A DNA stretch of 64,000 bases, taken from NCBI GenBank assembly GCA_016213405.1, contig JACRAM010000056.1, positions 1 through 64,000 on the forward strand, in the 5' to 3' direction. The notes beneath the pieces were generated by a model, which searched no databases, was not told the DNA's origin, and saw nothing but the letters and a program-made list of their open reading frames with translations. Below are positions 1 through 64,000 of this stretch, piece by piece. The DNA comes from Bacteroidota bacterium. Lineage in GTDB: Bacteria > Bacteroidota > Bacteroidia > Palsa-948. Numbering within the stretch: the stretch's first letter is position 1; each line of letters starts with the position of its first letter. Both the position numbers and the translations under genes were made by a program.

Positions 1-400
<400 letters not shown>

Positions 401-503
401 TCAGTAAAGATTTTTTATTTCTTGTATTTTCTTTTTCAATTTGTCATAGGTATTCAACCCTGACTTGCTTCCGAAGTATTACTTAGGAAGTAGCAGGCAA
501 GAC

Positions 504-616
<113 letters not shown>

Positions 617-620
617 TTTC

Positions 621-657
621 AAAAAGCCCCGTCTGAGAAATCAGTTCGGGGTTTTTT
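621..657 (+). terminator. Rho-independent terminator of the rRNA operon
   Basis: Stem AAAAAGCCCCG (621-631) pairs with CGGGGTTTTTT (647-657) around a 15-base loop and ends in a T run, directly after the 5S gene. Confidence 0.85.
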
Positions 658-662
658 GTTTT

Positions 663-683
663 AGTACTTTTGTAAAAAATATT
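663..683 (+). promoter_or_regulatory. Bacteroidota-type promoter -7 element with a possible non-AUG start
   Basis: TACTTTTG at 665-672 matches the Bacteroidota -7 consensus TAnnTTTG exactly. Transcription would begin near 678-680, next to the ATT codon at 681 that opens the signal peptide of the following gene. This leaves almost no 5' leader. That the ATT is a start codon is inference. Confidence 0.45.
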
Positions 684-2564
684 TTTCTGAAAGCCATCTA
701 TTCCATATTTTCATTTCTTTTCATCTCGTTAATTCTATCAGCTCAAAATTCTGATTCTGCAAAAATTATTATTAAAGCGCCAGTTGCAGAATATTTTCAG
801 GAAAAAGATTTCTTTCCAAATAATTCAGCTTATAAATCCATTGATACTTCGCTGGATGGAATTCAAAAATATTTTCCGAATGACTTTCCTTATGGTTTGG
901 GTTTATCAAATAGAAAATTATTTTTTGAAACTTTCTCTGAAATAGGATTCAGAAACGGGTTTGAGAGTTTAGATTTGTTTGGCTACAACAGGGATGAAAT
1001 AAAATACTACCGCACCCGGACGCCTTACACAGAAATATTTGTGTTGTTCGGAATGAAGAAAGAACAGTTTGCCAGATTACTTCATACGCAGAACATCACC
1101 AAGCAATGGAACATCGCCTTGAACATGCTTCGTTTGCGGAGCGAAGGTTTTTACAACAAACAGAATTGCACTGACAACAATATTTCTCTTTCATCTAATT
1201 ATACTTCTAAGAATAACCGCTACTCGCTTTTGGCAAATGGAATCATCAACTCTATCAAGGCGGATGAGAATGGAGGAGTGCGGGATGATATGCTTGAATT
1301 GAACCTATTTGTCAATAAAAAACTTATTCCTGTAAATCTTTTAGATGCAAGAACGAGAAGAGGAAAAAGAGAATTTTCTGTTACTCAGTTTTTGAATTTT
1401 GGCAAGACAGATACTTCATCAAGAACAGATTCAACTTCAAGAAAAATTATTCCGAGAAATTTTTTTTCATACACATGCCTTGTAAAAGACAACTGGTTTG
1501 TTTATGAAGACAAAAATCCATCTTCAGGGTTTTATGAAAACATTTTCTTTGACAGCACTCTAACTCATGACTCCACCTATATTTTTTCTTTCAACAATAC
1601 TGTTTCATGGAAGAGTTATTTAATGAAAAATATATATTCAGAAGTATTATTTGAACAAAAAAACAGCCGCCTTGTCGAATACAATACTGATTCTTCTCTT
1701 GCTCTTGATACCAGTTTTTATGATCAGATTGTGAAATTGAAAATTGGAAATATGACAAAAAAAGATAAATCAAATGGATTCTTTTGGACCATCGGGAAAC
1801 AATATGTTTTATCGGGAGCGCATCAAGGGGATGATTATGTATATGGCACTATCTCTTTGCTGTTTAATAAGAATAAAAAAATATCTCTTGACTATAAAGA
1901 CTCGTATCATTCGGTGCCGTTCATTTATAACTATTATACCTCTAATCATTTTTGGTGGAGGAACTCATTTGATAATATAACAGAAAGAACTTCGAAGATT
2001 TCATACTACGACCTGAAAAACAAGTTAGTCGTTAGCGCAATGAATACATATATTGACAATTATGTTTACTTCGACAGTACCTTTTTTCCAGTTCTTGACA
2101 AGCAACACGATAATATTGGTTTTTATACTTTATCCATCGAAAAAAACTTTCAATTAAAACATTTTGGCTTTAATAATCTTATTAATTGGACTTCTTTAGA
2201 GGATGTTCCCAAAGCAGTAATTCATCTCCCAAAATTCGTTAGTCATAATTCTATTTACTATAAAGGAAGTTGGTTCAAAGGCGCAACAAATGTTCAGATT
2301 GGTTTTGATGTAACTTATTTTTCTGCTTACTATGCCGATGCCTACATGCCCGCGCTCGGACAATATTATTTACAGAACGAAAAGAAAATCGGCAATTATC
2401 CTTTCATAGATTTTTTCTTCAACATGAAAGTAAAGCATGCAAGAATTTTCTTCAAGACAGAGCATGTGAACTCGGGATTGATGGGCGCTTACTATCTTGC
2501 TCCGAATAATCCGGCACCAGACAGGAGTTTTAAGGTGGGAATTAATTGGATGTTTTATGATTAA
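681..2564 (+). CDS. Putative outer-membrane porin (Porin_10-like)
   Basis: Predicted outer-membrane beta-barrel of the Bacteroidota putative porin type. The sequence is rich in alternating aromatic/polar strands (YTEIFVLFGMKKEQFARLLHT; repeated SLLFNKNKKISLDY-like strands) and ends in an aromatic residue pattern (GINWMFYD) typical of barrel C-termini. The first conventional start codon is a TTG at 897, but the open frame continues upstream without a stop. It encodes a convincing signal peptide (FLKAIYSIFSFLFISLILSAQ) after an ATT at 681. No ATG, GTG or TTG precedes that peptide in frame, so the true start is probably ATT (or the sequence has an error). A perfect -7 promoter element sits just upstream at 665-672. 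Substrate unknown. The family call is from memory of motif style, not a search. Confidence 0.7.
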   Translation: MFLKAIYSIFSFLFISLILSAQNSDSAKIIIKAPVAEYFQEKDFFPNNSAYKSIDTSLDGIQKYFPNDFPYGLGLSNRKLFFETFSEIGFRNGFESLDLFGYNRDEIKYYRTRTPYTEIFVLFGMKKEQFARLLHTQNITKQWNIALNMLRLRSEGFYNKQNCTDNNISLSSNYTSKNNRYSLLANGIINSIKADENGGVRDDMLELNLFVNKKLIPVNLLDARTRRGKREFSVTQFLNFGKTDTSSRTDSTSRKIIPRNFFSYTCLVKDNWFVYEDKNPSSGFYENIFFDSTLTHDSTYIFSFNNTVSWKSYLMKNIYSEVLFEQKNSRLVEYNTDSSLALDTSFYDQIVKLKIGNMTKKDKSNGFFWTIGKQYVLSGAHQGDDYVYGTISLLFNKNKKISLDYKDSYHSVPFIYNYYTSNHFWWRNSFDNITERTSKISYYDLKNKLVVSAMNTYIDNYVYFDSTFFPVLDKQHDNIGFYTLSIEKNFQLKHFGFNNLINWTSLEDVPKAVIHLPKFVSHNSIYYKGSWFKGATNVQIGFDVTYFSAYYADAYMPALGQYYLQNEKKIGNYPFIDFFFNMKVKHARIFFKTEHVNSGLMGAYYLAPNNPAPDRSFKVGINWMFYD

Positions 2565-2569
2565 AAAAA

Positions 2570-2672
2570 GAAGCCCATCCCTGCCCCTTCCCCAAGGGAA
2601 GGGAGAATAATTATTACTGAAAAACTTTTTTGTTTACCCTCTCCCCTTGGGGGAGAGTTGGAGAGGGGCTTC
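2570..2672. repeat. Imperfect inverted repeat between convergent genes
   Basis: GAAGCCCATCCCTGCCCCTTCC at 2570 onwards is mirrored by CTCTCCAACTCTCCCCCAAGG on the other strand (about 2637-2671), giving a long imperfect hairpin rich in C on one arm. It lies between the convergent porin and the 2673-3947 gene and may act as a bidirectional terminator. It shares its opening GAAGCCCATCC with the repeat near 30470, so it is likely a dispersed intergenic element. Confidence 0.6.
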
Positions 2673-3947
2673 CTATGTCTTCTGTTTTTTCTTTTTTGCG
2701 GCAGGAAACAAAACATTATTAAGAATCAAACGATAGCCGGGAGAGTTGGGATGAAGCGCTAAATCTGTTGGCGGATCTTCTACCTGGTGCTGATAATCTT
2801 CGGGGTCGTGACCGCCATAGAAAGTCCAGAAACCTTTTCCGAAATCTCCGTGGCAGTAGCGAACTTCATTGAATTGTTTTGCTTCGCCCATCACGAGCAC
2901 ATCGGGTTTCACATATGTTTTATCAAAGGCAACTGTTTGCCCCCAGAAACCTTTGATGACTTTCTCATGATTCTGGCAGAGCATGGTTGGAACCGGGTCC
3001 CACTTGGCGGAAAACTCGAAGAGCGTGAATAAATCATTTGCTTCGGTGACTCCATATTTCGGAATGCGTGTGTGATACGTATCAATGTTCGCAAATTCGT
3101 ACTCATACGGATTTGAGTTGAGCGTGTAGTTACGGAAAGCGAATCCTTTTGAGTAATCAATTTTTTTGTTCATGTCAGGGTCGGCAGGATCTCCATCGAA
3201 CATGCTTTCGCAGATATCAACTCCTTCGGCATCGAGAGCGATGTCATATGAATCGGTGGCGGAGCACATGGCGAAAAGAAATCCTCCGCCTGTAACAAAG
3301 TCGCGGATTTTTTTTGCCACTGCAAGTTTCATTTGAGAAACTTTTGCGAAGCCGAGTTTTTGTGCGGTTGCTTCCGCTTCTTTTTGTTCGTTAAGATACC
3401 ATTGCGCGTTCTTGTAGCTTGCCCAGAATCTTCCGTATTGCCCTGTGAAATCTTCGTGGTGCAAGTGAAGCCAATCGTAGGTTACTAATTTTTCATTCAT
3501 CACTTCTTCATCAAACACTACATCGTAAGGAATTTCCGCGTACTTGAGAACAAGCGTTACGGCATCGTCCCAGGGTTGTTTTGTTTTGGGAGAATACACG
3601 GCAACCTTCGGGCATTTTTCCAACTTAACGGCATCCATGTTTGCTTCGGGGTCGGCAATTTCAGAGAGGATGGCATTTGCTTTTGCATCGGCAATCACTT
3701 CATAACTTACTCCGCGGATGGTACATTCTTTTTCAAAATCGGGAGTGTAAATAAACATGAAACTTCCGCCTTTGTAATTCAAGAGCCACTGTGCTGTGCC
3801 GCCTTGTTTCAAAATCCAATAGGTGATTCCGTATGCTTTGAGATGGTTCTTTTGGGTTTCATCCATGGGAATGAGAATGGAAGAAGCCAAAGTGAGAAAG
3901 TGAGAAAGTGAGAAAGTGAGAAGAGCTATGAGATATGTTTTTTTCAT
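2673..3947 (-). CDS. Conserved exported protein, annotated in relatives as asparagine synthetase B-like
   Basis: A 424-residue protein starting with a signal peptide (MKKTYLIALLTFSLSHFLTLAS). The body contains ILIPMDETQKNHLKAYGITY, a mid-region typical of glutamine-amidotransferase-like folds (GGGFLFAMCSATDS, with the Cys in a nucleophile-elbow-like turn), and GKGFWTFYGGHDPEDYQHQ near the C-terminus. Homologues in Bacteroidota are often labelled asparagine synthetase B, but none of the usual Asn synthetase motifs (N-terminal Cys2, PP-loop SGGxDS) are visible, so that name is not supported. Exported, function unknown. The start at 3947 is preferred over an ATG 8 codons upstream because it directly opens the signal peptide. 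TATATTTG (3992-3999, minus strand) is a good -7 element. The signal-peptide core is encoded by an 8-bp tandem repeat. Confidence 0.75.
   Translation of the reverse strand: MKKTYLIALLTFSLSHFLTLASSILIPMDETQKNHLKAYGITYWILKQGGTAQWLLNYKGGSFMFIYTPDFEKECTIRGVSYEVIADAKANAILSEIADPEANMDAVKLEKCPKVAVYSPKTKQPWDDAVTLVLKYAEIPYDVVFDEEVMNEKLVTYDWLHLHHEDFTGQYGRFWASYKNAQWYLNEQKEAEATAQKLGFAKVSQMKLAVAKKIRDFVTGGGFLFAMCSATDSYDIALDAEGVDICESMFDGDPADPDMNKKIDYSKGFAFRNYTLNSNPYEYEFANIDTYHTRIPKYGVTEANDLFTLFEFSAKWDPVPTMLCQNHEKVIKGFWGQTVAFDKTYVKPDVLVMGEAKQFNEVRYCHGDFGKGFWTFYGGHDPEDYQHQVEDPPTDLALHPNSPGYRLILNNVLFPAAKKKKQKT
3892..3923. repeat. Four-copy 8-bp tandem repeat inside a signal peptide
   Basis: GTGAGAAA occurs three times perfectly and a fourth time as GTGAGAAG, head to tail. 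On the minus strand it encodes the hydrophobic core TFSLSHFLTL of the exported protein's signal peptide. Eight is not a multiple of three, so gain or loss of a unit would shift the frame. Confidence 0.9.
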
Positions 3948-3991
3948 AATCTGGTTACATGAACGATGCAAGGGATTTAAAATTGCATAGA

Positions 3992-3999
3992 CAAATATA
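3992..3999 (-). promoter_or_regulatory. -7 promoter element (TATATTTG)
   Basis: On the minus strand the bases read TATATTTG, an exact match to TAnnTTTG, about 45 bases before the start codon at 3947. Transcription would begin near 3985. Confidence 0.55.
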
Positions 4000-4042
4000 T
4001 GGAAAAGGAACGAGGGACGAGGGACGAAGGACTAATTAGGAA

Positions 4043-4068
4043 GCTCTGCATTTTTGCGGGGCTTTTTT
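4043..4068 (+). terminator. Hairpin with T-tract
   Basis: GCTCTGC (4043-4049) and GCGGGGC (4056-4062) form a stem with G-T pairs around ATTTTT, followed by TTTTTT. It lies between divergent genes, so what it terminates is unclear; it may be a relic. Confidence 0.4.
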
Positions 4069-4162
4069 ATTGTGGGGGATTGGGATTACAAATCCGAAAA
4101 CTCTTTGGTCGGGATTACAGAACAGCCCAACCAGCGGGAACTATTGGCTCAACACAGCTATT

Positions 4163-4192
4163 TTGGGAATTGTGATTTATTGTTTACCTTTG
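4163..4192 (+). promoter_or_regulatory. Promoter: TTG-N19-TACCTTTG
   Basis: TTG at 4163-4165, a 19-base spacer and TACCTTTG at 4185-4192 match the Bacteroidota -33/-7 consensus exactly. It lies 37 bases before the ATG at 4229. Confidence 0.7.
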
Positions 4193-4228
4193 TGAATAGT
4201 TACAAGTAATTGTAAAAAATATCTTACA

Positions 4229-5374
4229 ATGAAAAAGGTATTTGTATTATTAATGTTAACGTGTTCAATTGGGTTTATAAAGGCAAATCCGATTCCATGT
4301 ACTCCTGTAATAAGTGAGTTTTATCTTGTTGATAGTTCACATTGGTATCTTGAATTAGTTTTCCTACAGAATTCTTGTCCGATGGGTCTCACTACGCTTG
4401 ATGGATGCAATATCACTACTTCAATCGGTACATTTTATTTTAAAAACGGAATCAATATTACCACTGATAGTATTATTGTTATCACGCAGGATAGTTTACA
4501 AAGCCCCTTACAGATAGACAGGAATGGAGATTTTATATCTCTCAAAGATTTTACTGGAAATCCGATGGATGAGCTACGTTTTGGGAATATTTTATATTCT
4601 CAGATTTCCGCTCCGGCTTATGGGCAATCAATAGTCAACTATGGTTATTGGTGCATTCCAGCAGGAGGGCAGGCAACAGATGCTAAAATGGAATATCATA
4701 TAGTAAAAGATAATAATCCTACCATAGGATTTAATTCTTTTACGCCATTTAACGCTACCGCTTCTACTACTACCGGTACTTTTACCGGAATTGTTTATGA
4801 CAATGTACATAACCCTGTTTCAGGAATAATTATTGGCAAGGGAGGGTGGTGGTATATGGCGCCTAATTATGTATGCGAAAAATTTTTTGGAAGTGCATTA
4901 AGTGATTCTGCCGGAAAATTTAGTATACCTGAATACAGCGGTAAATACTCTGTTGGTATTTCCTTTCAACCTTCGTTCTCGTTGATTTTGTTAGACTCAT
5001 TATTAGACATAGAACCCGATTCAATAAATTATTTTGAATTCACAATTGATACATTGTTGACGAATGTTAATCCTAATTCTTTTCAGAAGGATATTAACTT
5101 ATCGAGTTCACCCAACCCAACAACCGGAGAAACAACCATCTCATTCGGGATGCCGGCAGGCAGGCAATATACAAAAGCCCTGATAAAAATATATAATTCA
5201 AGTAGCGAGATGGTACGCATCTTGCCTGTAAGCATAGGTAGTTCCCAAAACAACTATTCTGTTAAGTGGGATGGTTTATGTTCCGATAATGTGGCTGCAT
5301 CCGGAATTTATTACTGTAACCTGGAATTGGATGGGCGCAAAGTTGCTACTAATAAAATAATTATTGCGAAGTGA
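4229..5374 (+). CDS. T9SS type A sorting domain protein
   Basis: 381-residue secreted protein. Signal peptide at residues 1-20 (MKKVFVLLMLTCSIGFIKAN). The N-terminal ~110 residues resemble a lamin-tail-like beta domain (SSHWYLELVFLQNSC, SIGTFYFKNG). Residues ~180-250 look like a carboxypeptidase-regulatory-like fold (GTFTGIVYDNVHNPVSG). The C-terminal ~85 residues are a type IX sorting signal: SSSPNPTTGETTISF, IKIYNSSSEMV, SGIYYCNLELDGRKV, ending IIIAK. Such proteins cross the outer membrane by T9SS and are usually attached to the surface. Within the sorting domain, residues MPAGRQ are encoded by a copy of the palindromic TGCCGGCAGGCAGG sequence, suggesting a small insertion. The next gene starts inside its stop codon (4-base overlap). 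Confidence 0.85.
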   Translation: MKKVFVLLMLTCSIGFIKANPIPCTPVISEFYLVDSSHWYLELVFLQNSCPMGLTTLDGCNITTSIGTFYFKNGINITTDSIIVITQDSLQSPLQIDRNGDFISLKDFTGNPMDELRFGNILYSQISAPAYGQSIVNYGYWCIPAGGQATDAKMEYHIVKDNNPTIGFNSFTPFNATASTTTGTFTGIVYDNVHNPVSGIIIGKGGWWYMAPNYVCEKFFGSALSDSAGKFSIPEYSGKYSVGISFQPSFSLILLDSLLDIEPDSINYFEFTIDTLLTNVNPNSFQKDINLSSSPNPTTGETTISFGMPAGRQYTKALIKIYNSSSEMVRILPVSIGSSQNNYSVKWDGLCSDNVAASGIYYCNLELDGRKVATNKIIIAK

Positions 5375-5946
5375 AGTTCGTGAATGGGTTAATTTTATTT
5401 TGCTTATTTCTTTTCCCCCGAATTATTTTTTCTCAAAGCCTTCAATTTTACCGTGAAGATTTAACCTTTGAAATAAAGAATGGTTTTTTTTATGTTGATG
5501 GCATCTATAATTTTTGCAATAACGGAGATAAAGAAATACAACAGGTTTTGTTTTACCCATTTCCAACAGATAGTGTTTACGGTGAAGTTGATTCCATCAA
5601 GGCAGTTGATGTAAATACAAAATCACAAAATATTATTATCAATAAAACAGAAAATGGAATCTTTTTAAAAATAAACCTTCCTCCTTATGGAATCGGGAAA
5701 TACAAAATTTCTTACAGGCAAAAATTACTGAAAAATAAGGCAGAATATATTTTAGTGACAACTCAAAAATGGAGTGTTCCGTTTGAAAATGCCATTTATA
5801 AATTAGTAACTCCCCTTAAAATGAGAACTACATCAACGTCATTTAGCCCAGATAGCACAAAACAAATAAATGATAAGGCAATTTATTATTGGAATAAAAA
5901 AGATTTTATGCCAGATAAAAATATGATATTTTATTTTGACAGATAG
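5371..5946 (+). CDS. Hypothetical exported protein
   Basis: 191 residues beginning with GTG that overlaps the upstream stop (GTGA), so translation is likely coupled to the T9SS protein. Signal peptide MKFVNGLILFCLFLFPRIIFSQ. The mature part is beta-rich (FYREDLTFEIKNGFFYVDG, LKINLPPYGIGKYKISYRQ), resembling domains that describe surface-exposed or periplasmic beta sandwiches (DUF4424-like in style). No catalytic motif is seen. Function unknown; probably acts with its neighbour at the cell envelope. Confidence 0.7.
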   Translation: MKFVNGLILFCLFLFPRIIFSQSLQFYREDLTFEIKNGFFYVDGIYNFCNNGDKEIQQVLFYPFPTDSVYGEVDSIKAVDVNTKSQNIIINKTENGIFLKINLPPYGIGKYKISYRQKLLKNKAEYILVTTQKWSVPFENAIYKLVTPLKMRTTSTSFSPDSTKQINDKAIYYWNKKDFMPDKNMIFYFDR

Positions 5947-6060
5947 GTTTCTTCGCAGAGGGAATGTTTTTGGTGGGAATTCTTTTACCCCCGATTTCAT
6001 CGGTGGCTACTCATATTAAACCCCTATGGGGTAAATACAACCCCCTTTATTCCCATTTGT

Positions 6061-6094
6061 GAGATTGCTTCGGTCGAAACGACCTCGCAATGAC
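6061..6094. repeat. Palindromic intergenic repeat
   Basis: GAGATTGCTTCGGTCG (6061-6076) is mirrored by CGACCTCGCAATGAC (6080-6094) around AAA. This is a hairpin family seen between genes of many bacteria. The surrounding gap 5947-6185 also has a small CCCCTATGGGG palindrome (6016-6031) and no gene I can support. Confidence 0.6.
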
Positions 6095-6185
6095 GGTACG
6101 CAAAAAAAGTGAGTGGCGAAAGCCGAACGCCATAATAACTCGAATAGTAACAAAATTTTAATGGGTGTTTTGGTTTGTGCAACTT

Positions 6186-7664
6186 CTATTCTGAAAGATG
6201 TGGTGATTGTTTTTGATTGATTGATTTTATAACGCGCTGCATCCAGGTAAAGCATATTATGGAAAGCGCCAGCATGAACATCCAGCAACTCGTCCATAAT
6301 CCTGTCCATTCCAGAAGGTAGCCGAAAATTATCGGGCAGAGGAATCCTCCAAGCCCGCCAATGACGCCCACCATTCCGCCCACTACTCCAATATCGTCTG
6401 GAAAATAATCGGGAATGAATTTGTACACTCCTGCTTTGCCGATTCCCCAAACGATTCCAATGAGCATTACAAGAATTGCGTACACCCACATGTTGGCTTC
6501 AAAACTTATTTTTGTTGTTCCCTGTGCGAGCAATTGTTTTTTCTTAACCTCATCTTCTTTTTTCACAATGGGTAACTGCCAACTTTCTTTTCTTGGAAAG
6601 ATGGAATTCTTTAGCTCGTTATTTTGTGTCAGGAATTCATTTTTCTTTTTCACGGGGTATTCCTTGGTGTCTACCTTTATTAATGTATCAGATACAAAAG
6701 AAACTTTTCCGTTTTTTTCCGCCTGAATTCCCTTGCCGGGAGTTTGAATTTCCATTTTTGGAATGATGAGAAGTAAACTGATAACGATGGATGCTTCAAA
6801 AACCCACCGCATGACTTTTCTTCCTCCGAATTTGTCGCTCATCCATCCGCCCAGTGCGCGAATTATGCCTGAAGGAAGGCTGAAGAGTGAAGCAAAAAGC
6901 CCAGCAATGACCAGCGATGCCGCATACACATTTACGAAATATGGAATAAGCCACTGAGAAAAAGCAACGAAACATCCGAACACTAAAAAATAATCCAAGC
7001 CAAATCTCCATACACGGGTATCTTCAAGGGGTTTCAGCATTTGTTTTACTGTGCGGGCTTTCGTGCTGGGTTTTTTGTTGATGGAAAAAAGAATGAAGAT
7101 GACAGCCATTACAACCAATCCGGCAGCGTAAATTTTAGGAAGCATGCGCCATTGTTCAATATCCGATCCGTTCTTGGTCAGATTATTTAAAATAGTTGGC
7201 GCGAGCAGTGTGGTGATTGCCGCTCCTGAGTTTCCGATTCCGAAAATTCCGAGCGCCCGACCTTGCCATTCTTTCGGATACCAAACGGATGTGTAGGCAA
7301 TTCCCACAGCGAAACCTGTTCCTGCCATTCCGTAACAGAAACTTAACAGAGCAAAACTCCAAAAACTGTTTGCCGTGCTCAGGAAATACATGGGGATGGC
7401 GCAAAACAAAAGCAGTAAACCAAACACCCATTTGCCTCCGAACTTATCCGTTAGAATTCCCATCGGCAACCGGAAAACAGAGCCGGTGAGAACAGGAATT
7501 CCAAGCAGCCAGCCGATTTCTACTGGACTAAAACTAAAAACTCCTTTGTCAACCAGAAAAGTCACCATCACACCGTTAAACATCCATACTGCAAAACACA
7601 CCGTGAAGGCGAGTGTGTTCAGAAAAAGTATCCGGTGAGATGTTCCTGTTACGTTTTGTTCCAT
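6186..7664 (-). CDS. narK: Nitrate/nitrite MFS transporter, NarK family
   Basis: 492-residue major-facilitator protein with about 12 membrane helices. N-terminal half: FAVWMFNGVMVTFLVDKG, the MFS loop LPMGILTDKFGGKWVF, and the nitrate-signature-like stretch GIFGIGNSGAAITTLLAP. C-terminal half: LGGWMSDKFGGRKVM and GIVWGIGKAGVYKFIPDYF followed by GVVGGMVGVIGGLGGFL. The two glycine-rich segments identify the NNP (nitrate/nitrite porter) family. An ~85-residue hydrophilic insert (about residues 305-390, Lys-rich) splits the C-terminal half, lengthening it beyond the usual ~450. It imports nitrate and/or exports nitrite across the inner membrane, in keeping with the NO-reductase genes downstream on the other strand. 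No ATGAT-type box was found at its promoter; TACATTTT (7669-7676, minus) is the nearest -7-like element. Confidence 0.85.
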   Translation of the reverse strand: MEQNVTGTSHRILFLNTLAFTVCFAVWMFNGVMVTFLVDKGVFSFSPVEIGWLLGIPVLTGSVFRLPMGILTDKFGGKWVFGLLLLFCAIPMYFLSTANSFWSFALLSFCYGMAGTGFAVGIAYTSVWYPKEWQGRALGIFGIGNSGAAITTLLAPTILNNLTKNGSDIEQWRMLPKIYAAGLVVMAVIFILFSINKKPSTKARTVKQMLKPLEDTRVWRFGLDYFLVFGCFVAFSQWLIPYFVNVYAASLVIAGLFASLFSLPSGIIRALGGWMSDKFGGRKVMRWVFEASIVISLLLIIPKMEIQTPGKGIQAEKNGKVSFVSDTLIKVDTKEYPVKKKNEFLTQNNELKNSIFPRKESWQLPIVKKEDEVKKKQLLAQGTTKISFEANMWVYAILVMLIGIVWGIGKAGVYKFIPDYFPDDIGVVGGMVGVIGGLGGFLCPIIFGYLLEWTGLWTSCWMFMLALSIICFTWMQRVIKSINQKQSPHLSE

Positions 7665-8033
7665 AATTAAAATGTAGTGTGTCCAATAATTGAAAAAAGA
7701 ATCTGAGAAAATTAAGTAGTATAAAGTTAAACATATTGGTTTATTGTTTCTTGCTGATTAATTAAATAAACTTTATCGGTCATTATCGTTCGAGGAAAGC
7801 ATTGTCTGCTCTCTTTCATTATCAGCGAGTGATTTAGAATTTGAACAGAAGAAATATTCGTATTTCCAATTTTTGGAAAAGAGGATTCCTCCAAAAAATA
7901 ATTGATTCAGAATCACTGCCGGCAAATGAAATCGCACAAAAGACTTTTTTTTATTAGTGAACGAAAACTATGACTTGTATCATCATTTTTTGAAATTTAT
8001 GCTCTTTACTTTGTGTCAGAAAAAATAATTGCA
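7665..8033. other. Intergenic region between divergent narK and crp-family gene
   Basis: About 370 bases, strongly A+T-rich. It holds a hairpin (TTTTTGGA 7870-7877 with TCCAAAAA 7890-7897) and, at the right edge, an Fnr-type box with a -7 element. No ORF or RNA gene is convincing. Confidence 0.5.
7970..8013 (+). promoter_or_regulatory. Fnr-type box plus -7 element (regulator gene)
   Basis: ATGAC-TTGT-ATCAT (7970-7983), centre 7976.5, lies 29.5 bases before TTACTTTG (8006-8013), a one-mismatch -7 element. The -7 element covers a GTG at 8013, arguing that translation starts at the ATG at 8034 instead. Confidence 0.65.
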
Positions 8034-8753
8034 ATGAAATCCTCTCAAAAAAAAGTTGAAGTTCCGCCCTGTGAAAAATGCAGGAACTTTAGCAATTCAG
8101 TATTTTGTTCATTAAACAAAACAGAGCAAGAGCAAATTTCAGGTCATAAGACATTCCACTTATATAAAAAAGGACAGGTCATTTTTTATGAAGGGAATCA
8201 GCCTCAGGGATTGTATTGTATTTATTCAGGGAAAGTGAAAATTCACAAACTTGGCGATAACGGAAAAGACCAGATAGTTCGTCTCGCAAAAACAGGAAAT
8301 GTGGTAGGGTATCGCGCACTCCTGAGCATCGATAATTATTATGCAACTGCCACTGCATTGGAGAACACTCTTGTTTGTTTTTTTCCGAAAGCAACCTATC
8401 TTAATTTATTAATGAACAATCCTGAGTTTTCAATGAAAACAATAAAAATGCTTTCAGGAAATTTACGTATTGCGGAGCAGATGATAACCAACATGGCGCA
8501 AAAGCAGGTAAGAGAAAGAATGGCGGGTGCGCTGTTATATCTGAAAGATTTTTTTGGATTAGAAGAAGATGGCGCAACTATCAACACTGTATTAACCCGT
8601 CAGGACATTGGCAATATTGCCGGAACAACTACTGAAACATCCATTCGCATATTGTCTGACTTTAACAAAAATAAAATTATCAGGATTGTTGGGAAAAAAA
8701 TAAAAATCCTTAACAAAAAAGAACTTTTACACATAGCCAATATTTCGGAGTGA
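8034..8753 (+). CDS. Crp/Fnr family regulator with four conserved Cys (FNR-like)
   Basis: 239-residue transcription factor: N-terminal CEKC plus a third Cys (CxxC-x8-C), cyclic-nucleotide-type beta roll (about 35-130), a fourth Cys in LVCFFPK that aligns with FNR Cys122, a dimer helix, and a winged helix at the C-terminus. Four such cysteines suit an O2/NO-sensitive [4Fe-4S] cluster, though spacing differs from E. coli FNR. Recognition helix GTTTETSIRILSDF keeps the Glu and Arg that contact the TGA half-site in FNR (E209, R213) but has Ile where FNR has Ser212. This fits the ATGAT rather than TTGAT half-site found across this window. Its own promoter has such a box, so autoregulation is likely. 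Start chosen at 8034 rather than an upstream GTG that overlaps the -7 element. Confidence 0.88.
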   Translation: MKSSQKKVEVPPCEKCRNFSNSVFCSLNKTEQEQISGHKTFHLYKKGQVIFYEGNQPQGLYCIYSGKVKIHKLGDNGKDQIVRLAKTGNVVGYRALLSIDNYYATATALENTLVCFFPKATYLNLLMNNPEFSMKTIKMLSGNLRIAEQMITNMAQKQVRERMAGALLYLKDFFGLEEDGATINTVLTRQDIGNIAGTTTETSIRILSDFNKNKIIRIVGKKIKILNKKELLHIANISE

Positions 8754-8779
8754 AAAAATTCTTTTCATCAGAATTCTTT

Positions 8780-8823
8780 ATGATTCAAGTCATTGTTTAA
8801 AAAATTAATGGCAATTACCTTCG
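8780..8823 (+). promoter_or_regulatory. Fnr-type box plus -7 element (crp2-norCB operon)
   Basis: ATGAT-TCAA-GTCAT (8780-8793), centre 29.5 bases before TACCTTCG (8816-8823). The predicted transcription start near 8830 puts the box at about -43, a class II activator position. It drives the regulator at 8845 and norC-norB. Confidence 0.7.
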
Positions 8824-8844
8824 ATTGAAAATTTATTTATTAAA

Positions 8845-9582
8845 ATGGAAACCCAAAAGGAGTTTGCAAATCATAAAATAAAAACTACCAGTTGTCATCA
8901 ATGCGGGCTAAAACAATCTTCTGTATTTCAAAATTGTGCCGATGAACTTCTTGACGAATTATTTTCAAATAAACAATTCAGGCAGTATGGTAAAAATGAA
9001 ATACTCATAAGACAAAATGATTCATTTGAAGGAGTTTTCTGCATACAGGAAGGAACTGTGAAGGTTTCTACTTCTGGAAATAAAAACAAAGATTTTATTC
9101 TTTGGTTTGCACGCCCGGGGGATATGATAGGTATTGATTCATTTATTAATAACAAAAATCATTCGTTTACAGCCATTACAGTTGAACCGGTCAGTGCTTG
9201 TTTTGTTCCTGACACCGATTTTAAGAAACTTGTAAGCAAAGATCCGGCAATTGCAAGAAAATTAATGAAAGTATTGTGCGAAGAAATTAATTTTATTGAA
9301 ACCAGGATTACAAGTATTTCACAAAAATCAATTAGAGAACAATTCGCTGAAGTGCTTATATCAATTGCCACAAAAAATAAAAAATCCATTGTAGGAAATA
9401 CTTCTATTAACTATTCCATAAAAGATTTGGCAAATATTATTGGCACTACGAATAACTACCTGTACAAAATCTTATCCGATTTGAATGAAAAAAATGTTGT
9501 GTCAATTCGCAATAAAAAATTAGTGATAAAAGATTTTGATAAGCTTTCGCTAATAGCCATAGGAGAAGAATCCGTTACATAA
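8845..9582 (+). CDS. Crp/Fnr family regulator with atypical recognition helix
   Basis: 245 residues with the same architecture as the gene before it: N-terminal cysteines (CHQC-x10-C), beta roll, a Cys in ACFVPD, dimer helix and winged helix. The recognition helix reads GTTNNYLYKILSDL: the Glu and Arg used by FNR are replaced by Asn and Lys, so it probably binds a different site or sequences DNA less strictly. It is the first gene of an operon with norC (8-base gap) and norB (4-base overlap), as expected for a DNR/NnrR-like NO sensor controlling NO reduction. Its gene is itself preceded by an ATGAT-type box, suggesting a cascade: the 8034 or a similar regulator switches it on. Identity as NO sensor is inference from position. 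Confidence 0.85.
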   Translation: METQKEFANHKIKTTSCHQCGLKQSSVFQNCADELLDELFSNKQFRQYGKNEILIRQNDSFEGVFCIQEGTVKVSTSGNKNKDFILWFARPGDMIGIDSFINNKNHSFTAITVEPVSACFVPDTDFKKLVSKDPAIARKLMKVLCEEINFIETRITSISQKSIREQFAEVLISIATKNKKSIVGNTSINYSIKDLANIIGTTNNYLYKILSDLNEKNVVSIRNKKLVIKDFDKLSLIAIGEESVT

Positions 9583-9590
9583 GTTTCTTC

Positions 9591-10007
9591 ATGTCAATCT
9601 TAACAAGGCGAATTATTTTCTGGACATTAATTATTCTGTTTGCAATTCATTCTTTATTCGTTTTCACTGTCGGCACCAATACGGACTACGGAGAAAAACT
9701 TATGACCGAAGATGCTGAAAACGGGAAACTTCTTTTTCAAAAATACAATTGCACCGCCTGCCATCAACTTTACGGGCTAGGCGGTTTTATGGGTCCGGAT
9801 TTGACCAATGCAATGTCAAAGCAGGGAATTGGGGAACTATATGTGAGTGCATTTCTGCAAGGAGGAACTCAGCGCATGCCTAATTTTCATTTATCAGAAG
9901 ATGAAATAAAATCGTTGGTGGCTTACTTAAAATATGTTGACAAAACCGGAATTTCTCCTGTGAAAAAATTTGAAATAAATTATGACGGAACTATAACTCA
10001 AAAATGA
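9591..10007 (+). CDS. norC: Nitric oxide reductase subunit C (cytochrome c)
   Basis: 138-residue membrane-anchored monohaem cytochrome c. One N-terminal membrane helix (residues ~8-28) anchors a periplasmic domain with the haem motif CTACH (about residues 54-58) and a later axial Met in QRMPNFHLS. The stretch YNCTACHQLYGLGGFMGPDLT is typical of NorC. It passes electrons to NorB for 2 NO + 2e- + 2H+ -> N2O + H2O. Stop and norB start overlap (ATGA). Length is slightly below the usual ~146 residues. Confidence 0.9.
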   Translation: MSILTRRIIFWTLIILFAIHSLFVFTVGTNTDYGEKLMTEDAENGKLLFQKYNCTACHQLYGLGGFMGPDLTNAMSKQGIGELYVSAFLQGGTQRMPNFHLSEDEIKSLVAYLKYVDKTGISPVKKFEINYDGTITQK

Positions 10008-11335
10008 AAAAAGAAACAGGTATATGGTTTGTTTCAATGGGACTAATCTCTCTGCTTGTCGGAATGTTTTTTGGATGTATTGCAGCCTTCCAATTTATCT
10101 TTCCTGATTTCCTGAAAGAAATTTCTTTTGTAAAAACGAGACCCTTACATGTTTCGCTTGTGATTGCGTGGATATTTCTCTGTGCTATCGGTGGAATATA
10201 TTATTACACAAATCATTACTGCGAAACAAAACTTTGGTCGGAAAAACTTTCTAAAATCCATTTCTGGATATTTGTGATTACAGGAATATTAATTCTTGGT
10301 TGCTATTTCATGGGGAAATTCGGAGGGCGGGAATATTGGGAGTTCCCTGCAATCCTTTCCATTCCAATTTTTATTTCATGGATATTATTCGCCATAAATT
10401 ATTTTAAATCTGCTTTCAAAAAAGCCGGAAGCTGGCCAGTATATATGTGGATGTGGGCAACAGGAATTGTTTTTTTCTTTATCACCTTCAGTGAAGCGTA
10501 TCTTTGGGTACTCCCCTATTTCCGAAATAATTTAATCCGCGACCTCACTGTTCAATGGAAAGCATACGGTGCGCTGGTAGGTTCCTGGAATATGCTTGTG
10601 TATGGCACAGCAATTTTTGTGATGGCAAAAATAAAAGGCGATGAAAAAATGGCTCACTCGCGCCTTGCTTTCCTCATGTATTTTCTGGGTTTCACAAATT
10701 TACTTTTCGGATGGGCTCATCATATTTATATAGTGCCAGCTGCGAAGTGGATTCGCATTTTATCATATGCCACAAGTATGACCGAATTATTACTTCTCGG
10801 AAAAATAATAATCGACTGGAAAAATTCCCTGGCTGAAGCAAAAAAGGATTTTCATATTCTTCCTATTAAATTTATTGTCGCATCCGATGTTTGGGTCTTT
10901 CTTAACCTTGCACTTGCTTTAGCCATATCAGTTCCTGCAATTAATATTTATACACATGGAACACACGTTACGGTTGCACATTCAATGGGAAGCTCGATTG
11001 GCATCAACACAATGATCTTGCTTGCGTCCGCATTTTTTCTAATCACCGATGTAACAAAAAATGAATTTACAATTAGTCAAAAAAAACGCATTTCAATTGG
11101 TTTTTGGATGTTCAATATTTTTTTTACAATATTCTGGATTGCGCTAATCTCAGCAGGAATCGAAAAGGGAATTCTTATAATAGATGATAAACTTTCCTTT
11201 CAGGAAATTATGATGAAGATAAATCCCATTCTTATTGTGTTTGCTTTTTCGGGAATTGGAATATTAATTGGATTGTATTTGATAATTGTTCCCCTGCTAA
11301 ACTCGGCATATGAATACCTTCGTAAAGATTATTAA
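10004..11335 (+). CDS. norB: Nitric oxide reductase subunit B, divergent active site
   Basis: 443 residues, about 12 membrane helices, haem-copper oxidase superfamily. Haem and FeB candidates: H49 in RPLHVSLVIAW (low-spin haem), H239-H240 in FGWAHHIYIVP (FeB), H326 in TVAHSMGSS (haem b3). Two differences from classical cNorB stand out. The second His of the TxAHxH motif is Met328, and the helix that normally carries the FeB His and the two glutamates (HLWVEGVWE in cNor) reads AYGALVGSWNML here, without His or Glu. A Glu at 164 (TFSEAYLW) is another candidate. Sequence style matches NorB-like proteins common in Bacteroidota. The norC partner supports NO reduction, but the metal ligation is clearly not the textbook one. 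Confidence 0.82.
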   Translation: MKKETGIWFVSMGLISLLVGMFFGCIAAFQFIFPDFLKEISFVKTRPLHVSLVIAWIFLCAIGGIYYYTNHYCETKLWSEKLSKIHFWIFVITGILILGCYFMGKFGGREYWEFPAILSIPIFISWILFAINYFKSAFKKAGSWPVYMWMWATGIVFFFITFSEAYLWVLPYFRNNLIRDLTVQWKAYGALVGSWNMLVYGTAIFVMAKIKGDEKMAHSRLAFLMYFLGFTNLLFGWAHHIYIVPAAKWIRILSYATSMTELLLLGKIIIDWKNSLAEAKKDFHILPIKFIVASDVWVFLNLALALAISVPAINIYTHGTHVTVAHSMGSSIGINTMILLASAFFLITDVTKNEFTISQKKRISIGFWMFNIFFTIFWIALISAGIEKGILIIDDKLSFQEIMMKINPILIVFAFSGIGILIGLYLIIVPLLNSAYEYLRKDY

Positions 11336-11338
11336 ATT

Positions 11339-11382
11339 ATGATAATTATCATATTTTGCATACATGATTATAAATAAATTGC
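11339..11382 (+). promoter_or_regulatory. Perfect Fnr-type box upstream of proline dehydrogenase
   Basis: ATGAT-AATT-ATCAT (11339-11352) is a perfect palindrome. The octamer 29.5 bases from its centre, TAAATTGC (11375-11382), is a weak -7 match. It starts 4 bases after the norB stop, so the gene at 11407 probably has its own promoter. Confidence 0.6.
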
Positions 11383-11406
11383 TGAAGTAAAAAAAAGAAA
11401 AATATT

Positions 11407-12624
11407 ATGAATTTGTGGAAAGATCATGCTCAACAAATTTCCTTTTCCAATACCGAAATCGCTTTTAAGAATAAAGATGATAAAGAGTTAAAGCAATCAC
11501 TTTGGCTGTTTAAGTTAATGCGAAGTCCATCGTTGGTCAAATTATTTTCTAAACTTACTTTAATAGCATTGAAATTACACCTGCCGATTTCTTCAGCAGT
11601 TAAAGCAACTATTTATAAACAGTTTTGTTCGGGAGAATCGATTGATGAAAGCCAAGTAGTAGTAAAACGTCTGGTAAAATCAGGTGTTGGCTCTATACTG
11701 GATTATTCGGTTGAAGGAAAAGAATGCGAAGAAGATTTTGAACATACGAAAAACGAAGTGATTAAAATTATTCATGTAGCCAAGGGGAATCGAGCCATTC
11801 CTTATACAAGTTTGAAAATAACCGGGATCGCCAGCCATGAACTGCTTGAAAAATTAAATCTAAAACAAGAATACCTTCAAAATGAAAGCAAAGAATTTTT
11901 TAAAGTGCGCAGACGTCTTGACCAAATCTGTAAGGAAGCTTTACTATGCGAAGTTCCGATTTATTTTGACGCTGAAGAAAGCTGGATTCAGGACGTGATA
12001 GATTTTCTTGCCGAAGAAGCAATGCGGGAATATAATCGTGAAAAAGCAATTGTGCTCACCACTTTACAAATGTACCGATGGGACAGGATGGATTACCTGA
12101 AAAAACTTATTGAGAAAGCCCGTAGAGAGAAATTCTTCATCGGCATTAAACTTGTGCGTGGAGCTTATATGGAAAAAGAAAACACACGTGCGTTTGAATT
12201 TGATTACAAATCACCCATCCAGCCGGACAAAGAATCTACGGATAAAGATTTTGACAAAGCAGTGGATTTATGTCTGGAAAACATTGACATCATCACACTT
12301 TGCGCGGGAACTCATAACGAAGCAAGCACCATTCACCTGATTGATAAAATGAAAACCCTTGTCATTCAAAATAATCATCCGAATGTATATTTTTCTCAGC
12401 TCTATGGAATGAGCGACCACATTACATTCAACCTTGCTGACCAGGGTTACAACGTAACAAAATATCTTCCGTACGGTCCGGTAAAATCAACGCTTCCTTA
12501 TTTAATCAGAAGAGCAGAAGAAAATACTGCTATCGCTGGGCAAATGAGCCGTGAGTTGAAATTAATTCTTGAAGAAAAAGAGAGAAGAAAATATTCCAGG
12601 ATGCTCCCTGCTCCTTCGGCTTAA
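11407..12624 (+). CDS. putA: Proline dehydrogenase
   Basis: 405-residue FAD-dependent proline dehydrogenase (monofunctional PRODH, no P5C dehydrogenase domain). TIM-barrel motifs in order: FDAEESW, TTLQMYRWDR, GIKLVRGAYMEKE, CAGTHNE, FSQLYGMSDHIT, KYLPYGPVKSTLPYLIRRAEENT. The last carries the Arg pair that binds the proline carboxylate. It oxidises L-proline to pyrroline-5-carboxylate, sending electrons to quinone at the inner membrane. A perfect ATGAT-type box is 55 bases upstream of the start, so it seems to belong to the Fnr-like regulon here, which is unusual for this enzyme. It is followed by the convergent hemN gene after 6 bases. Confidence 0.93.
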   Translation: MNLWKDHAQQISFSNTEIAFKNKDDKELKQSLWLFKLMRSPSLVKLFSKLTLIALKLHLPISSAVKATIYKQFCSGESIDESQVVVKRLVKSGVGSILDYSVEGKECEEDFEHTKNEVIKIIHVAKGNRAIPYTSLKITGIASHELLEKLNLKQEYLQNESKEFFKVRRRLDQICKEALLCEVPIYFDAEESWIQDVIDFLAEEAMREYNREKAIVLTTLQMYRWDRMDYLKKLIEKARREKFFIGIKLVRGAYMEKENTRAFEFDYKSPIQPDKESTDKDFDKAVDLCLENIDIITLCAGTHNEASTIHLIDKMKTLVIQNNHPNVYFSQLYGMSDHITFNLADQGYNVTKYLPYGPVKSTLPYLIRRAEENTAIAGQMSRELKLILEEKERRKYSRMLPAPSA

Positions 12625-12630
12625 ATTTTA

Positions 12631-13989
12631 TTATATCACCTTACTGAATATTTCTGTCTTCGGAATGTTTTTCCAAAGTCTGGCATCAAACGCCATACAG
12701 ATATTCCTTATAAAAGGTTTACCATTTTCAGTTACTTTCAAATAATATGGATTGATAATTACCAATCCGTCTTTCTCCATTTCTTTTACTCTTTCAAACG
12801 CATCGTAAATGGCTGCGCATTGTTCTGATTTATTTTGCCAGGAAGCAGAAAATTTACAGATGATATTCAAAATGTGTTTTCTCAGAATCAAATCCTCTTC
12901 ATTAAGAATATGTCCTCTGAAAATCGGCAGAGTTCCGCTATTAACAAGTTTGTGATACTCTTCAACTGTTTTTACATTTTGTGCATAAGCATTCCAACTA
13001 TCGCTGATGGAAGAAACTCCTAAGCCAATCATTAACTTTGTATACGAATGGGTGTACCCCATAAAATTTCTGTGCAACGTTCCATTTTGCGAAGCTTTAA
13101 AGAGGGAATCTGTTTTGCGGGCGAAATGATCCATGCCTATTTCTTCATAACCAGCTTCTTCAAGCATGCTTCTTCCTGTTTCATACAGTTGCCTTTTTTC
13201 CTCATCTTTCGGCAAATCTTTTTCTGTAAATTTTCTTTGTCCTGGCTTTATCCACGGTACGTGAGCATAACTATAAAAAGCAATTCTGTCAGGATTCAAA
13301 AGCATTACTTTATTTATTGTATCCACTACGCTTGATTTTTTTTGGAGTGGTAAACCGTAAATTAAATCAAAGTTGATGGAAGTGAATCCGATCTTACGCG
13401 CATGCGATACAACTTTCTCAACTGTTTCAAATGTCTGAACCCGATTAACAATATCCTGCACCATAAAATCAAAATCCTGAATGCCCAGGCTCAACCTTCT
13501 GAATCCAATATCGTAGAGTGTTTGAAGATGTAAATCAGTTGTGTTATTTGGGTGAGCTTCAAAACTAAATTCCGCATCCTTTGTGGTAAGAGAAGTTGAG
13601 AGTATTCCATCAATAAGCATTTTAAGATTCTCTGCACTAAAAAATGTTGGGGTTCCTCCTCCAAGATGAATTTCTTTTACTCTTGGAGTTTCACCAAAAA
13701 CATTCTGATATAATTTCCATTCTTTAAGTAAAGAATGAATGTATGTTTTTTCGACATTATGATTTACGGTGATACGCGTGTTGCATCCGCAATAAGTGCA
13801 TAAACTTTCGCAATAAGGAAGATGTATATACAAACTGATTCCATCCTTGCTGTTTGTATTTATAAAGCAATCACTGCTTTCTTCTTTCCATTGCTCAACT
13901 GAAGGCAGGTTATCCCAGTATGGAACGGTCGGGTAACTTGTGTAGCGAGGACCAGGAACATTATATTTTTTTATTAATTCAGAATTCAT
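12631..13989 (-). CDS. hemN: Oxygen-independent coproporphyrinogen III dehydrogenase
   Basis: 452-residue radical-SAM enzyme that oxidatively decarboxylates two propionates of coproporphyrinogen III without oxygen. N-terminal KYNVPGPRYTSYPTVPYW is a HemN hallmark. The cluster motif CESLCTYCGC gives CxxxCxxC for the [4Fe-4S], and GGGTPTF follows for SAM binding. The C-terminal domain includes LGVSSISD and YYLKVTENGKPF. Start chosen at the ATG 1 base after the stop of the preceding gene; a longer in-frame start at 14022 would overlap that gene. Translationally close to the QueD-like gene and a 46-residue ORF, forming a three-gene unit. HemN is commonly Fnr-controlled; here only a weak box was seen (14637-14650). 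Confidence 0.95.
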   Translation of the reverse strand: MNSELIKKYNVPGPRYTSYPTVPYWDNLPSVEQWKEESSDCFINTNSKDGISLYIHLPYCESLCTYCGCNTRITVNHNVEKTYIHSLLKEWKLYQNVFGETPRVKEIHLGGGTPTFFSAENLKMLIDGILSTSLTTKDAEFSFEAHPNNTTDLHLQTLYDIGFRRLSLGIQDFDFMVQDIVNRVQTFETVEKVVSHARKIGFTSINFDLIYGLPLQKKSSVVDTINKVMLLNPDRIAFYSYAHVPWIKPGQRKFTEKDLPKDEEKRQLYETGRSMLEEAGYEEIGMDHFARKTDSLFKASQNGTLHRNFMGYTHSYTKLMIGLGVSSISDSWNAYAQNVKTVEEYHKLVNSGTLPIFRGHILNEEDLILRKHILNIICKFSASWQNKSEQCAAIYDAFERVKEMEKDGLVIINPYYLKVTENGKPFIRNICMAFDARLWKNIPKTEIFSKVI

Positions 13990-13990
13990 T

Positions 13991-14452
13991 TTATGTATTG
14001 TCATCGGCATACCATTCAGCAAATGAAGTGGGCGTTTCTCTCAGCTTCAGATGATGTAGTGTGGCAGGTGCAGGTAAATTATTTTGAATGATCTTTGCAA
14101 AGTCAATTAAGAGATTCTCGCTGGTGGGCTGATAGTTTACCAGTACCACTTTTCCAATAAGGAGATTTTCCTTAACAAAATTTTTATGAGGGGAATTTTC
14201 ATTCAGCACAAGCGTATGATCAAATTTATTTATTACGGATGTTTCTACAATTTTTTTTAAATCAGAGAAATCCATTACCATTCCTTGTTTGGAATTTTTA
14301 CTTTCAGAGTTCGTTTCACCTATTACAGTTACAGATAGCTGGTAAGAATGTCCGTGAATATTTTTGCAGGGTCCGTCATAGCCGTAAAGCGCGTGTGCCA
14401 TTTCAAAATGAAATATCTTGGTGATCCGCACTATGGAAGAATGATTTTTCAT
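13991..14452 (-). CDS. 6-pyruvoyl-tetrahydropterin synthase / QueD family protein
   Basis: 153 residues. Zinc ligands: the His of FEMAHAL and both His of IHGHSY. Catalytic Cys in GPCKNIHGHSY has the C-x3-HGH spacing of QueD (6-carboxytetrahydropterin synthase). The substrate-anchoring Glu is in LRETPTSFAEWY, and TSENLLIDFA is the usual helix motif. It either makes the preQ0 precursor of queuosine or another pterin. No other que genes are in view. It sits between a small membrane ORF (ATGA overlap) and hemN (1-base gap), so its job may be tied to anaerobic cofactor supply. That is inference. Confidence 0.85.
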   Translation of the reverse strand: MKNHSSIVRITKIFHFEMAHALYGYDGPCKNIHGHSYQLSVTVIGETNSESKNSKQGMVMDFSDLKKIVETSVINKFDHTLVLNENSPHKNFVKENLLIGKVVLVNYQPTSENLLIDFAKIIQNNLPAPATLHHLKLRETPTSFAEWYADDNT

Positions 14453-14589
14453 CTGTTCAGAAATTGCTGATAGGCGGCAAACAATACGATTGCGGCAATT
14501 GTTATTTGAACCATGCGGTTCAATAATTTACCTGCTTTCATCCATCCAGAATTATTTTTCGAACAGAATTCACAATACGATTTCACCAT
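14449..14589 (-). CDS. Small CxxC membrane protein (46 aa)
   Basis: ATG at 14589, stop overlapping the ATG of the QueD-like gene (ATGA). It encodes 46 residues: an N-terminal YCEFC (CxxC) segment, a basic amphipathic stretch (WMKAGKLLNRM) and one membrane helix (VQITIAAIVLFAAY). The stop-start overlap suggests translational coupling with the genes for the QueD-like protein and HemN. It is below usual gene-finder cut-offs. No family is recognised. The two cysteines and membrane helix could suit a small haem- or metal-related accessory, but nothing shows this. Confidence 0.5.
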   Translation of the reverse strand: MVKSYCEFCSKNNSGWMKAGKLLNRMVQITIAAIVLFAAYQQFLNR

Positions 14590-14606
14590 AAAAATTATTT
14601 GATTCA

Positions 14607-14650
14607 CAAAGCTGTTAAATAAAATGAGAAAAGAACATACTATCGGTCAG
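14607..14650 (-). promoter_or_regulatory. Possible -7 element and degenerate Fnr-type box
   Basis: On the minus strand CAGCTTTG (14614-14607) resembles a -7 element. A degenerate half-palindrome CTGAC-CGAT-AGTAT (14650-14637) has its centre exactly 29.5 bases upstream. Six of ten box positions match, so this is weak and rests on spacing. Confidence 0.3.
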
Positions 14651-14676
14651 GCATGAAAACAAAATCTGAATAATAA

Positions 14677-15387
14677 TCAATCGCTCAGATTTGCACTGCG
14701 AAGAAGCGAATTAATCTTAAGAACCTTGATCTTCTTTCCGATGAATTCAAGAACGCCATCTTCTTTAAGATCTGCGAGGATACGTATCGCAGTTTCTGTT
14801 GCTGTTCCAGCTATATTAGCTATTTCCTCGCGGGTAAGAATGACATTCAGCGTTGCATTATCTTTTTCAAAACCATACACTTCTTTCATAAAAAGGATTG
14901 CTTCCGCCATTCGTTCTTTGACAGGCTTTTGGGCTAGATCCGTTATTTTGTGTTCTGCATTTTTTAAATCGCTGGCAAGAAGTTTCATTACCTGTAGAGT
15001 AATGGCATTATTTGTTTCCACAAATTTGAAAAATACACTTTTAGGAATAAAGCATATTGAAGTTTCTTCAATTGCTTCGGCAGTGGATGTATATTTTTCA
15101 CCTCCAAGAAGCGCTCTGTATCCAAGAAGGTCACCTGATTTTGCCAAACGGACAATTTGTTCGCGCCCGTTTTCTGCTAACTGAAATAATTTTACTTTAC
15201 CTGCATTGATGCAATATATTCCATGGGGATAAGAATCCTGTTTGAAAACATCCTGTCCTTTTTTATAAACAGTACATCCTTTGTGCTCGTTTAACTCTCT
15301 TACTTCTTCTTTGTTTAGGTCGCAAAAAACTGATTTGAACCTAGCATCACAAAACTGGCAATCAAGATGGGGGTTTGCCTTTTTCAT
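14677..15387 (-). CDS. Crp/Fnr family regulator with four conserved Cys (FNR-like)
   Basis: 236 residues, close in sequence to the 8034 gene. N-terminal CQFC then a third Cys (CxxC-x8-C, CQFCDARFKSVFC), beta roll containing LYKKGQ-like VYKKGQDVF and HGIYCINAGKVKLF, a Cys in SICFIPK aligned with FNR Cys122, and a winged helix. Recognition helix GTATETAIRILADL keeps Glu and Arg with Ile between, as in the 8034 protein, so both probably bind the same ATGAT-type sites. It lies beside the cytochrome and ric genes, whose promoters have such sites. Probably one of two overlapping O2/NO sensors; TATCTTTC (15452-15445, minus) is the best -7-like element and no box was found there. Confidence 0.87.
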   Translation of the reverse strand: MKKANPHLDCQFCDARFKSVFCDLNKEEVRELNEHKGCTVYKKGQDVFKQDSYPHGIYCINAGKVKLFQLAENGREQIVRLAKSGDLLGYRALLGGEKYTSTAEAIEETSICFIPKSVFFKFVETNNAITLQVMKLLASDLKNAEHKITDLAQKPVKERMAEAILFMKEVYGFEKDNATLNVILTREEIANIAGTATETAIRILADLKEDGVLEFIGKKIKVLKINSLLRSANLSD

Positions 15388-15501
15388 GTGATATTTTTCT
15401 TTGTAACTACTATTGTGACATTCTTTTTATTTTTTTTATAAAACGAAAGATACATAAAAAATTTACAAAATTCTTTTAAATAAAATAATATCACTCATTA
15501 A

Positions 15502-16083
15502 TTATTTACCAATATCAATTTTATCTGCAAGTTGCAACGACATGGATTTAATGGTTTTTGAAAGAACCCAAATTACGATTAACAACAAGCACAATAAACC
15601 AATCAGCAAATACTCGGTAAAACTAAATAAATTAAGCAAATTGACTGTTTGTTTTTTTGAATCGGAAGAAACAACTATTGAAGTAGTATTCCCGGATGTA
15701 TTTGAAGTATTTGATGCCAGATCTGTTTTGACAGATGATAACTCTGTTGATTTTGCTGTAATAAATTCTACTATAGATTTTATTTGATCTTCACTAATAG
15801 CCAAATCGGGCATTGGAATTTTATTATTGTCATTAAATAATTTTACAGCCTGCGCATCACCAGCTTTCACAAGTGACTGTGATGACTTAATCCATTTCTG
15901 CATCCATTGCATATCATGCCTGTTTTGAACATCCCGCAAATCGGGTCCTACTAATTTACCTTTCCCAACCGTATGGCAACTGGCGCAGTTGGTTTTAAAA
16001 AGTTGTTCTCCATCCTGTGCAAATGAAACAGCAGCGTTGCAGATGAATATAGTAATCGAAAGAATTAGATTTTTCGTTTTCAT
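15502..16083 (-). CDS. Membrane-anchored c-type cytochrome
   Basis: 193 residues. Signal peptide (1-22, ends SFAQ), haem-binding CASCH at 33-37, axial Met candidate in KIPMPDLAISEDQ, then a Ser/Thr-rich linker and one membrane helix near residues 155-177 (YLLIGLLCLLLIVIWVL). This layout, haem domain outside and C-terminal anchor, suits electron transfer between a quinol-oxidising complex and a periplasmic reductase. Two tandem perfect boxes precede it, so it is probably the most strongly controlled member of the regulon. Partner enzyme unknown; NorB is the obvious candidate within the window. Confidence 0.85.
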   Translation of the reverse strand: MKTKNLILSITIFICNAAVSFAQDGEQLFKTNCASCHTVGKGKLVGPDLRDVQNRHDMQWMQKWIKSSQSLVKAGDAQAVKLFNDNNKIPMPDLAISEDQIKSIVEFITAKSTELSSVKTDLASNTSNTSGNTTSIVVSSDSKKQTVNLLNLFSFTEYLLIGLLCLLLIVIWVLSKTIKSMSLQLADKIDIGK

Positions 16084-16122
16084 ACATTTTATTTAGTTAT
16101 TTATTTTGAAGAACTTTCTAAA

Positions 16123-16188
16123 CAAAAGTATGACCAAAGGATAAAATGTATTATGATACCCATCATACTGACATATGATAAATATCAT
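16123..16188 (-). promoter_or_regulatory. Two tandem perfect Fnr-type boxes plus perfect -7 element
   Basis: Minus-strand TACTTTTG (16130-16123) is an exact -7 match. Box 1 (ATGAT-ACCC-ATCAT, 16153-16166) is centred 29.5 bases upstream of it, and box 2 (ATGAT-AAAT-ATCAT, 16175-16188) 22 bases, two helical turns, further. Serves the cytochrome gene starting at 16083. Confidence 0.8.
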
Positions 16189-16207
16189 ATTTACAATTTT
16201 AAGGGAT

Positions 16208-16930
16208 TTACTGAATTAATTCCTCTTCTAGCTGAATAGCTTTTGGAAAAAGAATATTGTTTTCGAGATGAATGTGCTGATGTAAATCTTCTTCAAACTC
16301 CTGAAGCTTTTCGTAAGCATAACGAAAACTGTTGCAAGCATCTGCGGGAATAGAATAATTACCCGTTACTTCTCTGATTTTTCCCAACAATTCTCCGACA
16401 ACATCGTGTTCGTGCTCCATCATTCTTATAGGGTTTTTTACCGTGCCAAATGTGGGTGCAACAGCTTTTCCTGACTTTTTCGATTCAGATAGCTGCTTTA
16501 TATATGGGAACAGAATATTTTCTTCTTTCAGCATGTGCTGATTAAGATCATCTATCACCTTCACAAAAATAGCTGCTACTTCAATTACCTCAGGGTGTTG
16601 AACACTATGAACTTTTGAAATTTTTTGTGTGAACTCAAAAATAAGAGGCATGGATTGAATAACATATTTATGATGAGTGTTTACTATATATTCTGAGAGA
16701 AAATCAAGTTCCCATGCACTGAAATTCTGCGATGGTAGTTCAGTCGCTGTTTCAGCAATATGTAATTCTTTTTCCAGTTGCTCCTGATTGATTCCCTTTT
16801 CTTTACAAACATTTGCTATAGATTTTTTTCCTCCGCAGCAAAAATCCACTCCATATTTTTTAAACACTTCCACTTTGCGATAATCACGTGCGGCAAGTTC
16901 TCCTACTGTTGGTTCTCTTAATGTTTCCAT
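16208..16930 (-). CDS. ric: Iron-sulfur cluster repair di-iron protein (Ric/YtfE/ScdA)
   Basis: 240 residues. N-terminal ScdA_N-type domain with FCCGGKKSI (Cys pair near 31-32), followed by a hemerythrin-like four-helix bundle. Metal-ligand His/Glu candidates are in VNTHHKYV, LNQHMLKEENILFPY, EHEHDVVGELL and HQHIHLENNILFPK. It repairs Fe-S clusters damaged by NO or peroxide, so it belongs naturally with NO reductase. It is transcribed from its own -7 element TACATTTG (16956-16949, minus) with an imperfect ATGAT-type box (16979-16992) at the standard 29.5-base distance. Confidence 0.93.
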   Translation of the reverse strand: METLREPTVGELAARDYRKVEVFKKYGVDFCCGGKKSIANVCKEKGINQEQLEKELHIAETATELPSQNFSAWELDFLSEYIVNTHHKYVIQSMPLIFEFTQKISKVHSVQHPEVIEVAAIFVKVIDDLNQHMLKEENILFPYIKQLSESKKSGKAVAPTFGTVKNPIRMMEHEHDVVGELLGKIREVTGNYSIPADACNSFRYAYEKLQEFEEDLHQHIHLENNILFPKAIQLEEELIQ

Positions 16931-16948
16931 AAATTATTATTTTTATTG

Positions 16949-16992
16949 CAAATGTAAGTGCAGGCACTTGCTATAAACATGACTAAAATCAG
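16949..16992 (-). promoter_or_regulatory. Fnr-type box plus perfect -7 element (ric)
   Basis: Minus-strand TACATTTG (16956-16949) is an exact -7 match. ATGAC-TAAA-ATCAG (16979-16992) is centred 29.5 bases upstream. Eight of ten box positions match. Confidence 0.7.
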
Positions 16993-17005
16993 TATTTATA
17001 TAATT

Positions 17006-17049
17006 ATGATACCGCTCATAATCAAACGCAGAAATGAAATATACTTTCG
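17006..17049 (+). promoter_or_regulatory. Fnr-type box plus -7 element (small membrane gene)
   Basis: ATGAT-ACCG-CTCAT (17006-17019) is centred 29.5 bases before TACTTTCG (17042-17049) on the plus strand. The next ATG (17054) lies only 4 bases after the -7 element, so the transcript would be leaderless or start further in. Confidence 0.5.
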
Positions 17050-17053
17050 CTTT

Positions 17054-17239
17054 ATGAATAGCACATACATTGCTTTGTTTTTCAGCATTCTTACTTTCGT
17101 GGCAAGTGCAGGAATAATTTTATTTATGAGAGCAATTCGCCTCTCAAAAAAAAATGCACTCAAGCAGGGGCTTTACTTTATACTTGTCTCATTTATTTGT
17201 GGAATAATAATGATGAACTGGATAATCAGTACTATATAG
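17054..17239 (+). CDS. Small two-helix membrane protein
   Basis: 61 residues with two predicted membrane helices (ALFFSILTFVASAGIILFM and GLYFILVSFICGIIMMNWII) joined by a basic loop (RAIRLSKKNALKQ). No family is recognised. A longer frame opens at 16958, but that part covers the promoter, so the ATG at 17054 is preferred. Support for a real gene is the box/-7 pair directly upstream at the same spacing as its neighbours and its position between ric and the thioredoxin-like gene, whose 3' end it overlaps by 8 bases. Because the -7 element ends 4 bases before the ATG, a downstream start such as TTG at 17075 is possible. Confidence 0.5.
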   Translation: MNSTYIALFFSILTFVASAGIILFMRAIRLSKKNALKQGLYFILVSFICGIIMMNWIISTI

Positions 17240-17852
17240 AATTATTTTTCCAGGAAAGGATCAGCAATAGAAAATCGTTTTGAATAGACTTTCCTTTATC
17301 CTTCGCGTAGCATAGATGAAGGTATTTAACAAACTCATCATGAGTACTATTCGGATTTTCTGATTTGAAATTCTTTGCCATCTCCATAATTTTTTGAGGA
17401 CGAGAGCCCCATATTCCAATTTCTTTATTTGTCATTTCATCCACACAAATCAAAATTGGAATTGAACGCGATCCATTTGTAAGATGCTTATCCATAATAT
17501 CCGTGTTTTCATCACGAAGAATAATTTTCAAATCAATATTCGGATTGATCGATGCCATCTTTTCAATGATAGGAATATTTTGTGCCCCATCACCGCACCA
17601 TGCTTCCACTAATACTGTCCATCTCCATTTTCTATTTACACTTTTTATCAATTTCGCTAAGCTTTCACTGATTTGAATTTGTTTATCAATTCGTTTCATG
17701 CGGAATGCATTTAGTTTTGTTGCTTCAATTCTTTCTATAGTTTGTTCAATGCCGGTCGTGCTTTCAGTTTCAGATAAGCGGATAACTAAATCCTTATATG
17801 CTGAGTAGCTAAAACTCGTAATTGAATTTATTATGATTGTTTCTGATTTCAT
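17232..17852 (-). CDS. Thioredoxin-like protein (single-Cys active site)
   Basis: 206 residues of the bacillithiol/thioredoxin-like family seen in Bacteroidota. The active-site region reads LVEAWCGDGAQNIPIIE: WCGDGAQ in place of WCGPC, so only the first Cys remains and a classic dithiol cycle is impossible. SRSIPILICVD supplies the cis-Pro loop (SIP). The N-terminal ~70 residues form a helical extension. It could form mixed disulfides or transfer a group under nitrosative stress; the substrate is unknown. Its promoter has an ATGAT-type box at the standard distance, which is the main hint that it belongs to the NO/O2 response. Confidence 0.8.
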   Translation of the reverse strand: MKSETIIINSITSFSYSAYKDLVIRLSETESTTGIEQTIERIEATKLNAFRMKRIDKQIQISESLAKLIKSVNRKWRWTVLVEAWCGDGAQNIPIIEKMASINPNIDLKIILRDENTDIMDKHLTNGSRSIPILICVDEMTNKEIGIWGSRPQKIMEMAKNFKSENPNSTHDEFVKYLHLCYAKDKGKSIQNDFLLLILSWKNNSI

Positions 17853-17869
17853 TTTTATAATTTAGAAAA

Positions 17870-17913
17870 CAAATTTGCAGGCAAATCCTTACCTATAATA
17901 TGACATTAATCAT
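17870..17913 (-). promoter_or_regulatory. Fnr-type box plus -7 element (thioredoxin-like gene)
   Basis: Minus-strand CAAATTTG (17877-17870), one mismatch from TAnnTTTG, with ATGAC-ATTA-ATCAT on the plus strand (17900-17913) centred 29.5 bases upstream. The leader before the start at 17852 is about 10 bases. Confidence 0.65.
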
Positions 17914-18350
17914 TATTAAAAAAACAGATTGAAAGAAATTTAAAAAGCAGTTTCGTTGCCGCTAACCAATCTTTCTTAAAAAATTCGGCATTAAGTCGAA
18001 CATTAAGAAATTCGGTTTTGTGTTTCATCAAATTTCTCTCCTTCGGTTTGTTCTATGTAATAGATCCAAAAACATTTTTAGCAAAAAAATATTTTGGTGC
18101 CGATTTTTTTTGTACTTTTTTTTCTGACACGCCATTTTCTAAAGAGGGAATCCGCTATGAAAAATCGATATGAGCAATATCATTGAAATATATGATATAT
18201 ATCATATGAATATATGATAAAAGGAAGTGTGTTAAAAAGTAAGTTTAAAAGTTTAAAATTAAGAACTTGATATGATTTCTATCTGTGCTTAATTTGCGTT
18301 CGAATTTTCTAAACAACAATTTCAAAAAATAATTTTTTACTTTACGCAAA
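17914..18350. other. Intergenic region upstream of nrdJ with a perfect Fnr-type box
   Basis: About 440 bases without a supported gene. It holds a perfect palindrome ATGAT-ATAT-ATCAT (18192-18205), a degenerate one ATGAT-TTCT-ATCTG (18272-18285), and a core promoter TTG (18267-18269)-N19-TTAATTTG (18289-18296). The degenerate box lies between the -33 and -7 elements, where binding would block transcription; the perfect one is about -104. No cobalamin riboswitch sequence was found, although the gene product needs B12. Confidence 0.5.
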
Positions 18351-20963
18351 ATGATTACTGAAGAAATGACCAGCAAAAAGACCGACCCCTTCCTTGATGC
18401 ACGCAAAACAGCACTGAAGCAAAATGAAACGAAAATTTCTTACAAAGAAATTCTTGAAAAGTGCACAGCGTATTTTCAAGGTGACGAACTTGCCGCATCC
18501 ACCTGGATAAACAAGTATGCAATGAAAGATAAGGATGGATATATTCTTGAATATACTCCTGAAGATATGCATCAGCGCATGGCAAAAGAATTTGCGCGAA
18601 AGGAAAATGAATATCTTCAAAAATCAAAATTGAATGGCAGTTTCCCTGAGCTTTCAAAATACGGACAGCAGCGCGAGCATCTTTCTGAAAATAAAATTTT
18701 TGAGTTGTTCAAAGAGTTTAAATACATTGTTCCCCAAGGAAGTGTGATGTCTTCTCTTGGAAATAAAAACATTATTGCTTCTCTTTCCAACTGCATTGTT
18801 CTTCCTGAAATTTTTGATTCCTACGGAGGAATTTTTTACACCGATCAGCAAATGGCTCAGTTGTTTAAAAGAAGATGCGGTGTGGGCATTGATCTTTCCA
18901 CGCTTCGCCCGACAGGATCACATGTTTCAAACTCAGCCGGAACAACAACAGGAGCAGTTTCATTTATGGATCGTTTTTCAAACACAACGCGTGAAGTTGC
19001 GCAGAATGGAAGACGCGGTGCTTTGATGATTACTATTGACGTTGCCCATCCTGATGTAGAGCAGTTTATTACCGTGAAACAGGATTTATCAAAAGTTACG
19101 GGAGCAAATATTTCTGTTCGGATTTCAGATGAGTTTATGAATGCCGTTTCAAACGATACCAATTTCACTTTGCGTTGGCCTATTGATTCGGAGAATCCGG
19201 TATTTTCAAAAGAAGTAAAAGCACGCGAACTTTGGAGTACAATTATCAAATGTGCTCATAACACAGCCGAACCGGGAATTATTTTTTGGGACAGGCAGCA
19301 TCATTATTCCACATCGTCTATCTATCCCGGATTTAAAAATGTTTCAACTAATCCTTGTTCTGAAATCGCCATGCAAGGCGGAGATAGCTGTCGTTTAATC
19401 GCACTCAATCTTTTTAGTTTTATTGAAAAACCATTTTCAAAAAATTCAAAATTTGACTACGAGAAATTTTATAAAACCACCTATGAAGCGCAGCGCCTCA
19501 TGGATGATTTAGTAGACCTTGAACTCGAAGCCATTGAACGAATACTTGCAAAAGTCGAAACCGATTCAGAACCCGATTACATTAAGGAAGTAGAAGTAAA
19601 CACATGGAAACTTCTTTATGATGCTGGAAAAAAAGGCAGAAGAACAGGGCTTGGATTTACCGCTCTTGGCGACACACTTGCAGCACTTGGATATAATTTT
19701 GATTCGGCGGAAGCAATTGTTGAAGTGGAAAAGATTATGAAATCAAAATGTGAAGCGGAGTTTGACAGCAGCATTGATATGGCGCTTGAACGCGGAAAGT
19801 TTGAAGCTTTTGATGAGAAATATGAAAACACTTCTGAATTTATTCAAACACTTAAAAAAGAATTGCCGCACGTTTACAACCGAATGATGACCTTCGGAAG
19901 AAGAAATATTTCTCTCAGCACTGTAGCCCCCACAGGAACATTGAGCATGCTGACTCAAACTTCTTCGGGCATTGAACCCGTATTTATGCTCACGTATAAG
20001 AGAAGACGAAAAGTAAACGTACACGACAAGAATTCACGTGTTGATTTTGTTGATCCCTCAGGAGATTCCTGGCAGGAATTTATTGTATACCATCCAAAAC
20101 TAAAAATGTGGATGGACGCAACCGGTGAAACAGATATTACAAAAAGCCCATACAGCGGATCTACTGCTTCTGAAATTGATTGGAAGAAGAGAATAGGACT
20201 GCAAGCTGTCGTACAAAAATATACTACTCATTCAATTTCTTCTACAATTAATCTCTCATCGAATGTTTCAATGGAACAGGTAGGTGAAATTTATCTTGAA
20301 GCATGGAAGAAAGGACTGAAAGGAATTACTGTTTATCGGGATGGTTCCAGAAGCGGTGTGCTTGTAGCAAACGATGAAAAGAAAAAAAATAAAAAATCCG
20401 ATTCTATTATAGAAACCCGTCCGCCCAAACGCCCGAAAGCGCTTGAAGCAGATGTGATTCGTTTTCTCAATCACAATGAAAAATGGATTGCTGTTGTCGG
20501 AATTATGAACGGAAGGCCTTATGAGGTTTTTACAGGAAAGGTGGAAGATTCTATCTTCATTCCATCCTGGGTGGAAAAAGGGTGGGTGATAAAAAATGTC
20601 TGTGAGGATGGCAAGAAGCGATATGATTTCCAGTTTATGGATAAGGAAGGATATCGTTGCACCATTGAAGGATTATCCCGTGCGTTTAATAAAGAATTCT
20701 GGAATTACGCAAAACTCATTTCAGGCGTACTCCGCCACGGAATGCCGTTGCCTCATGTAGTCAACCTGATTGAAAATCTTCACTTTATCAGCGATAACAT
20801 TAATACCTGGAAGAGTGGCGTTATCCGGGCGCTGAAAAAATTTATTCCCGATGGAACACAAGCTGCTGACAAAAAATGCTCTGACTGCGGAGATCCTGAA
20901 GGATTAATTTATGAAGAAGGTTGCCTGAAGTGCAAAAGTTGCGGACACAGCAAATGTGGCTGA
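18351..20963 (+). CDS. nrdJ: Adenosylcobalamin-dependent (class II) ribonucleotide reductase
   Basis: 870 residues, typical of long NrdJ proteins. Reduces ribonucleotides to deoxyribonucleotides with adenosylcobalamin, so it works with or without oxygen. Motifs: catalytic-barrel segment RRCGVGIDLSTLRP, GGDSCRLIALNLFSF after NPCSEIAMQ, thiyl and substrate loop LSTVAPTGTLSMLTQTSSG, KGLKGITVYRDGSRSG, and a C-terminal Cys-rich tail (CSDCGDPEGLIYEEGCLKCKSCG, four CxxC pairs) that resembles a Zn ribbon. A TSCPD-like domain (IAVVGIMNGRPYEVFTG) precedes the tail. It supports anaerobic growth when class I enzymes fail. Convergent with the 605-aa gene with no gap. Confidence 0.95.
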   Translation: MITEEMTSKKTDPFLDARKTALKQNETKISYKEILEKCTAYFQGDELAASTWINKYAMKDKDGYILEYTPEDMHQRMAKEFARKENEYLQKSKLNGSFPELSKYGQQREHLSENKIFELFKEFKYIVPQGSVMSSLGNKNIIASLSNCIVLPEIFDSYGGIFYTDQQMAQLFKRRCGVGIDLSTLRPTGSHVSNSAGTTTGAVSFMDRFSNTTREVAQNGRRGALMITIDVAHPDVEQFITVKQDLSKVTGANISVRISDEFMNAVSNDTNFTLRWPIDSENPVFSKEVKARELWSTIIKCAHNTAEPGIIFWDRQHHYSTSSIYPGFKNVSTNPCSEIAMQGGDSCRLIALNLFSFIEKPFSKNSKFDYEKFYKTTYEAQRLMDDLVDLELEAIERILAKVETDSEPDYIKEVEVNTWKLLYDAGKKGRRTGLGFTALGDTLAALGYNFDSAEAIVEVEKIMKSKCEAEFDSSIDMALERGKFEAFDEKYENTSEFIQTLKKELPHVYNRMMTFGRRNISLSTVAPTGTLSMLTQTSSGIEPVFMLTYKRRRKVNVHDKNSRVDFVDPSGDSWQEFIVYHPKLKMWMDATGETDITKSPYSGSTASEIDWKKRIGLQAVVQKYTTHSISSTINLSSNVSMEQVGEIYLEAWKKGLKGITVYRDGSRSGVLVANDEKKKNKKSDSIIETRPPKRPKALEADVIRFLNHNEKWIAVVGIMNGRPYEVFTGKVEDSIFIPSWVEKGWVIKNVCEDGKKRYDFQFMDKEGYRCTIEGLSRAFNKEFWNYAKLISGVLRHGMPLPHVVNLIENLHFISDNINTWKSGVIRALKKFIPDGTQAADKKCSDCGDPEGLIYEEGCLKCKSCGHSKCG

Positions 20964-22781
20964 TTAAATTATAACAATCGTTTCCGGAAGAACAAGTTCA
21001 AGAATTCTTGATTCTAATTCTGATAGATCATTCATGAAACTTTCTAACTGCATTTCGGCATTGTGCTTTAATGTCGGAATAAGATTTTTATAATATTCTA
21101 TCCCTTCAACCAGATTGCTTTTAAAACTGTCTAAATATTTTTTTTGCTTTTGTGAAAGTTCGTTCATGTTTTTATCTATTTCATTTTTCAGATAATCGGC
21201 ATACATTACCAGTTCATTCACAAACATATTCGGTCTCGGCAACGAGTTAAGTATATTGATCCTTCCGTAAATATGACTCGCCATTTCACTTAAAGTAAAA
21301 ACGCCAGAAAAATAAGCAAGATTGGGTCCCGGGCAAATAGTCACAGCGTTTAATTCATGAGCAGGAGTTAAATGATTTTTCACCAATACGGATGCTCCAA
21401 GCCCTTCACATAGGCAATCTTTTTCTACTACCTTTTCAATCTCTTTTTTCAATACTTCCGCAGACAGATTTTTTGCCTGTAAAGATTTTATTTTCAGGTT
21501 TTGATATTCGCGGGAGGATGAACAAATTGGTTCTGTTGTAAATTCTGTATTAAATGCCAGATACTTTTTATAACACGGACTTCCGGGCCTTCCTCTCTCA
21601 ATCCGATCATGGCGCTGTTTTTCAGAAGAACTTTTTCTGAAATTATTAAATGGGATGCATAACGGTGATGCATGGCTCAAATAATAATCTTCCTTTTTCG
21701 CGGTGGAAAGCTGCTTCAAAGTATCCTCATCAATATTTACGGCTTCGGGTACAAGTAAAAAGGGGCTTCCCCATCCGGTTCCATCCATCTCATAATGTTC
21801 TAAAAGAAATCTATCTTCTTCTGCAGTGCCAATTCCACCCTGCACTGTTATCTTCATAAAAGGTTTTTCGGTAAAAACCGGTTTGCCTTTCTGCCGAAGT
21901 ACTTCATTGCACATTTTATAAAGTTCATCCGTAAGTTCATTTTTCTTTTCTTTAAACTCCTCAAGAATAGGACCCAGCAAAAATCCTTCGGTAGGAAAAG
22001 CATGGCCGCCACAATTAAGTCCGCTTTCAATCCTGTATTCTGAAATCCATAATCCTTTCTTTGCCAAAAATTTTCCTTGTATCATAGCAGAGCGGAAATC
22101 GCTTACTTTCAAAACAATTTTCTTTTTGATATTTCCATTAATATCAGGAGAAAAATCTTCAAAAGTTTCACAGTAAGAATATAATCTTGGGTTCATTCCA
22201 GCCGAAAAAACAACCGATGAGGACAAATCGCTTAGAGCAAATCCGCGAAGGGCAGACATTGCATCAGCAAATTCTGCGGGCAAAGGCGCACCATCTTCAT
22301 CATGATTCATGCGATCGCACTTCGTCATAATATTTACATCTATGGAACCTGCTTTAATTTTATTTCGAAGATTTTTCTGAAGAATGGTTTTTTCTGCTCC
22401 ATCCTCCAACGATTTCATCCATAAATATCTTTTTCTCAATAATGAATTTTTGGGGAGCATTTCAAAATATTTTACAATATCCAACCCCTTATTGAACGGC
22501 TGAAGTTTTATTTCTTCTACTTGATTATTTACAATCCGGTTAACTAAATTCAAGTATTCTTTAATGCGTCTTGCTCTGTAATCATCTTCATCTACAGTAA
22601 TGGGAGTATATTTTTCTCCGGCTCCAACACTGTGAAATTCTCTCATGCGTTCAATAAGATGGTCTTCAATGATTGAAATGACGGAAGAAATCCCGAAGCG
22701 GGCAACTTTCACAGGCGTGTCAATTGTATATCCCAAACCCATTACGGGAATGTGAAATGTATGGTATTCAGTATTGTGCAT
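20964..22781 (-). CDS. Conserved hypothetical protein, TIM-barrel-like (605 aa)
   Basis: 605 residues; no firm family name. N-terminal FHIPVMGLGYTIDTPVKVARFGISSVISIIED looks like the first strand-helix unit of a barrel that starts with a ligand-binding loop. GLNCGGHAFPTEGFLLGPILEEF and VQGGIGTAEED resemble the flavin-phosphate loops of nitronate monooxygenase/PfaD-like enzymes. Later, VTICPGPNLAYFSGVFTLSEMASHIYG is a Cys-Pro-Gly segment of unknown role. The C-terminal ~110 residues are helical. It is divergent from the U32 gene and shares with it one regulatory box at equal distance to both promoters, so both are probably induced together. A flavin- or Fe-S-dependent role in anaerobic metabolism is possible but unproven. 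Confidence 0.7.
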   Translation of the reverse strand: MHNTEYHTFHIPVMGLGYTIDTPVKVARFGISSVISIIEDHLIERMREFHSVGAGEKYTPITVDEDDYRARRIKEYLNLVNRIVNNQVEEIKLQPFNKGLDIVKYFEMLPKNSLLRKRYLWMKSLEDGAEKTILQKNLRNKIKAGSIDVNIMTKCDRMNHDEDGAPLPAEFADAMSALRGFALSDLSSSVVFSAGMNPRLYSYCETFEDFSPDINGNIKKKIVLKVSDFRSAMIQGKFLAKKGLWISEYRIESGLNCGGHAFPTEGFLLGPILEEFKEKKNELTDELYKMCNEVLRQKGKPVFTEKPFMKITVQGGIGTAEEDRFLLEHYEMDGTGWGSPFLLVPEAVNIDEDTLKQLSTAKKEDYYLSHASPLCIPFNNFRKSSSEKQRHDRIERGRPGSPCYKKYLAFNTEFTTEPICSSSREYQNLKIKSLQAKNLSAEVLKKEIEKVVEKDCLCEGLGASVLVKNHLTPAHELNAVTICPGPNLAYFSGVFTLSEMASHIYGRINILNSLPRPNMFVNELVMYADYLKNEIDKNMNELSQKQKKYLDSFKSNLVEGIEYYKNLIPTLKHNAEMQLESFMNDLSELESRILELVLPETIVII

Positions 22782-22821
22782 GCAATATAACTGGAGGATG
22801 AGAGTCCTCCGTGTTGGTGTG

Positions 22822-22895
22822 CAAAGGACATACTATATACGCTCATGAAATATGATATTCATCATAGTTCAGGCAACTCAATAAGGGGAAATTTG
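22822..22895. promoter_or_regulatory. One Fnr-type box shared by two divergent promoters
   Basis: Perfect box ATGAT-ATTC-ATCAT (22852-22865). Its centre is 29.5 bases from a -7-like octamer on each side: GAAATTTG (22888-22895, plus strand) and GTCCTTTG (22829-22822, minus strand). Each is one or two mismatches from TAnnTTTG. A single bound dimer could activate both the 605-aa gene and the U32 operon. Confidence 0.7.
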
Positions 22896-22911
22896 AAAAC
22901 TTTCATTTAAA

Positions 22912-24153
22912 ATGAAATCACAGACTAAAATTGAGTTGCTTGCTCCCTGCGGCTCATGGGAATCGTTGATGGCTGCCATACAAGGAGGTTGTGATGCAGT
23001 TTATTTCGGAATCGAGCAACTAAACATGCGTGCGCGGTCGAGCATAAATTTTTCAATCAATGATTTGAAAAAAATTTCCTCCATTGCGAAAGAAAACAAA
23101 ATCAAAACTTACATCACACTGAACACAATTCTTTATGATCACGATCTTTCATTGATGCGCTCGATAGTAGATGAAGCAAAGAAAAATAAAATTGATGCTA
23201 TTATCGCCTCTGATCATTCGGTGATGAGTTATGCGAAGAAGGTTGGAATACCTATTCATATTTCCACGCAATCCAATATCACCAATAAAGAAACAGTTGA
23301 ATTCTATTCACAGTTTGCCGATGTGATGGTGCTTGCCCGTGAATTAACTCTTGAGCAAGTCGGAAAAATTTCTGCTGAAATAAAGCGAAAAAAAATAAAG
23401 GGTCCATCAGGGGAATTGATACGACTGGAAATATTTTGCCATGGTGCTCTCTGTATGGCGGTTTCAGGAAAATGCTATTTGAGTTTGCATTCAAATTTTG
23501 CTTCCGCCAATCGTGGTGCCTGCATTCAGAACTGCCGCAGAAGTTACATTGTTACTGACAAAGAGGACGGAACAGAATTAGAGATCGATAACGAATACAT
23601 TATGTCTGCAAAAGATCTTTGCACCATAGATTTTCTTGATAAAGTTATTGAGGCCGGGGTTTTGGTCTTAAAAATTGAAGGAAGAGGAAGAAGCGAAGAT
23701 TATGTTTTCACAACTACAAAATGTTACCGCGAAGCAATTGATTCAATTGCAGAAAAAAATTACACAAAAGAAAAAATTGAAAAATGGAAAGAGCAGCTGA
23801 CAACAGTTTTCAATCGCGGATTCTGGGACGGGTATTATCTCGGTAAAAAGACGGGAGAATGGAATGACGAGTACGGTTCAAAGGCAACGAAGAAAAAAAT
23901 TTATGTTGGGAAAGGAATAAAATATTTCGACAACATCGGCATAGGAGAATTTAAGATAGAATCTCAATCGCTGGAAGTTGGAGATGAAATCTTAATCAGC
24001 GGTCCTACTACAGGAATTATTCAGGACAAGGTAAATGAATTGAGAGTAAATGACAGAAAAAAAGAAAAAGTAAAAAAAGGCGAAACTATTTCCATGCCGG
24101 TAAAAATGAAAATCCGTTCGTCAGACAAGTTGTATAAAATAGTAGATGCCTGA
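22912..24153 (+). CDS. U32 family peptidase-like Fe-S protein
   Basis: 413 residues. N-terminal IELLAPCGSWESLMAAIQGGCDAVYFG is a U32 signature. Four cysteines in the conserved block FCHGALCMAVSGKCYLS ... CIQNCRRSY are the [4Fe-4S] ligands of UbiU/TrhP/RlhA-type U32 proteins. These act in RNA hydroxylation or in oxygen-independent ubiquinone hydroxylation rather than as proteases. The C-terminal ~70 residues are a beta-barrel extension (VGKGIKYFDNIGIGEFKIE) common in TrhP-like members. It heads an operon with a ferredoxin (4-base overlap region) and the Mo hydroxylase. Induced, by the box at 22852, under low oxygen; which substrate it modifies is unknown. Confidence 0.85.
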   Translation: MKSQTKIELLAPCGSWESLMAAIQGGCDAVYFGIEQLNMRARSSINFSINDLKKISSIAKENKIKTYITLNTILYDHDLSLMRSIVDEAKKNKIDAIIASDHSVMSYAKKVGIPIHISTQSNITNKETVEFYSQFADVMVLARELTLEQVGKISAEIKRKKIKGPSGELIRLEIFCHGALCMAVSGKCYLSLHSNFASANRGACIQNCRRSYIVTDKEDGTELEIDNEYIMSAKDLCTIDFLDKVIEAGVLVLKIEGRGRSEDYVFTTTKCYREAIDSIAEKNYTKEKIEKWKEQLTTVFNRGFWDGYYLGKKTGEWNDEYGSKATKKKIYVGKGIKYFDNIGIGEFKIESQSLEVGDEILISGPTTGIIQDKVNELRVNDRKKEKVKKGETISMPVKMKIRSSDKLYKIVDA

Positions 24154-24380
24154 TGGTGAAAATATTTCACTACCGCGCCAAATGTATTGGTTGCAATGCC
24201 TGTGTGGAAACGAATAAAAACAGATGGAGAATGTCACGTAAAGATGGAAAGAGTATGTTGTTAGGAGCAATAAGCAAAAAAGGAGTTTTCAGAACAGAAG
24301 TTGAAGACGATGAATACAAATCAATAATGAAAGCAGTGAAAAATTGTCCTGTAAAAATTATTAAAATAGAAAAAACTTAA
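24153..24380 (+). CDS. Small ferredoxin ([4Fe-4S])
   Basis: 75 residues. CIGCNAC near the N-terminus gives three cysteines in C-x2-C-x2-C spacing, and NCPVKI supplies the fourth (CP) near the C-terminus. This suits a single [4Fe-4S] cluster, with a loop in the middle (residues ~22-60) instead of a second cluster motif. The start ATG overlaps the upstream stop (TGATG). It is followed after 11 bases by the FAD subunit of the Mo hydroxylase. Possible electron partner of the U32 protein, the Mo hydroxylase, or benzoyl-CoA reductase, which needs a strong reductant; the sequence does not decide. Confidence 0.85.
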   Translation: MVKIFHYRAKCIGCNACVETNKNRWRMSRKDGKSMLLGAISKKGVFRTEVEDDEYKSIMKAVKNCPVKIIKIEKT

Positions 24381-24391
24381 TTTTATTTTTT

Positions 24392-25273
24392 ATGTACATC
24401 CCGGATTACAATTATTACAAACCCAAATCGCTGACCGAAGCACTCAAACTTCTGAAGAAAAGCAATAATGGAGCTACGCTGGCCGGAGGAACCGACCTGC
24501 TGGTTGAAATTAAAAAGGGACTCAGGTATCCCGCGGATATTATTTCCCTTTCAGGTGTAAAGGGATTGTCCTTTGTAAAAAAAGAGGGGACAAATCTTTG
24601 CATCGGTGCAACCACTACGCACAATGAAATAATTGCCAATCCGCTCGTCAGAAAATATTACCCGGCATTGGCAAATGCTTTATCTCAGATCGGATCCGAG
24701 CAGGTGCGCAACACCGCGACCATCGGGGGAAATCTTTGCACGGGGGCATCCTGCTGTGATTCCGCACCTATTTTAATCGCGCTGAACGCAAAGGTGAAAA
24801 TTGCAAGTGCCGGAAAGACAAAAACTGTTTCCCTGAAGGACTTTTTTATCTTCAATAAAAAAACTATTCTCAAAAAAGGAGAAGTGATGACCAAAATAAT
24901 TCTTCCTCTTCCAAAGCCGGGATTGGGCGCGCATTTTGAAAAATTCGGATTAAGGGAATCCGGCAATATTTCTGTGGCTTCGGTGGCTGTAATGGTGATC
25001 GCGAAAAAAAATATTTGTGTTGACGCTTGCATTGTCATTGGCGCGGTTGCCCCTACCCCCAAGATTAGTTTCAAAGCAACTGAAATGCTGAAAGGGAAAA
25101 CGCTTTCCGAACTCTCTGAGAATTCATCTTCAATTAAACAGGCAGGCGTAGCAGCCGTTGAGGATTCCGTTCCGATTGGCGACATACGCGGAGGAGCAAA
25201 TTACAGGAGAACTATTTTATCCGTTCTTACTTCACGGGCTATTGCAAAAGCAATTGCATCGGTAAAAAAATAA
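24392..25273 (+). CDS. FAD-binding subunit of a molybdenum hydroxylase
   Basis: 293 residues of the CoxM/xanthine dehydrogenase FAD-domain family. FAD loops: ATLAGGTDLLVEIKKG and TIGGNLCTGASCCDSAP. C-terminal domain: GDIRGGANYRRTILSVL. The 4-hydroxybenzoyl-CoA reductase version (HcrB) carries an extra ~40-residue loop with four Cys binding a [4Fe-4S]; it is absent here, and the region continues straight from GGNLC to SCCDSAP. Length agrees with ordinary CoxM proteins. This argues against a canonical 4-hydroxybenzoyl-CoA reductase, although the benzoyl-CoA genes nearby would make that role attractive. It and the next gene look visibly more G+C-rich than their neighbours. Confidence 0.9.
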   Translation: MYIPDYNYYKPKSLTEALKLLKKSNNGATLAGGTDLLVEIKKGLRYPADIISLSGVKGLSFVKKEGTNLCIGATTTHNEIIANPLVRKYYPALANALSQIGSEQVRNTATIGGNLCTGASCCDSAPILIALNAKVKIASAGKTKTVSLKDFFIFNKKTILKKGEVMTKIILPLPKPGLGAHFEKFGLRESGNISVASVAVMVIAKKNICVDACIVIGAVAPTPKISFKATEMLKGKTLSELSENSSSIKQAGVAAVEDSVPIGDIRGGANYRRTILSVLTSRAIAKAIASVKK

Positions 25274-25309
25274 ATTCAACAGAAAGATACGCAACTATAA
25301 AAAGAAATT

Positions 25310-28123
25310 ATGAAGCACCTATTAAAACTAAACGTCAACGGCAATGATTACGATGTAGCCGTTCATGCCGGAACAACGTTGGCTGACCTGTTAAGAGATG
25401 AACTGAAACTCACAGGCACTAAAAAAGGTTGCGAACTTGGTGACTGCGGTGCATGCACTGTTCTTATGAATGGCAAAGCAGTCAATTCATGCCTCGTACT
25501 TGCATTAGATGCCGATGGAAAAAAGATTGAAACCATTGAAGGCCTCGCGAAAGGCGAAGAGCTGCATCCTATTCAACGGGCATTTGTTGAGAAAGGAGCC
25601 ATCCAGTGCGGCTATTGCACACCGGGAATGATCATGCGGACAAAATCCCTGCTGGACAGTAATCCGAACCCAACAGAAGAAGAAATTAAGTCCGGACTGA
25701 GCGGCAATCTGTGCCGATGCACAGGATACACAAAAATTATTGAAGCGGTTGAAACTGCAAAAGAATATCTGAAGGGCAAAGAAGTGAAACCGTTAGAGTT
25801 TCATCCTCAGAAATCAGCTATAGACCTTTCCGTTGTTGGCAAACGCTTACCAAAACACGATGCACCGGATAAAGCAACCGGGAGAGCAATTTATACGGAT
25901 GATATTTCGCTGCCGAATATGATCTATGGAAAATTGCTGCTCAGTCCCGTTCCTCATGCGCTGATAAAATCCATCAACACAAAGAAAGCCATGAAACTTC
26001 CGGGCGTGAAAGTGATATTGACAGGCGCTGATGTTCCGGATGTGAAATGGGGAACTTCTCCCCCGCGCTACGATGAAAATATTCTTGCAAAAGGAAAAGT
26101 ACGGTTTGTAGGAGACGTGGTTGCCGCAGTAGCTGCAATTGATGAAGAGACCTGCTACAAAGCGCTGAAATTAATTGAGGTTGAATACGAAGAACTGCCC
26201 GCTGTCTTTGATCCTGAAGAAGCAATGAAAGATGGCGCGCCCCGCCTCTTTGATGATAAATATGAAAATAACATCAACACGCATGTAGATCATCACTTCG
26301 GGGATATAGAAAAGGGATTTGCCGAAGCCGACCATATCCGCGAAGAACGGTTTGTTGGAAACAGAACCTATCAGAATCCCATGGAGCCGCATTGTTCCAT
26401 TGCAGAATGGGACAGGCACGGAAGAGTAACGCTTCACACTTCCACTCAGGTTGTGCATTATGTGCATCATCAGCTTTCGCACATACTCGGGTTGCCGCTC
26501 GGAAATATCCGGGTTATTATGACAAACTGCGGAGGCGGTTTTGGCGCCAAAGCAGCTACTACCACAATTGAAGTGGCATCCATTTTCCTTTCACGAATTG
26601 CAGGATGCCCTGTCAAGATGAGATTTAACCGCGAAGAAATGTATTTGTTCGGAAGAGGCCGTCATAAACAATACATTGACCTGAAAATAGGAGTGAAAAA
26701 AGACGGAACCATCACAGCCGTCAAACAAAGAGCGGTGCTGGAAGGCGGAGCGTATTCAAGTTTCGGAATTGTTTCCACGTATTATGCAGGATCCATGCTT
26801 ACCACGCTTTACAAATTTCCTAACTATAAATATGACGGCTTCAGGGTGAACACCAACCTGCCCCCCTGCGGTGCTTTCCGCGGACATGGCTGTCCTCATC
26901 CGCGGTTTGCGTTTGAATCATTATTAACCATGATTGCCGATGATATCGGAATGGATCCGGTTGATATCCGTTTGAAGAACGCGATGACACCTGATTATCA
27001 CACTTGCAACGACCTTGATATTAATTCATGCGAACTCACCGCCTGCATTGACCTGGTGAGAAAAAAATCCGACTGGGACAAGAAGAAAGGAAAGCTTCCA
27101 AAAGGAAGAGGAATAGGTATCGGCTGCGGAGGATTTGTTTCCGGAGCGGGCTATCCGATCTACCGTTCCAAATTCCCTCATTCAAGCGCCACAATCAAAA
27201 TTGTGGAAGACGGATCGAGAGCCGTGTTGTTTATCGGGGATGCCGATATCGGACAAGGATCAGATACAGTCCTTGCGATGGCAGCCTGCGAAGCCATGGG
27301 AATTACATACGACAGGATCAGCGTTGTATCTGCCGACAGCGACCTCACACCAATCGGATTTGGCGCTTATTCCAGCCGTGTAACTTTGATGGGAGGCAAT
27401 GCCTCTAAAATGGCAGGAGAAGAAATTAAGAAACAGGTTCTTGCTGCTGCATCTGGAATTTTGAAAGTTGATGAAGACAAATTAGAGGCAAGAGAGAACA
27501 AGGTATTTGTAAAGGACAATCCTTCAAAATTCATTCCCTGGGAAGAAGCGGGCTTTGCACATTTCTCTATGAAGGGACCGCTACTCGGCAAAGGGCATTA
27601 TTCTCCTCCCGAAGGGCTTGGCGGAAAATATAAAGGAGCAGCCGTTGGAACTTCTCCCGCCTATTCCTTTTCAGCAACCGTATGCGAAGTGGATGTGGAT
27701 ATGGAAACAGGAAAAGTGAAAGTGCTGAATTTCTGGGATGCGCACGATTGCGGCACTGCCGTGAATCCGCTTCTGGTGGAAGGACAGGCAGAAGGCGCAG
27801 TATTGATGGGAATGAGCGAAACACTTTTTGAAAATGAAGTGTTCGACAGCAAAGGAAAAATGGTGAATGCTGACTTTCACAATTATTTAATTGCTACTTC
27901 GGCAGATATGCCGCCTATTGATTCCAATATAGTGGACAGCTATGAACCTGCAGGACCTTATGGAGCAAAAGAAGTGGGAGAAGGAGCCACCTTGCCGATC
28001 CTCGGAGCCATTGCCAATGCTGTTGCTGATGCCATTGGTGTAAGGATATTTGAACTTCCGATCACTCCTCAAAAAGTGTTGGAGGCGATTCAATCGGTGA
28101 AGGCTGAAAAAATTCGGAGTTGA
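25310..28123 (+). CDS. Molybdenum hydroxylase, fused [2Fe-2S] and molybdopterin subunits
   Basis: 937 residues combining two proteins that are usually separate. Residues 1-160: CoxS-type [2Fe-2S] domain, cluster 1 Cys 41, 46, 49, 61 (CELGDCGAC ... C) and cluster 2 Cys 100, 103, 135, 137 (CGYC ... CRC). Residues ~175-937: molybdopterin domain starting VGKRLPKHDAPDKATG, with GGGFGAKA, PPCGAFRGHG and the C-terminal GAKEVGEGA, where Glu ~891 is the base of the family. It hydroxylates or dehydroxylates a C-H/C-OH bond of an aromatic or heterocyclic compound, with water as oxygen source. Paired with the FAD subunit upstream (37-base gap). Substrate unknown; the neighbouring benzoyl-CoA genes suggest an aromatic acyl-CoA or aldehyde. 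Confidence 0.92.
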   Translation: MKHLLKLNVNGNDYDVAVHAGTTLADLLRDELKLTGTKKGCELGDCGACTVLMNGKAVNSCLVLALDADGKKIETIEGLAKGEELHPIQRAFVEKGAIQCGYCTPGMIMRTKSLLDSNPNPTEEEIKSGLSGNLCRCTGYTKIIEAVETAKEYLKGKEVKPLEFHPQKSAIDLSVVGKRLPKHDAPDKATGRAIYTDDISLPNMIYGKLLLSPVPHALIKSINTKKAMKLPGVKVILTGADVPDVKWGTSPPRYDENILAKGKVRFVGDVVAAVAAIDEETCYKALKLIEVEYEELPAVFDPEEAMKDGAPRLFDDKYENNINTHVDHHFGDIEKGFAEADHIREERFVGNRTYQNPMEPHCSIAEWDRHGRVTLHTSTQVVHYVHHQLSHILGLPLGNIRVIMTNCGGGFGAKAATTTIEVASIFLSRIAGCPVKMRFNREEMYLFGRGRHKQYIDLKIGVKKDGTITAVKQRAVLEGGAYSSFGIVSTYYAGSMLTTLYKFPNYKYDGFRVNTNLPPCGAFRGHGCPHPRFAFESLLTMIADDIGMDPVDIRLKNAMTPDYHTCNDLDINSCELTACIDLVRKKSDWDKKKGKLPKGRGIGIGCGGFVSGAGYPIYRSKFPHSSATIKIVEDGSRAVLFIGDADIGQGSDTVLAMAACEAMGITYDRISVVSADSDLTPIGFGAYSSRVTLMGGNASKMAGEEIKKQVLAAASGILKVDEDKLEARENKVFVKDNPSKFIPWEEAGFAHFSMKGPLLGKGHYSPPEGLGGKYKGAAVGTSPAYSFSATVCEVDVDMETGKVKVLNFWDAHDCGTAVNPLLVEGQAEGAVLMGMSETLFENEVFDSKGKMVNADFHNYLIATSADMPPIDSNIVDSYEPAGPYGAKEVGEGATLPILGAIANAVADAIGVRIFELPITPQKVLEAIQSVKAEKIRS

Positions 28124-28145
28124 TATTATGTGAAATGGAAATGAT

Positions 28146-28180
28146 GGAAGATTGGAAGATTGGAAGGTTGGAAGATTGGA
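28146..28180. repeat. 8-bp tandem repeat, four copies
   Basis: GGAAGATT, GGAAGATT, GGAAGGTT, GGAAGATT head to tail, then GGA, between the Mo hydroxylase and the hemerythrin gene. Same unit length and copy number as the repeat at 3892, though a different sequence. Confidence 0.85.
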
Positions 28181-28267
28181 ATCCACCCAGCCATCCAACA
28201 TTCCATTATTCCTTTTGGTTTCGCAGCTGAATTATTAAATTTTTCACAAAAGCATAAATACCCCACT

Positions 28268-28810
28268 ATGAATAAATCCATGAAAGTGTTGTTTGACGAA
28301 CACGAAATCATCGTCAACGCAATTGATACTGCACAACAGGCAAAATTACTTATCGGAAAAGACGATGCCGCCTATGAAAAACTCATCACACAGTTAATCG
28401 GTTTTTTCAGAAACTATGCCGACAAGTACCATCATTTCAAGGAAGAAGAGATCCTTTTTCCTGAAATGGCAAAGCGCAATGAATTGCTTGCCGATGGCGT
28501 TATCAAGGAAATGTTCGAGAACCATGCTGATTTCCGGGTGATGATAAAGAACATTGAAACGTCTTTAAATAAAAAACAATATCCGCATGCACAGCTGCTG
28601 CTGGAGGAGTACACCGAAGCGCTGCTCGATCATATTGCAGTGGAGAACGATGAAGTGTTTCAAACCGCTGAAACAATTTTTTCAGAAGAGGAACTTGAAA
28701 AAATATATTTCCGTTTCGAGGATTGCGACCGGGAACTTGGCAATGCGAAAAAGGAAGAACTGAAAGAACTTGCTGACACGCTGCGAAAAAATCTGCTGAT
28801 GGCTGATTAA
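28268..28810 (+). CDS. Hemerythrin-domain protein
   Basis: 180 residues in a four-helix bundle with the hemerythrin/HHE di-iron pattern: DEHEIIV near the N-terminus, YHHFKEEEILFPEM in helix 2, ENHADFRVM in helix 3, and LLDHIAVENDEVF in helix 4. Binds O2, NO or iron and may sense or buffer oxygen. Start taken at 28268, which opens the hemerythrin fold; the longer frame upstream (28160) runs through the tandem repeat. With the YhbP-like gene 3 bases after, it forms a small unit just upstream of bcrD. Protecting the oxygen-sensitive reductase is a plausible but unproven role. Confidence 0.85.
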   Translation: MNKSMKVLFDEHEIIVNAIDTAQQAKLLIGKDDAAYEKLITQLIGFFRNYADKYHHFKEEEILFPEMAKRNELLADGVIKEMFENHADFRVMIKNIETSLNKKQYPHAQLLLEEYTEALLDHIAVENDEVFQTAETIFSEEELEKIYFRFEDCDRELGNAKKEELKELADTLRKNLLMAD

Positions 28811-28813
28811 TTC

Positions 28814-29263
28814 ATGGATGATGTGAAAGAAAAAAATGAAATAGACGAAAGGATCCTTGCTTTCCTTGCAGCGCATACCAACCTGACGCTTGCTGTTTCA
28901 GAGAACGATCACCCCTACTGCGCGAATTGTTTTTACGCCTATGCGGAAAAAAAGAACCTTCTTATTTTTAAATCAAGTTCCGATACCAACCACATTGCCA
29001 TTGCGCTCAGAAATGATAAAGTTGCCGGCACAATTACTCCTGATAAACTTGACAAAACAAGAATACAGGGAATTCAGTTCACAGGAAAAATGTCAAAAGC
29101 AGAGGGTGAGATTCTGACGACCGCCAAGAACACGTACTACAAAAAATATCCTTTCGCGTTAGCATTTGCCGGTGAACTCTGGATTATTGAACTGAACTTT
29201 TTAAAATTTACAGATAACAAACTCGGCTTCGGAAAAAAAATTGAATGGAAAAAATTATCATGA
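28814..29263 (+). CDS. Pyridoxamine 5'-phosphate oxidase-like protein (YhbP/UPF0306-like)
   Basis: 149 residues, split-barrel fold of the PNPOx-like flavin family: LTLAVSENDHPYCANCFYAY (N-terminal strands), LLIFKSSSDTNHIAIALRND (flavin-phosphate region), and GIQFTGKMSKA. This pattern matches YhbP/UPF0306 proteins, whose enzymatic role is not settled. Three bases after the hemerythrin gene. Possible flavin reductase or haem/flavin-binding redox helper in the same stress setting. Confidence 0.75.
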   Translation: MDDVKEKNEIDERILAFLAAHTNLTLAVSENDHPYCANCFYAYAEKKNLLIFKSSSDTNHIAIALRNDKVAGTITPDKLDKTRIQGIQFTGKMSKAEGEILTTAKNTYYKKYPFALAFAGELWIIELNFLKFTDNKLGFGKKIEWKKLS

Positions 29264-29327
29264 GAGATGCGTACGAATTTGAATCCATAATAACCGAACA
29301 AACCTGAAAAGTTTAAGTCCTTGAGAA

Positions 29328-29415
29328 ATGATATTTATCAGGATTTTTTTCTTCTGATACTTCTGGAAATCATGATGCATGTCATAGTATAAGCTAAGTA
29401 ATTGCGTCAATTTTG
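29328..29415 (+). promoter_or_regulatory. Two Fnr-type boxes plus -7 element (bcrD)
   Basis: ATGAT-ATTT-ATCAG (29328-29341) and ATGAT-GCAT-GTCAT (29372-29385), centres 44 bases apart (four helical turns). The second is centred 29.5 bases before CAATTTTG (29408-29415), one mismatch from TAnnTTTG. A TTG at 29402 lies inside this promoter, so translation of bcrD begins at the ATG at 29441. Confidence 0.72.
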
Positions 29416-29440
29416 CCTAAGAGAAAATAATTATTTACCT

Positions 29441-30280
29441 ATGGAAAAATCATTTTATACAATGGGAATTGATGTCGGAAGCAACTTCATCAAATTAGTT
29501 CTCATGGATTATTCGGACAAATCAAAACTCGTTGACAAGCAAACTGAAAAAATCCGCAAAAGAAATCCTACTCAAGTGGCTGATGAGATGATAAACACGA
29601 TGCTTCAAAAAAATAATTTAAAGTATGAAGGTGTTGCGTATCTGGCTTCCACAGGTGAAGGGGATTTGGTGAAACGCAAGCGCGGGCATTTTTACGGAAT
29701 GACCACGCACGCAAAAGGTGCCAATTTCTTTTTTCCTGATGCAAAAACGGTTGTTGATATGGGAGCGCTTTATGTACGTGCGGTAAAAGTTTCGGAAGAT
29801 GCGCGCGTGCAGGATTATAAAATGACAGGTCAATGCGCTTCAGGTTCAGGGCAGTTTGTAGAAAATATTTCGCGCTATCTCGGCTTGTCTATTGAAGAAG
29901 TCGGTGATGTTTCACTTACGGCAAAAAATCCCGAAATCTCTTCAGGAATTTGTGCAGTTCTTGCCGAAACCGATGTCATCAACATGGTCTCGCGTGGAAT
30001 TACTACGCCTGACATTATTAAAGGAATTCATCTTTCCATCGCAAACAGAATCATTAAACTCATGAGTTCGCTGAAAGGGGAATCTCCGATTATTCTCACA
30101 GGAGGAATGGCGTTGAACAAAGGAATGCTTCAGGCGATTGAAGAACAACTGGCAGAAACAGGAAAAAAGTTTGTAATCAAAACACACCCTGATGCGATTT
30201 ACGCAGGAGCAATCGGTGCAGCTTTGTGGGGAGGATTCCGCCATATTAAACTGAAAGAAAAAAAAGCAGTAGCAGCATGA
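29441..30280 (+). CDS. bcrD: Benzoyl-CoA reductase subunit D (BcrD/BzdQ-type ATPase)
   Basis: 279 residues of the ASKHA ATPase family BcrA/BcrD/HgdC. N-terminal phosphate loop GIDVGSNFIKLVLMDYS. GHFYGMTTHAKGANFFFPDA, DMGALYVRAVKVSEDA and YKMTGQCASGSGQFVENI closely recall BcrD of Thauera, with the two cluster cysteines C122 (GQCASG) and C161 (GICAVLAETDV) that bind the subunit-bridging [4Fe-4S]. It couples ATP hydrolysis to lowering the potential of electrons for ring reduction of benzoyl-CoA to cyclohexa-1,5-diene-1-carbonyl-CoA. Its partner is the BcrA part of the 39465 fusion. The start at 29441 avoids the promoter; a TTG 39 bases upstream would lie in it. A double Fnr-type box precedes it. 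Confidence 0.9.
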   Translation: MEKSFYTMGIDVGSNFIKLVLMDYSDKSKLVDKQTEKIRKRNPTQVADEMINTMLQKNNLKYEGVAYLASTGEGDLVKRKRGHFYGMTTHAKGANFFFPDAKTVVDMGALYVRAVKVSEDARVQDYKMTGQCASGSGQFVENISRYLGLSIEEVGDVSLTAKNPEISSGICAVLAETDVINMVSRGITTPDIIKGIHLSIANRIIKLMSSLKGESPIILTGGMALNKGMLQAIEEQLAETGKKFVIKTHPDAIYAGAIGAALWGGFRHIKLKEKKAVAA

Positions 30281-30585
30281 AACAATTGGTAACGACATAT
30301 AAAAAATTTATTCACTGAACTTTGGTGCCGGAGAGAATACAACGTGTTTGAGTTAGTACGACTTAGGAACTATGGGGGTTTCCATGCGCGTGCGTTTCAC
30401 TCATGAATAAATTCTCTTACAAAGGGCAGGCAGTTCTTGCCTGCCTTGGCATCATTGTTTCGGTGAAATGAAGCCCATCCTAAACCCCGTAGGAAATAAT
30501 TCCAACGGGGTAAATCCTTCCCGAAGGGAAGGACTTGTAGGGGGTTGGAAGAATTAAATAGTTGACCTTAAAAAAATAGTTTGTC
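30281..30585. other. Intergenic region with C/G-rich hairpins
   Basis: 305 bases without a supported gene. It holds a hairpin ACCCCGT/ACGGGGT (about 30486-30513), another CTTCCCGAAGGGAAG (30517-30532), and the opening GAAGCCCATCC (30470) found also at 2570. It is probably a dispersed repeat. No box and no RNA gene was seen. Confidence 0.5.
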
Positions 30586-32721
30586 ATGAATTATGTGGAA
30601 ACAAAAGAAAAAAAGACAACATCAAAAGTGGTGCATGAACTGGATTCTCTTTTCAAACCTAAATCTATTGCCATTATTGGCGCTTCATCCAAAGAACTTT
30701 CCATTGGAAATGTCATTTTAAAAAATCTTGTTCATTACGGCTATACAGGAAAAATTTATCCTATCAATCCAAAAGAACCGGAAGTAAGAGGCGTAAAAGC
30801 ATATCCAACCATTTTTGATGTGCCCGGAGAAATTGATTTGGCACATGTAATAATCCCCAGCAAATTTGTTCCGCAGATAATTGAGGACTGCGGCAAGAAA
30901 GGAATCAAATCCGTTATCATTAACTCTGCCGGCTTCAGCGAAATGGGTGCTGAAGGCATGGTTCTTCAAAAAGCATTTTTGGCAAAAGCAAAAGAATACG
31001 GAGTGAGAATCTTCGGACCGAATTGCCAGGGAATAATTAATTCAGATCCTGACCTGAAAGCGTATTGCGATTTCACGTTTACATTTCCTGAACCGGGCGC
31101 TATTTCAATTGTTGCATTAAGCGGAGGAGTGGGCGCTATCATTATGCAGAGCATGTTTGATTTGGATATCGGCATGCGCATGTATGCTTCCAACGGTAAT
31201 GCCTGCGATATTTCTATTTCAGATGTGGTGAGTTATTACGGTGAGGATGAAGGAACAAAAGCCATCCTTTTATATACCGAAGGATTTCACAATCCAAGAG
31301 AATTTATGGAAGTGGCAAAAATAGTTTCAAAGAAAAAACCAATTCTCGCTATGAAAGCCGGAAGAACCGAAGCAGGAGCGCAAGCTGCCGCCTCGCACAC
31401 AGGTTCGCTTGCCGGTGTGGATATCGCCACCGAATTGATTTTTGAAAAAACCGGAATACTCGCATTTAATAATGAGGAAGAAATGTGTCAGATTGCAATG
31501 GCATTTGCCACACAGCCCATCCCGAAAGGGAACAGAGTGGGCATTATCACAAATACAGGAGGACCTGCCGTTATCGCTACTGATGAATTGGTAAGTGCTG
31601 GTTTGCAGCTTCCTGCGCTTTCCGAAAAAGCAAAAAAGATTTTAAAAGAAACAATGCTTCCGGAAGCATCTATCGGAAATCCGGTTGATGTGGTTGCAAC
31701 TGCGGGAGGAAAACATTTCCGCAGCGCGCTGGATGTGCTGATGGAGGAAGATACAATTGATTCCATCTATATAAATTTTGTAACTGCACCGTTTACCGAT
31801 GTTGATGAGGTGGCAAAAAATATTGTTGAAGTGAATAAGATGAAGCGCAAACCCATCGTTTGCAATTTCATGACGAATATGTCGCTGGATCGTTTCAAAG
31901 TAACGGCTAAGATTCTGAAAGAAGGAGGCATTCCTTGTTACAGTTTCCCTACCACTGCCGCAAAGGCGCTGGGCGCATTGTATAAATATCACAAAGTGCG
32001 TTCGAGGAATATTGGCGAGGCAAAAGTTTTTACAGATGTAAATAAAATGAAAGCCGAAACAATTTTTGCTGAAGCTAAAAAAGAAGGCAAGGAATTTCTT
32101 TCCTCCACGCAGGTATATAATTTGCTTTCCGCCTATAAAATTCCAATAGCGGATTGGAGAATTGCTGACCGTGCGTATGATGTGGCAAAGGCAGTAAAGG
32201 AAATAGGTTTTCCGGTGGTGATGAAAGCCGATGCAGAATCATTGGTTCATAAAAGCGATTTAGGAGGAGTGGTGGTTAATTTGAAAAATATGGATGAAGT
32301 GCTGACCACCGTGGAAAAGTTTCAAAAGAAATTCCAACTAAAAGATTTGAAATTCTTCATCCAGAAATTTCTTCCCGGAGGAAGAGAACTGATTGCCGGT
32401 GTGAGCGCGCAACGCGACCTCGAACCTTTGATTATGTTCGGCATAGGAGGAATTTATGTGGAAGTATTAAAAGATGTTGTTTTCAAAATCGCGCCTGTAA
32501 CAGAACTGGAAGCAACAGAAATGCTTTCCTCCATCAAGGCATCAAAAATATTGGATGGAGCGCGGGGTGAAAAACCAATTCACAAAGAAAGCGTGATTGA
32601 AATTATTCAACGGCTCTCGCAATTGGTTACCGATTTCCCTCAAATTCAGGAAATGGATTTGAACCCTATCATGGCTTTTGAGGATAAAGCGCTTGTGGTG
32701 GATGCAAGGATAAAAATTTAA
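30586..32721 (+). CDS. ADP-forming acyl-CoA ligase (fused alpha-beta)
   Basis: 711 residues. CoA-binding Rossmann domain: SIAIIGASSKELSIGN ... KIYPINPKEPEVRGVKAYPT. Ligase-CoA domain with the phospho-histidine in AASHTGSLAG. ATP-grasp domain near the C-terminus (FPVVMKADAESLVHKSDLGGV, MFGIGGIYVEVLKD, MDLNPIMAFE). Activates an organic acid to its CoA thioester using ATP -> ADP + Pi, or runs in reverse to make ATP. It sits between bcrD and a BcrB/C-type subunit (11-base gap to the latter), so it may act on benzoate or an aromatic acid and save one high-energy bond compared with AMP-forming benzoate-CoA ligase. It could also make ATP from a degradation product. Substrate unproven. Confidence 0.9.
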   Translation: MNYVETKEKKTTSKVVHELDSLFKPKSIAIIGASSKELSIGNVILKNLVHYGYTGKIYPINPKEPEVRGVKAYPTIFDVPGEIDLAHVIIPSKFVPQIIEDCGKKGIKSVIINSAGFSEMGAEGMVLQKAFLAKAKEYGVRIFGPNCQGIINSDPDLKAYCDFTFTFPEPGAISIVALSGGVGAIIMQSMFDLDIGMRMYASNGNACDISISDVVSYYGEDEGTKAILLYTEGFHNPREFMEVAKIVSKKKPILAMKAGRTEAGAQAAASHTGSLAGVDIATELIFEKTGILAFNNEEEMCQIAMAFATQPIPKGNRVGIITNTGGPAVIATDELVSAGLQLPALSEKAKKILKETMLPEASIGNPVDVVATAGGKHFRSALDVLMEEDTIDSIYINFVTAPFTDVDEVAKNIVEVNKMKRKPIVCNFMTNMSLDRFKVTAKILKEGGIPCYSFPTTAAKALGALYKYHKVRSRNIGEAKVFTDVNKMKAETIFAEAKKEGKEFLSSTQVYNLLSAYKIPIADWRIADRAYDVAKAVKEIGFPVVMKADAESLVHKSDLGGVVVNLKNMDEVLTTVEKFQKKFQLKDLKFFIQKFLPGGRELIAGVSAQRDLEPLIMFGIGGIYVEVLKDVVFKIAPVTELEATEMLSSIKASKILDGARGEKPIHKESVIEIIQRLSQLVTDFPQIQEMDLNPIMAFEDKALVVDARIKI

Positions 32722-32732
32722 ATACTACAACT

Positions 32733-33974
32733 ATGTACAAAATCCAATCCGCAAAACTGTTAAAGGAAATAATGACAAACTATTTTCTGGGGATGAAAGA
32801 CACATCCAAGAAGATGGCATGGTGCACCAGTGTTGGACCAGCCGAATTGCTTCGCTCCTTTGGCTTTGAAGTTCACTTTCCCGAAAATCACGGAGCATTA
32901 TTAGGCGCCACACGCACGGCAGGCGACCTTATTCCCGAAAGCACAAAACTTGGATATAACAATGATATATGTTCCTACCTGACTGCCGATATTGGTTCGT
33001 ATTTAAAAAAGCAAACTCCGCTGCAGGAACATTATGGTTTGGCTGGACCTCCAAAACCCGCTCTGATAGTTTACAACACCAACCAATGCCGCGAAGTTCA
33101 GGATTGGATGAACTATTTTGCCAAGGAAATGAATTGCCCCATTGCCGGAATCACTCCTCCGCGCTATATGGATGAAGTAAGCGATGCGCATATTGCTGAT
33201 GTGAGCGCGCAATTTAAGGCAATGATCCCTGCCTGTGAAAAAGCAAGCGGTAAAAAATTTGACATCGACCGCTTTCGCGAAACATTAAAACTCAGTAAAG
33301 AAGCAACCGACCTATGGAAAAAAGTATTATGGACGGCAACCGCTTCGCCATCGCCCATAAGTTTCTTCGATGCCACCATTCACATGGGACCCATTGTGGT
33401 TTTGCGCGGAACACAACTGGCAAAAGATTATTACACCGCCCTGTTAAAAGAACTTCAGGATAATGTGGAAAAGAAAATCGGGTTTCTTGCCGAAGAAAGC
33501 AGTAGAATTTATTGGGATGGAATGCCGATATGGGGAAAACTAAGACCGATGTCAGACCTGTTTATCGAAAACAAAGCCGCAGTGGTGGCTTCCACCTACT
33601 GCAACAGTTGGGTGTTTGATGCCTTTGATGAAAAACATCCGTTTGAATCCTCTGCCAAAGCATACACCGAAATATTTATCAACCGAAGCGAAGCAGCGAA
33701 AGAAAAATTATTGGCAAAACACGTAAAAGACTTTCGTATTGACGGAATGATATTTCACGATGCAAAAACCTGCGCCAATAATTCCAACTCCCGCTTCGGA
33801 ATGCCCCAACGAATCTCAGAGAAACTTGGCATTCCCACCTTAACCATCGAAGGAGATTTGTGTGATTTGCGTTTTTATTCCGAAGCACAAAGCACCACCA
33901 AGATAGAAACCTTTCTTGAACAGATTGAAAGTACAAAAACAATACATAAACCAACAGCCGTAATTAGTCATTAG
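32733..33974 (+). CDS. bcrB: Benzoyl-CoA reductase subunit, BcrB/BcrC type
   Basis: 413 residues of the 2-hydroxyacyl-CoA dehydratase / benzoyl-CoA reductase subunit family. Likely cluster cysteines: C31 (AWCTSVGPAELL), C80 (NNDICSYLTADIGSY) and C347 (AKTCANN); C119 (NTNQCREVQDW) is also conserved in style. The segment DICSYLTADIG reminds me of BcrB of Thauera. The C-terminus ends in the usual IPTLTIEGDLCDLRF ... TTKIETFLEQIE. In class I reductases this subunit pairs with a second homologue (BcrC) to hold benzoyl-CoA; only one is encoded here. It may form a homodimer, or the partner lies elsewhere. The B versus C label is uncertain. Confidence 0.8.
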   Translation: MYKIQSAKLLKEIMTNYFLGMKDTSKKMAWCTSVGPAELLRSFGFEVHFPENHGALLGATRTAGDLIPESTKLGYNNDICSYLTADIGSYLKKQTPLQEHYGLAGPPKPALIVYNTNQCREVQDWMNYFAKEMNCPIAGITPPRYMDEVSDAHIADVSAQFKAMIPACEKASGKKFDIDRFRETLKLSKEATDLWKKVLWTATASPSPISFFDATIHMGPIVVLRGTQLAKDYYTALLKELQDNVEKKIGFLAEESSRIYWDGMPIWGKLRPMSDLFIENKAAVVASTYCNSWVFDAFDEKHPFESSAKAYTEIFINRSEAAKEKLLAKHVKDFRIDGMIFHDAKTCANNSNSRFGMPQRISEKLGIPTLTIEGDLCDLRFYSEAQSTTKIETFLEQIESTKTIHKPTAVISH

Positions 33975-33987
33975 TCATTATCAGCAA

Positions 33988-34309
33988 ATGAAAAGTATAG
34001 AAGAATTAAATGTGTATCAATTCTCCATGGAAATGGGAGAAAAGATTTGGAATATTGTTATAGGTATATGCACATAAGAATCCCAAGCATGACAGGACTT
34101 ATCCACACTCTGCGGCTCTCTGCGAAAATCTCAGCGTTCTCTGCGGTTGGGTTTCCATCCCTTCGGGAAAAATTTTTAACCGCTGAGTTCACAGAGAAAA
34201 ATCACGCTGAGAACCGCAGAGAAATACAAGAATTAACTACTCCATTGGAAAAATGCTTAACAATTACATCAAATCCATTGGCAAAGACCCAATGACTAAT
34301 GACCATTGA
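33988..34309 (+). pseudogene. Four-helix-bundle protein remnant split by a repeat
   Basis: An ORF of 29 codons (33988-34077, MKSIEELNVYQFSMEMGEK ...) matches the start of the four-helix-bundle (rRNA intervening-sequence type) proteins. It stops where the sequence turns into an inverted repeat (34108-34221). A second frame at 34232-34309 (INYSIGKMLNNYIKSIGK) resembles the C-terminal helix of the same family. Together they look like one gene interrupted by a ~115-base palindromic element and partial deletion. Low confidence for the C-terminal half. Confidence 0.35.
34108..34221. repeat. Palindromic repeat (CTCTGCGG family)
   Basis: Left arm 34108-34148 and right arm 34178-34221 are imperfect inverted copies of a CTCTGCGG ... 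CTCAGCGTTCTCTGCGGTT sequence, a dispersed repeat of a type I have seen in other genomes. A hairpin of about 40 paired bases is possible. Confidence 0.65.
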
Positions 34310-34356
34310 CCAATAACCATTGACCAATGACCAATAACCAATCACCAATGACCAAT
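34289..34356. repeat. AATGACCA-type tandem repeat
   Basis: Degenerate units CCAATGA / CCATTGA / CCAATAA repeat about eight to nine times. It lies in the leader and first codons of the next gene, so the start of that gene is hard to fix. Confidence 0.75.
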
Positions 34357-34794
34357 ATATTTAAACTATCTACAGGAGAAAAGATAAGTCCTGCCGATTT
34401 AGAAAAACTTATCGGTGAAGTATGCCATTACATTAAATATGTTGCGGTGAGCGAGGATGAAAAAGAAAACCCCATTGCGTTAATCTTTCCGAATAAAACA
34501 TTGCTATCTCAACCCGATTATAAACTAACTCCGGAAGAAGGATGCTTCTGCCCCCGCAGCTTAGATGAATTAGGCAGATGCCTCACCGGATGTTTGAAAT
34601 TAGTGAACCGACAGATAGAAGACGGCACAACAAAATTAAAATCAGCGGCAATTATCAATGTGGGTTTGCCGGATGAAAGCGAAACAAAAAGCACTTCTTC
34701 ATCAATTATTAATAAATACAAAACACTGCTTCGTGAAAAACACGGAAACAAAGTGCCTGCCGATGAAGAAATTTATTTTATAAAGAATGTTTGA
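34348..34794 (+). CDS. Stand-alone C-terminal-domain-like fragment of an AMP-binding ligase
   Basis: 148 residues. The first half (LSTGEKISPADLEKLIGEV ... IKYVAVSEDEKENPIALIFPN) resembles the C-terminal lid domain of adenylate-forming CoA ligases, in which the phrase GEKI.P..LE is usual. The second half is Cys-rich (EEGCFCPRSLDELGRCLTGC) and not like that family. There is no adenylation core anywhere near, so it could not be a ligase alone. The start is uncertain because a tandem repeat spans it (an ATG 21 bases upstream is also in frame). Role unknown; it may be a decayed remnant or a small adaptor, and it lies between the Bcr genes and the cytochrome cluster. Confidence 0.45.
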   Translation: MTNIFKLSTGEKISPADLEKLIGEVCHYIKYVAVSEDEKENPIALIFPNKTLLSQPDYKLTPEEGCFCPRSLDELGRCLTGCLKLVNRQIEDGTTKLKSAAIINVGLPDESETKSTSSSIINKYKTLLREKHGNKVPADEEIYFIKNV

Positions 34795-34817
34795 AAAAAA
34801 AATTACCTTTAGATTCA

Positions 34818-34847
34818 TTGAATAAATTGTGCGTATTCATCCCTTTG
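34818..34847 (+). promoter_or_regulatory. Promoter: TTG-N19-TCCCTTTG
   Basis: TTG at 34818-34820, 19 bases, then TCCCTTTG at 34840-34847 (one mismatch from TAnnTTTG). It lies 22 bases before the ATG at 34870 and fits a promoter for the cytochrome cluster. Confidence 0.55.
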
Positions 34848-34869
34848 AGAAAAGGCAAGTTATTTTTTT

Positions 34870-36342
34870 ATGAACAAGAAACTGATACTATATATGTCAT
34901 TAGCGGGTATCGCTTTTCTTGTCATCACTTGCAGGAAAGATGAGACAGGTTCTGATTATAAAGGATACCCGCTTGAAGTAGGAAAAATTCTTCTCACTAA
35001 ATGCGCGGTTGCCGGCTGTCATACTGATAAAAGCAAAGATGCTGCAAACGGATTATCACTCGAAAGCTGGACGAGTTTATTCAAAGGAAGCCGCTACGGA
35101 AATACAGCCGTTGTTCCATACCGCGCTGATCTGAGTTTCCTTATGTATTTTTCTAACACGTATAGTGATTTTGGAATTTCCAATAAACCCACCATGCCTC
35201 CGGGGCAGGAACCATTATCAAGAGACGAAATGACTACCCTCCGAGACTGGATAAATGCAGGTGCGCCAGCAAGAAACGGTTTGATTCCATTTTCACCTCT
35301 TTCAGAACATCAGCAATTATTCGTTATCAACCAAGGGTGCGACAATGTATATAATGTTGATGCGACAACCGGGTCCATCATGCGCTGTATAAATGTGGGT
35401 GGCAATCCCAATGCTATTGAGTCGCCTCATCAAATTGCTATGTCACGCGATGGTAAATATTTTTTTGTGTGTTTTTACAGTGGAAGCGTGTTTCAGAAAT
35501 TTCGGATTGCTGATGGTTCTTTAGCCGGGCAGGTAAACATAGGGCAAGGTTCATGGAACAGTTTTGTTACTTCGCCAGATGATAGTTTAGCGTTTGTTGT
35601 TGATTGGCAAGCCGATGGAAAAATTGCTGTAGTCAACATCAAAAACATGACGTTGCTTACATCATACAGTGGCAGCGGGCTGCTGCAATCTCCACATGGA
35701 AGCGCATTAAAAAATAATTGGCTTTATGTAACTTCATTGCCCGGAAATTTTATCTATAAAATAAACGTGTCGGATATTTACAATCCTGAATTTTTCCAAT
35801 TGCCTCTTCAACCGGGTGAACCTATCAACATTCCTCCGAAATACGACCCGCATGCCATCCATTTTTCTCCCGATGGCACTGAATATAATGTGAGTTGCCA
35901 GAAATCAAATGAAGTGAGATTCTTCAGTTCAGTCAATGACAGCTTAATTGCAGTTGTGCCCGTAGGAAAATATCCTCAGCACCCGCATTATTCCAGTTCA
36001 ACTGATTATGTTTTTTGCACTTGTGAGGAAGATGATGTAACATTTCCAGGAAAGACCGGTTCTGTATACGTGATTAATTACAAAAGTCATACTGTTGTAA
36101 GTAAAATTTTTACAGGATGGCAGCCACACGGCAATATGCCGGATGATATGAGCGGTAAAGTTTATATTCTTAACCGCAATGTAAACCCAACAGGACCTGC
36201 TCCGCATCATTCTTCTGCCTGTGGAGGTCGTAATGGAAATATGACGGCAATTGATATGAAAACATTACAGCTTGTTCCTAACTATAAACCTGAACTGGGT
36301 GCCGACCCCTATTACCCTGCAATGGCAGGTCATTATCATTAA
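34870..36342 (+). CDS. Lipoprotein with CX4CH haem motif and beta-propeller
   Basis: 490 residues. Lipobox VITC, so lipidated at C21. An unusual haem-like motif CAVAGCH (C45-C50-H51), CX4CH rather than CX2CH, sits in a cytochrome-like first ~120 residues (PTMPPGQEPLSRDEMTTLRDWINAGAP, a c-type fold). The rest is a YVTN/NHL-like beta-propeller: LFVINQGCDNVYNVDATTG, MSRDGKYFFVCFYSGS, PDDSLAFVVDW, SPDGTEYNVSCQ. Probably sits on the periplasmic or outer face of the outer membrane and handles electrons or metals. Heads a five-gene cluster of envelope cytochromes/lipoproteins. Redox partner unknown. Confidence 0.75.
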   Translation: MNKKLILYMSLAGIAFLVITCRKDETGSDYKGYPLEVGKILLTKCAVAGCHTDKSKDAANGLSLESWTSLFKGSRYGNTAVVPYRADLSFLMYFSNTYSDFGISNKPTMPPGQEPLSRDEMTTLRDWINAGAPARNGLIPFSPLSEHQQLFVINQGCDNVYNVDATTGSIMRCINVGGNPNAIESPHQIAMSRDGKYFFVCFYSGSVFQKFRIADGSLAGQVNIGQGSWNSFVTSPDDSLAFVVDWQADGKIAVVNIKNMTLLTSYSGSGLLQSPHGSALKNNWLYVTSLPGNFIYKINVSDIYNPEFFQLPLQPGEPINIPPKYDPHAIHFSPDGTEYNVSCQKSNEVRFFSSVNDSLIAVVPVGKYPQHPHYSSSTDYVFCTCEEDDVTFPGKTGSVYVINYKSHTVVSKIFTGWQPHGNMPDDMSGKVYILNRNVNPTGPAPHHSSACGGRNGNMTAIDMKTLQLVPNYKPELGADPYYPAMAGHYH

Positions 36343-36357
36343 CACTATGAACTGCAA

Positions 36358-36825
36358 ATGAAACGAATTACGAATAATATCAAGTATCAAGTATCTCCGC
36401 AAGGAGTCCTTTGGACAAGTATCAAGTATTCTTCTTTGTACTTTGTTCTTTGTACGCTATACTTTGTACTTGTTCTTACCTCCTGCCACAAAGCCGGTTC
36501 CGGAGGAGAAGTAATGTTGATGATTACAGCTGAACATCACGGCATTAAAATCATCAATCATGTGGGATATCCTGACACCGTTTTTCTGAAATACAATGCC
36601 GATGAATTGCCCGGTACAAAACCATCTGACTATGATATTTTTTTTGTTGGCACGCCAAGAAACGATGAAGTTGATTGCGATAATTTAAAGTGGGGAAAGT
36701 ATTACGTTTATATGGTGGGGTATGATAGTCTTTACGGTGGGCGGGTTAGAGGTGGAATACCTCTGAAAATAAAACGTTCTCAGCAAAAAGAAATGATAAT
36801 GGTAACTGTTCCTGTAGTAGAATAA
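36358..36825 (+). CDS. Hypothetical lipoprotein
   Basis: 155 residues; lipobox VLTSC, so lipidated at Cys 43. The mature part is beta-rich (GGEVMLMITAEHHGIKIINHVG, NADELPGTKPSDYDIFFVGT) with no known domain. The signal region is unusually long and built from simple DNA repeats (ATCAAGTATCAAGTATC; CTTTGTACTTTG-type units, 36378-36475). It lies 15 bases after the propeller lipoprotein and 6 before the cytochrome-porin, so it is part of the same operon. Confidence 0.7.
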   Translation: MKRITNNIKYQVSPQGVLWTSIKYSSLYFVLCTLYFVLVLTSCHKAGSGGEVMLMITAEHHGIKIINHVGYPDTVFLKYNADELPGTKPSDYDIFFVGTPRNDEVDCDNLKWGKYYVYMVGYDSLYGGRVRGGIPLKIKRSQQKEMIMVTVPVVE

Positions 36826-36831
36826 AATAAT

Positions 36832-38757
36832 ATGAAAGAAGTCAATAAATTTTTCTCAGGCATTGTATGGCTTCTTTTCGGAGTATGTTTTGCTTCTGCT
36901 CAGGGGCAGCCATGGGTGGCTCCGCAAGGTTGGTCTGCCAAAAAAAATCCAATCCCTTCAAGCAACGCATCTATAAAAGCCGGGAAGAATACTTACCGCA
37001 CTTTATGCATTGCCTGCCATGGTGAAACCGGAAAAGGAAACGGTAGTTTATCGTTGAATTTTAATCCGCATCCTGCCGACCACACAAGTAAAAAATTTCA
37101 GCAGCAGAAAGACGGAGAAATATTTTATAAAATAACTACCGGTAGAAATGCAATGCCACCCTTCAGCATAGCACTTTCCGAAAATGAAAGGTGGAATGTT
37201 ATCAATTATATCCGCACACTTGCCGTTTTGGATAAACCAATACCCTCAAAGAAAACCAATGTGGTTGTTGCTGTTACTCCTTCAGTTACTTCCACTTCTA
37301 CTCAGCAGAAAAATATTTCCAATGATACTTCTTCAGCGAACAAAACAAAGCTTGCAGTAAAAGCACTCGATACAATGGTGGTTCACAAGGATAGCATTGC
37401 TGCAACCAAAAAAATACAACAGATTAATATTGACACACTGTCAAAAAACACTGTTGCTAAAGATACGTTTCCCGTTTCTCTGCCAGTTATTGCTTCATCA
37501 GACAGTATGAATCCAAATTATCAAAGTGAAGATTCAAAAGAAGAAAGAAGAAAAGTTCTACTTACCGGCTCTGCAAACATTGATATGAATATTGACGGAA
37601 AAAAATTTAACTCAGCAGGATTCGCAGTGGGATTTTTGCCTCTTATAGTATGGCAACCATCAAAAAATTTATTGTTTGAATCGCATTTTCATATTTCAGC
37701 AGGATCCGGTTCACCTCAAAGCAATACATCATCTGGCAGCATGGGAGGAATGATAATGAGAACTTCAAATTCTCCTTCACCCTTGCATGGAGGAATGAGT
37801 TCAACCACTACTTCAACATCCTCTGCTTCGTCCGCTACCACTAGTGCAAGCATCATGCTGGCTTATGCTGATCTGGTTTACTTCATAAATCCTTACGTGA
37901 CACTCACAGGTGGAATGTTCTTGTCTCCATTCGGATTATATCCTGAACGTATGCACGCGCCCTGGATGAATCGTCTGCCCGATGCTCCGGCAGGAATGGG
38001 AAGCGAACAAGTGCTTCCTGAAACAGAATTGGGCATGCAGGCGAGAGGTGGAATTCCTATCTGGAAGATCAAAGCAGTTTACGCGCTGTATTTCTCGAAC
38101 GGCCCTTCACTGGTGGATGACACCAGCAAAAGTGCCGGAAAACTTTCTTACGATAATCTTACTGATAATAACAAAAACAAAGCGCTTGGCGGAAGAGTAG
38201 GTTTCCTTCCCATTCCCAACAACTCTTCTCTGGAGATTGGATTTTTTGCACAACGGGCTCGTGTCGGTAAAGACGAAACGCCTCATGCAGGCGTGCAGGC
38301 AATGCTCTATGGAGCTGATATTATGTATCATCAATATTTCAGATTCCTCAAAGGAGTAATTGATTTTAAAGGACAGCACTGCAAAGTTTCGGCAGATAAA
38401 GTTTATTACAAAGCCAATCCGATGCTAATACTCAACGTTCCTGCAGAAGATGTTAACCTGAACGATTCTACCTATCGGTTTAACAATGTTACTGAACTAT
38501 ATTTTGTAATGATTTCTTATCGTCCAACTGCATCTGAACATTTTTTAAAGAATACAGAATATATTTTCAGGTATGATTATTTAAAGGAACCGGTCTTTTC
38601 ACGATGGAACAATAGCGGATCACGCTTTACAATGGGAATTGAATATTGGTTGGATAGCCGATCTGCCTTTAAACTTGCTTATCAGGTTGGAGTGCCGGAA
38701 AATATATTTTTCAAAAACCAAAACTTATTGATGTTTCAATGGGTAATAGGATTTTGA
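36832..38757 (+). CDS. Cytochrome c - outer-membrane beta-barrel fusion
   Basis: 641 residues. Signal peptide ends near residue 23 (FASAQ). Residues ~45-125 form a monohaem cytochrome c with CIACH (C59, C62, H63) and an axial Met in RNAMPPFSIALSENERW. A Ser/Thr/Lys-rich linker (about 130-240) follows. Residues ~245-641 resemble a porin-like barrel: SANIDMNIDGKKFNSAGFAVGF, DLVYFINPYVTLTGGMFLSPFG, and an end of alternating aromatics (QNLLMFQWVIGF). The linkage of a haem domain to a barrel suggests electron passage at or through the outer membrane, but the barrel may simply anchor it. Sits between lipoprotein genes. Confidence 0.75.
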   Translation: MKEVNKFFSGIVWLLFGVCFASAQGQPWVAPQGWSAKKNPIPSSNASIKAGKNTYRTLCIACHGETGKGNGSLSLNFNPHPADHTSKKFQQQKDGEIFYKITTGRNAMPPFSIALSENERWNVINYIRTLAVLDKPIPSKKTNVVVAVTPSVTSTSTQQKNISNDTSSANKTKLAVKALDTMVVHKDSIAATKKIQQINIDTLSKNTVAKDTFPVSLPVIASSDSMNPNYQSEDSKEERRKVLLTGSANIDMNIDGKKFNSAGFAVGFLPLIVWQPSKNLLFESHFHISAGSGSPQSNTSSGSMGGMIMRTSNSPSPLHGGMSSTTTSTSSASSATTSASIMLAYADLVYFINPYVTLTGGMFLSPFGLYPERMHAPWMNRLPDAPAGMGSEQVLPETELGMQARGGIPIWKIKAVYALYFSNGPSLVDDTSKSAGKLSYDNLTDNNKNKALGGRVGFLPIPNNSSLEIGFFAQRARVGKDETPHAGVQAMLYGADIMYHQYFRFLKGVIDFKGQHCKVSADKVYYKANPMLILNVPAEDVNLNDSTYRFNNVTELYFVMISYRPTASEHFLKNTEYIFRYDYLKEPVFSRWNNSGSRFTMGIEYWLDSRSAFKLAYQVGVPENIFFKNQNLLMFQWVIGF

Positions 38758-38796
38758 AATGTAAAAATTATTTGTAACAAATCTGAAAACAGAAAA

Positions 38797-39135
38797 ATGA
38801 TAATTCTAAAACACCACAACAATAAAAGCAGGATTAAAATATTTCTGACTGCATTGTTGGTGGCAACCATCGTTTCTTCCGGATGTGTCAAAAAACCCAC
38901 AGCGTGTTTTGACGCAAGCAAAACAATTGCAGCTATTAATGAATCCATTACATTTAATTCTTCCTGCGCAACTAACATGGATAACTGTGAATGGGATTTT
39001 GGTGATGGAACAAAATCAACCGATGCTAATCCAACGCATACATACGCTGTTGCAGGAAATTACACAATCAAGATGATGGCAATGTCAAAGAAAGATAAAA
39101 TGGATGAAATTTCAAAATCAATTACTATTCAATAA
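38797..39135 (+). CDS. PKD-domain lipoprotein
   Basis: 112 residues. Lipobox VSSGC. One PKD (polycystic kidney disease-type) beta-sandwich: SKTIAAINESITFNSS, WDFGDGTKSTDANPTHTYAVAGNYTIKMMAMS. PKD domains bind proteins or sugars on the cell surface. It overlaps no other gene and is followed by the small cytochrome lipoprotein. Confidence 0.85.
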   Translation: MIILKHHNNKSRIKIFLTALLVATIVSSGCVKKPTACFDASKTIAAINESITFNSSCATNMDNCEWDFGDGTKSTDANPTHTYAVAGNYTIKMMAMSKKDKMDEISKSITIQ

Positions 39136-39148
39136 AAGCACAGAGAAA

Positions 39149-39409
39149 ATGAAGCTGCTATACTCATTATTATTCATTCTGATTATTTCGGGCTGTGCAG
39201 TAAAAGATAATACGCAAGGTACTGCAGCAAATCAATATTCCGGTTTGAAGTTATGGGAGCAGAACTGCGCTCGTTGTCATAACAGTCCTTCTCCGGCATC
39301 TTTCAGCGATGCAGAATGGGATGTGATTGGAGCACACATGCGAGTACGCGCCTACCTAATAGGAAAAGAATCAGATGAAATAATTAAATTTTTGAAAACT
39401 ATAAATTGA
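39149..39409 (+). CDS. Small c-type cytochrome lipoprotein
   Basis: 86 residues. Lipobox ISGC (lipidated Cys16) and haem motif CARCH (C40, C43, H44). The mature part is short for a cytochrome c, with a possible distal ligand near the His/Met of GAHMRVRAYL. Probably a small electron carrier of the cluster. Start chosen at 39149, where the signal peptide begins; an in-frame ATG upstream overlaps the PKD gene. Confidence 0.75.
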   Translation: MKLLYSLLFILIISGCAVKDNTQGTAANQYSGLKLWEQNCARCHNSPSPASFSDAEWDVIGAHMRVRAYLIGKESDEIIKFLKTIN

Positions 39410-39464
39410 ATAATGGAGACAATGAATAGTAATCATTCATGGCAATCAGTATAATCTTTTAAAT

Positions 39465-41318
39465 ATGAAAGATATGATATCAGAAAATAAAAAGAAAAAA
39501 GTTGCCATCATTGGAATCGGCCCCGTGGGAATGATCCTTTCCGTTCACTTGCAGGAAGCGGGACTGGAAGTTGCTGTTTGTGACCTTGACAAAATAAAAA
39601 GCAATCTTATCAAAACAAACGGAGTTGTGCTGGAAGGTGTGATTAACAAAAAAGCTTCTTTTAAAAATGTTTTTAGTTCCATTGCGGATCTTGAAAAATT
39701 TAATCCTGATTTGCTGGTGGTTTGTCTAAAGACCACTCATCTTCCTTCCGCCATGAAGGAGATTGAGAAATTAAGCAACACTTCGCTTGGAGTAATATGC
39801 GCAATGAACGGAATTGATGTCGAGCAGATGGCTTCTCGCGTGATTGGAGAAAGCAGAACTTTCCGCATGGTCATCAATTTTGCAGGCAATCTCACTGCGC
39901 CAAACAGCACGAAAGTTACATTCTTCACTCCTCCGAATTACCTTGCGTCTGTAGATGATTCAAGAAAAACACAAGCAGAAGAAATTTGCGGATGGCTGAA
40001 TAAAGTTTCGCTCGAAACAAAATCCATCGGTTCATTTGAATTACTCAAACGTGTTTGGGAAAAAACCATTCTGAATGCATCACTCAGCGCCTTGTGTGCC
40101 GTGGGAAGAATGACCATTAAAGAAGCCATGAGCAACTCGGATACCGTTGAATTGGTGGAGCAGATTATTGAGGAAGCGGTGGAAGTAGCAGAAGCTGAAA
40201 AAATAAAATTTGATGACGATTTTATTCGCACCTGTCTTCGCTACTTAGGCAAAGCAGGAAATCATTTTCCATCATTGGCTGTTGATTTGTTGAACGGTCG
40301 TCCGACTGAAATTGATTACCTCAACGGAAAAATTGTGGAGTACGGACGCAAGCATTACGTCCGCACTTCCCTTAATCTTACTTTCACGAACATGGTGAAA
40401 GCGATGTCGGACAAAAATTTTTCTACATCCGTTCAGACGGCTAAAGCTGCTGTTGCGCAAAATATGGTTGCGAAAGAAATGATCGCAAAAAACGGCAGTT
40501 CGAAATTGCTCAAGTATTTTCTGGGAGTTGACTTGGGTTCGGCTTACACAAAATTCACGGTCATTGACGAACATGAAAAAATAGTTTTTCAAACAGCGCT
40601 CAAAACGTTAAACCGCGATAAAATTTCTGTGCGCCATGTGATTGAAGCATTGAAAAAAGAATATACAGTTTCCCACATCTGTGCGACCGGTTACGGGCGC
40701 AAGCATTTTGCGGATGCCGACCTGATTAAAACAGAATTAAACTGCGCTGCGCTCGGAGTTTCAAAATATTTTTCGGGAGCAAAAAACATTATTGACATTG
40801 GCGGAGAAGACATTAAAGTGATTAAATGCAAAGAGGATAATAACATTGAAAATTTTTATCTTAATGATAAATGCGCAGCAGGAACGGGTTCGTTCATCAC
40901 CGAAGTTGCTGAACGCGCTGACATCCGCATTTCCGATATGAGCGACCTCGCAAGAAAATCAACTTTCAGCAAAGAACTGAATAGTTTCTGTACTGTGTTT
41001 GCAAAAACAGAAATCATGAGCTGGATGTTTGAAGGGCTGCCGATTGAAGACATCGCAAAAGGAATTTACATCTCAATTGTCAACCGCATTATGAAACTGA
41101 GAATTGATCCTCTCTCACCCATTTATCTGATTGGAGGAGTGATTGCACATAATCCGTTTTTAAAAAATTTATTACAGGAGCGATATAAAAAGGAAGTAAG
41201 TGTGGTTGAAAAACCACAGTTTGTTGTTTCTTTTGGGGCGGCAATCTATGCGAAAGAATCAACTGCTAAAACGGATTCGCTTGACAAAACAGAAGCAACT
41301 CATCAACCAATAAAATAA
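39465..41318 (+). CDS. Fusion of ketopantoate-reductase-like dehydrogenase and BcrA-type ATPase
   Basis: 617 residues made of two full domains. Residues ~1-340: PanE/ApbA-type NAD(P)-dependent dehydrogenase with GIGPVG (17-22), FELLKRVWEKTILNA (Lys200) and PSLAVDLLNGRPTEIDYLNG (Glu282). Both catalytic residues of the family are kept. Residues ~350-617: BcrA/HgdC-type ATPase with FLGVDLGSAYTKFTVID, IDIGGEDIKVIKC, and two cluster cysteines C470 (NDKCAAGTG) and C509 (NSFCTVFAKTEI). I know of no other protein with this pairing. The second half would join BcrD as the ATP-driven activator of benzoyl-CoA reductase. The first may pass hydride or act on a pathway intermediate. Three bases before the thiolase fragment and in an operon with had, oah and dch. 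Confidence 0.88.
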   Translation: MKDMISENKKKKVAIIGIGPVGMILSVHLQEAGLEVAVCDLDKIKSNLIKTNGVVLEGVINKKASFKNVFSSIADLEKFNPDLLVVCLKTTHLPSAMKEIEKLSNTSLGVICAMNGIDVEQMASRVIGESRTFRMVINFAGNLTAPNSTKVTFFTPPNYLASVDDSRKTQAEEICGWLNKVSLETKSIGSFELLKRVWEKTILNASLSALCAVGRMTIKEAMSNSDTVELVEQIIEEAVEVAEAEKIKFDDDFIRTCLRYLGKAGNHFPSLAVDLLNGRPTEIDYLNGKIVEYGRKHYVRTSLNLTFTNMVKAMSDKNFSTSVQTAKAAVAQNMVAKEMIAKNGSSKLLKYFLGVDLGSAYTKFTVIDEHEKIVFQTALKTLNRDKISVRHVIEALKKEYTVSHICATGYGRKHFADADLIKTELNCAALGVSKYFSGAKNIIDIGGEDIKVIKCKEDNNIENFYLNDKCAAGTGSFITEVAERADIRISDMSDLARKSTFSKELNSFCTVFAKTEIMSWMFEGLPIEDIAKGIYISIVNRIMKLRIDPLSPIYLIGGVIAHNPFLKNLLQERYKKEVSVVEKPQFVVSFGAAIYAKESTAKTDSLDKTEATHQPIK

Positions 41319-41321
41319 TTT

Positions 41322-41552
41322 ATGCAAGGATTTCACAACAAAGAAAAAGGCATCGGAATTATTTACGATGATATCTATCTGGTAAACAGTGGCGCTATCA
41401 AGATGGGTCATCCGCTTGCCACAACAGGAGCGCGGTTATCGCTCACCATTTCAAAAGAAATGAATATCAGAAAAGTGAAATATGGAATTGCCTTGGCTTG
41501 CATTGGTGGCGGTAAGGGTACAGCAATTTTATTTGAAAATCCCAATTTGTAA
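41322..41552 (+). CDS. C-terminal end of a thiolase, stand-alone (76 aa)
   Basis: 76 residues matching only the C-terminal part of thiolases: NSGAIKMGHPLATTGARLSLT with the catalytic His30 (GHP) and GIALACIGGGKGTAI with Cys60, the residue that deprotonates the nucleophile. The N-terminal ~320 residues with the acylated Cys are missing, and the sequence just upstream is the end of the PanE-BcrA gene, so this is no simple frameshift. It has its own ATG with tight 3- and 2-base spacing to its neighbours, which suggests it is still translated. It is either a decaying remnant or a subunit of a split thiolase. Confidence 0.75.
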   Translation: MQGFHNKEKGIGIIYDDIYLVNSGAIKMGHPLATTGARLSLTISKEMNIRKVKYGIALACIGGGKGTAILFENPNL

Positions 41553-41554
41553 TT

Positions 41555-42619
41555 ATGAGCAACGACAAATTATATCAATGGCAAATGACAGAACTCAATA
41601 AGGAGTTCAAACTCGCGGAAATTAATTTTCCTGATTTGAAAGAAGGGGAAGTGCTGGTGAAAATTGCCGGCTGTGGAGTTTGCCATACCGATTTAAGTTT
41701 CTGGCATTATGGCGTGCAAACAAAGCATGCACTTCCGCTCACACTCGGCCATGAGATTAGCGGAACAGTTGTAGCAGGTGATGACAAGTGGATGAATAAA
41801 GCGGTAATAATTCCTGCCGTACTTCCCTGTGGAGAATGTGAACTATGCAAAAAAGGAAGAAGCAATATTTGCAGAAACCAACTCATGCCGGGAAATGATT
41901 TCCAGGGTGGATTTGCTTCGCATATAAAAGTTCCTTCCAAGTTTTTATGTCCTGTTCCTGATTCGGTTTTGAAAAAATATCCGCTCGAACAACTTTCCGT
42001 AATTGCCGATGCCATTTCTACACCGTATCAGGTCATAAAAAAATCGGAACTGGAAGCCGGAGATTTAGCCATTGTAATTGGCGTGGGCGGTGTGGGGATT
42101 TATGGTGCGCTCATTGCAAAAATATTCGGAGCAAAAATAATTGCGCTTGATATTAATGATGAAAAACTTGCTACCGCAAAATCTAATGGTGTTGATGCCA
42201 CACTTAACATCAAAGAATTGGATTCAAAAACAATTAAAGAAAAAGTAAAAGAACTTGCCAAAGAAATCAAAGCGCCAAAATTCGGCTGGAAGATTTTTGA
42301 ATTCAGCGGCACAAAAGCCGGACAGGATTTGGCCTTTAATCTCATCACGTTCACATCCACGCTTTCCATTGTTGGATTCACGATGGATAAAGTAGAAGTT
42401 CGCCTGAGTAATCTGATGGCTTTTGATGCGAAGTTGATTGGAACATGGGGTTGTCGTGCCGAATTATATCCTGAAGTGTTGGATTTGATTGCAACTGATA
42501 AATTAAAAATTTCACAATTTGTACAAACTTTCCCGATGTCAAAAATAAATGAAGTGTTTAAAAATACGTTAGAACATAAATACTCCAAACGTTCGGTAAT
42601 GGTGCCGGACTTCAACTAA
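41555..42619 (+). CDS. had: 6-hydroxycyclohex-1-ene-1-carbonyl-CoA dehydrogenase
   Basis: 354-residue Zn-dependent alcohol dehydrogenase. Zn site AGCGVCHTDLSFW with GHEISG; structural Zn Cys in CGECELCKKGRSNIC; cofactor loop GVGGVGIYG. GFTMDKVEVRLSNLMAFDAKL and MPGNDFQGGFASH are close to Had of Thauera from memory. It oxidises the 6-hydroxy to the 6-oxo intermediate with NAD+. Two bases after the thiolase fragment and 31 bases before oah. Confidence 0.93.
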   Translation: MSNDKLYQWQMTELNKEFKLAEINFPDLKEGEVLVKIAGCGVCHTDLSFWHYGVQTKHALPLTLGHEISGTVVAGDDKWMNKAVIIPAVLPCGECELCKKGRSNICRNQLMPGNDFQGGFASHIKVPSKFLCPVPDSVLKKYPLEQLSVIADAISTPYQVIKKSELEAGDLAIVIGVGGVGIYGALIAKIFGAKIIALDINDEKLATAKSNGVDATLNIKELDSKTIKEKVKELAKEIKAPKFGWKIFEFSGTKAGQDLAFNLITFTSTLSIVGFTMDKVEVRLSNLMAFDAKLIGTWGCRAELYPEVLDLIATDKLKISQFVQTFPMSKINEVFKNTLEHKYSKRSVMVPDFN

Positions 42620-42650
42620 AAAAAATACAAATCATTAAATAAAAAAACAG

Positions 42651-43751
42651 ATGGGAGAACTTAAAAACCATAACCTTGTTGAAACTAACTACAAGGATAT
42701 TATTTTCGAAAAACGCCCCTGTATAAATCATGACGGCAAACCTGTCAAGGATTTATACAACGCATGGATTATTCTCAACAATCCCAAGCAGTATAATTCT
42801 TACACTACACAGGCGGTAAAAGAAATTATTCTCGCGTTTGGCGAAGCGTCCAATGACAGAAGCGTTGTTGCGGTTGTGTTTACCGGTGTTGGTGATAAAG
42901 CATTTTGCACAGGCGGAAACACAAAAGAATATGCAGAATATTATTCGGGAAATCCTCAGGAGTATTCACAGTATATGCGTTTGTTCAATGATATGGTCAG
43001 CGCTATTCTGAAATGCGAAAAACCCGTAGTTTGCCGAGTGAACGGAATGCGTATAGGGGGTGGACAAGAAATCGGAATGGCTTGTGATTTCACGATTGCT
43101 CAGGATATGGCTCGCTTTGGGCAAGCAGGTCCAAAACACGGAAGCGCAGCAATTGGCGGTGCAACAGATTTTCTTCATCTATACGTGGGAGTAGAACGAG
43201 CAATGATGTCACTCACACTTTGCGAACCATGGACAGCTCATCAGGCATACAATTTCGGAATGATCACAGATATTGTTCCTGCCTTGAAAGTAGATGGAAA
43301 ATTTATTGCCAACCCACTTGTAGTTGTAGATAAATATACTGATGAATTCGGAAAAATTATTTTTGGCACGATGAAAACAGGAGACGAAATGAAGAAAGGA
43401 AAAGAAGTAATGTCAAAAGGAACGGTTGATTTATCAATACTGGATGAAGCCGTCAATAAACTTATTGCGAAACTATTGCACACGTTTCCGAATTGTCTCG
43501 CAAAAACTTTGTCTGAAGTGCGCAAGAAAAAACTCGAGCACTGGGATAAAAATAAAGAATCAAGCAGAGAATGGCTTGCACTGAATATGATGACAGAAGC
43601 GAAAGCAGGATTTAAAGCATTCAATGACGGGCCCAAAGATAATCGCGAGGCGGATTTCATCAAACTCCGACAACTGCTTGCTGAAGGTAAAGAATGGAAC
43701 GAAGAAATGCATAAATTAATTTCTCCTCAATATCAAACTGCAAAAGCATGA
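42651..43751 (+). CDS. oah: 6-oxocyclohex-1-ene-1-carbonyl-CoA hydrolase
   Basis: 366-residue crotonase-family hydrolase; much longer than ordinary enoyl-CoA hydratases (~260). Marks: FCTGGNTKEYAEYYSGNPQE, RLFNDMVSAILKCEKPVVCR, NGMRIGGGQEIGMACDF, RFGQAGPKHGSAAIGGATDF, WLALNMMTEAKAGFKAFNDG. These match Oah proteins of anaerobic benzoate degraders. It cleaves the ring of 6-oxocyclohex-1-ene-1-carbonyl-CoA, giving 3-hydroxypimelyl-CoA. Oah is often used as the marker gene for anaerobic aromatic degradation. Overlaps dch by 4 bases. Confidence 0.95.
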   Translation: MGELKNHNLVETNYKDIIFEKRPCINHDGKPVKDLYNAWIILNNPKQYNSYTTQAVKEIILAFGEASNDRSVVAVVFTGVGDKAFCTGGNTKEYAEYYSGNPQEYSQYMRLFNDMVSAILKCEKPVVCRVNGMRIGGGQEIGMACDFTIAQDMARFGQAGPKHGSAAIGGATDFLHLYVGVERAMMSLTLCEPWTAHQAYNFGMITDIVPALKVDGKFIANPLVVVDKYTDEFGKIIFGTMKTGDEMKKGKEVMSKGTVDLSILDEAVNKLIAKLLHTFPNCLAKTLSEVRKKKLEHWDKNKESSREWLALNMMTEAKAGFKAFNDGPKDNREADFIKLRQLLAEGKEWNEEMHKLISPQYQTAKA

Positions 43752-44536
43752 AAAAAGTAATTGTAAAATATTCTCACGGTAACTCAATTGCCAGGATAAC
43801 TCTTACGGATGGAAAAGGAAATGTTCTGGATCATCTGATGATGGAAGAACTTCAATCCGTTTTTAATGAATTCAAAAGCAAACCCGAAATCAAACTCATC
43901 ACATTTGAAGGAGCAGGAAAACATTTTTCATTTGGAGCAAGTGTGGAAGAACACAAAAAAGAATTTGCCGCAGCTATGCTCAGGGGGTTTCATCAGTTAT
44001 TTTATTCGCTGAGAGATTTATCCATTCCGACTGCCGCAATCATCAGCGGACAATGTTTGGGTGGCGGAATGGAACTTGCCATCATGTGTAATTTTCTTTT
44101 CGCAGATAGAACGGCAAAGTTCGGTCAACCCGAAATTATGCTCGGAGTTTTTCCTCCACCTGCTTCTCTCATTCTTCCTGAAAAAATCGGATTGGCGAGG
44201 GCTGAAGATTTATTGCTGACAGGAAAAACTATTTCAGCACAAGAGGCAAAATCCATCGGACTGGTAAATGAGTTGTATGACGATAGAGTTGCCATGGATA
44301 CAGAAATAGAAAAATGGATTGAAACAAACATTTTACCTAAAAGCTCTTCATCTCTGCGGTTTGCTGTGCGTGCTTCACGCGCAAAATTCAATCATCTGCT
44401 CAGCAATTTTCTTCCTCAGTTAGAAAGTCTGTACGTAAAACAGTTGATGGAAACCCACGATGCAAATGAAGGAATAAACTCATTTATCGAAAAAAGAAAA
44501 CCCATTTGGGAAAACAATAAAGCATTTTCAAAATGA
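43748..44536 (+). CDS. dch: Cyclohexa-1,5-diene-1-carbonyl-CoA hydratase
   Basis: 262-residue crotonase-family protein. GKHFSFGASVEEHKKEFAAAML, GQCLGGGMELAIMCNF and KFGQPEIMLGVFPPPASLILP are characteristic of dienoyl-CoA hydratases of the benzoyl-CoA pathway. It adds water to the product of benzoyl-CoA reductase to give 6-hydroxycyclohex-1-ene-1-carbonyl-CoA. The start overlaps the stop of oah (ATGA) in an operon PanE-BcrA/thiolase'/had/oah/dch, which is the chemical order in reverse for the last three. Confidence 0.92.
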   Translation: MKKVIVKYSHGNSIARITLTDGKGNVLDHLMMEELQSVFNEFKSKPEIKLITFEGAGKHFSFGASVEEHKKEFAAAMLRGFHQLFYSLRDLSIPTAAIISGQCLGGGMELAIMCNFLFADRTAKFGQPEIMLGVFPPPASLILPEKIGLARAEDLLLTGKTISAQEAKSIGLVNELYDDRVAMDTEIEKWIETNILPKSSSSLRFAVRASRAKFNHLLSNFLPQLESLYVKQLMETHDANEGINSFIEKRKPIWENNKAFSK

Positions 44537-44559
44537 AAACAATAAAATAGCCAGAATGT

Positions 44560-44964
44560 TCATTCTGCCGCTTCGTTTTCTTTTAAATATTTTTTCTCGT
44601 AATATTCTGAAAGTTCTTTGCCCTGCCTGTTTTGAGATTCCAATGTCCAGTCATCAGTGGCAGTTGCTTTAAGCCATACCCTTCCCGATTGTCTGAAAAC
44701 CTGAACAGATAATCCGTATACATCACTGAACCCTTGTTCCAAATCTGAAACGGACATAGTGGGCGTAATGGTGAGCTTTCCTTTATTGTGAATTACTCGG
44801 CACTGCCCGATAGTTTTGCTCGGATGCTTCATTATTTTTTTTGACGAAGGCGCACCCACTTTATGCGGTTTGCCGAAGAATTGCAATTTCAGATAAGGAA
44901 ATATTTTGCTGAATTCTTTCTGAATGGCATAAATTTTTCGGTGGTCGTTAATAAGGATTTTCAT
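44560..44964 (-). CDS. Conserved hypothetical protein of Bacteroidota
   Basis: 134 residues, start at 44964 (MKILINDHRKIYAIQKEF); an upstream in-frame ATG at 45018 would add a non-conserved 18 residues. Body: FPYLKLQFFGKPHKVGAPSS, KTIGQCRVIHNKGKLTITP, LEQGFSDVYGLSVQVFRQSGRVWLKAT, TDDWTLESQNRQG. I recall this as a common Bacteroidota family without a known function. Two Fnr-type boxes lie upstream at 45102 and 45124. Convergent with dch. Confidence 0.8.
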   Translation of the reverse strand: MKILINDHRKIYAIQKEFSKIFPYLKLQFFGKPHKVGAPSSKKIMKHPSKTIGQCRVIHNKGKLTITPTMSVSDLEQGFSDVYGLSVQVFRQSGRVWLKATATDDWTLESQNRQGKELSEYYEKKYLKENEAAE

Positions 44965-45071
44965 TGTTGTATTGTTAACCGTGCAGTGCGAATAGAGAAC
45001 TATGCGTGTGAACTGCAATTTTTTTCTTGGTGCTGCAATAAATTAAATTCTTAGAGAATATTGTATAACAG

Positions 45072-45137
45072 CGAAAATAAGGCTGTTCAACAGAACATGA
45101 AATGACTATTGTCACATAGGGTAATGATAAAAATCAT
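45072..45137 (-). promoter_or_regulatory. Two Fnr-type boxes plus -7 element (44560-44964 gene)
   Basis: Minus-strand TATTTTCG (45079-45072), one mismatch from TAnnTTTG. ATGAC-TATT-GTCAC (45102-45115) is centred 29.5 bases upstream and ATGAT-AAAA-ATCAT (45124-45137) another 22 bases, as at the cytochrome promoter (16123). Confidence 0.68.
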
Positions 45138-45150
45138 ATCAGGAAAGAAA

Positions 45151-46209
45151 TCAGTTTCTCATCCTGGCGAGTTTGTCGTACTGAACCACAGCAATAGCTC
45201 CACCTTTGATATCAACTAATCCTTCATCCTTAAAATCGCTGAGGGTACGGATGGTAGTTTCAGTGGCAGTGCCTGCAAGGTTTGCCAAATCTTCGCGGGA
45301 AATATTCATTCTGAACTGCTGTTCCTCGTTTTTTTTGTAACGGTTGCAGAGTGTAACAAGTGCTTCGGCAACTCGTTTTCTCACTGAGTTGTATGCAAGT
45401 TTGATAAGTTGTTCTTCTTTTTCCTGAAGATTGTCAGAAAGCATTTTAATAAACTTGCGCGACACCTCAGCATTTTTATAAACAAGCGCAAAAAAATCTT
45501 CTTTTGGAATCAAACATATTTCAGAATCTTCCAATGTCGTAGCGGAATCTGTGTATTGACCCTCTTCGAGCAAAGCAAGATAACCAAAGAAATCTCCATC
45601 CTTATAAAGCCCGGTGATGAATTCTTTTCCCTGCTCGTGTGTTTTATATGTTTTCACCTTGCCTTTTACCACGAAATAAATCCCTCTCGGATAACTGCTT
45701 TCTATATAAATATTTTCCTTTTTCCTATAGGTTCTTACCTCACGCTGTTCAGACAATTTTTTTAAATCCTCCATTCCTTTTGCGCTGGTGATAAACTCAT
45801 TTAATCCTTCTATGCTCTTTGAAAACTCTTTCTTCATCATTTCTGATTTTTTTAACCGGCTCTCAATAGCATTCAGGAGTTCAATGTCGTCAAACGGTTT
45901 CGTTACATAGTCATCTGCACCCATTTCCATTCCTTTTCGGAAATCAGTGCGGTCTGCTTTTGCGGTAAGAAATATGAAGGGAATTTTTGCCGTTTCGGTG
46001 CTTTTTGAAAGCAAGTGAAGCACTCCGTACCCATCCATCAACGGCATCATAATATCACAGATAATTAAATCGGGTTTATCTTTTTGTGCCAGCTCAATGC
46101 CTTCTTTCCCGTTTTTAGCTGTAATAACTTTGTATTTGGAAAGCTCAAGAATCTCTGCGGTATTTTCACGCATATCCTTGTTGTCTTCAATCAAAAGAAT
46201 TTTCTTCAT
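45151..46209 (-). CDS. Response regulator fused to a Crp-type DNA-binding domain
   Basis: 352 residues. Residues 1-125: receiver domain with Asp52 (IICDIMMPLMDG) and Lys ~105 (YVTKPFDDIEL). Residues ~130-352: Crp/Fnr beta roll and winged helix, with ICLIPK keeping the Cys that aligns to FNR Cys122 but no N-terminal Cys motif. Recognition helix GTATETTIRTLSDF carries Glu and Arg with Ile between, as in the 8034 and 14677 regulators. It can therefore read ATGAT-type sites under the command of a phosphorelay rather than a cluster. The start overlaps the stop of the kinase (ATGA), so the pair is translated together. Confidence 0.92.
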   Translation of the reverse strand: MKKILLIEDNKDMRENTAEILELSKYKVITAKNGKEGIELAQKDKPDLIICDIMMPLMDGYGVLHLLSKSTETAKIPFIFLTAKADRTDFRKGMEMGADDYVTKPFDDIELLNAIESRLKKSEMMKKEFSKSIEGLNEFITSAKGMEDLKKLSEQREVRTYRKKENIYIESSYPRGIYFVVKGKVKTYKTHEQGKEFITGLYKDGDFFGYLALLEEGQYTDSATTLEDSEICLIPKEDFFALVYKNAEVSRKFIKMLSDNLQEKEEQLIKLAYNSVRKRVAEALVTLCNRYKKNEEQQFRMNISREDLANLAGTATETTIRTLSDFKDEGLVDIKGGAIAVVQYDKLARMRN

Positions 46210-47387
46210 TGTGGAAATGTAATAATAAATGTTGTTCCTTTATTTTCTTCGCTCGATACATCAATAGAGCCGTTCATTAGCTCAATGTATTTTGCCACGA
46301 TATTCAGCCCCAATCCTGTTCCTTGAATATGCGTTGCATTATGACCCCTGAAAAACCGTTCGAACAAATACTTTTGATCTTCTTTTGAAATCCCTATGCC
46401 TTTATCCTTTACGATAATTTTCACAGATGATTTTTTTACATCAGATGAGATTTCGATAGATTTTCCTTCAGGAGAAAATTTTATTGCATTGGAAACAAGA
46501 TTGAACAGAATATTTTTAAGAAGTTTTTTGTCAAGCGAAACGGATTCATTTCCTGAATAGGTATAAAAAATATTCTGCCCACCTTTTGTTATTGACTGCA
46601 TTTCAGAAATTATTTCAGAAACAAATTCATTCAAATTAAATTCTTCCGATATATTCTCTACTTTTCCCTCTTCTAATTTGCTGACAGACAGAAAATCGTT
46701 TAGAATATCAGTAAGATTACTTATAGATGATTTTATTTTGCTGATATGCTTGTCCTGTTTTTCTATGTCCTGTATCTCACCGTATTTTTTCACAAGCGAA
46801 AGCGAAGACTGTATCGTGGCAAGGGGAGTGCGGAATTCGTGCGATGCCATTGATACGAAACGTGATTTTAAACCATTCAGCTCTTTTTCTTTTTCAAGAG
46901 ACACATTCAAATCTTTTTGTGTTTTTTCCAGTTCCTCTATCGCCTCCTCCAATATCAGCGTGCGGTTCTTCACCTGCAATTCAAGTTCAGCTGAATAATT
47001 TTTCATTTTTTCTTCTGCCTGTTTGCGATGAGTAATGTCAACAATGAATGCGATAGTAAATTTTTTTTCATCTGTTGAATAAGGACTCAAACTAATTTCG
47101 ACCGGAAACTCCTTTCCATCTTTTTTCATTCCGAAAAGTTCCATTCCACCTCCCATCGAACGGGCGTGCGGATGTTCATTGTATTTATCCCTGTGCTCAA
47201 CGTGCCTTTGAGCCAGCCGCTGTGGAACAAGCACTTCAATTCTCTTTCCAATGAGTTCATTTTTTCCATAGCCAAAAAGTTTTTCAGCGCTTGGATTCAT
47301 TCTGGTGATTTCGCCTTTTTCATTAATCACAAGAATTCCTTCCACAGCAAATAAAAAAAGGGCTTCAATACCTTCTTTTCCTTCCAT
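46206..47387 (-). CDS. PAS-domain sensor histidine kinase
   Basis: 393 residues. PAS domain (about 5-115: LFLFAVEGILVINEKGEITRMN, LFGYGKNELIGKRIEVLVPQRL), a short coiled coil (125-170), HisKA with His183 in ASHEFRTPLATI, and a HATPase domain with LVSNAIKFSPEG, KDKGIGISKEDQ, FFRGHNATHIQGTGLGL. No membrane helices and no cysteine motif were seen, so it senses something in the cytoplasm, perhaps redox via PAS. Partner of the REC-Crp regulator. Its promoter also has an ATGAT-type box. Confidence 0.92.
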   Translation of the reverse strand: MEGKEGIEALFLFAVEGILVINEKGEITRMNPSAEKLFGYGKNELIGKRIEVLVPQRLAQRHVEHRDKYNEHPHARSMGGGMELFGMKKDGKEFPVEISLSPYSTDEKKFTIAFIVDITHRKQAEEKMKNYSAELELQVKNRTLILEEAIEELEKTQKDLNVSLEKEKELNGLKSRFVSMASHEFRTPLATIQSSLSLVKKYGEIQDIEKQDKHISKIKSSISNLTDILNDFLSVSKLEEGKVENISEEFNLNEFVSEIISEMQSITKGGQNIFYTYSGNESVSLDKKLLKNILFNLVSNAIKFSPEGKSIEISSDVKKSSVKIIVKDKGIGISKEDQKYLFERFFRGHNATHIQGTGLGLNIVAKYIELMNGSIDVSSEENKGTTFIITFPQ

Positions 47388-47436
47388 TTTCTTTTGTAGA
47401 GTAGATTTGGCACGAAAGTATAAATTTGGCGGAGAA

Positions 47437-47479
47437 CAAAAATAAATACTGATATTTGCCCCTACATGATAAATATCAC
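47437..47479 (-). promoter_or_regulatory. Fnr-type box plus perfect -7 element (kinase operon)
   Basis: Minus-strand TATTTTTG (47444-47437) is an exact -7 match. ATGAT-AAAT-ATCAC (47466-47479) is centred 28.5 bases upstream (one base less than elsewhere). It is also about -67 relative to a possible promoter (TTATTTTG, 47525-47532) for the divergent uspA gene. Confidence 0.65.
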
Positions 47480-47578
47480 GATAACAACCTGCAGTAACCG
47501 CAGTAATGACCTATCTTGATATTCTTATTTTGAAAAGATTATAAATCAACATAAAAACAATTAATTAATTCTACCCCT

Positions 47579-48445
47579 ATGAAAACAATTCTTGTCCCCA
47601 CTGACTTTTCCGAATGTTCCACAGCAACATTTCCTTATGCGGTTCTTATCGCAAAAAAAACAGGAGCGAAAATTTTACTCCTGCACGTGTTGGACGTTCA
47701 AGGAAATACTTCTGACGCACCTTACATGATAGCCGCGATGAACACCACCAAGGTCAGAATGCAAAAATTAATGAGAGAACCGATACTGAAAGGTGTTGAA
47801 GTTACCGATGCCATTGAAGTTGGTTCTATTAGTCGGAAAGTAAATGAAGCGGCAAAAAAACACAAAGCTGATATGATTGTAATGGGAACTCATGGCGCAA
47901 GCGGCTGGCACGAGGCGTTCATCGGCAGTAATGCAGAACGCATTGTCCGCGATGCGGACGTGCCTGTACTTTCCATCAAGAACAAAATAAAAAATCTTAA
48001 ATTGGAAAATATTATTTATGCCACAGATTTTTCAGAAGAAACCTTTATCGTATTTCCTATCATTAAAAAAATCGCACAAACAATCGGAGCCAAACTGGAT
48101 CTCATGAAAGTAGTTACAAGGATTGACTTTGAAACCACACGAGAAACACAAAAGTCAATCAATAGATTCAAGAAAAAGGCAGGCGCTCAAGAACATTCGG
48201 TATTCATATATTATGACGATGTGAAGCAGGAAGGCATTAGAGGTTATGCCAACACTATGAAAGCCGATATGATTGCGCTTGGCACTCACGGCAGACACGG
48301 CTTGTCCCATTTCTTTAACGGAAGCATTGCCGAAGATTTAGTGAATCATTCTCCGCTGCCTGTGCTCACTATTAACATTCATAAAAAACTGATGAAGCCG
48401 GAAGTTGAAATTCAATCTCAGAAAAAAAGTTCAACACGAACCTGA
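47579..48445 (+). CDS. uspA: Universal stress protein, two Usp domains
   Basis: 288 residues with two tandem Usp folds. Domain 1: ILVPTDFSECSTATFPYAV ... MIVMGTHGASGWHEAFIGSNAERIV. Domain 2: NIIYATDFSEETFIVFPII ... MIALGTHGRHGLSHFFNGSIAEDLV. Both keep the Gly-rich ATP-binding loop (G-x2-G-x9-G-S/T type). Cytoplasmic stress protein, often induced on anaerobiosis. Possibly under the box at 47466 in reverse direction. Confidence 0.9.
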   Translation: MKTILVPTDFSECSTATFPYAVLIAKKTGAKILLLHVLDVQGNTSDAPYMIAAMNTTKVRMQKLMREPILKGVEVTDAIEVGSISRKVNEAAKKHKADMIVMGTHGASGWHEAFIGSNAERIVRDADVPVLSIKNKIKNLKLENIIYATDFSEETFIVFPIIKKIAQTIGAKLDLMKVVTRIDFETTRETQKSINRFKKKAGAQEHSVFIYYDDVKQEGIRGYANTMKADMIALGTHGRHGLSHFFNGSIAEDLVNHSPLPVLTINIHKKLMKPEVEIQSQKKSSTRT

Positions 48446-48467
48446 TTTATTACGAAAAGCGTTGTGT

Positions 48468-48848
48468 TTATTTTGCGAACGCGATAATATGTCCGTCAGG
48501 ATCGGCACAATAGGCAACTAGGTCGCCCCAATCTCTTGCTTCTGCTTTGCTGATTTCTTTTGCTCCTGCTTTTACCGCTCGCGCTAATGCTTCTTCCGGA
48601 TTCTCTACAAACAAATATAATTCACATCTGGGAATTCGATTGCCAAGTTCAGGATGAGGAGTAAATGGAACAAGGATTTTGGCAATTCCTTTTTCCGGCA
48701 TCAATCCGAGCTTCAAATTATCGGCAAGAAAAAATTCTGTCATTCCCGGAACATCAAGGGAAGGTTGTTGCTGAAGCACGGTTGAATAAAAATCTCTGCT
48801 ACTCTCCTGATTTGCAACATAGAGAATTATCATCGGAAGTTTTGCCAT
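48468..48848 (-). CDS. VOC (glyoxalase/bleomycin-resistance) family protein
   Basis: 126 residues, single vicinal-oxygen-chelate fold. ILYVANQESSRDFYSTVLQQ at the N-terminus, ELYLFVENPEEALARAVKAGA in the middle, and LVAYCADPDGHIIAFAK at the C-terminus (DPDGHI is a VOC hallmark). Metal ligands are not certain; function unknown. Two bases before the CDF transporter. Confidence 0.88.
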   Translation of the reverse strand: MAKLPMIILYVANQESSRDFYSTVLQQQPSLDVPGMTEFFLADNLKLGLMPEKGIAKILVPFTPHPELGNRIPRCELYLFVENPEEALARAVKAGAKEISKAEARDWGDLVAYCADPDGHIIAFAK

Positions 48849-48850
48849 AA

Positions 48851-49849
48851 TCAGGAAATTTCATGTTTTATGTCGGGTAAAAGATTTTCTATTGTCCAAT
48901 CCAGTTTCTTTACAAATGCATGTTTTCTGTGAGCGCAGTTTTCAATCGTGCATAATGGACAGGATGAAGTCGGGCAGGGATCGGCATGAATGAAAAACTC
49001 TATTTCGTCCCAGAGATTTTCTTTCACAATTTTTTCTACTGCACTCATTTCCTTATGAGATTCTTCCAGCGAATCATACCAAGGCAGTGTAAGATGAACA
49101 TCAATATGCAATCGTGAACCATATTTAAGAATGCGGAGATTGTGCATATCAATCCATTTTGCTCTTCGGTTTTTAATAAGAATAGCAACGAGTTGATTCA
49201 GTTTTTCAATATCCGCTTTGTCTAGAAGATTTGTTACTGACTCCTGAACGAGTTTAAATCCGGTAAACAGAATTACGCTTCCGAAAATAATTGCCATCAC
49301 ATTATCAATCCATGAAATATTTGTGAAGTAAATCAATCCTAAACCGATAATTAACCCTACGCTTGAAATGGTATCGCTGATGAGATGTTTCCCGTCAGCA
49401 ATCATTGTCAGAGAATTAAATTTATTCCCTTTTCTCACAAGATAACTTCCCATAGCAAAATTGCAGAACCCGGCAAATCCGGAAAATGCCAGTCCTACAT
49501 CCAGCTTTTCAAGAACAGGCGGATAGAAAAAAGAATATACTGCGTTGCCTATAATGGAAATTCCCGCTATGAAAATGAGTGCACCTTCAAATCCTGCTGA
49601 AAGATTTTCAATTTTCCCGTGACCGTAAGGATGGTCGGCATCTTTGGGCTGAGAAGCGAAGTAAATGCTGTACAAAGCAAATCCCCCTGCCACAACATTG
49701 ATGATAGATTCAAGCGCATCTGATAAAACCGCAACCGAGTGCGTAATGAAGTAGGCAAAAAATTTAATTGCCATCAGCGCAACGCTGAAGAGCAACGTAA
49801 TTCGCATGACGCGGATTTTTGTTTTATTGACCTCAGAGAGAATTACCAC
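48851..49849 (-). CDS. Cation diffusion facilitator (CDF) transporter
   Basis: 332 residues. Membrane helices with AVLSDALESIINVVAGGFALY (helix 2, metal-binding D-x3-S-type motif) and AFSGFAGFCNFAMGSYLV, then GKHLISDTISSVGLIIGL (helix 5, H-x3-D). DADHPYGHGKIE is the CDF loop. The C-terminal cytoplasmic domain (LRILKYGSRLHIDVHLTLP) ends in a Cys/His-rich tail (CPTSSCPLCTIENCAHRKH), unusual and likely metal-binding. Exports Zn, Fe or other divalent cations from the cytoplasm. Confidence 0.9.
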   Translation of the reverse strand: MVILSEVNKTKIRVMRITLLFSVALMAIKFFAYFITHSVAVLSDALESIINVVAGGFALYSIYFASQPKDADHPYGHGKIENLSAGFEGALIFIAGISIIGNAVYSFFYPPVLEKLDVGLAFSGFAGFCNFAMGSYLVRKGNKFNSLTMIADGKHLISDTISSVGLIIGLGLIYFTNISWIDNVMAIIFGSVILFTGFKLVQESVTNLLDKADIEKLNQLVAILIKNRRAKWIDMHNLRILKYGSRLHIDVHLTLPWYDSLEESHKEMSAVEKIVKENLWDEIEFFIHADPCPTSSCPLCTIENCAHRKHAFVKKLDWTIENLLPDIKHEIS

Positions 49850-49873
49850 CGTTCCACAAACTTATGTTTTTAG

Positions 49874-51280
49874 TTATTGCACTGCCACTTTTCCGGTTGC
49901 AATAATGTTGGATGTGCTGCGTAATGTGATTTTGTAATTATAAATTCCTGCCGGAAGATTGTTTCTGTCAATCACTATGCTGTTCGATGAACTGTTTTCT
50001 TTCTTCATCACCGCATTGCCCAACATGTCATACATTACAAAGTCATAATTATTTCCCTGTATGTTCGGCAAAGAAATAATTGCCGAATTGGAAAACGGAT
50101 TCGGATAAACAGAATGAGAAAAAGAATTATCAGGCGAATTAACAGAAACCGGATTATATAAAACAGTCAAATCGTCTATGAATAATACACTTCCTAATCC
50201 AACATAGGAGCTGTCTATCATATTGCTGGATGTAAAAATAATATTTAGTGTATCAATAAATGGCCACCCTGTGTAGTACAACGGAATTTCAAAATATGTG
50301 TAGGTATTTTTCGCAGTTAAATAAACTATGTTGCTGTCAACAAGTCCGGAATTTATATAAGAGAACGCACCACCCAGTGCCGTGTCGTTGCCGACAGGAA
50401 AATATTTATAGTAGCCCGTTATCTTGCTTGGATTTGCAAAAACCTGCATTCCGCCTGCAGGACCGCTCGGACCCATATAGCCGTTTGTAATATACCCCGA
50501 TGTATCTCCCCAACTTGTTTGAATTGTTTCAAGGCGCAGCGCATACGTTCCGCTGTAACTGCTGGTTGATTTTGTTGAAGAGGCAACTGAAGTCTTTGCA
50601 TAATTTATTGTTGCCCAGTTATCTGGTTCTTCTGTTACAAGCGGAGTCCAGTTTTCAAAACTTGGATTGGGAAACGCCTGTGTTGTTCCTATCATGGTGA
50701 TGCTATCAAGCGTCAGCGTGCTTCCTGGAAAACGAGGCGGATCTAAATTCGAGCTTGAAAAAATTGCGACCAGCGAATCTGGCGCAGGAGAAACGGGAAG
50801 GTTAGTAGGAATACATACGCGTTGATAGGTTGATTGTGATCCTGTGAATGTTTTCACAGCCATGCCGATTATGCTTCCGCTGTTTTTAAATGCCACAATA
50901 AAAAATGCTGTATCGTTGGGCATGATGTTATATTTTACATAAACAGAAATAGAATCGGGCTGACCTGTGTAAGGAATACCGCCATCAATGGTTTGATTGC
51001 CCGGTGTGCCGATAAATAATCCACCAAACATAGTATCAGTTTGTGTTTGAATGGTAGTAAGCTGCACTGCATACTGGGCGTGATAAGCAGGTGTGACTTT
51101 TATAACATTCCCTCCCGGCAGAGACGTGTAGGTCCATCCGTTTGTAGATAAATAACCGTTCGGATCTTCATAAAGAGTTTGTGTAGTCCAGTTTTCAAAA
51201 TTTCCGTTGGCAATTTGCTGGGCAGCAGCACCGGAGAAAAAAGCTGCTGAAAAAATTGCAGATATGATTATTTTTTTCAT
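49874..51280 (-). CDS. T9SS type A sorting domain protein
   Basis: 468 residues. Signal peptide MKKIIISAIFSAAFFSGAAAQ. Two similar ~170-residue beta domains (NGNFENWTTQTLYEDPNGY and NPSFENWTPLVTEEPDNWA) that resemble discoidin/PCMD-like sugar-binding folds. C-terminal sorting domain with SVYPNPFSNSAIISLP, FVMYDMLGNAVMKKE and PAGIYNYKITLRS, ending KVAVQ. Exported by T9SS and anchored or released; the ligand is unknown. Confidence 0.88.
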   Translation of the reverse strand: MKKIIISAIFSAAFFSGAAAQQIANGNFENWTTQTLYEDPNGYLSTNGWTYTSLPGGNVIKVTPAYHAQYAVQLTTIQTQTDTMFGGLFIGTPGNQTIDGGIPYTGQPDSISVYVKYNIMPNDTAFFIVAFKNSGSIIGMAVKTFTGSQSTYQRVCIPTNLPVSPAPDSLVAIFSSSNLDPPRFPGSTLTLDSITMIGTTQAFPNPSFENWTPLVTEEPDNWATINYAKTSVASSTKSTSSYSGTYALRLETIQTSWGDTSGYITNGYMGPSGPAGGMQVFANPSKITGYYKYFPVGNDTALGGAFSYINSGLVDSNIVYLTAKNTYTYFEIPLYYTGWPFIDTLNIIFTSSNMIDSSYVGLGSVLFIDDLTVLYNPVSVNSPDNSFSHSVYPNPFSNSAIISLPNIQGNNYDFVMYDMLGNAVMKKENSSSNSIVIDRNNLPAGIYNYKITLRSTSNIIATGKVAVQ

Positions 51281-51480
51281 GATTTATTTTTTTACAAAGG
51301 AATTAAAAAAGCAGTTGTAATGACATGAGCAACATCATTCTTTTACTTTTGCACTGTCAAAAACCTTTATTCTACATGCCCTGCTGACACGTTTCGATAA
51401 AATCTAAAAATATTTCCCCTTTTTTATTTTCGTACCTTGCCGCTCCAACAGGGTCATTCTGGCGGGTAATTCTCTTAAAA

Positions 51481-52068
51481 TTGAGATACTTCATCACCTA
51501 CAAACCATTCGGAATGCTTTCGCAGTTTACGAAAGATGGCGACCACACCACTCTTGCCGGACTCGGCTTTAATTTCCCGAAAGATGTTTATCCCGTGGGA
51601 AGATTGGATTCCGACAGCGAAGGATTATTGTTTCTGACGAATGATAAATCCATCAATCACAAACTCCTTGACCCGAAGTTCAAACATAACAGAACTTATC
51701 TCGCGCAAGTGGAAGGAATTTTTTCTGAGGAAGCAAAAATAAAATTGGAGAAAGGAGTTTCGATTTCAGTTGAAGGAAAAATATACCAAACTCTTCCCTG
51801 CAAAATTGAAATTATTAGCGAGCCAAATAATCTATCAGAAAGAAATCCACCCATCCGTTTCAGGAAAAACATTCCCACTTCATTTATTACTATTTCTCTG
51901 CACGAGGGCAAAAACCGTCAGGTGAGAAAGATGACCGCGAGCGTGGGTTTCCCCACTCTTCGGTTAATCAGAACCGCAATTGAAAAACTTTCTTTAGAAA
52001 AACTGCAGCCGGGCGAAATGAAAGAAATAAAAAAGGAGGAATGTTACTCCCTCCTTTCTCTCCGATAA
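51481..52068 (+). CDS. rluE: rRNA pseudouridine synthase (RluE/RsuA-like)
   Basis: 195 residues; starts with TTG. RsuA/RluE family without an S4 domain, like RluE of E. coli. Catalytic Asp in GRLDSDSEGLLFLTND; ITYKPFGMLSQFTKD at the N-terminus; SLHEGKNRQVRKMTASVGFPT near the C-terminus. It converts a uridine in rRNA (position 2457 in E. coli 23S) to pseudouridine. The last codons hold a hairpin that works as terminator for the gene on the other strand. Confidence 0.88.
   Translation: MRYFITYKPFGMLSQFTKDGDHTTLAGLGFNFPKDVYPVGRLDSDSEGLLFLTNDKSINHKLLDPKFKHNRTYLAQVEGIFSEEAKIKLEKGVSISVEGKIYQTLPCKIEIISEPNNLSERNPPIRFRKNIPTSFITISLHEGKNRQVRKMTASVGFPTLRLIRTAIEKLSLEKLQPGEMKEIKKEECYSLLSLR
52026..52057 (-). 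terminator. Terminator of the coiled-coil gene, inside the end of rluE
   Basis: AAAGGAGG (52032-52039) and CCTCCTTT (52050-52057) form a perfect 8-base stem. Read on the minus strand it is followed by TTTTTTATTTC, a rho-independent terminator for the 52079-54832 gene. It lies in the coding end of the convergent rluE. Confidence 0.65.
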
Positions 52069-52078
52069 CATTAAAAAA

Positions 52079-54832
52079 TTATTTTTCGTTCGCTGGATTT
52101 GGCTTTGCTCCGCCTGTTTTAGGAGGATTTAGTTTCAAAATTTCCAACTGCGCTTTCTTTGCTTCCGCATCTGATTTTGCTTTATCGGCATTTGCCTGTG
52201 CGGTCTTGGCATTTGCTTCAGCTTTAGCAGCATCGGCTTTTGCTTTTTCTCCTGCGGAAATATCTGCCTGCGCTTTTAATTTTTCTGCATCGGCTTTCTT
52301 CGCGTCTGCATCTGCTTTCGCTTTGTCAGCTGCTGCTTGTGCCGTCTTTGCAACGGCATCGGCTTTCGCAGCATCGGCTTGTGCTTTTGCTGAGTTAGCA
52401 ATGTCGGCTTGCGCTTTTAGTTTATCTGCATCTGCTTTTTTCGTATCAGCAACGGCTTGCGCTGTTTTCGCAGCAGCATCGGCTTTTGTTGCATCCGCTT
52501 GTGCCTTTGCTGAATTAGCAATGTCGGCTTGCGCTTTTATTTTGTCTGCATCTGCTTTTGCTTTTTCAGCAGTTGCTTGCGTTGTCTTTGCGGTGGCATC
52601 GGCTTTTGCAGCATCGGCTTTTGCTTTTTCGGCATTGGCAATATCCGCCTGAGATTTTTTCGCATCTGCGTCTGCTTTTGCTTTTTCGGCTGAGGCAATC
52701 ACAGCGTCTGATTTTGATTTATTCGCAGCAGCAATGGTCTCCTGCGCTTTGAGTTTATCGGCTTCGGCTTTTGCTTTGTCGGCTTCTGCCTTTGCTTTCA
52801 TCGCTTCGTTCTTTGGTTTTTCGGCTTCCGCTAATTGATTTTTCAATTCAAGTGTTTTTTGTTCGGCAACTGCTTTGTCTGAAATGGCTTTCGCTGCGCT
52901 TTCCTGCGCTTTTAATTTATCGGCTTCGGCTTTTACTTTGGTGGCTTCTGCCTGAGCCAATGCCGCATCAGCTTTTGCTTTGTTCGCGTCAGCCATTTTT
53001 GCATCGGCATTTGCTTTGGCTGCCGCTGCATCATCTTTTGCTTTTTGCGCTGCAGCAATCATTGCGTCTGATTTTGCTTTCGCTGCATCGGAAGCAGATT
53101 TTGCCGCTTCTGATTTTGCCTCGTCCGCATTTGCTTTTGCTTTGTCGGCATCAGATTTTTTTGCTTCAGCATCTGCTTTGGCTTTGTTTGCCTCTGCCAT
53201 TTTAATATCCGCAATTGCTTTTACACTGTCGGCTCTTGCCTGAACTTTCTGCGCTTCGTATTTAGCTTTTTCAAGTTCGAGTTGCTGTTTTTCCAGCTGC
53301 GCTTCCTTTTTCGCAAGCACCATCATGGAATCCATTTTCATTTTATCTTTTTCCACATCTATTTTCTCTACTTCTTTTATCACTTCCACGGTGGTTTCAA
53401 CGGTTTCCACCACTTCCACTTCTTTCTCCACGGTTTTTTGAACTTCCACCACATCCGATACATTCATTTCCTGAGTAAGTGTTACCATTCCACCTGATTC
53501 AATATTCTCCACCGCAAACCCGCCTCCTTCAATTTTGAAAATGTCGAAACTGTTGGCATTATCGCGCACCGTGGAATAGTAGCGTGTTCCTCCTCCTGTG
53601 ATGTAAAAATTTATGTCATCGCGCGTGGTGTTGATGGGAAAGCCCATGTTAGCGGGCTTAGACCATGTTCCGTTATCTTTCAGTTCAGAATAAAAAATAT
53701 CGTAGCCGCCCATTCCATCGCGGTAGCCGTTGGAAGAAAAGAATAAAGTTTTTCCGTTGGGGTTGATGTAGGGAGAAATTTCGCTGAACCCTGTATTGAG
53801 CGCTGTGCCGAGATTTACAGGCGCACCCCATTTTGCTCCTGTCTTCACGCACTGATAAATATCGAATTTCCCGTTTCCGCCAGCGCGGTCAGAAGAGAAG
53901 TAAAGATATTTTCCATCGGCAGAAATGCTGAGCCCTGTTTCGTTTGACGGTGAATTAATTTCTGCAATAGGTTTTGGATTGCTCCATACTTTGTCCACAT
54001 AATTGCTCATGTAAACATCGCTCTGTCCGTTCACCATTTTGCAGAAGTAAAAAGTCAATCCGTCAGGAGAAATGTAAAGAGGCGCTTCATCTTTGTCGGT
54101 GTTCCACTTGAAAGCAATGGCAGGGTCCCATTTTCCCGAAGCGTCTTTGTGCGTGTAATAAATATCCATGTCATATTTTCCATTCACGTTGCTCACTTGC
54201 TTGTTCTGTTCTTTCGTTGCTTTACGCGATGCGAAGAACATAACGGAATTATCAATGGTGATGACAGGATTAGTTTCAGCAAAAGTGGTGTTCACATTCT
54301 TGCCGGGATTTTTCATAGTTACATCGCGCGGATTCTTTTTTGAATTCTTCGCGTTGATGCAATTGCGGATTTGGCGGTCAACGGGAATGGGAGGAAATCC
54401 TCCGAACTTATCTTCGTATTGAAAAAACATCCAAAGGGCGCTGTCGGGCTGGTCGGCAGTAAGGTACGTCTCGCCAAGAAAGTACAAAACATCATACGGA
54501 GCATTTTTTTCCGTTGAAGAAAAGAAATCATATTTGTCAGAAATGTTTTTTGCTGCTTTTTTCAGAAAGGGCAACGCCTTGGGAGATTCGTCAATGGAAT
54601 TGTAGTAGCACATTCCCATTTTGAAGTTCGCATTGGCATTCTCGACATCCTGCCTTAGCACTTCTGTCCATATTGCTATTGCCGCGCTGAATTCTCCTTT
54701 AGTGAGAAGTTTGTTGCCATTATCCACCAGCGTATTTGCGGGCGAAGGCATGGGTGATTTGTTTTTTTCATCGCCTCCGGCAAACAATGAGAGTGAAAGA
54801 AGAGAAAAAGAAAGTAGAAAATATTTTTTCAT
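52079..54832 (-). CDS. Envelope protein with PD40 repeats and a very long Ala/Lys coiled coil
   Basis: 917 residues. Signal peptide MKKYFLLSFSLLSLSLFAGG. Residues ~30-160: TPR-like helices (NKLLTKGEFSAAIAIWTEVLRQDVENANANFKMGMCYY). Residues ~195-445: PD40/WD40-like blades (ADGKYLYFSSDRAGGNGKFDIYQC, NPNGKTLFFSSNGYRDGMGGYDIFYSE). Residues ~500-900: an almost uninterrupted Ala/Lys/Asp/Glu coiled coil made of near-repeats such as KAKADADKIKAQADIANSAKAQ. The first half resembles the PorE/gliding-motility-type proteins that end in an OmpA peptidoglycan-binding domain; here that domain is absent and the coil replaces it. It may span the periplasm or stick out of the cell. Promoter TACATTTG (54873-54866, minus). 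Confidence 0.8.
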   Translation of the reverse strand: MKKYFLLSFSLLSLSLFAGGDEKNKSPMPSPANTLVDNGNKLLTKGEFSAAIAIWTEVLRQDVENANANFKMGMCYYNSIDESPKALPFLKKAAKNISDKYDFFSSTEKNAPYDVLYFLGETYLTADQPDSALWMFFQYEDKFGGFPPIPVDRQIRNCINAKNSKKNPRDVTMKNPGKNVNTTFAETNPVITIDNSVMFFASRKATKEQNKQVSNVNGKYDMDIYYTHKDASGKWDPAIAFKWNTDKDEAPLYISPDGLTFYFCKMVNGQSDVYMSNYVDKVWSNPKPIAEINSPSNETGLSISADGKYLYFSSDRAGGNGKFDIYQCVKTGAKWGAPVNLGTALNTGFSEISPYINPNGKTLFFSSNGYRDGMGGYDIFYSELKDNGTWSKPANMGFPINTTRDDINFYITGGGTRYYSTVRDNANSFDIFKIEGGGFAVENIESGGMVTLTQEMNVSDVVEVQKTVEKEVEVVETVETTVEVIKEVEKIDVEKDKMKMDSMMVLAKKEAQLEKQQLELEKAKYEAQKVQARADSVKAIADIKMAEANKAKADAEAKKSDADKAKANADEAKSEAAKSASDAAKAKSDAMIAAAQKAKDDAAAAKANADAKMADANKAKADAALAQAEATKVKAEADKLKAQESAAKAISDKAVAEQKTLELKNQLAEAEKPKNEAMKAKAEADKAKAEADKLKAQETIAAANKSKSDAVIASAEKAKADADAKKSQADIANAEKAKADAAKADATAKTTQATAEKAKADADKIKAQADIANSAKAQADATKADAAAKTAQAVADTKKADADKLKAQADIANSAKAQADAAKADAVAKTAQAAADKAKADADAKKADAEKLKAQADISAGEKAKADAAKAEANAKTAQANADKAKSDAEAKKAQLEILKLNPPKTGGAKPNPANEK

Positions 54833-54865
54833 GTGAATTTATTTTTAGTTGCAGTATTCGAGCGA

Positions 54866-54873
54866 CAAATGTA
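54866..54873 (-). promoter_or_regulatory. -7 promoter element (TACATTTG)
   Basis: Exact TAnnTTTG match on the minus strand, 34 bases before the ATG at 54832. Confidence 0.6.
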
Positions 54874-55008
54874 AATAATTCCTCTGTTAGACACATGGAT
54901 TAATTATGAAATATTGATGTAAAAAATTTGACTGTTTGATACGAAACATTTTATTAGTTTTACGACTCTTACTATGCGCTCTATAAATCATATTATAAAA
55001 TACAACTC

Positions 55009-58000
55009 ATGAAGAAGTTTTTACACTCACTTATCATCGCCCTTTGTTTTTCACTTAACTCTTACGCACAGCCGAATATTACGATAGCGCCTGCATCTTT
55101 CAGCGTTACCATTGCAAACTGCAATGATTCTGTCACTCTTCCGCTGACGATAAATAATACCGGAACCGCTCCTCTTACTTTCAATCTCTATGACCACCAG
55201 ACAACGTTCATGAAGTTGTATGCCGGCAATGAAGACATTAATAATATTTCGGAATTCGACATGAATACCAATACTTTCACTGGTGGCCCTTTTTCGTCTG
55301 GCAACAGCCCGTGGAGATTAGCCATCAGCCCGAAAGGAGATAGGATTTTTGCTTCTAACAGATACAGCAACAATGTTTATGTTTATAATACTGCTAATAA
55401 TGCTCTGATAACAATAATCCCCGTAGGAAATTTTCCATCCGGAATGTGTTTTACTCCTGACGGGCGTTTTTGTTTTGTGACAAACAGAAATGGAAATTCA
55501 GTATCAAAAATTAATTGCTCTACAAATACAGTAATAGCAACTATTACGGTAAATATCAGCGGACCCATGGATGCAGCGGTTACTCCTGACGGCAACAAGC
55601 TATATGTTATTAATAAGAACACAGACAATGTAACCGTTTATAACGCAAATACCAATGCATATATTACTACGATTGCAAGTATCATGAACGGCCATTCCAT
55701 TGTAATGCATCCGGATGGCAGATATGTATATGTTGGAGAAGCAAATTTTTCTACTGATAATGTTGTAGTCATCAGCACTGCCACCAACACAGTAGTTGCA
55801 AGCGTGGGGATTTTTGACCAAGTGCACGGAATTGATATCACTCCTGATGGAAAATATCTATATGCTTTGGATAAATGGAATGGCTGGGTGCAGGTAATTC
55901 AGACAAGTACAAATACTGTAGTTGATACAATTATTGATGGTCGGTTTTACAACGGCTGGGATCTGGTGATTTCTCCAAAAGGTGATTATGCCTACGTAAC
56001 AAACAAGTGGAACAACCCTAATTTTATCATCATCGATCTTTCCAATAACACCATTGCATCAAGTACAAATACTTCCGGTGGAGCAAATTCTTGGCCCGCG
56101 GGCTTGGCATCCCTTAACTCATGGGCAACCTGGATGAATGAGAGTGCACAGTCAGGAATTATTGCCGCAAGCGGAAACACTGTAGTGAATGTAGAATTCA
56201 ACGCGCTGGGACTCAGTGCCGGAATTTATACGGGCGTGATTTATATTAATTCAAACGCTCCTTCGAGCCCGAGTATTGCCGTTCCGTGCACACTTACTGT
56301 TGTTGGCGCCCCTAATATTAATATTCCTCTGGCTAATTCATGTCCGAAGTTTGACACCATTCTGGTAAATGCTGCTGATGCTGACACTTTTAATATTCAA
56401 AACCTGAATTGTGGAACCCTTAACATTACAAACATTGTTTCTTCTTCAGGTGATTTTGATATTGTTTCTTATCCTGCATCCATTCCCGGATATTCTTCAG
56501 GACAACTTATTGTTGCATTCAATCCTCTTTCAATCGGAAATAAAACTACTGTTATTACTGTTCAAAATAACAATGCCGATACTGCCTTCTGCCTGCAGGG
56601 AGTTTCTCTTCCTGCTCCCACGATTGGTATTTCTCCTGCCTCACTGAGCGCTACAATTAATTCATGTAATGATTCAATCACGCTTCCTCTTACTATTAAT
56701 AATACAGGCGGAGGCCCTCTTAATTATTCGTTAATACTTAGCCCGTCAACTTCCGGAGCAAAGTTTTATGATGGTTTTGAAAGCGGGAATTTTGCATCGT
56801 GGAATATCGGAGCAGGAGCATATACAAGAACTGTTACAACAACTAATCCTGCCAATGGATTATATTCCTTCCAGCTAATTGGAGGCAATGGCGTTAATTA
56901 CGATGGCGTAAATCACACGTTTCCGCTTAGCACTTCAAATTATTTATCCTACAAATTCATGTCTCCTATTGGTTCTACTGGTTGGAACTGCGGTGTTGGA
57001 GTGGGAAGAACTTCTGACATTACGACCAATCAAGGAATTGCCGACTCCTGGATTGATAATGCATCTATGGAAGTTTATCTGTATTGTTCATCCGGAACAT
57101 ATACAGTACCCATGGTTCAGGGGCAATGGTATAAAATCGAATACAGAAATATAAATTACACTACAAAAAAATTTGATTACTATGTAAATGGAAGTCTGGT
57201 TGGCTCTAATCTTACTTTCTGGAATACAAATATTAATAGCATTAATGTCATTCATTTGATGGGATGGGATCCTGGTCAAACGTCAAAATACGATGAGATC
57301 GTTATTGGCAACGATCCTTCTGCATGGCTTTTCCCATCTCCTCTTTCAGGAACTTCTGCTCCTTTTGGTTCATCAATAGTGAATGTAAAAATGAAGTCGT
57401 CAAATGTTGTTGATGGAACTTATTACGGAAATATACTTGTAAATTCAAATGACCCGTTAACTCCGCAAGTTGCAGTTCCATGTACATTAACCGTAAACGG
57501 AAGTCCGAACATTAACATTCCTCTTCTCAACTCTTGCCCAAAGTTTGATACACTCTTCGTTGGCGCACAGGATCAGGATACTTTTCAGGTTCAAAATCTC
57601 GGATGCGATACGTTGTATATTTCAAATGTACCTTCCACCACTTATTTTATAGTTGATACTTTCCCAGCTAAAATATCCCCCTACTCCACCGGAACCATTC
57701 TGATCACCTTTCAGCCGACTGCTGTCGGCAGTTTCGCTACCGGCATACTGGTTCAGAACAGCGATGCCGATACCACTTTCTGTCTGCAGGGAGTTGCTCT
57801 TCCCCCGCCTACTATTGTGGTAGATCCAACTTCATTTAATGTTTCTGTTGCCTGCAGTGATTCACTTACTGATACGTTAACTATTTATAATGTTGGCGGC
57901 TCAGATTTATATTGCCAGATTACAGGAGGAGGTGCGCAAAAAATAAAAGTGCTTTTGGCGGGCGCTGATTATGCAAACTATTACACAGATGTTCAGACCA

Positions 58001-61000
58001 AACTCATGAGCACAGGAAAATTTTCTGTAGTAGATATTTTTGATGCCCGAAACGGAACGCCCACATTAGCTCAACTGCAGGCATATGATGCTGTATTGAC
58101 ATGGACCGATTATTCTTACAGTAATTCCACACTACTCGGAAATAATCTTGCAGATTATATAGATGGGGGTGGTGGCGTTGTTGCTGCCGTTTTCACTACC
58201 GGTAATTATTCGCGCATTGGAGGCAGATTTGATTCTCAAAATTACTGGTGCATTAACCCTACGGGCTATTATTATGGGGGAGCCAATCAAACGCTCGGAA
58301 CAATTTATAACCCGACACATCCGATCATGAAAAATGTTGTGAGCTTGACAGGCAATTCCCGTCCGAATTCCACTGCGATAATGGCTGGCGCAGTCAAAAT
58401 TGCTGATTGGTCGGACGGAATACCTTTGGTTGTAACTAAAAATGTGAATGGTCACAAAAGGGTGGATTTAGGAATGTGGCCCGCTTCTAATGATGTTACA
58501 GGAGGCAACTCATGGGTTTCTTCAACTAATGGGGCGCTTCTCATGGCAAATGCTCTTCACTATAGTGCAAACGGTGGTGTGAATTGGATGACATTGTCGC
58601 CACCCGCTGCAGATACAATTAGTCCCGGTGACTCTACAAAAATTGCCGTAGAATTTAATTCAACCGGTTTATCTGCCGGAACCTATACCACAACCATTTC
58701 AGTAACTTCTAATGATCCTGTAAATCCTGTTGTTACGGTTCCTGTTACATTTAGTGTTGTTGGCAATCCAAATATGGGCGTTTCTCTTTTTGATATTATT
58801 GCCCCTTCCTGCCTTGATCTGGATTCCATCATGGCGCTGACAACCAGCAAAGATTCCATTGCGATTTCAAATTCCGGCTGCGATACGCTGAGAATAGATA
58901 GTTTGAAATTTTCTCCTTCAATATTTTCATTGGTATCGTCACCGGCAAAAGTTGCTCCGGGACAAACCAAAAATATTGTTGTAAGGTTTTCTCCAATTGT
59001 TGCCGGAACATTTACCGGAACTTTGAATATTTACACAAATGAACTGGATACAGCAATATGCCTTAAAGGAAAAGCATTTCCAAATCCTATCATGTGCTGG
59101 AATCCGGACACGTTCAATGTTACGCTTGGCTGCGGTGATTCTATAACCTTACCGCTTATTATTTGCAACACCGGAAATCAAAACCTGAACTTTGGACTCA
59201 CAGGACAAGATGGATTCTGCGGCACAGCAGGAAACATCAGGGTTGCAGTTTACAACAATGCAACCATTACCGCCCTGCTGAATACTCAAGCAGACATGAC
59301 AGCAACTACCGTTTCAACATACAATGCTGCCTCTCTTGCCAACTATGATGTACTTATGAATATTCGCAACAGTAATTTAGATCAGGCAGCAGTATTGAAT
59401 TGGATCAGCAATGGCGGAACATGGATTGGCGAATGGAGCAGCAACCCTTTTCCAATAAGCACTTGGGGAGCCATTACCGGTACTACGGGTGGAGGAACAA
59501 GCGGATCAATAAGTGTTTCCATCAATGACCCATCTCATTATCTAGCGCAAAACATTAACTGGGCAAGCATGCCTGTTGGAGCAAACCCTTGCGATTTTAT
59601 GTATGACCTTAATATAACTGACCCGGCTGCAAAAACAATTATAAATGTCAATCATAGTGCGTACGGGATAAATCCACTTCTTGTAGAAAAAAAATATGGT
59701 CAGGGAAAAATAATTCTCTTCAACTGGGATTATCAGGATGCTCCGAATTACAATGCAGTTGTTCAGGATATGATAGAGGAAGTTGTTCGTTACGGAGGCG
59801 GAGGATTGGAATGGATTTGTCCAGACACAACTTCAGGAACTGTTGCATACAATGATACTATGATTGTGAATGTGGAATTCAACGCTTCAACTTTAAACGT
59901 TGGTCAATATACTACTACACTTTTTATTGCAAGCAATGATCCTCAAAATCCTAATGTGCAGATTCCATGCACTCTTAATGTAACTGGTGTAGGAAATTTT
60001 GTTTATGCCGGCATGAGTGACATTACTGCACCTAACTGCCTCGATCTGGATTCCATCATGGAGTTCACAACCAGCAACGACACAATTTATATTGCCAACA
60101 ACGGATGCGACACTCTTTTCATTGACAGTTTGAAATTTTCTCCATCCGTATTTTCATCAGGTATCTTTACACCTTACATTCTCCCGGGAGATACGGGCGG
60201 ATTTGTAGCACAGTTTTCCCCTGTTTCAGCAGGAAATTTCACAGGCACTGCCAGCGTTTACACGAATGATCTCGATACTGTTTTCTGTTTGAAAGGGAAA
60301 TCATTCCCGCGCCCGGTTATTTCTACTGACCCTGATACTTTCAATATTACTTTAACCTGCAGCGATACGCTTATTGACACACTGACCATTTATAACACGG
60401 GATTAAATAATCTGATTTACAATATTGATACTTCAGATTATTCTGCCCGTTTTGACGGAAACGGAGACGTGATCTATCGAAACGTCCCTTCAGGATTACC
60501 AACCGGCAACACGCCTGTTACCGTTGAAGCATGGATTTATCCGCAGGGTTATAATGATGCAAGTTATAACGGAATTGTATCGTGGGGAAACCGCGGCTGC
60601 ACCGGAAACGGATTTGTACTTTCCATACAAAGCAACGGACGTCCGAGCATGGCTTTGTGGTGCAACGATTTTGTTCCGGGCTCAGGACCTGCAGCAACAT
60701 TGAATCAGTGGAACCATATTGCCTGCGTTCTCAATGGAACTTCTGTAACTCTATACATGAATGGAGTTCCTGTGAGCGGAACTATTTCCCCCACTCAAGG
60801 ATTCACATCCACAAATCTCGCCATAGGATGCACCGATTGGTGGGGAAGATTCTTTACAGGAAGAATTGATGAGGTCAGAATATGGAATAAAGCCAGAACA
60901 CAGGCAGAAATTCTTTCTACCATGAATCAGGAACTCACAGGCAATGAGCCAAATCTGGTTAGCTATTTTAATTTTGACAACATAAATGCAAATGACTTAG

Positions 61001-64000
61001 CCGGTTCCAATAACTGTTCATTAGCCGGCAATGCAACAATCCTTAATGACAACGCTGCTACATTTTATTCTCTGAATGGAAATCTGAACGACACAGTTGC
61101 TCCTAGTGATTCTTCTCAAATTGCAGTTCAGTTTGTTTCTACCGGATTAACGATTGGAAATTATTCTGATTTCATCCAGATCTCTTCCAACGACCCGCTC
61201 AATAACCCGCTTATTGTTCCGGTTAATCTCACCGTTGTGGGCGCTGCAGGGCTTGCAGTTTCTGATACGTGTTTGTTCTTTGATACCATTATGGAATTCA
61301 CAAACATAGCAGACACTTTCTATATTTCAAATACCGGCTGCGATACTTTGTTTGTGAGCGCAACAACTACATTAAACTTCTGGATTGATTCACTAAGTGT
61401 AGATTCTGCAAGCGGATATATTTTACCTGGAGACACCGCCAAAATTCCAATATTCTTTTCTCCTGATTCTGCAGGAAATTTTACCGGCACTCTCAACCTT
61501 TATACCAACGCTGGCGACTCTGCAATTTGTTTGAATGGCTATGCCTATCCGCGCCCGATTATCTGCCACAATCCGGATACATTTAATATCACCATAAACA
61601 TTTGTCAGGATACAGTTACCAGCCAATTGCTTATATGTAATTCAGGCGGCTCCAATTTATATTGGAACATTCTTACTCAATCAAGCATTTGTGATGATTT
61701 TGATCCAGCGATTAACAATCCCATGTGGTCATTTGAAAATGGATTCCTCAGTACAAACTGCGGTTCTATGAGCGGCAATGCGCTCTACTTTAATAATGCG
61801 GGTGTAAGGCAGGCGGCAACTATTGACCTCAACACATTAGCAGGCGGAAATATTAATTTCGCAATTCGTCTCGGTAGCGGAGGAATCTGCGAGTATCTAG
61901 ATCCGGGAGAAGATATTGTTTTTGAATATTCCAATAACGGAGGAGGTAGCTGGACAAACATTTCCACTTATTATTCAGGAACAAATCTTACATTTACTTC
62001 ATACGTCATTCCGGTTCCGGCTGGAGCTAAAACTTCTTCAACCCGATTCAGATGGAGACAATTATCGCACAGCGGATCCTGCTGCGATCATTGGGCGCTT
62101 GATAATGTTTGCATAACCACAGGAAGCGCCAATATTATTCCGGTTCCGTCTTCTGACACAACTGCTGCTGGCGATACAACCATCGTTACTATTTATTTTA
62201 CTGATTCAGGGTTGGTTGCCGGAACTTACACCATTCCGATACTAATCAACTCCAATGATCCTCTGAATTCATTTGATACAGTGATTGTAAATCTCACTAT
62301 TGATTCTCTTCCATCAGCTCCGCCCGTTGCAAATGATGTAAATGTGTGTTTTGGAAATCCAACACCACCGCTGATTGCCGTTCCTGTAAACTCAAGCGAT
62401 ACGGTTAAGTGGTACAGCGATGGTGCATTAACTACTCTTGTTTATGTCGGAGGAACTTTCAATACCGGACAAACAGCAGTCGGCACCTATACTTACTATG
62501 TAACGGCAACTGACACCACTACGATGTGTCAAAGCCTTGCGGATACAGTGCATTTATACATTAACACTGCTCCATTAGAACCTACAGCTTCAGATGCATC
62601 AAGTTGTTTTGGAAATCCAACTCCTACTCTTATTTCTTCTGGAACAATAATACAATGGTACACTTCATTGCCTCCAACAGCACCTGTAGGTACTGGACCC
62701 TACAGCACTGGATTAACTGCAGTGGGAACATACACGTTCTTTGTTACCGACAGTACGGGTGGGTGCCCTGAAAGTATTGCCGATACAGTTGTACTTAGTA
62801 TTTACGCCTTGCCGAATAAACCGCTGGCAAAAGATACTGCCGTTTGTTTTGGCGGGCCTATTCCACCTTTGACAGCTACTGTAACCGGAACCGACAGCAT
62901 CCGCTGGTATAACACTGCCATGATATTTCAGGCAAGCGGTGATACATTCAACACCGGACAAACTGCTGCCGGAACTTATACTTATTACGTAACATCCGTT
63001 GATACCGTCACTTATTGCGAAAGCGTGAGGGATACCGCAAAACTCACCATCAACAGCACTCCTCTGCCAACTTCGAATAATGTTTCTTCCTGCTTCGGAA
63101 GTCCTACTCCTCCGCTGGTTGCAACACCAAACAATTCTATTCAGTGGTATGATAATTTAATGAATCCACTCGCAGCAAATGATACGCTCATAACCGGATT
63201 GACTGCTGTAGGAACATATACATTCTATGTAACTCAAACATTGAACGGATGTCCAAGCAATCCGCTCATGGTAACGCTGACTATAAATCCAATTCCATCA
63301 GCTCCTGTTGCTCCTGATGTTTCTTCCTGTTTCGGAAGCCCTACTCCACCCCTTACGGCAACCGGAACAAACATAAAATGGTACAGCGATGCCGCGCTTA
63401 CTGTATTGGTAGCAACAGGAAGTCCCTACAACACAGGATTGACCGCGGTAGGAAATTATACTTTCTACGTAACTCAAACAACATCTGGATGCCCGAGTCC
63501 ATCTGATACTGTTTATCTGGATATTTATGCGCTGCCTGTTACCCCAATTGCAACAAATACGTTTGTCTGCTTCGGAAATCCGACTCCTGATTTAGTTGCA
63601 ACAAACATTACAGGAAATGATACCGTGCATTGGTACAGCAATCCAACACTGGCACCGATTGTATTTACCGGAAATCCTTTTGCTACAACGCAGACAGCAG
63701 TTGCAACATATACCTATTATGTAACTCAGACTGATACAGCAACCGGATGCAGGAGTAAATCCGATACAGTAACACTTGCCATTAATGGCGCGCCTGTAGA
63801 ACCAACTGCAAATGATGTAGCGGTCTGTGTTGGAAGCCCTGCGGTTCTTACCTCAAGCGGAACAATTCCGCAGTGGTTCAATAATCCAGCGTTGACTCCT
63901 GTGATTTACACGGGAAGTCCTTATAATACAGGGCTCACAGTTATCGGCACCTACACATTCTTTGTAACGGATAGTGTTGCCGGATGCCCGCAAAGCCCTG
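55009..64000 (+). CDS. Giant surface protein, propeller-ASH-LamG-Ig repeats (3' end outside window)
   Basis: Open frame of more than 2,990 residues still open at the window end. Signal peptide MKKFLHSLIIALCFSLNSYAQ. Next: a YVTN-type beta-propeller (55200-56060; LAISPKGDRIFASNRYSNNVYVY, AVTPDGNKLYVINKN). Then at least five ASH/choice-of-anchor-D-like units, each starting with TFNITLTCSDTL- or CPKFDTI-like strands (56290, 57500, 58780, 60000, 61250). A LamG/concanavalin-like domain lies near 60430-60960 (VEAWIYPQG, WNHIACVLNGTSVTLYMNG, GRIDEVRIWNKARTQAE). From 62310 on, at least seven Ig-like repeats of about 80-86 residues begin with CFGNPTPPL. Such arrays serve adhesion or surface layers exported by T9SS. 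No sorting domain is visible because the end is missing. The frame was checked at 57301 and 63961. Confidence 0.9.
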   Translation, partial: MKKFLHSLIIALCFSLNSYAQPNITIAPASFSVTIANCNDSVTLPLTINNTGTAPLTFNLYDHQTTFMKLYAGNEDINNISEFDMNTNTFTGGPFSSGNSPWRLAISPKGDRIFASNRYSNNVYVYNTANNALITIIPVGNFPSGMCFTPDGRFCFVTNRNGNSVSKINCSTNTVIATITVNISGPMDAAVTPDGNKLYVINKNTDNVTVYNANTNAYITTIASIMNGHSIVMHPDGRYVYVGEANFSTDNVVVISTATNTVVASVGIFDQVHGIDITPDGKYLYALDKWNGWVQVIQTSTNTVVDTIIDGRFYNGWDLVISPKGDYAYVTNKWNNPNFIIIDLSNNTIASSTNTSGGANSWPAGLASLNSWATWMNESAQSGIIAASGNTVVNVEFNALGLSAGIYTGVIYINSNAPSSPSIAVPCTLTVVGAPNINIPLANSCPKFDTILVNAADADTFNIQNLNCGTLNITNIVSSSGDFDIVSYPASIPGYSSGQLIVAFNPLSIGNKTTVITVQNNNADTAFCLQGVSLPAPTIGISPASLSATINSCNDSITLPLTINNTGGGPLNYSLILSPSTSGAKFYDGFESGNFASWNIGAGAYTRTVTTTNPANGLYSFQLIGGNGVNYDGVNHTFPLSTSNYLSYKFMSPIGSTGWNCGVGVGRTSDITTNQGIADSWIDNASMEVYLYCSSGTYTVPMVQGQWYKIEYRNINYTTKKFDYYVNGSLVGSNLTFWNTNINSINVIHLMGWDPGQTSKYDEIVIGNDPSAWLFPSPLSGTSAPFGSSIVNVKMKSSNVVDGTYYGNILVNSNDPLTPQVAVPCTLTVNGSPNINIPLLNSCPKFDTLFVGAQDQDTFQVQNLGCDTLYISNVPSTTYFIVDTFPAKISPYSTGTILITFQPTAVGSFATGILVQNSDADTTFCLQGVALPPPTIVVDPTSFNVSVACSDSLTDTLTIYNVGGSDLYCQITGGGAQKIKVLLAGADYANYYTDVQTKLMSTGKFSVVDIFDARNGTPTLAQLQAYDAVLTWTDYSYSNSTLLGNNLADYIDGGGGVVAAVFTTGNYSRIGGRFDSQNYWCINPTGYYYGGANQTLGTIYNPTHPIMKNVVSLTGNSRPNSTAIMAGAVKIADWSDGIPLVVTKNVNGHKRVDLGMWPASNDVTGGNSWVSSTNGALLMANALHYSANGGVNWMTLSPPAADTISPGDSTKIAVEFNSTGLSAGTYTTTISVTSNDPVNPVVTVPVTFSVVGNPNMGVSLFDIIAPSCLDLDSIMALTTSKDSIAISNSGCDTLRIDSLKFSPSIFSLVSSPAKVAPGQTKNIVVRFSPIVAGTFTGTLNIYTNELDTAICLKGKAFPNPIMCWNPDTFNVTLGCGDSITLPLIICNTGNQNLNFGLTGQDGFCGTAGNIRVAVYNNATITALLNTQADMTATTVSTYNAASLANYDVLMNIRNSNLDQAAVLNWISNGGTWIGEWSSNPFPISTWGAITGTTGGGTSGSISVSINDPSHYLAQNINWASMPVGANPCDFMYDLNITDPAAKTIINVNHSAYGINPLLVEKKYGQGKIILFNWDYQDAPNYNAVVQDMIEEVVRYGGGGLEWICPDTTSGTVAYNDTMIVNVEFNASTLNVGQYTTTLFIASNDPQNPNVQIPCTLNVTGVGNFVYAGMSDITAPNCLDLDSIMEFTTSNDTIYIANNGCDTLFIDSLKFSPSVFSSGIFTPYILPGDTGGFVAQFSPVSAGNFTGTASVYTNDLDTVFCLKGKSFPRPVISTDPDTFNITLTCSDTLIDTLTIYNTGLNNLIYNIDTSDYSARFDGNGDVIYRNVPSGLPTGNTPVTVEAWIYPQGYNDASYNGIVSWGNRGCTGNGFVLSIQSNGRPSMALWCNDFVPGSGPAATLNQWNHIACVLNGTSVTLYMNGVPVSGTISPTQGFTSTNLAIGCTDWWGRFFTGRIDEVRIWNKARTQAEILSTMNQELTGNEPNLVSYFNFDNINANDLAGSNNCSLAGNATILNDNAATFYSLNGNLNDTVAPSDSSQIAVQFVSTGLTIGNYSDFIQISSNDPLNNPLIVPVNLTVVGAAGLAVSDTCLFFDTIMEFTNIADTFYISNTGCDTLFVSATTTLNFWIDSLSVDSASGYILPGDTAKIPIFFSPDSAGNFTGTLNLYTNAGDSAICLNGYAYPRPIICHNPDTFNITINICQDTVTSQLLICNSGGSNLYWNILTQSSICDDFDPAINNPMWSFENGFLSTNCGSMSGNALYFNNAGVRQAATIDLNTLAGGNINFAIRLGSGGICEYLDPGEDIVFEYSNNGGGSWTNISTYYSGTNLTFTSYVIPVPAGAKTSSTRFRWRQLSHSGSCCDHWALDNVCITTGSANIIPVPSSDTTAAGDTTIVTIYFTDSGLVAGTYTIPILINSNDPLNSFDTVIVNLTIDSLPSAPPVANDVNVCFGNPTPPLIAVPVNSSDTVKWYSDGALTTLVYVGGTFNTGQTAVGTYTYYVTATDTTTMCQSLADTVHLYINTAPLEPTASDASSCFGNPTPTLISSGTIIQWYTSLPPTAPVGTGPYSTGLTAVGTYTFFVTDSTGGCPESIADTVVLSIYALPNKPLAKDTAVCFGGPIPPLTATVTGTDSIRWYNTAMIFQASGDTFNTGQTAAGTYTYYVTSVDTVTYCESVRDTAKLTINSTPLPTSNNVSSCFGSPTPPLVATPNNSIQWYDNLMNPLAANDTLITGLTAVGTYTFYVTQTLNGCPSNPLMVTLTINPIPSAPVAPDVSSCFGSPTPPLTATGTNIKWYSDAALTVLVATGSPYNTGLTAVGNYTFYVTQTTSGCPSPSDTVYLDIYALPVTPIATNTFVCFGNPTPDLVATNITGNDTVHWYSNPTLAPIVFTGNPFATTQTAVATYTYYVTQTDTATGCRSKSDTVTLAINGAPVEPTANDVAVCVGSPAVLTSSGTIPQWFNNPALTPVIYTGSPYNTGLTVIGTYTFFVTDSVAGCPQSP
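62311..64000 (+). repeat. Tandem Ig-like protein repeats, seven or more
   Basis: Units begin near 62317, 62581, 62818, 63061, 63301, 63541 and 63799 and are 240-264 bases long, each with C(F/V)G-x-P near the start, WYS/WYT in the middle and TY(T/F)(Y/F)VT before the end. They continue past the window. Confidence 0.85.

Follow-up and report, generated by a model that had tools for sequence, protein, structure and literature searches.

Gene content of the locus

The gene considered here occupies positions 39465..41318 on the forward strand of the window, i.e., of the whole 64,000-nucleotide stretch of Bacteroidota DNA that was analysed, and encodes a protein of 617 residues in one open frame. 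According to hmmscan, the protein matches the Pfam families ApbA (residues 13-152), ApbA_C (194-314) and BcrAD_BadFG (353-596), each with a score well beyond the curated threshold, that is, a PanE-type dehydrogenase half is followed by an activase half. The linker between them (residues 317-349, 40413..40511, forward strand) varies in length and sequence in the alignment and has pLDDT < 50 in the structure model; for the fusion as a whole, the AF2 model reaches pLDDT 76 and pTM 0.49, and the mutual placement of the two domains in it is unreliable. Comparison of the fusion with three close relatives gave dN/dS of 0.04-0.09 for the PanE half and 0.03-0.06 for the activase half, so both are under strong purifying selection, while the linker is looser than either (0.14-0.26 where measurable). 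Full-length fusions (49-84% identity) are encoded in dozens of Bacteroidota genomes, many of them independent, which together with the dN/dS values rules out an assembly, frameshift or sequencing artefact as the origin of the gene; the first-pass annotation was right in describing a single 617-residue ORF with two complete domains. It had also proposed to search other genomes for the same domain order beside bcr genes, and this search was positive (the pattern scan for fusions was confined to close relatives). It is thereby confirmed that the fusion is real and widely conserved, and that it combines two apparently intact enzymes within a benzoyl-CoA cluster.

The neighbouring genes named in this paragraph are all on the forward strand. 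Upstream of the fusion lie bcrD (29402..30280), encoding a genuine activase subunit of benzoyl-CoA reductase (TIGR02261, 314.5 bits, cut-off 312.85), the gene of a 711-residue ADP-forming acyl-CoA ligase (30586..32721), which replaces the AMP-forming ligase of most relatives, and the gene of a HadB-like protein of the HGD-D type (32733..33974), hereafter HGDD. Downstream are had (41555..42619; 6-hydroxycyclohex-1-ene-1-carbonyl-CoA dehydrogenase, TIGR03201, 461 bits, cut-off 338.65), oah (42651..43751; 6-oxocyclohex-1-ene-1-carbonyl-CoA hydrolase, TIGR03200, 613 bits, cut-off 464.45) and dch (43748..44536; cyclohexa-1,5-diene-1-carbonyl-CoA hydratase), whose best model, TIGR03189, scores 222.9 bits, below its cut-off of 292.5.

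Several other features of this region were observed. The gene at 34327..34794 (forward strand) encodes a protein of 155 aa (PF23562) that consists of just the C-terminal domain of an AMP-forming acyl-CoA ligase and has its homologue in the C-terminal part of the ligase of L014 and others. Such a stand-alone domain is retained, with dN/dS of 0.08-0.25, in several genomes in which the full AMP-forming ligase has given way to an ADP-forming one (besides the window, loci L011, L012, L020, L168, L169 and L174), and a CxCP...C...C motif is found both in the stand-alone domain and in the full-length ligases of relatives. Positions 34870-39409 hold a cassette that encodes a YVTN-type beta-propeller, a PKD protein, a small CxxCH protein, a protein of 641 aa whose N-terminal domain is a cytochrome c, and small ORFs; it is mostly present in L020 and G653 and partly in G595 and G626. 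Immediately 3' of the fusion is a remnant (41322..41551, forward strand) of the thiolase gene found after the fusion in relatives. It has lost about 1,023 bp internally without a change of frame, so that about 22 codons of the N-terminus are joined to about 54 of the C-terminus, with about 6 bp common at the junction; the gene is intact in G557 of the same genus, and the remnant in the window is either a strain deletion or an assembly fault. Genes resembling those of 4-hydroxybenzoyl-CoA reductase (HCR) lie at 24392-28123, with gamma and alpha subunits fused into a protein of 937 aa. The FAD subunit encoded there (293 aa) matches the HCR beta model in its first third only and fits XdhB better, so that it may lack the extra [4Fe-4S] loop of HCR.

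The dehydrogenase half

Residues 12-316 (39498..40412, forward strand) form an NAD(P)-dependent dehydrogenase domain of the PanE/ApbA family (TIGR00745, 156.9 bits, cut-off 141.35), with both ApbA domains, the GxGxxG motif and the active-site lysine and glutamate (codons for K200 at 40062-40064 and for E282 at 40308-40310). Lys200, Glu282, Asn115 and Ser270, which correspond to K176, E256, N98 and S244 of E. coli PanE, are invariant together with GxGxxG in the alignment of 29 out of 29 relatives, in agreement with the earlier statement that the catalytic residues are present, which also holds for the cluster cysteines of the activase half (see below). The genomic context of the fusion is not that of pantothenate synthesis, and the nearest solved structures are D-mandelate dehydrogenases. 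These enzymes and the ketopantoate reductases, both of the PanE/ApbA family (3wfi, 5x20, 2ew2, E. coli PanE), share with our domain the fold, GxGxxG and the catalytic Lys/Glu/Asn/Ser; in contrast to them, it has a fusion partner and a family-specific invariant R-x-V-x-N...FF-x-x-PNY segment, and carries, like all the relatives, serine (Ser208) at the position of Asn184. R134 is invariant as well. The nearly invariant Asp40 stands at the end of strand 2, which suggests a preference for NAD. The residue set fits 2-oxo acids, and the domain is probably an NAD-dependent D-2-hydroxyacid dehydrogenase.

The activase half is not BcrA

Residues 350-600 (40512..41264, forward strand) constitute an activase domain of the HgdC/HadI type (TIGR00241, 179.1 bits, cut-off 125.4). 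Its two cluster cysteines, C470 (codon 40872-40874) and C509 (40989-40991), stand in the NDKCAAGTG and FCTVFA contexts of acyl-CoA dehydratase activases and are invariant in 19 fusions. Among solved structures, the domain matches those of MbdQ, HadI and HgdC.

The first-pass annotation had named this half a BcrA-type ATPase, an identification that does not stand: it scores 101.3 bits with the BcrA model TIGR02259 (cut-off 578) and 77 bits with the BzdQ model (cut-off 380). The genome has a BcrA of its own, encoded on contig C69 by the last of three consecutive genes, bcrC, bcrB (both above cut-off) and bcrA; with 441.6 bits it is also below 578 but far closer. In relatives, e.g., L014, L017, L018, L019, L021 and L084, all these genes form one operon, bcrC-bcrB-bcrA-bcrD-ligase-HGDD-FUSION-thiolase-had-oah-dch, and since bcrCBAD is intact beside the fusion there, the reductase is complete without it. 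Judged by gene content, the fusion is thus not the ATPase partner of BcrB, BcrC and BcrD. As to the class I benzoyl-CoA reductases (Thauera BcrABCD, Aromatoleum BzdNOPQ, MbdONPQ), our system belongs to the same superfamily (activase plus HGD-D protein), is located in the same operon and has an activase half resembling MbdQ; it differs in failing the BcrA and BcrB models and in occurring alongside a genuine BcrA-D.

It had further been suggested that the dehydrogenase could hand hydride or electrons to the reductase system or else act on a ring-derived intermediate, which may be the case. As to the former, the only electron carrier of the PanE fold is NAD(P)H, whereas the cluster of the activase accepts single electrons, which argues against any direct feed from one to the other: the PanE domain lacks flavin and Fe-S, and transfer from it to a [4Fe-4S] activase contradicts established chemistry, so that such transfer is chemically implausible. 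The position between the bcr and the had/oah/dch genes speaks for a BcrA subunit combined with an electron-donating dehydrogenase. This reading is nevertheless extremely improbable, given the score far below the BcrA model, the genuine BcrA in the same genome and in the operon of relatives, the PanE domain devoid of a one-electron cofactor, and the unfused activase, whose gene lies away from bcrA in G160 and follows hcrCA in G294.

The HadB-like protein HGDD

HGDD, the predicted partner of the activase, consists of 413 aa (PF06050, 205.8 bits) and scores 220 bits with the HadB model and 153 bits with the BcrB model. Its sequence match in the PDB is 3o3m, HadB, the catalytic alpha subunit of 2-hydroxyisocaproyl-CoA dehydratase, and its AF2 model (pLDDT 83.9) likewise matches the HadB alpha subunit best (TM 0.87-0.89), followed by MbdO and BzdO and, more weakly, by DCCP. 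Five cysteines are invariant (C31, C80, C119, C290, C347). Three of them, C80, C119 and C347, are the three cysteines of HadB, BcrB and BzdO; C31 and C290 are additional to those of HadB, and C290 aligns with a cysteine of DCCP, YjiM and BzdN that is absent from HadB, BcrB and BzdO (for the clusters of BzdO and BzdN, see PMC11971306). S33 and E51 of HGDD are invariant too and are the equivalents of Ser37 and Glu55, the catalytic pair of HadB. HGDD unites these features of a 2-hydroxyacyl-CoA dehydratase: the HGD-D fold, the three [4Fe-4S] cysteines and the HadB-type Ser/Glu.

No HadC-like beta subunit was found in the genome of the window, where BcrC, BcrB and HGDD are the only HGD-D proteins, and most of the carriers of the Bcr type that were examined likewise have no dedicated beta subunit, the exception being G465 with extra HGD-D genes. 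HGDD is therefore probably a homodimer. BcrC is unlikely to serve as its beta subunit, as HGDD is still 65-69% identical where BzdN replaces BcrC. A single HGD-D protein working with one activase is also the arrangement of DCCP and of E. coli YjiM with YjiL, with which HGDD has the C290-type cysteine in common. In contrast to them, it keeps the HadB-type active-site segment and has five invariant cysteines in place of the six of the double-cubane model NF040772, with which it scores weakly (53.6 bits, cut-off 350).

Co-occurrence and gene order

The genomes sampled, one per species and mostly metagenome-assembled, belong to Bacteroidota in GTDB's sense. In 395 Bacteroidota genomes, where the halves of the fusion were scored as present at E < 1e-80, both halves and HGDD were confined to an identical set of four genomes (Fisher p about 1e-9), and among 395 genomes of the window's class HGDD is encoded in 52, of which 51 have a second, BcrB-like match of 27-33% identity (Fisher p about 1e-63), both p-values being too small owing to kinship and common inheritance of the operon. 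No genome of this class has BcrB without HGDD, a statement valid for the Bcr type only, since detection of the Bzd type through HGDD matches is insensitive. The fusion is present in 48 of the 52 HGDD carriers (in one of them split by a contig end), three more (G731, G809, G797) have both halves unfused, and in the remaining one, G814, which is 67% complete and whose contig is cut, neither half was found. In the class of G160, 15 of 245 genomes encode HGDD, all of them together with a reductase of the Bcr or Bzd type. Of the genomes departing from this pattern, G406 has the fusion, and HGDD was not found in its fragmented assembly; G461 is 70% complete; G536, with a divergent reductase and no HGDD, is probably a true exception.

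The order of the three genes is variable. While HGDD and the fusion are separated by the cassette 34870-39409 in the window, they are direct neighbours in most relatives. The order is panE-hgdd-act in G403 and hgdd-panE-act, as separate neighbours, in G439 and G451; other genes are interleaved in G294 (hgdd-panE-hcrB-hcrCA-act), G797 (panE-had-oah-dch-transporter-hgdd-act) and the Bzd-type genomes G513 and G521 (bzdNO..PQV-ligase-hgdd-panE-hisC-panE-mobA-xdhC-korABC-hcrB-hcrCA-act-had), and in G160 panE, hgdd and act are all dispersed. The other carriers have the fused form. In the trees, all fusions fall on one side of a branch in the PanE half, which corresponds to one origin, with weak support (52/40); the tree of the activase half needs two changes for the distribution of fused and unfused forms. 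As a separate observation, panE and the activase gene are separate neighbours in G731 (C60:54072-55962) and G809 (C255:14382-16161), within the family f82 that otherwise has the fusion, perhaps as a result of secondary splitting.

That the domains might elsewhere be merely adjacent genes had been named beforehand as an observation that would speak against a working unit. Adjacent forms do exist, but so do fused ones, and the existence of both argues for a working pair rather than against it. The fusion could still be neutral, having arisen by read-through between adjacent genes of an operon whose tasks are unrelated, as might be thought from the variable linker, the unfused hgdd-panE-act neighbours in G439 and G451 and the separate neighbours in G731 and G809. 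We regard this as unlikely: the halves and HGDD are kept together even where they are dispersed (G160) or interleaved with other genes (G294, G797), and the fused form persists across many families. The retention of the three parts in one genome despite shuffling, and the fusion of two of them, are our main argument for one module. We infer that the dehydrogenase, the activase and HGDD make up a three-part module, which accompanies benzoyl-CoA reductase in nearly every Bacteroidota genome having it, and that the partner of the activase is most likely HGDD.

Possible function of the module

The reading that we prefer, with our own judgement of it evenly divided, is that the fusion and HGDD form a module for the dehydration of 2-hydroxyacyl-CoA, activated by ATP and equipped with a D-2-hydroxyacid dehydrogenase of its own, from which the benzoyl-CoA pathway is fed; the pairing of the activase with HGDD, the dehydratase chemistry, the substrate, the direction and the preference for NAD are the inferred parts of it. 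The PanE-family dehydrogenase would reduce a 2-oxo acid to an (R)-2-hydroxy acid, whose thioester would be made by the CoA ligase of the cluster. The activase dimer, holding one [4Fe-4S] cluster between C470 and C509 of its two subunits, would then charge HGDD, ATP driving the injection of a low-potential electron, and HGDD would remove water to give a 2-enoyl-CoA, to be passed by the beta-oxidation enzymes of the operon (thiolase, hydratase/3-hydroxyacyl-CoA dehydrogenase) to the benzoyl-CoA pathway. The substrates are perhaps aryl-lactates, with phenyllactyl-CoA converted to cinnamoyl-CoA and further to benzoyl-CoA; a route from aryl-pyruvate through aryl-lactate and cinnamoyl-CoA to benzoyl-CoA is outlined in PMC13416013, citing Dickert 2002.

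A dehydratase module is the most economical reading of the three-part co-occurrence, the linkage surviving rearrangement and the likeness to HadB and to D-mandelate dehydrogenases. The combination of a 2-oxo acid dehydrogenase, an activase and a HadB-like catalytic protein is likewise that of the Clostridioides difficile system LdhA, HadA, HadI and HadBC and of the phenyllactyl-CoA dehydratase FldABC/FldI of C. sporogenes, the HadB system being the closest to HGDD in sequence and fold. In contrast to both systems, our dehydrogenase is of the PanE family and shares one polypeptide with the activase, a HadC-like beta subunit is missing, HGDD has two more invariant cysteines, and the genes are sited in a benzoyl-CoA operon. 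The missing dedicated beta subunit, given that the 2-hydroxyacyl-CoA dehydratases known so far are heterodimers, and the presence of C31 and C290 in addition to the three cysteines of HadB stand against the dehydratase reading; nor was a CoA-transferase like FldA noticed in the cluster. So does the distribution: a peripheral route for amino acids should be patchy among benzoate degraders, whereas the module is almost obligatory. This almost one-to-one link with the reductase is what chiefly speaks against an exclusively peripheral role, and it leaves room for those alternatives that place the module in the central pathway.

According to one of these alternatives, which we consider somewhat unlikely, the activase and HGDD are a new ATP-driven reductase whose substrate would be, e.g., a substituted benzoyl-CoA or some side product, and PanE reduces or oxidises a neighbouring intermediate. 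A central role suits better the tie with class I benzoyl-CoA reductases of both the Bcr and the Bzd types, and a reductase would accord with the five invariant cysteines (C290 as in DCCP, YjiM and BzdN) and the lack of a beta subunit, features that resemble those of the homodimeric DCCP reductases; moreover, the activase gene in G294, G513 and G521 overlaps with, or directly adjoins, the end of a 4-hydroxybenzoyl-CoA-reductase-like gene. On the other hand, HGDD is nearest in sequence and fold to HadB rather than to a reductase, the sixth double-cubane cysteine is not conserved in it, the residue set of PanE suits 2-oxo acids and, to our knowledge, the benzoyl-CoA pathways of Thauera and Aromatoleum work without a module of this kind.

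The second alternative leads from the glutaconyl-CoA of the lower benzoyl-CoA pathway to 2-oxoglutarate: HGDD would hydrate glutaconyl-CoA to 2-hydroxyglutaryl-CoA, PanE would oxidise 2-hydroxyglutarate, and the 2-oxoglutarate formed would fuel a 2-oxoacid:ferredoxin oxidoreductase supplying electrons to benzoyl-CoA reductase. Such a route would explain the nearly obligatory tie to the central pathway and is consistent with the korABC-like genes inside the cluster in G513, G521 and G828, with the HgdC-like activase and with the invariant R134 of PanE, which could bind a second carboxylate. We hold it to be distinctly unlikely: the role of R134 is a guess, the route would require a glutaryl-CoA dehydrogenase of the non-decarboxylating type as well as a step of CoA transfer, and in denitrifiers the citric acid cycle is the source of 2-oxoglutarate.

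More generally, and tentatively, since we hold it to be possible rather than probable, HGDD might be an enzyme that the ring-breaking Bacteroidota carry almost always as the third of the HGD-D type, next to BcrB and BcrC, probably homodimeric and, with its five invariant cysteines, intermediate between [4Fe-4S] dehydratases and double-cubane reductases. Its private activase would be fused to a dehydrogenase of the same metabolite, and the whole would be a new ATP-driven radical enzyme needed by the benzoyl-CoA pathway of this phylum.

Anaerobic ring reduction has so far been described mostly in Pseudomonadota and in a small number of Firmicutes. A complete class I benzoyl-CoA operon is present in many uncultured Bacteroidota, nearly all of which also have the PanE-activase-HGDD module. 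In the literature searched we found no paper combining a ketopantoate reductase and a benzoyl-CoA reductase in such a unit, and the module appears to be previously undescribed; in its presumed function, it would be a variant of activation by HgdC/HadI that is associated, in Bacteroidota, with the benzoyl-CoA pathway. Were it a dehydratase, it would provide an entry route to this pathway within the operon, e.g., from aromatic amino acids; were it a reductase, it would join the small group of enzymes reaching potentials near -1 V. The fusion points to the pair of enzymes to be tested jointly, and the unfused relatives are ready controls.

Further observations in related genomes

In the bzd operons of G521 and G513 (L082 15335-18640 and L083 4859-7900) a hisC-type aminotransferase gene lies between two panE paralogues, and the panE-hisC pair is also present in G160 (L030). 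As a proof of an aromatic amino acid route this vicinity is weakened by the fact that the gene is the sole hisC of G513, G521 and G160, so that it may simply serve histidine synthesis. Three genomes of the Bzd type encode a half-length BcrC-like protein comprising the N-terminal and middle parts, with the same end (GAYC, stop), upstream of a hydantoinase-like gene (L048 5325-6080, reverse strand; L127 3527-4258; L128 3575-4354). These proteins were rejected as candidates for the beta subunit of HGDD, being encoded elsewhere with no link to the module. Tandem arrays of HGD-D genes with BzdN-like and activase-like genes are located apart from the bcr cluster at L129 (G465, contig 48) and L097 (G506). 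Finally, a gene of about 375 aa, saccharopine-dehydrogenase-like by eye, lies between bcrA and bcrD in G656, G424 and G059 (L172 4537-5664, L085 6284-7423 and L033 14968-16089).
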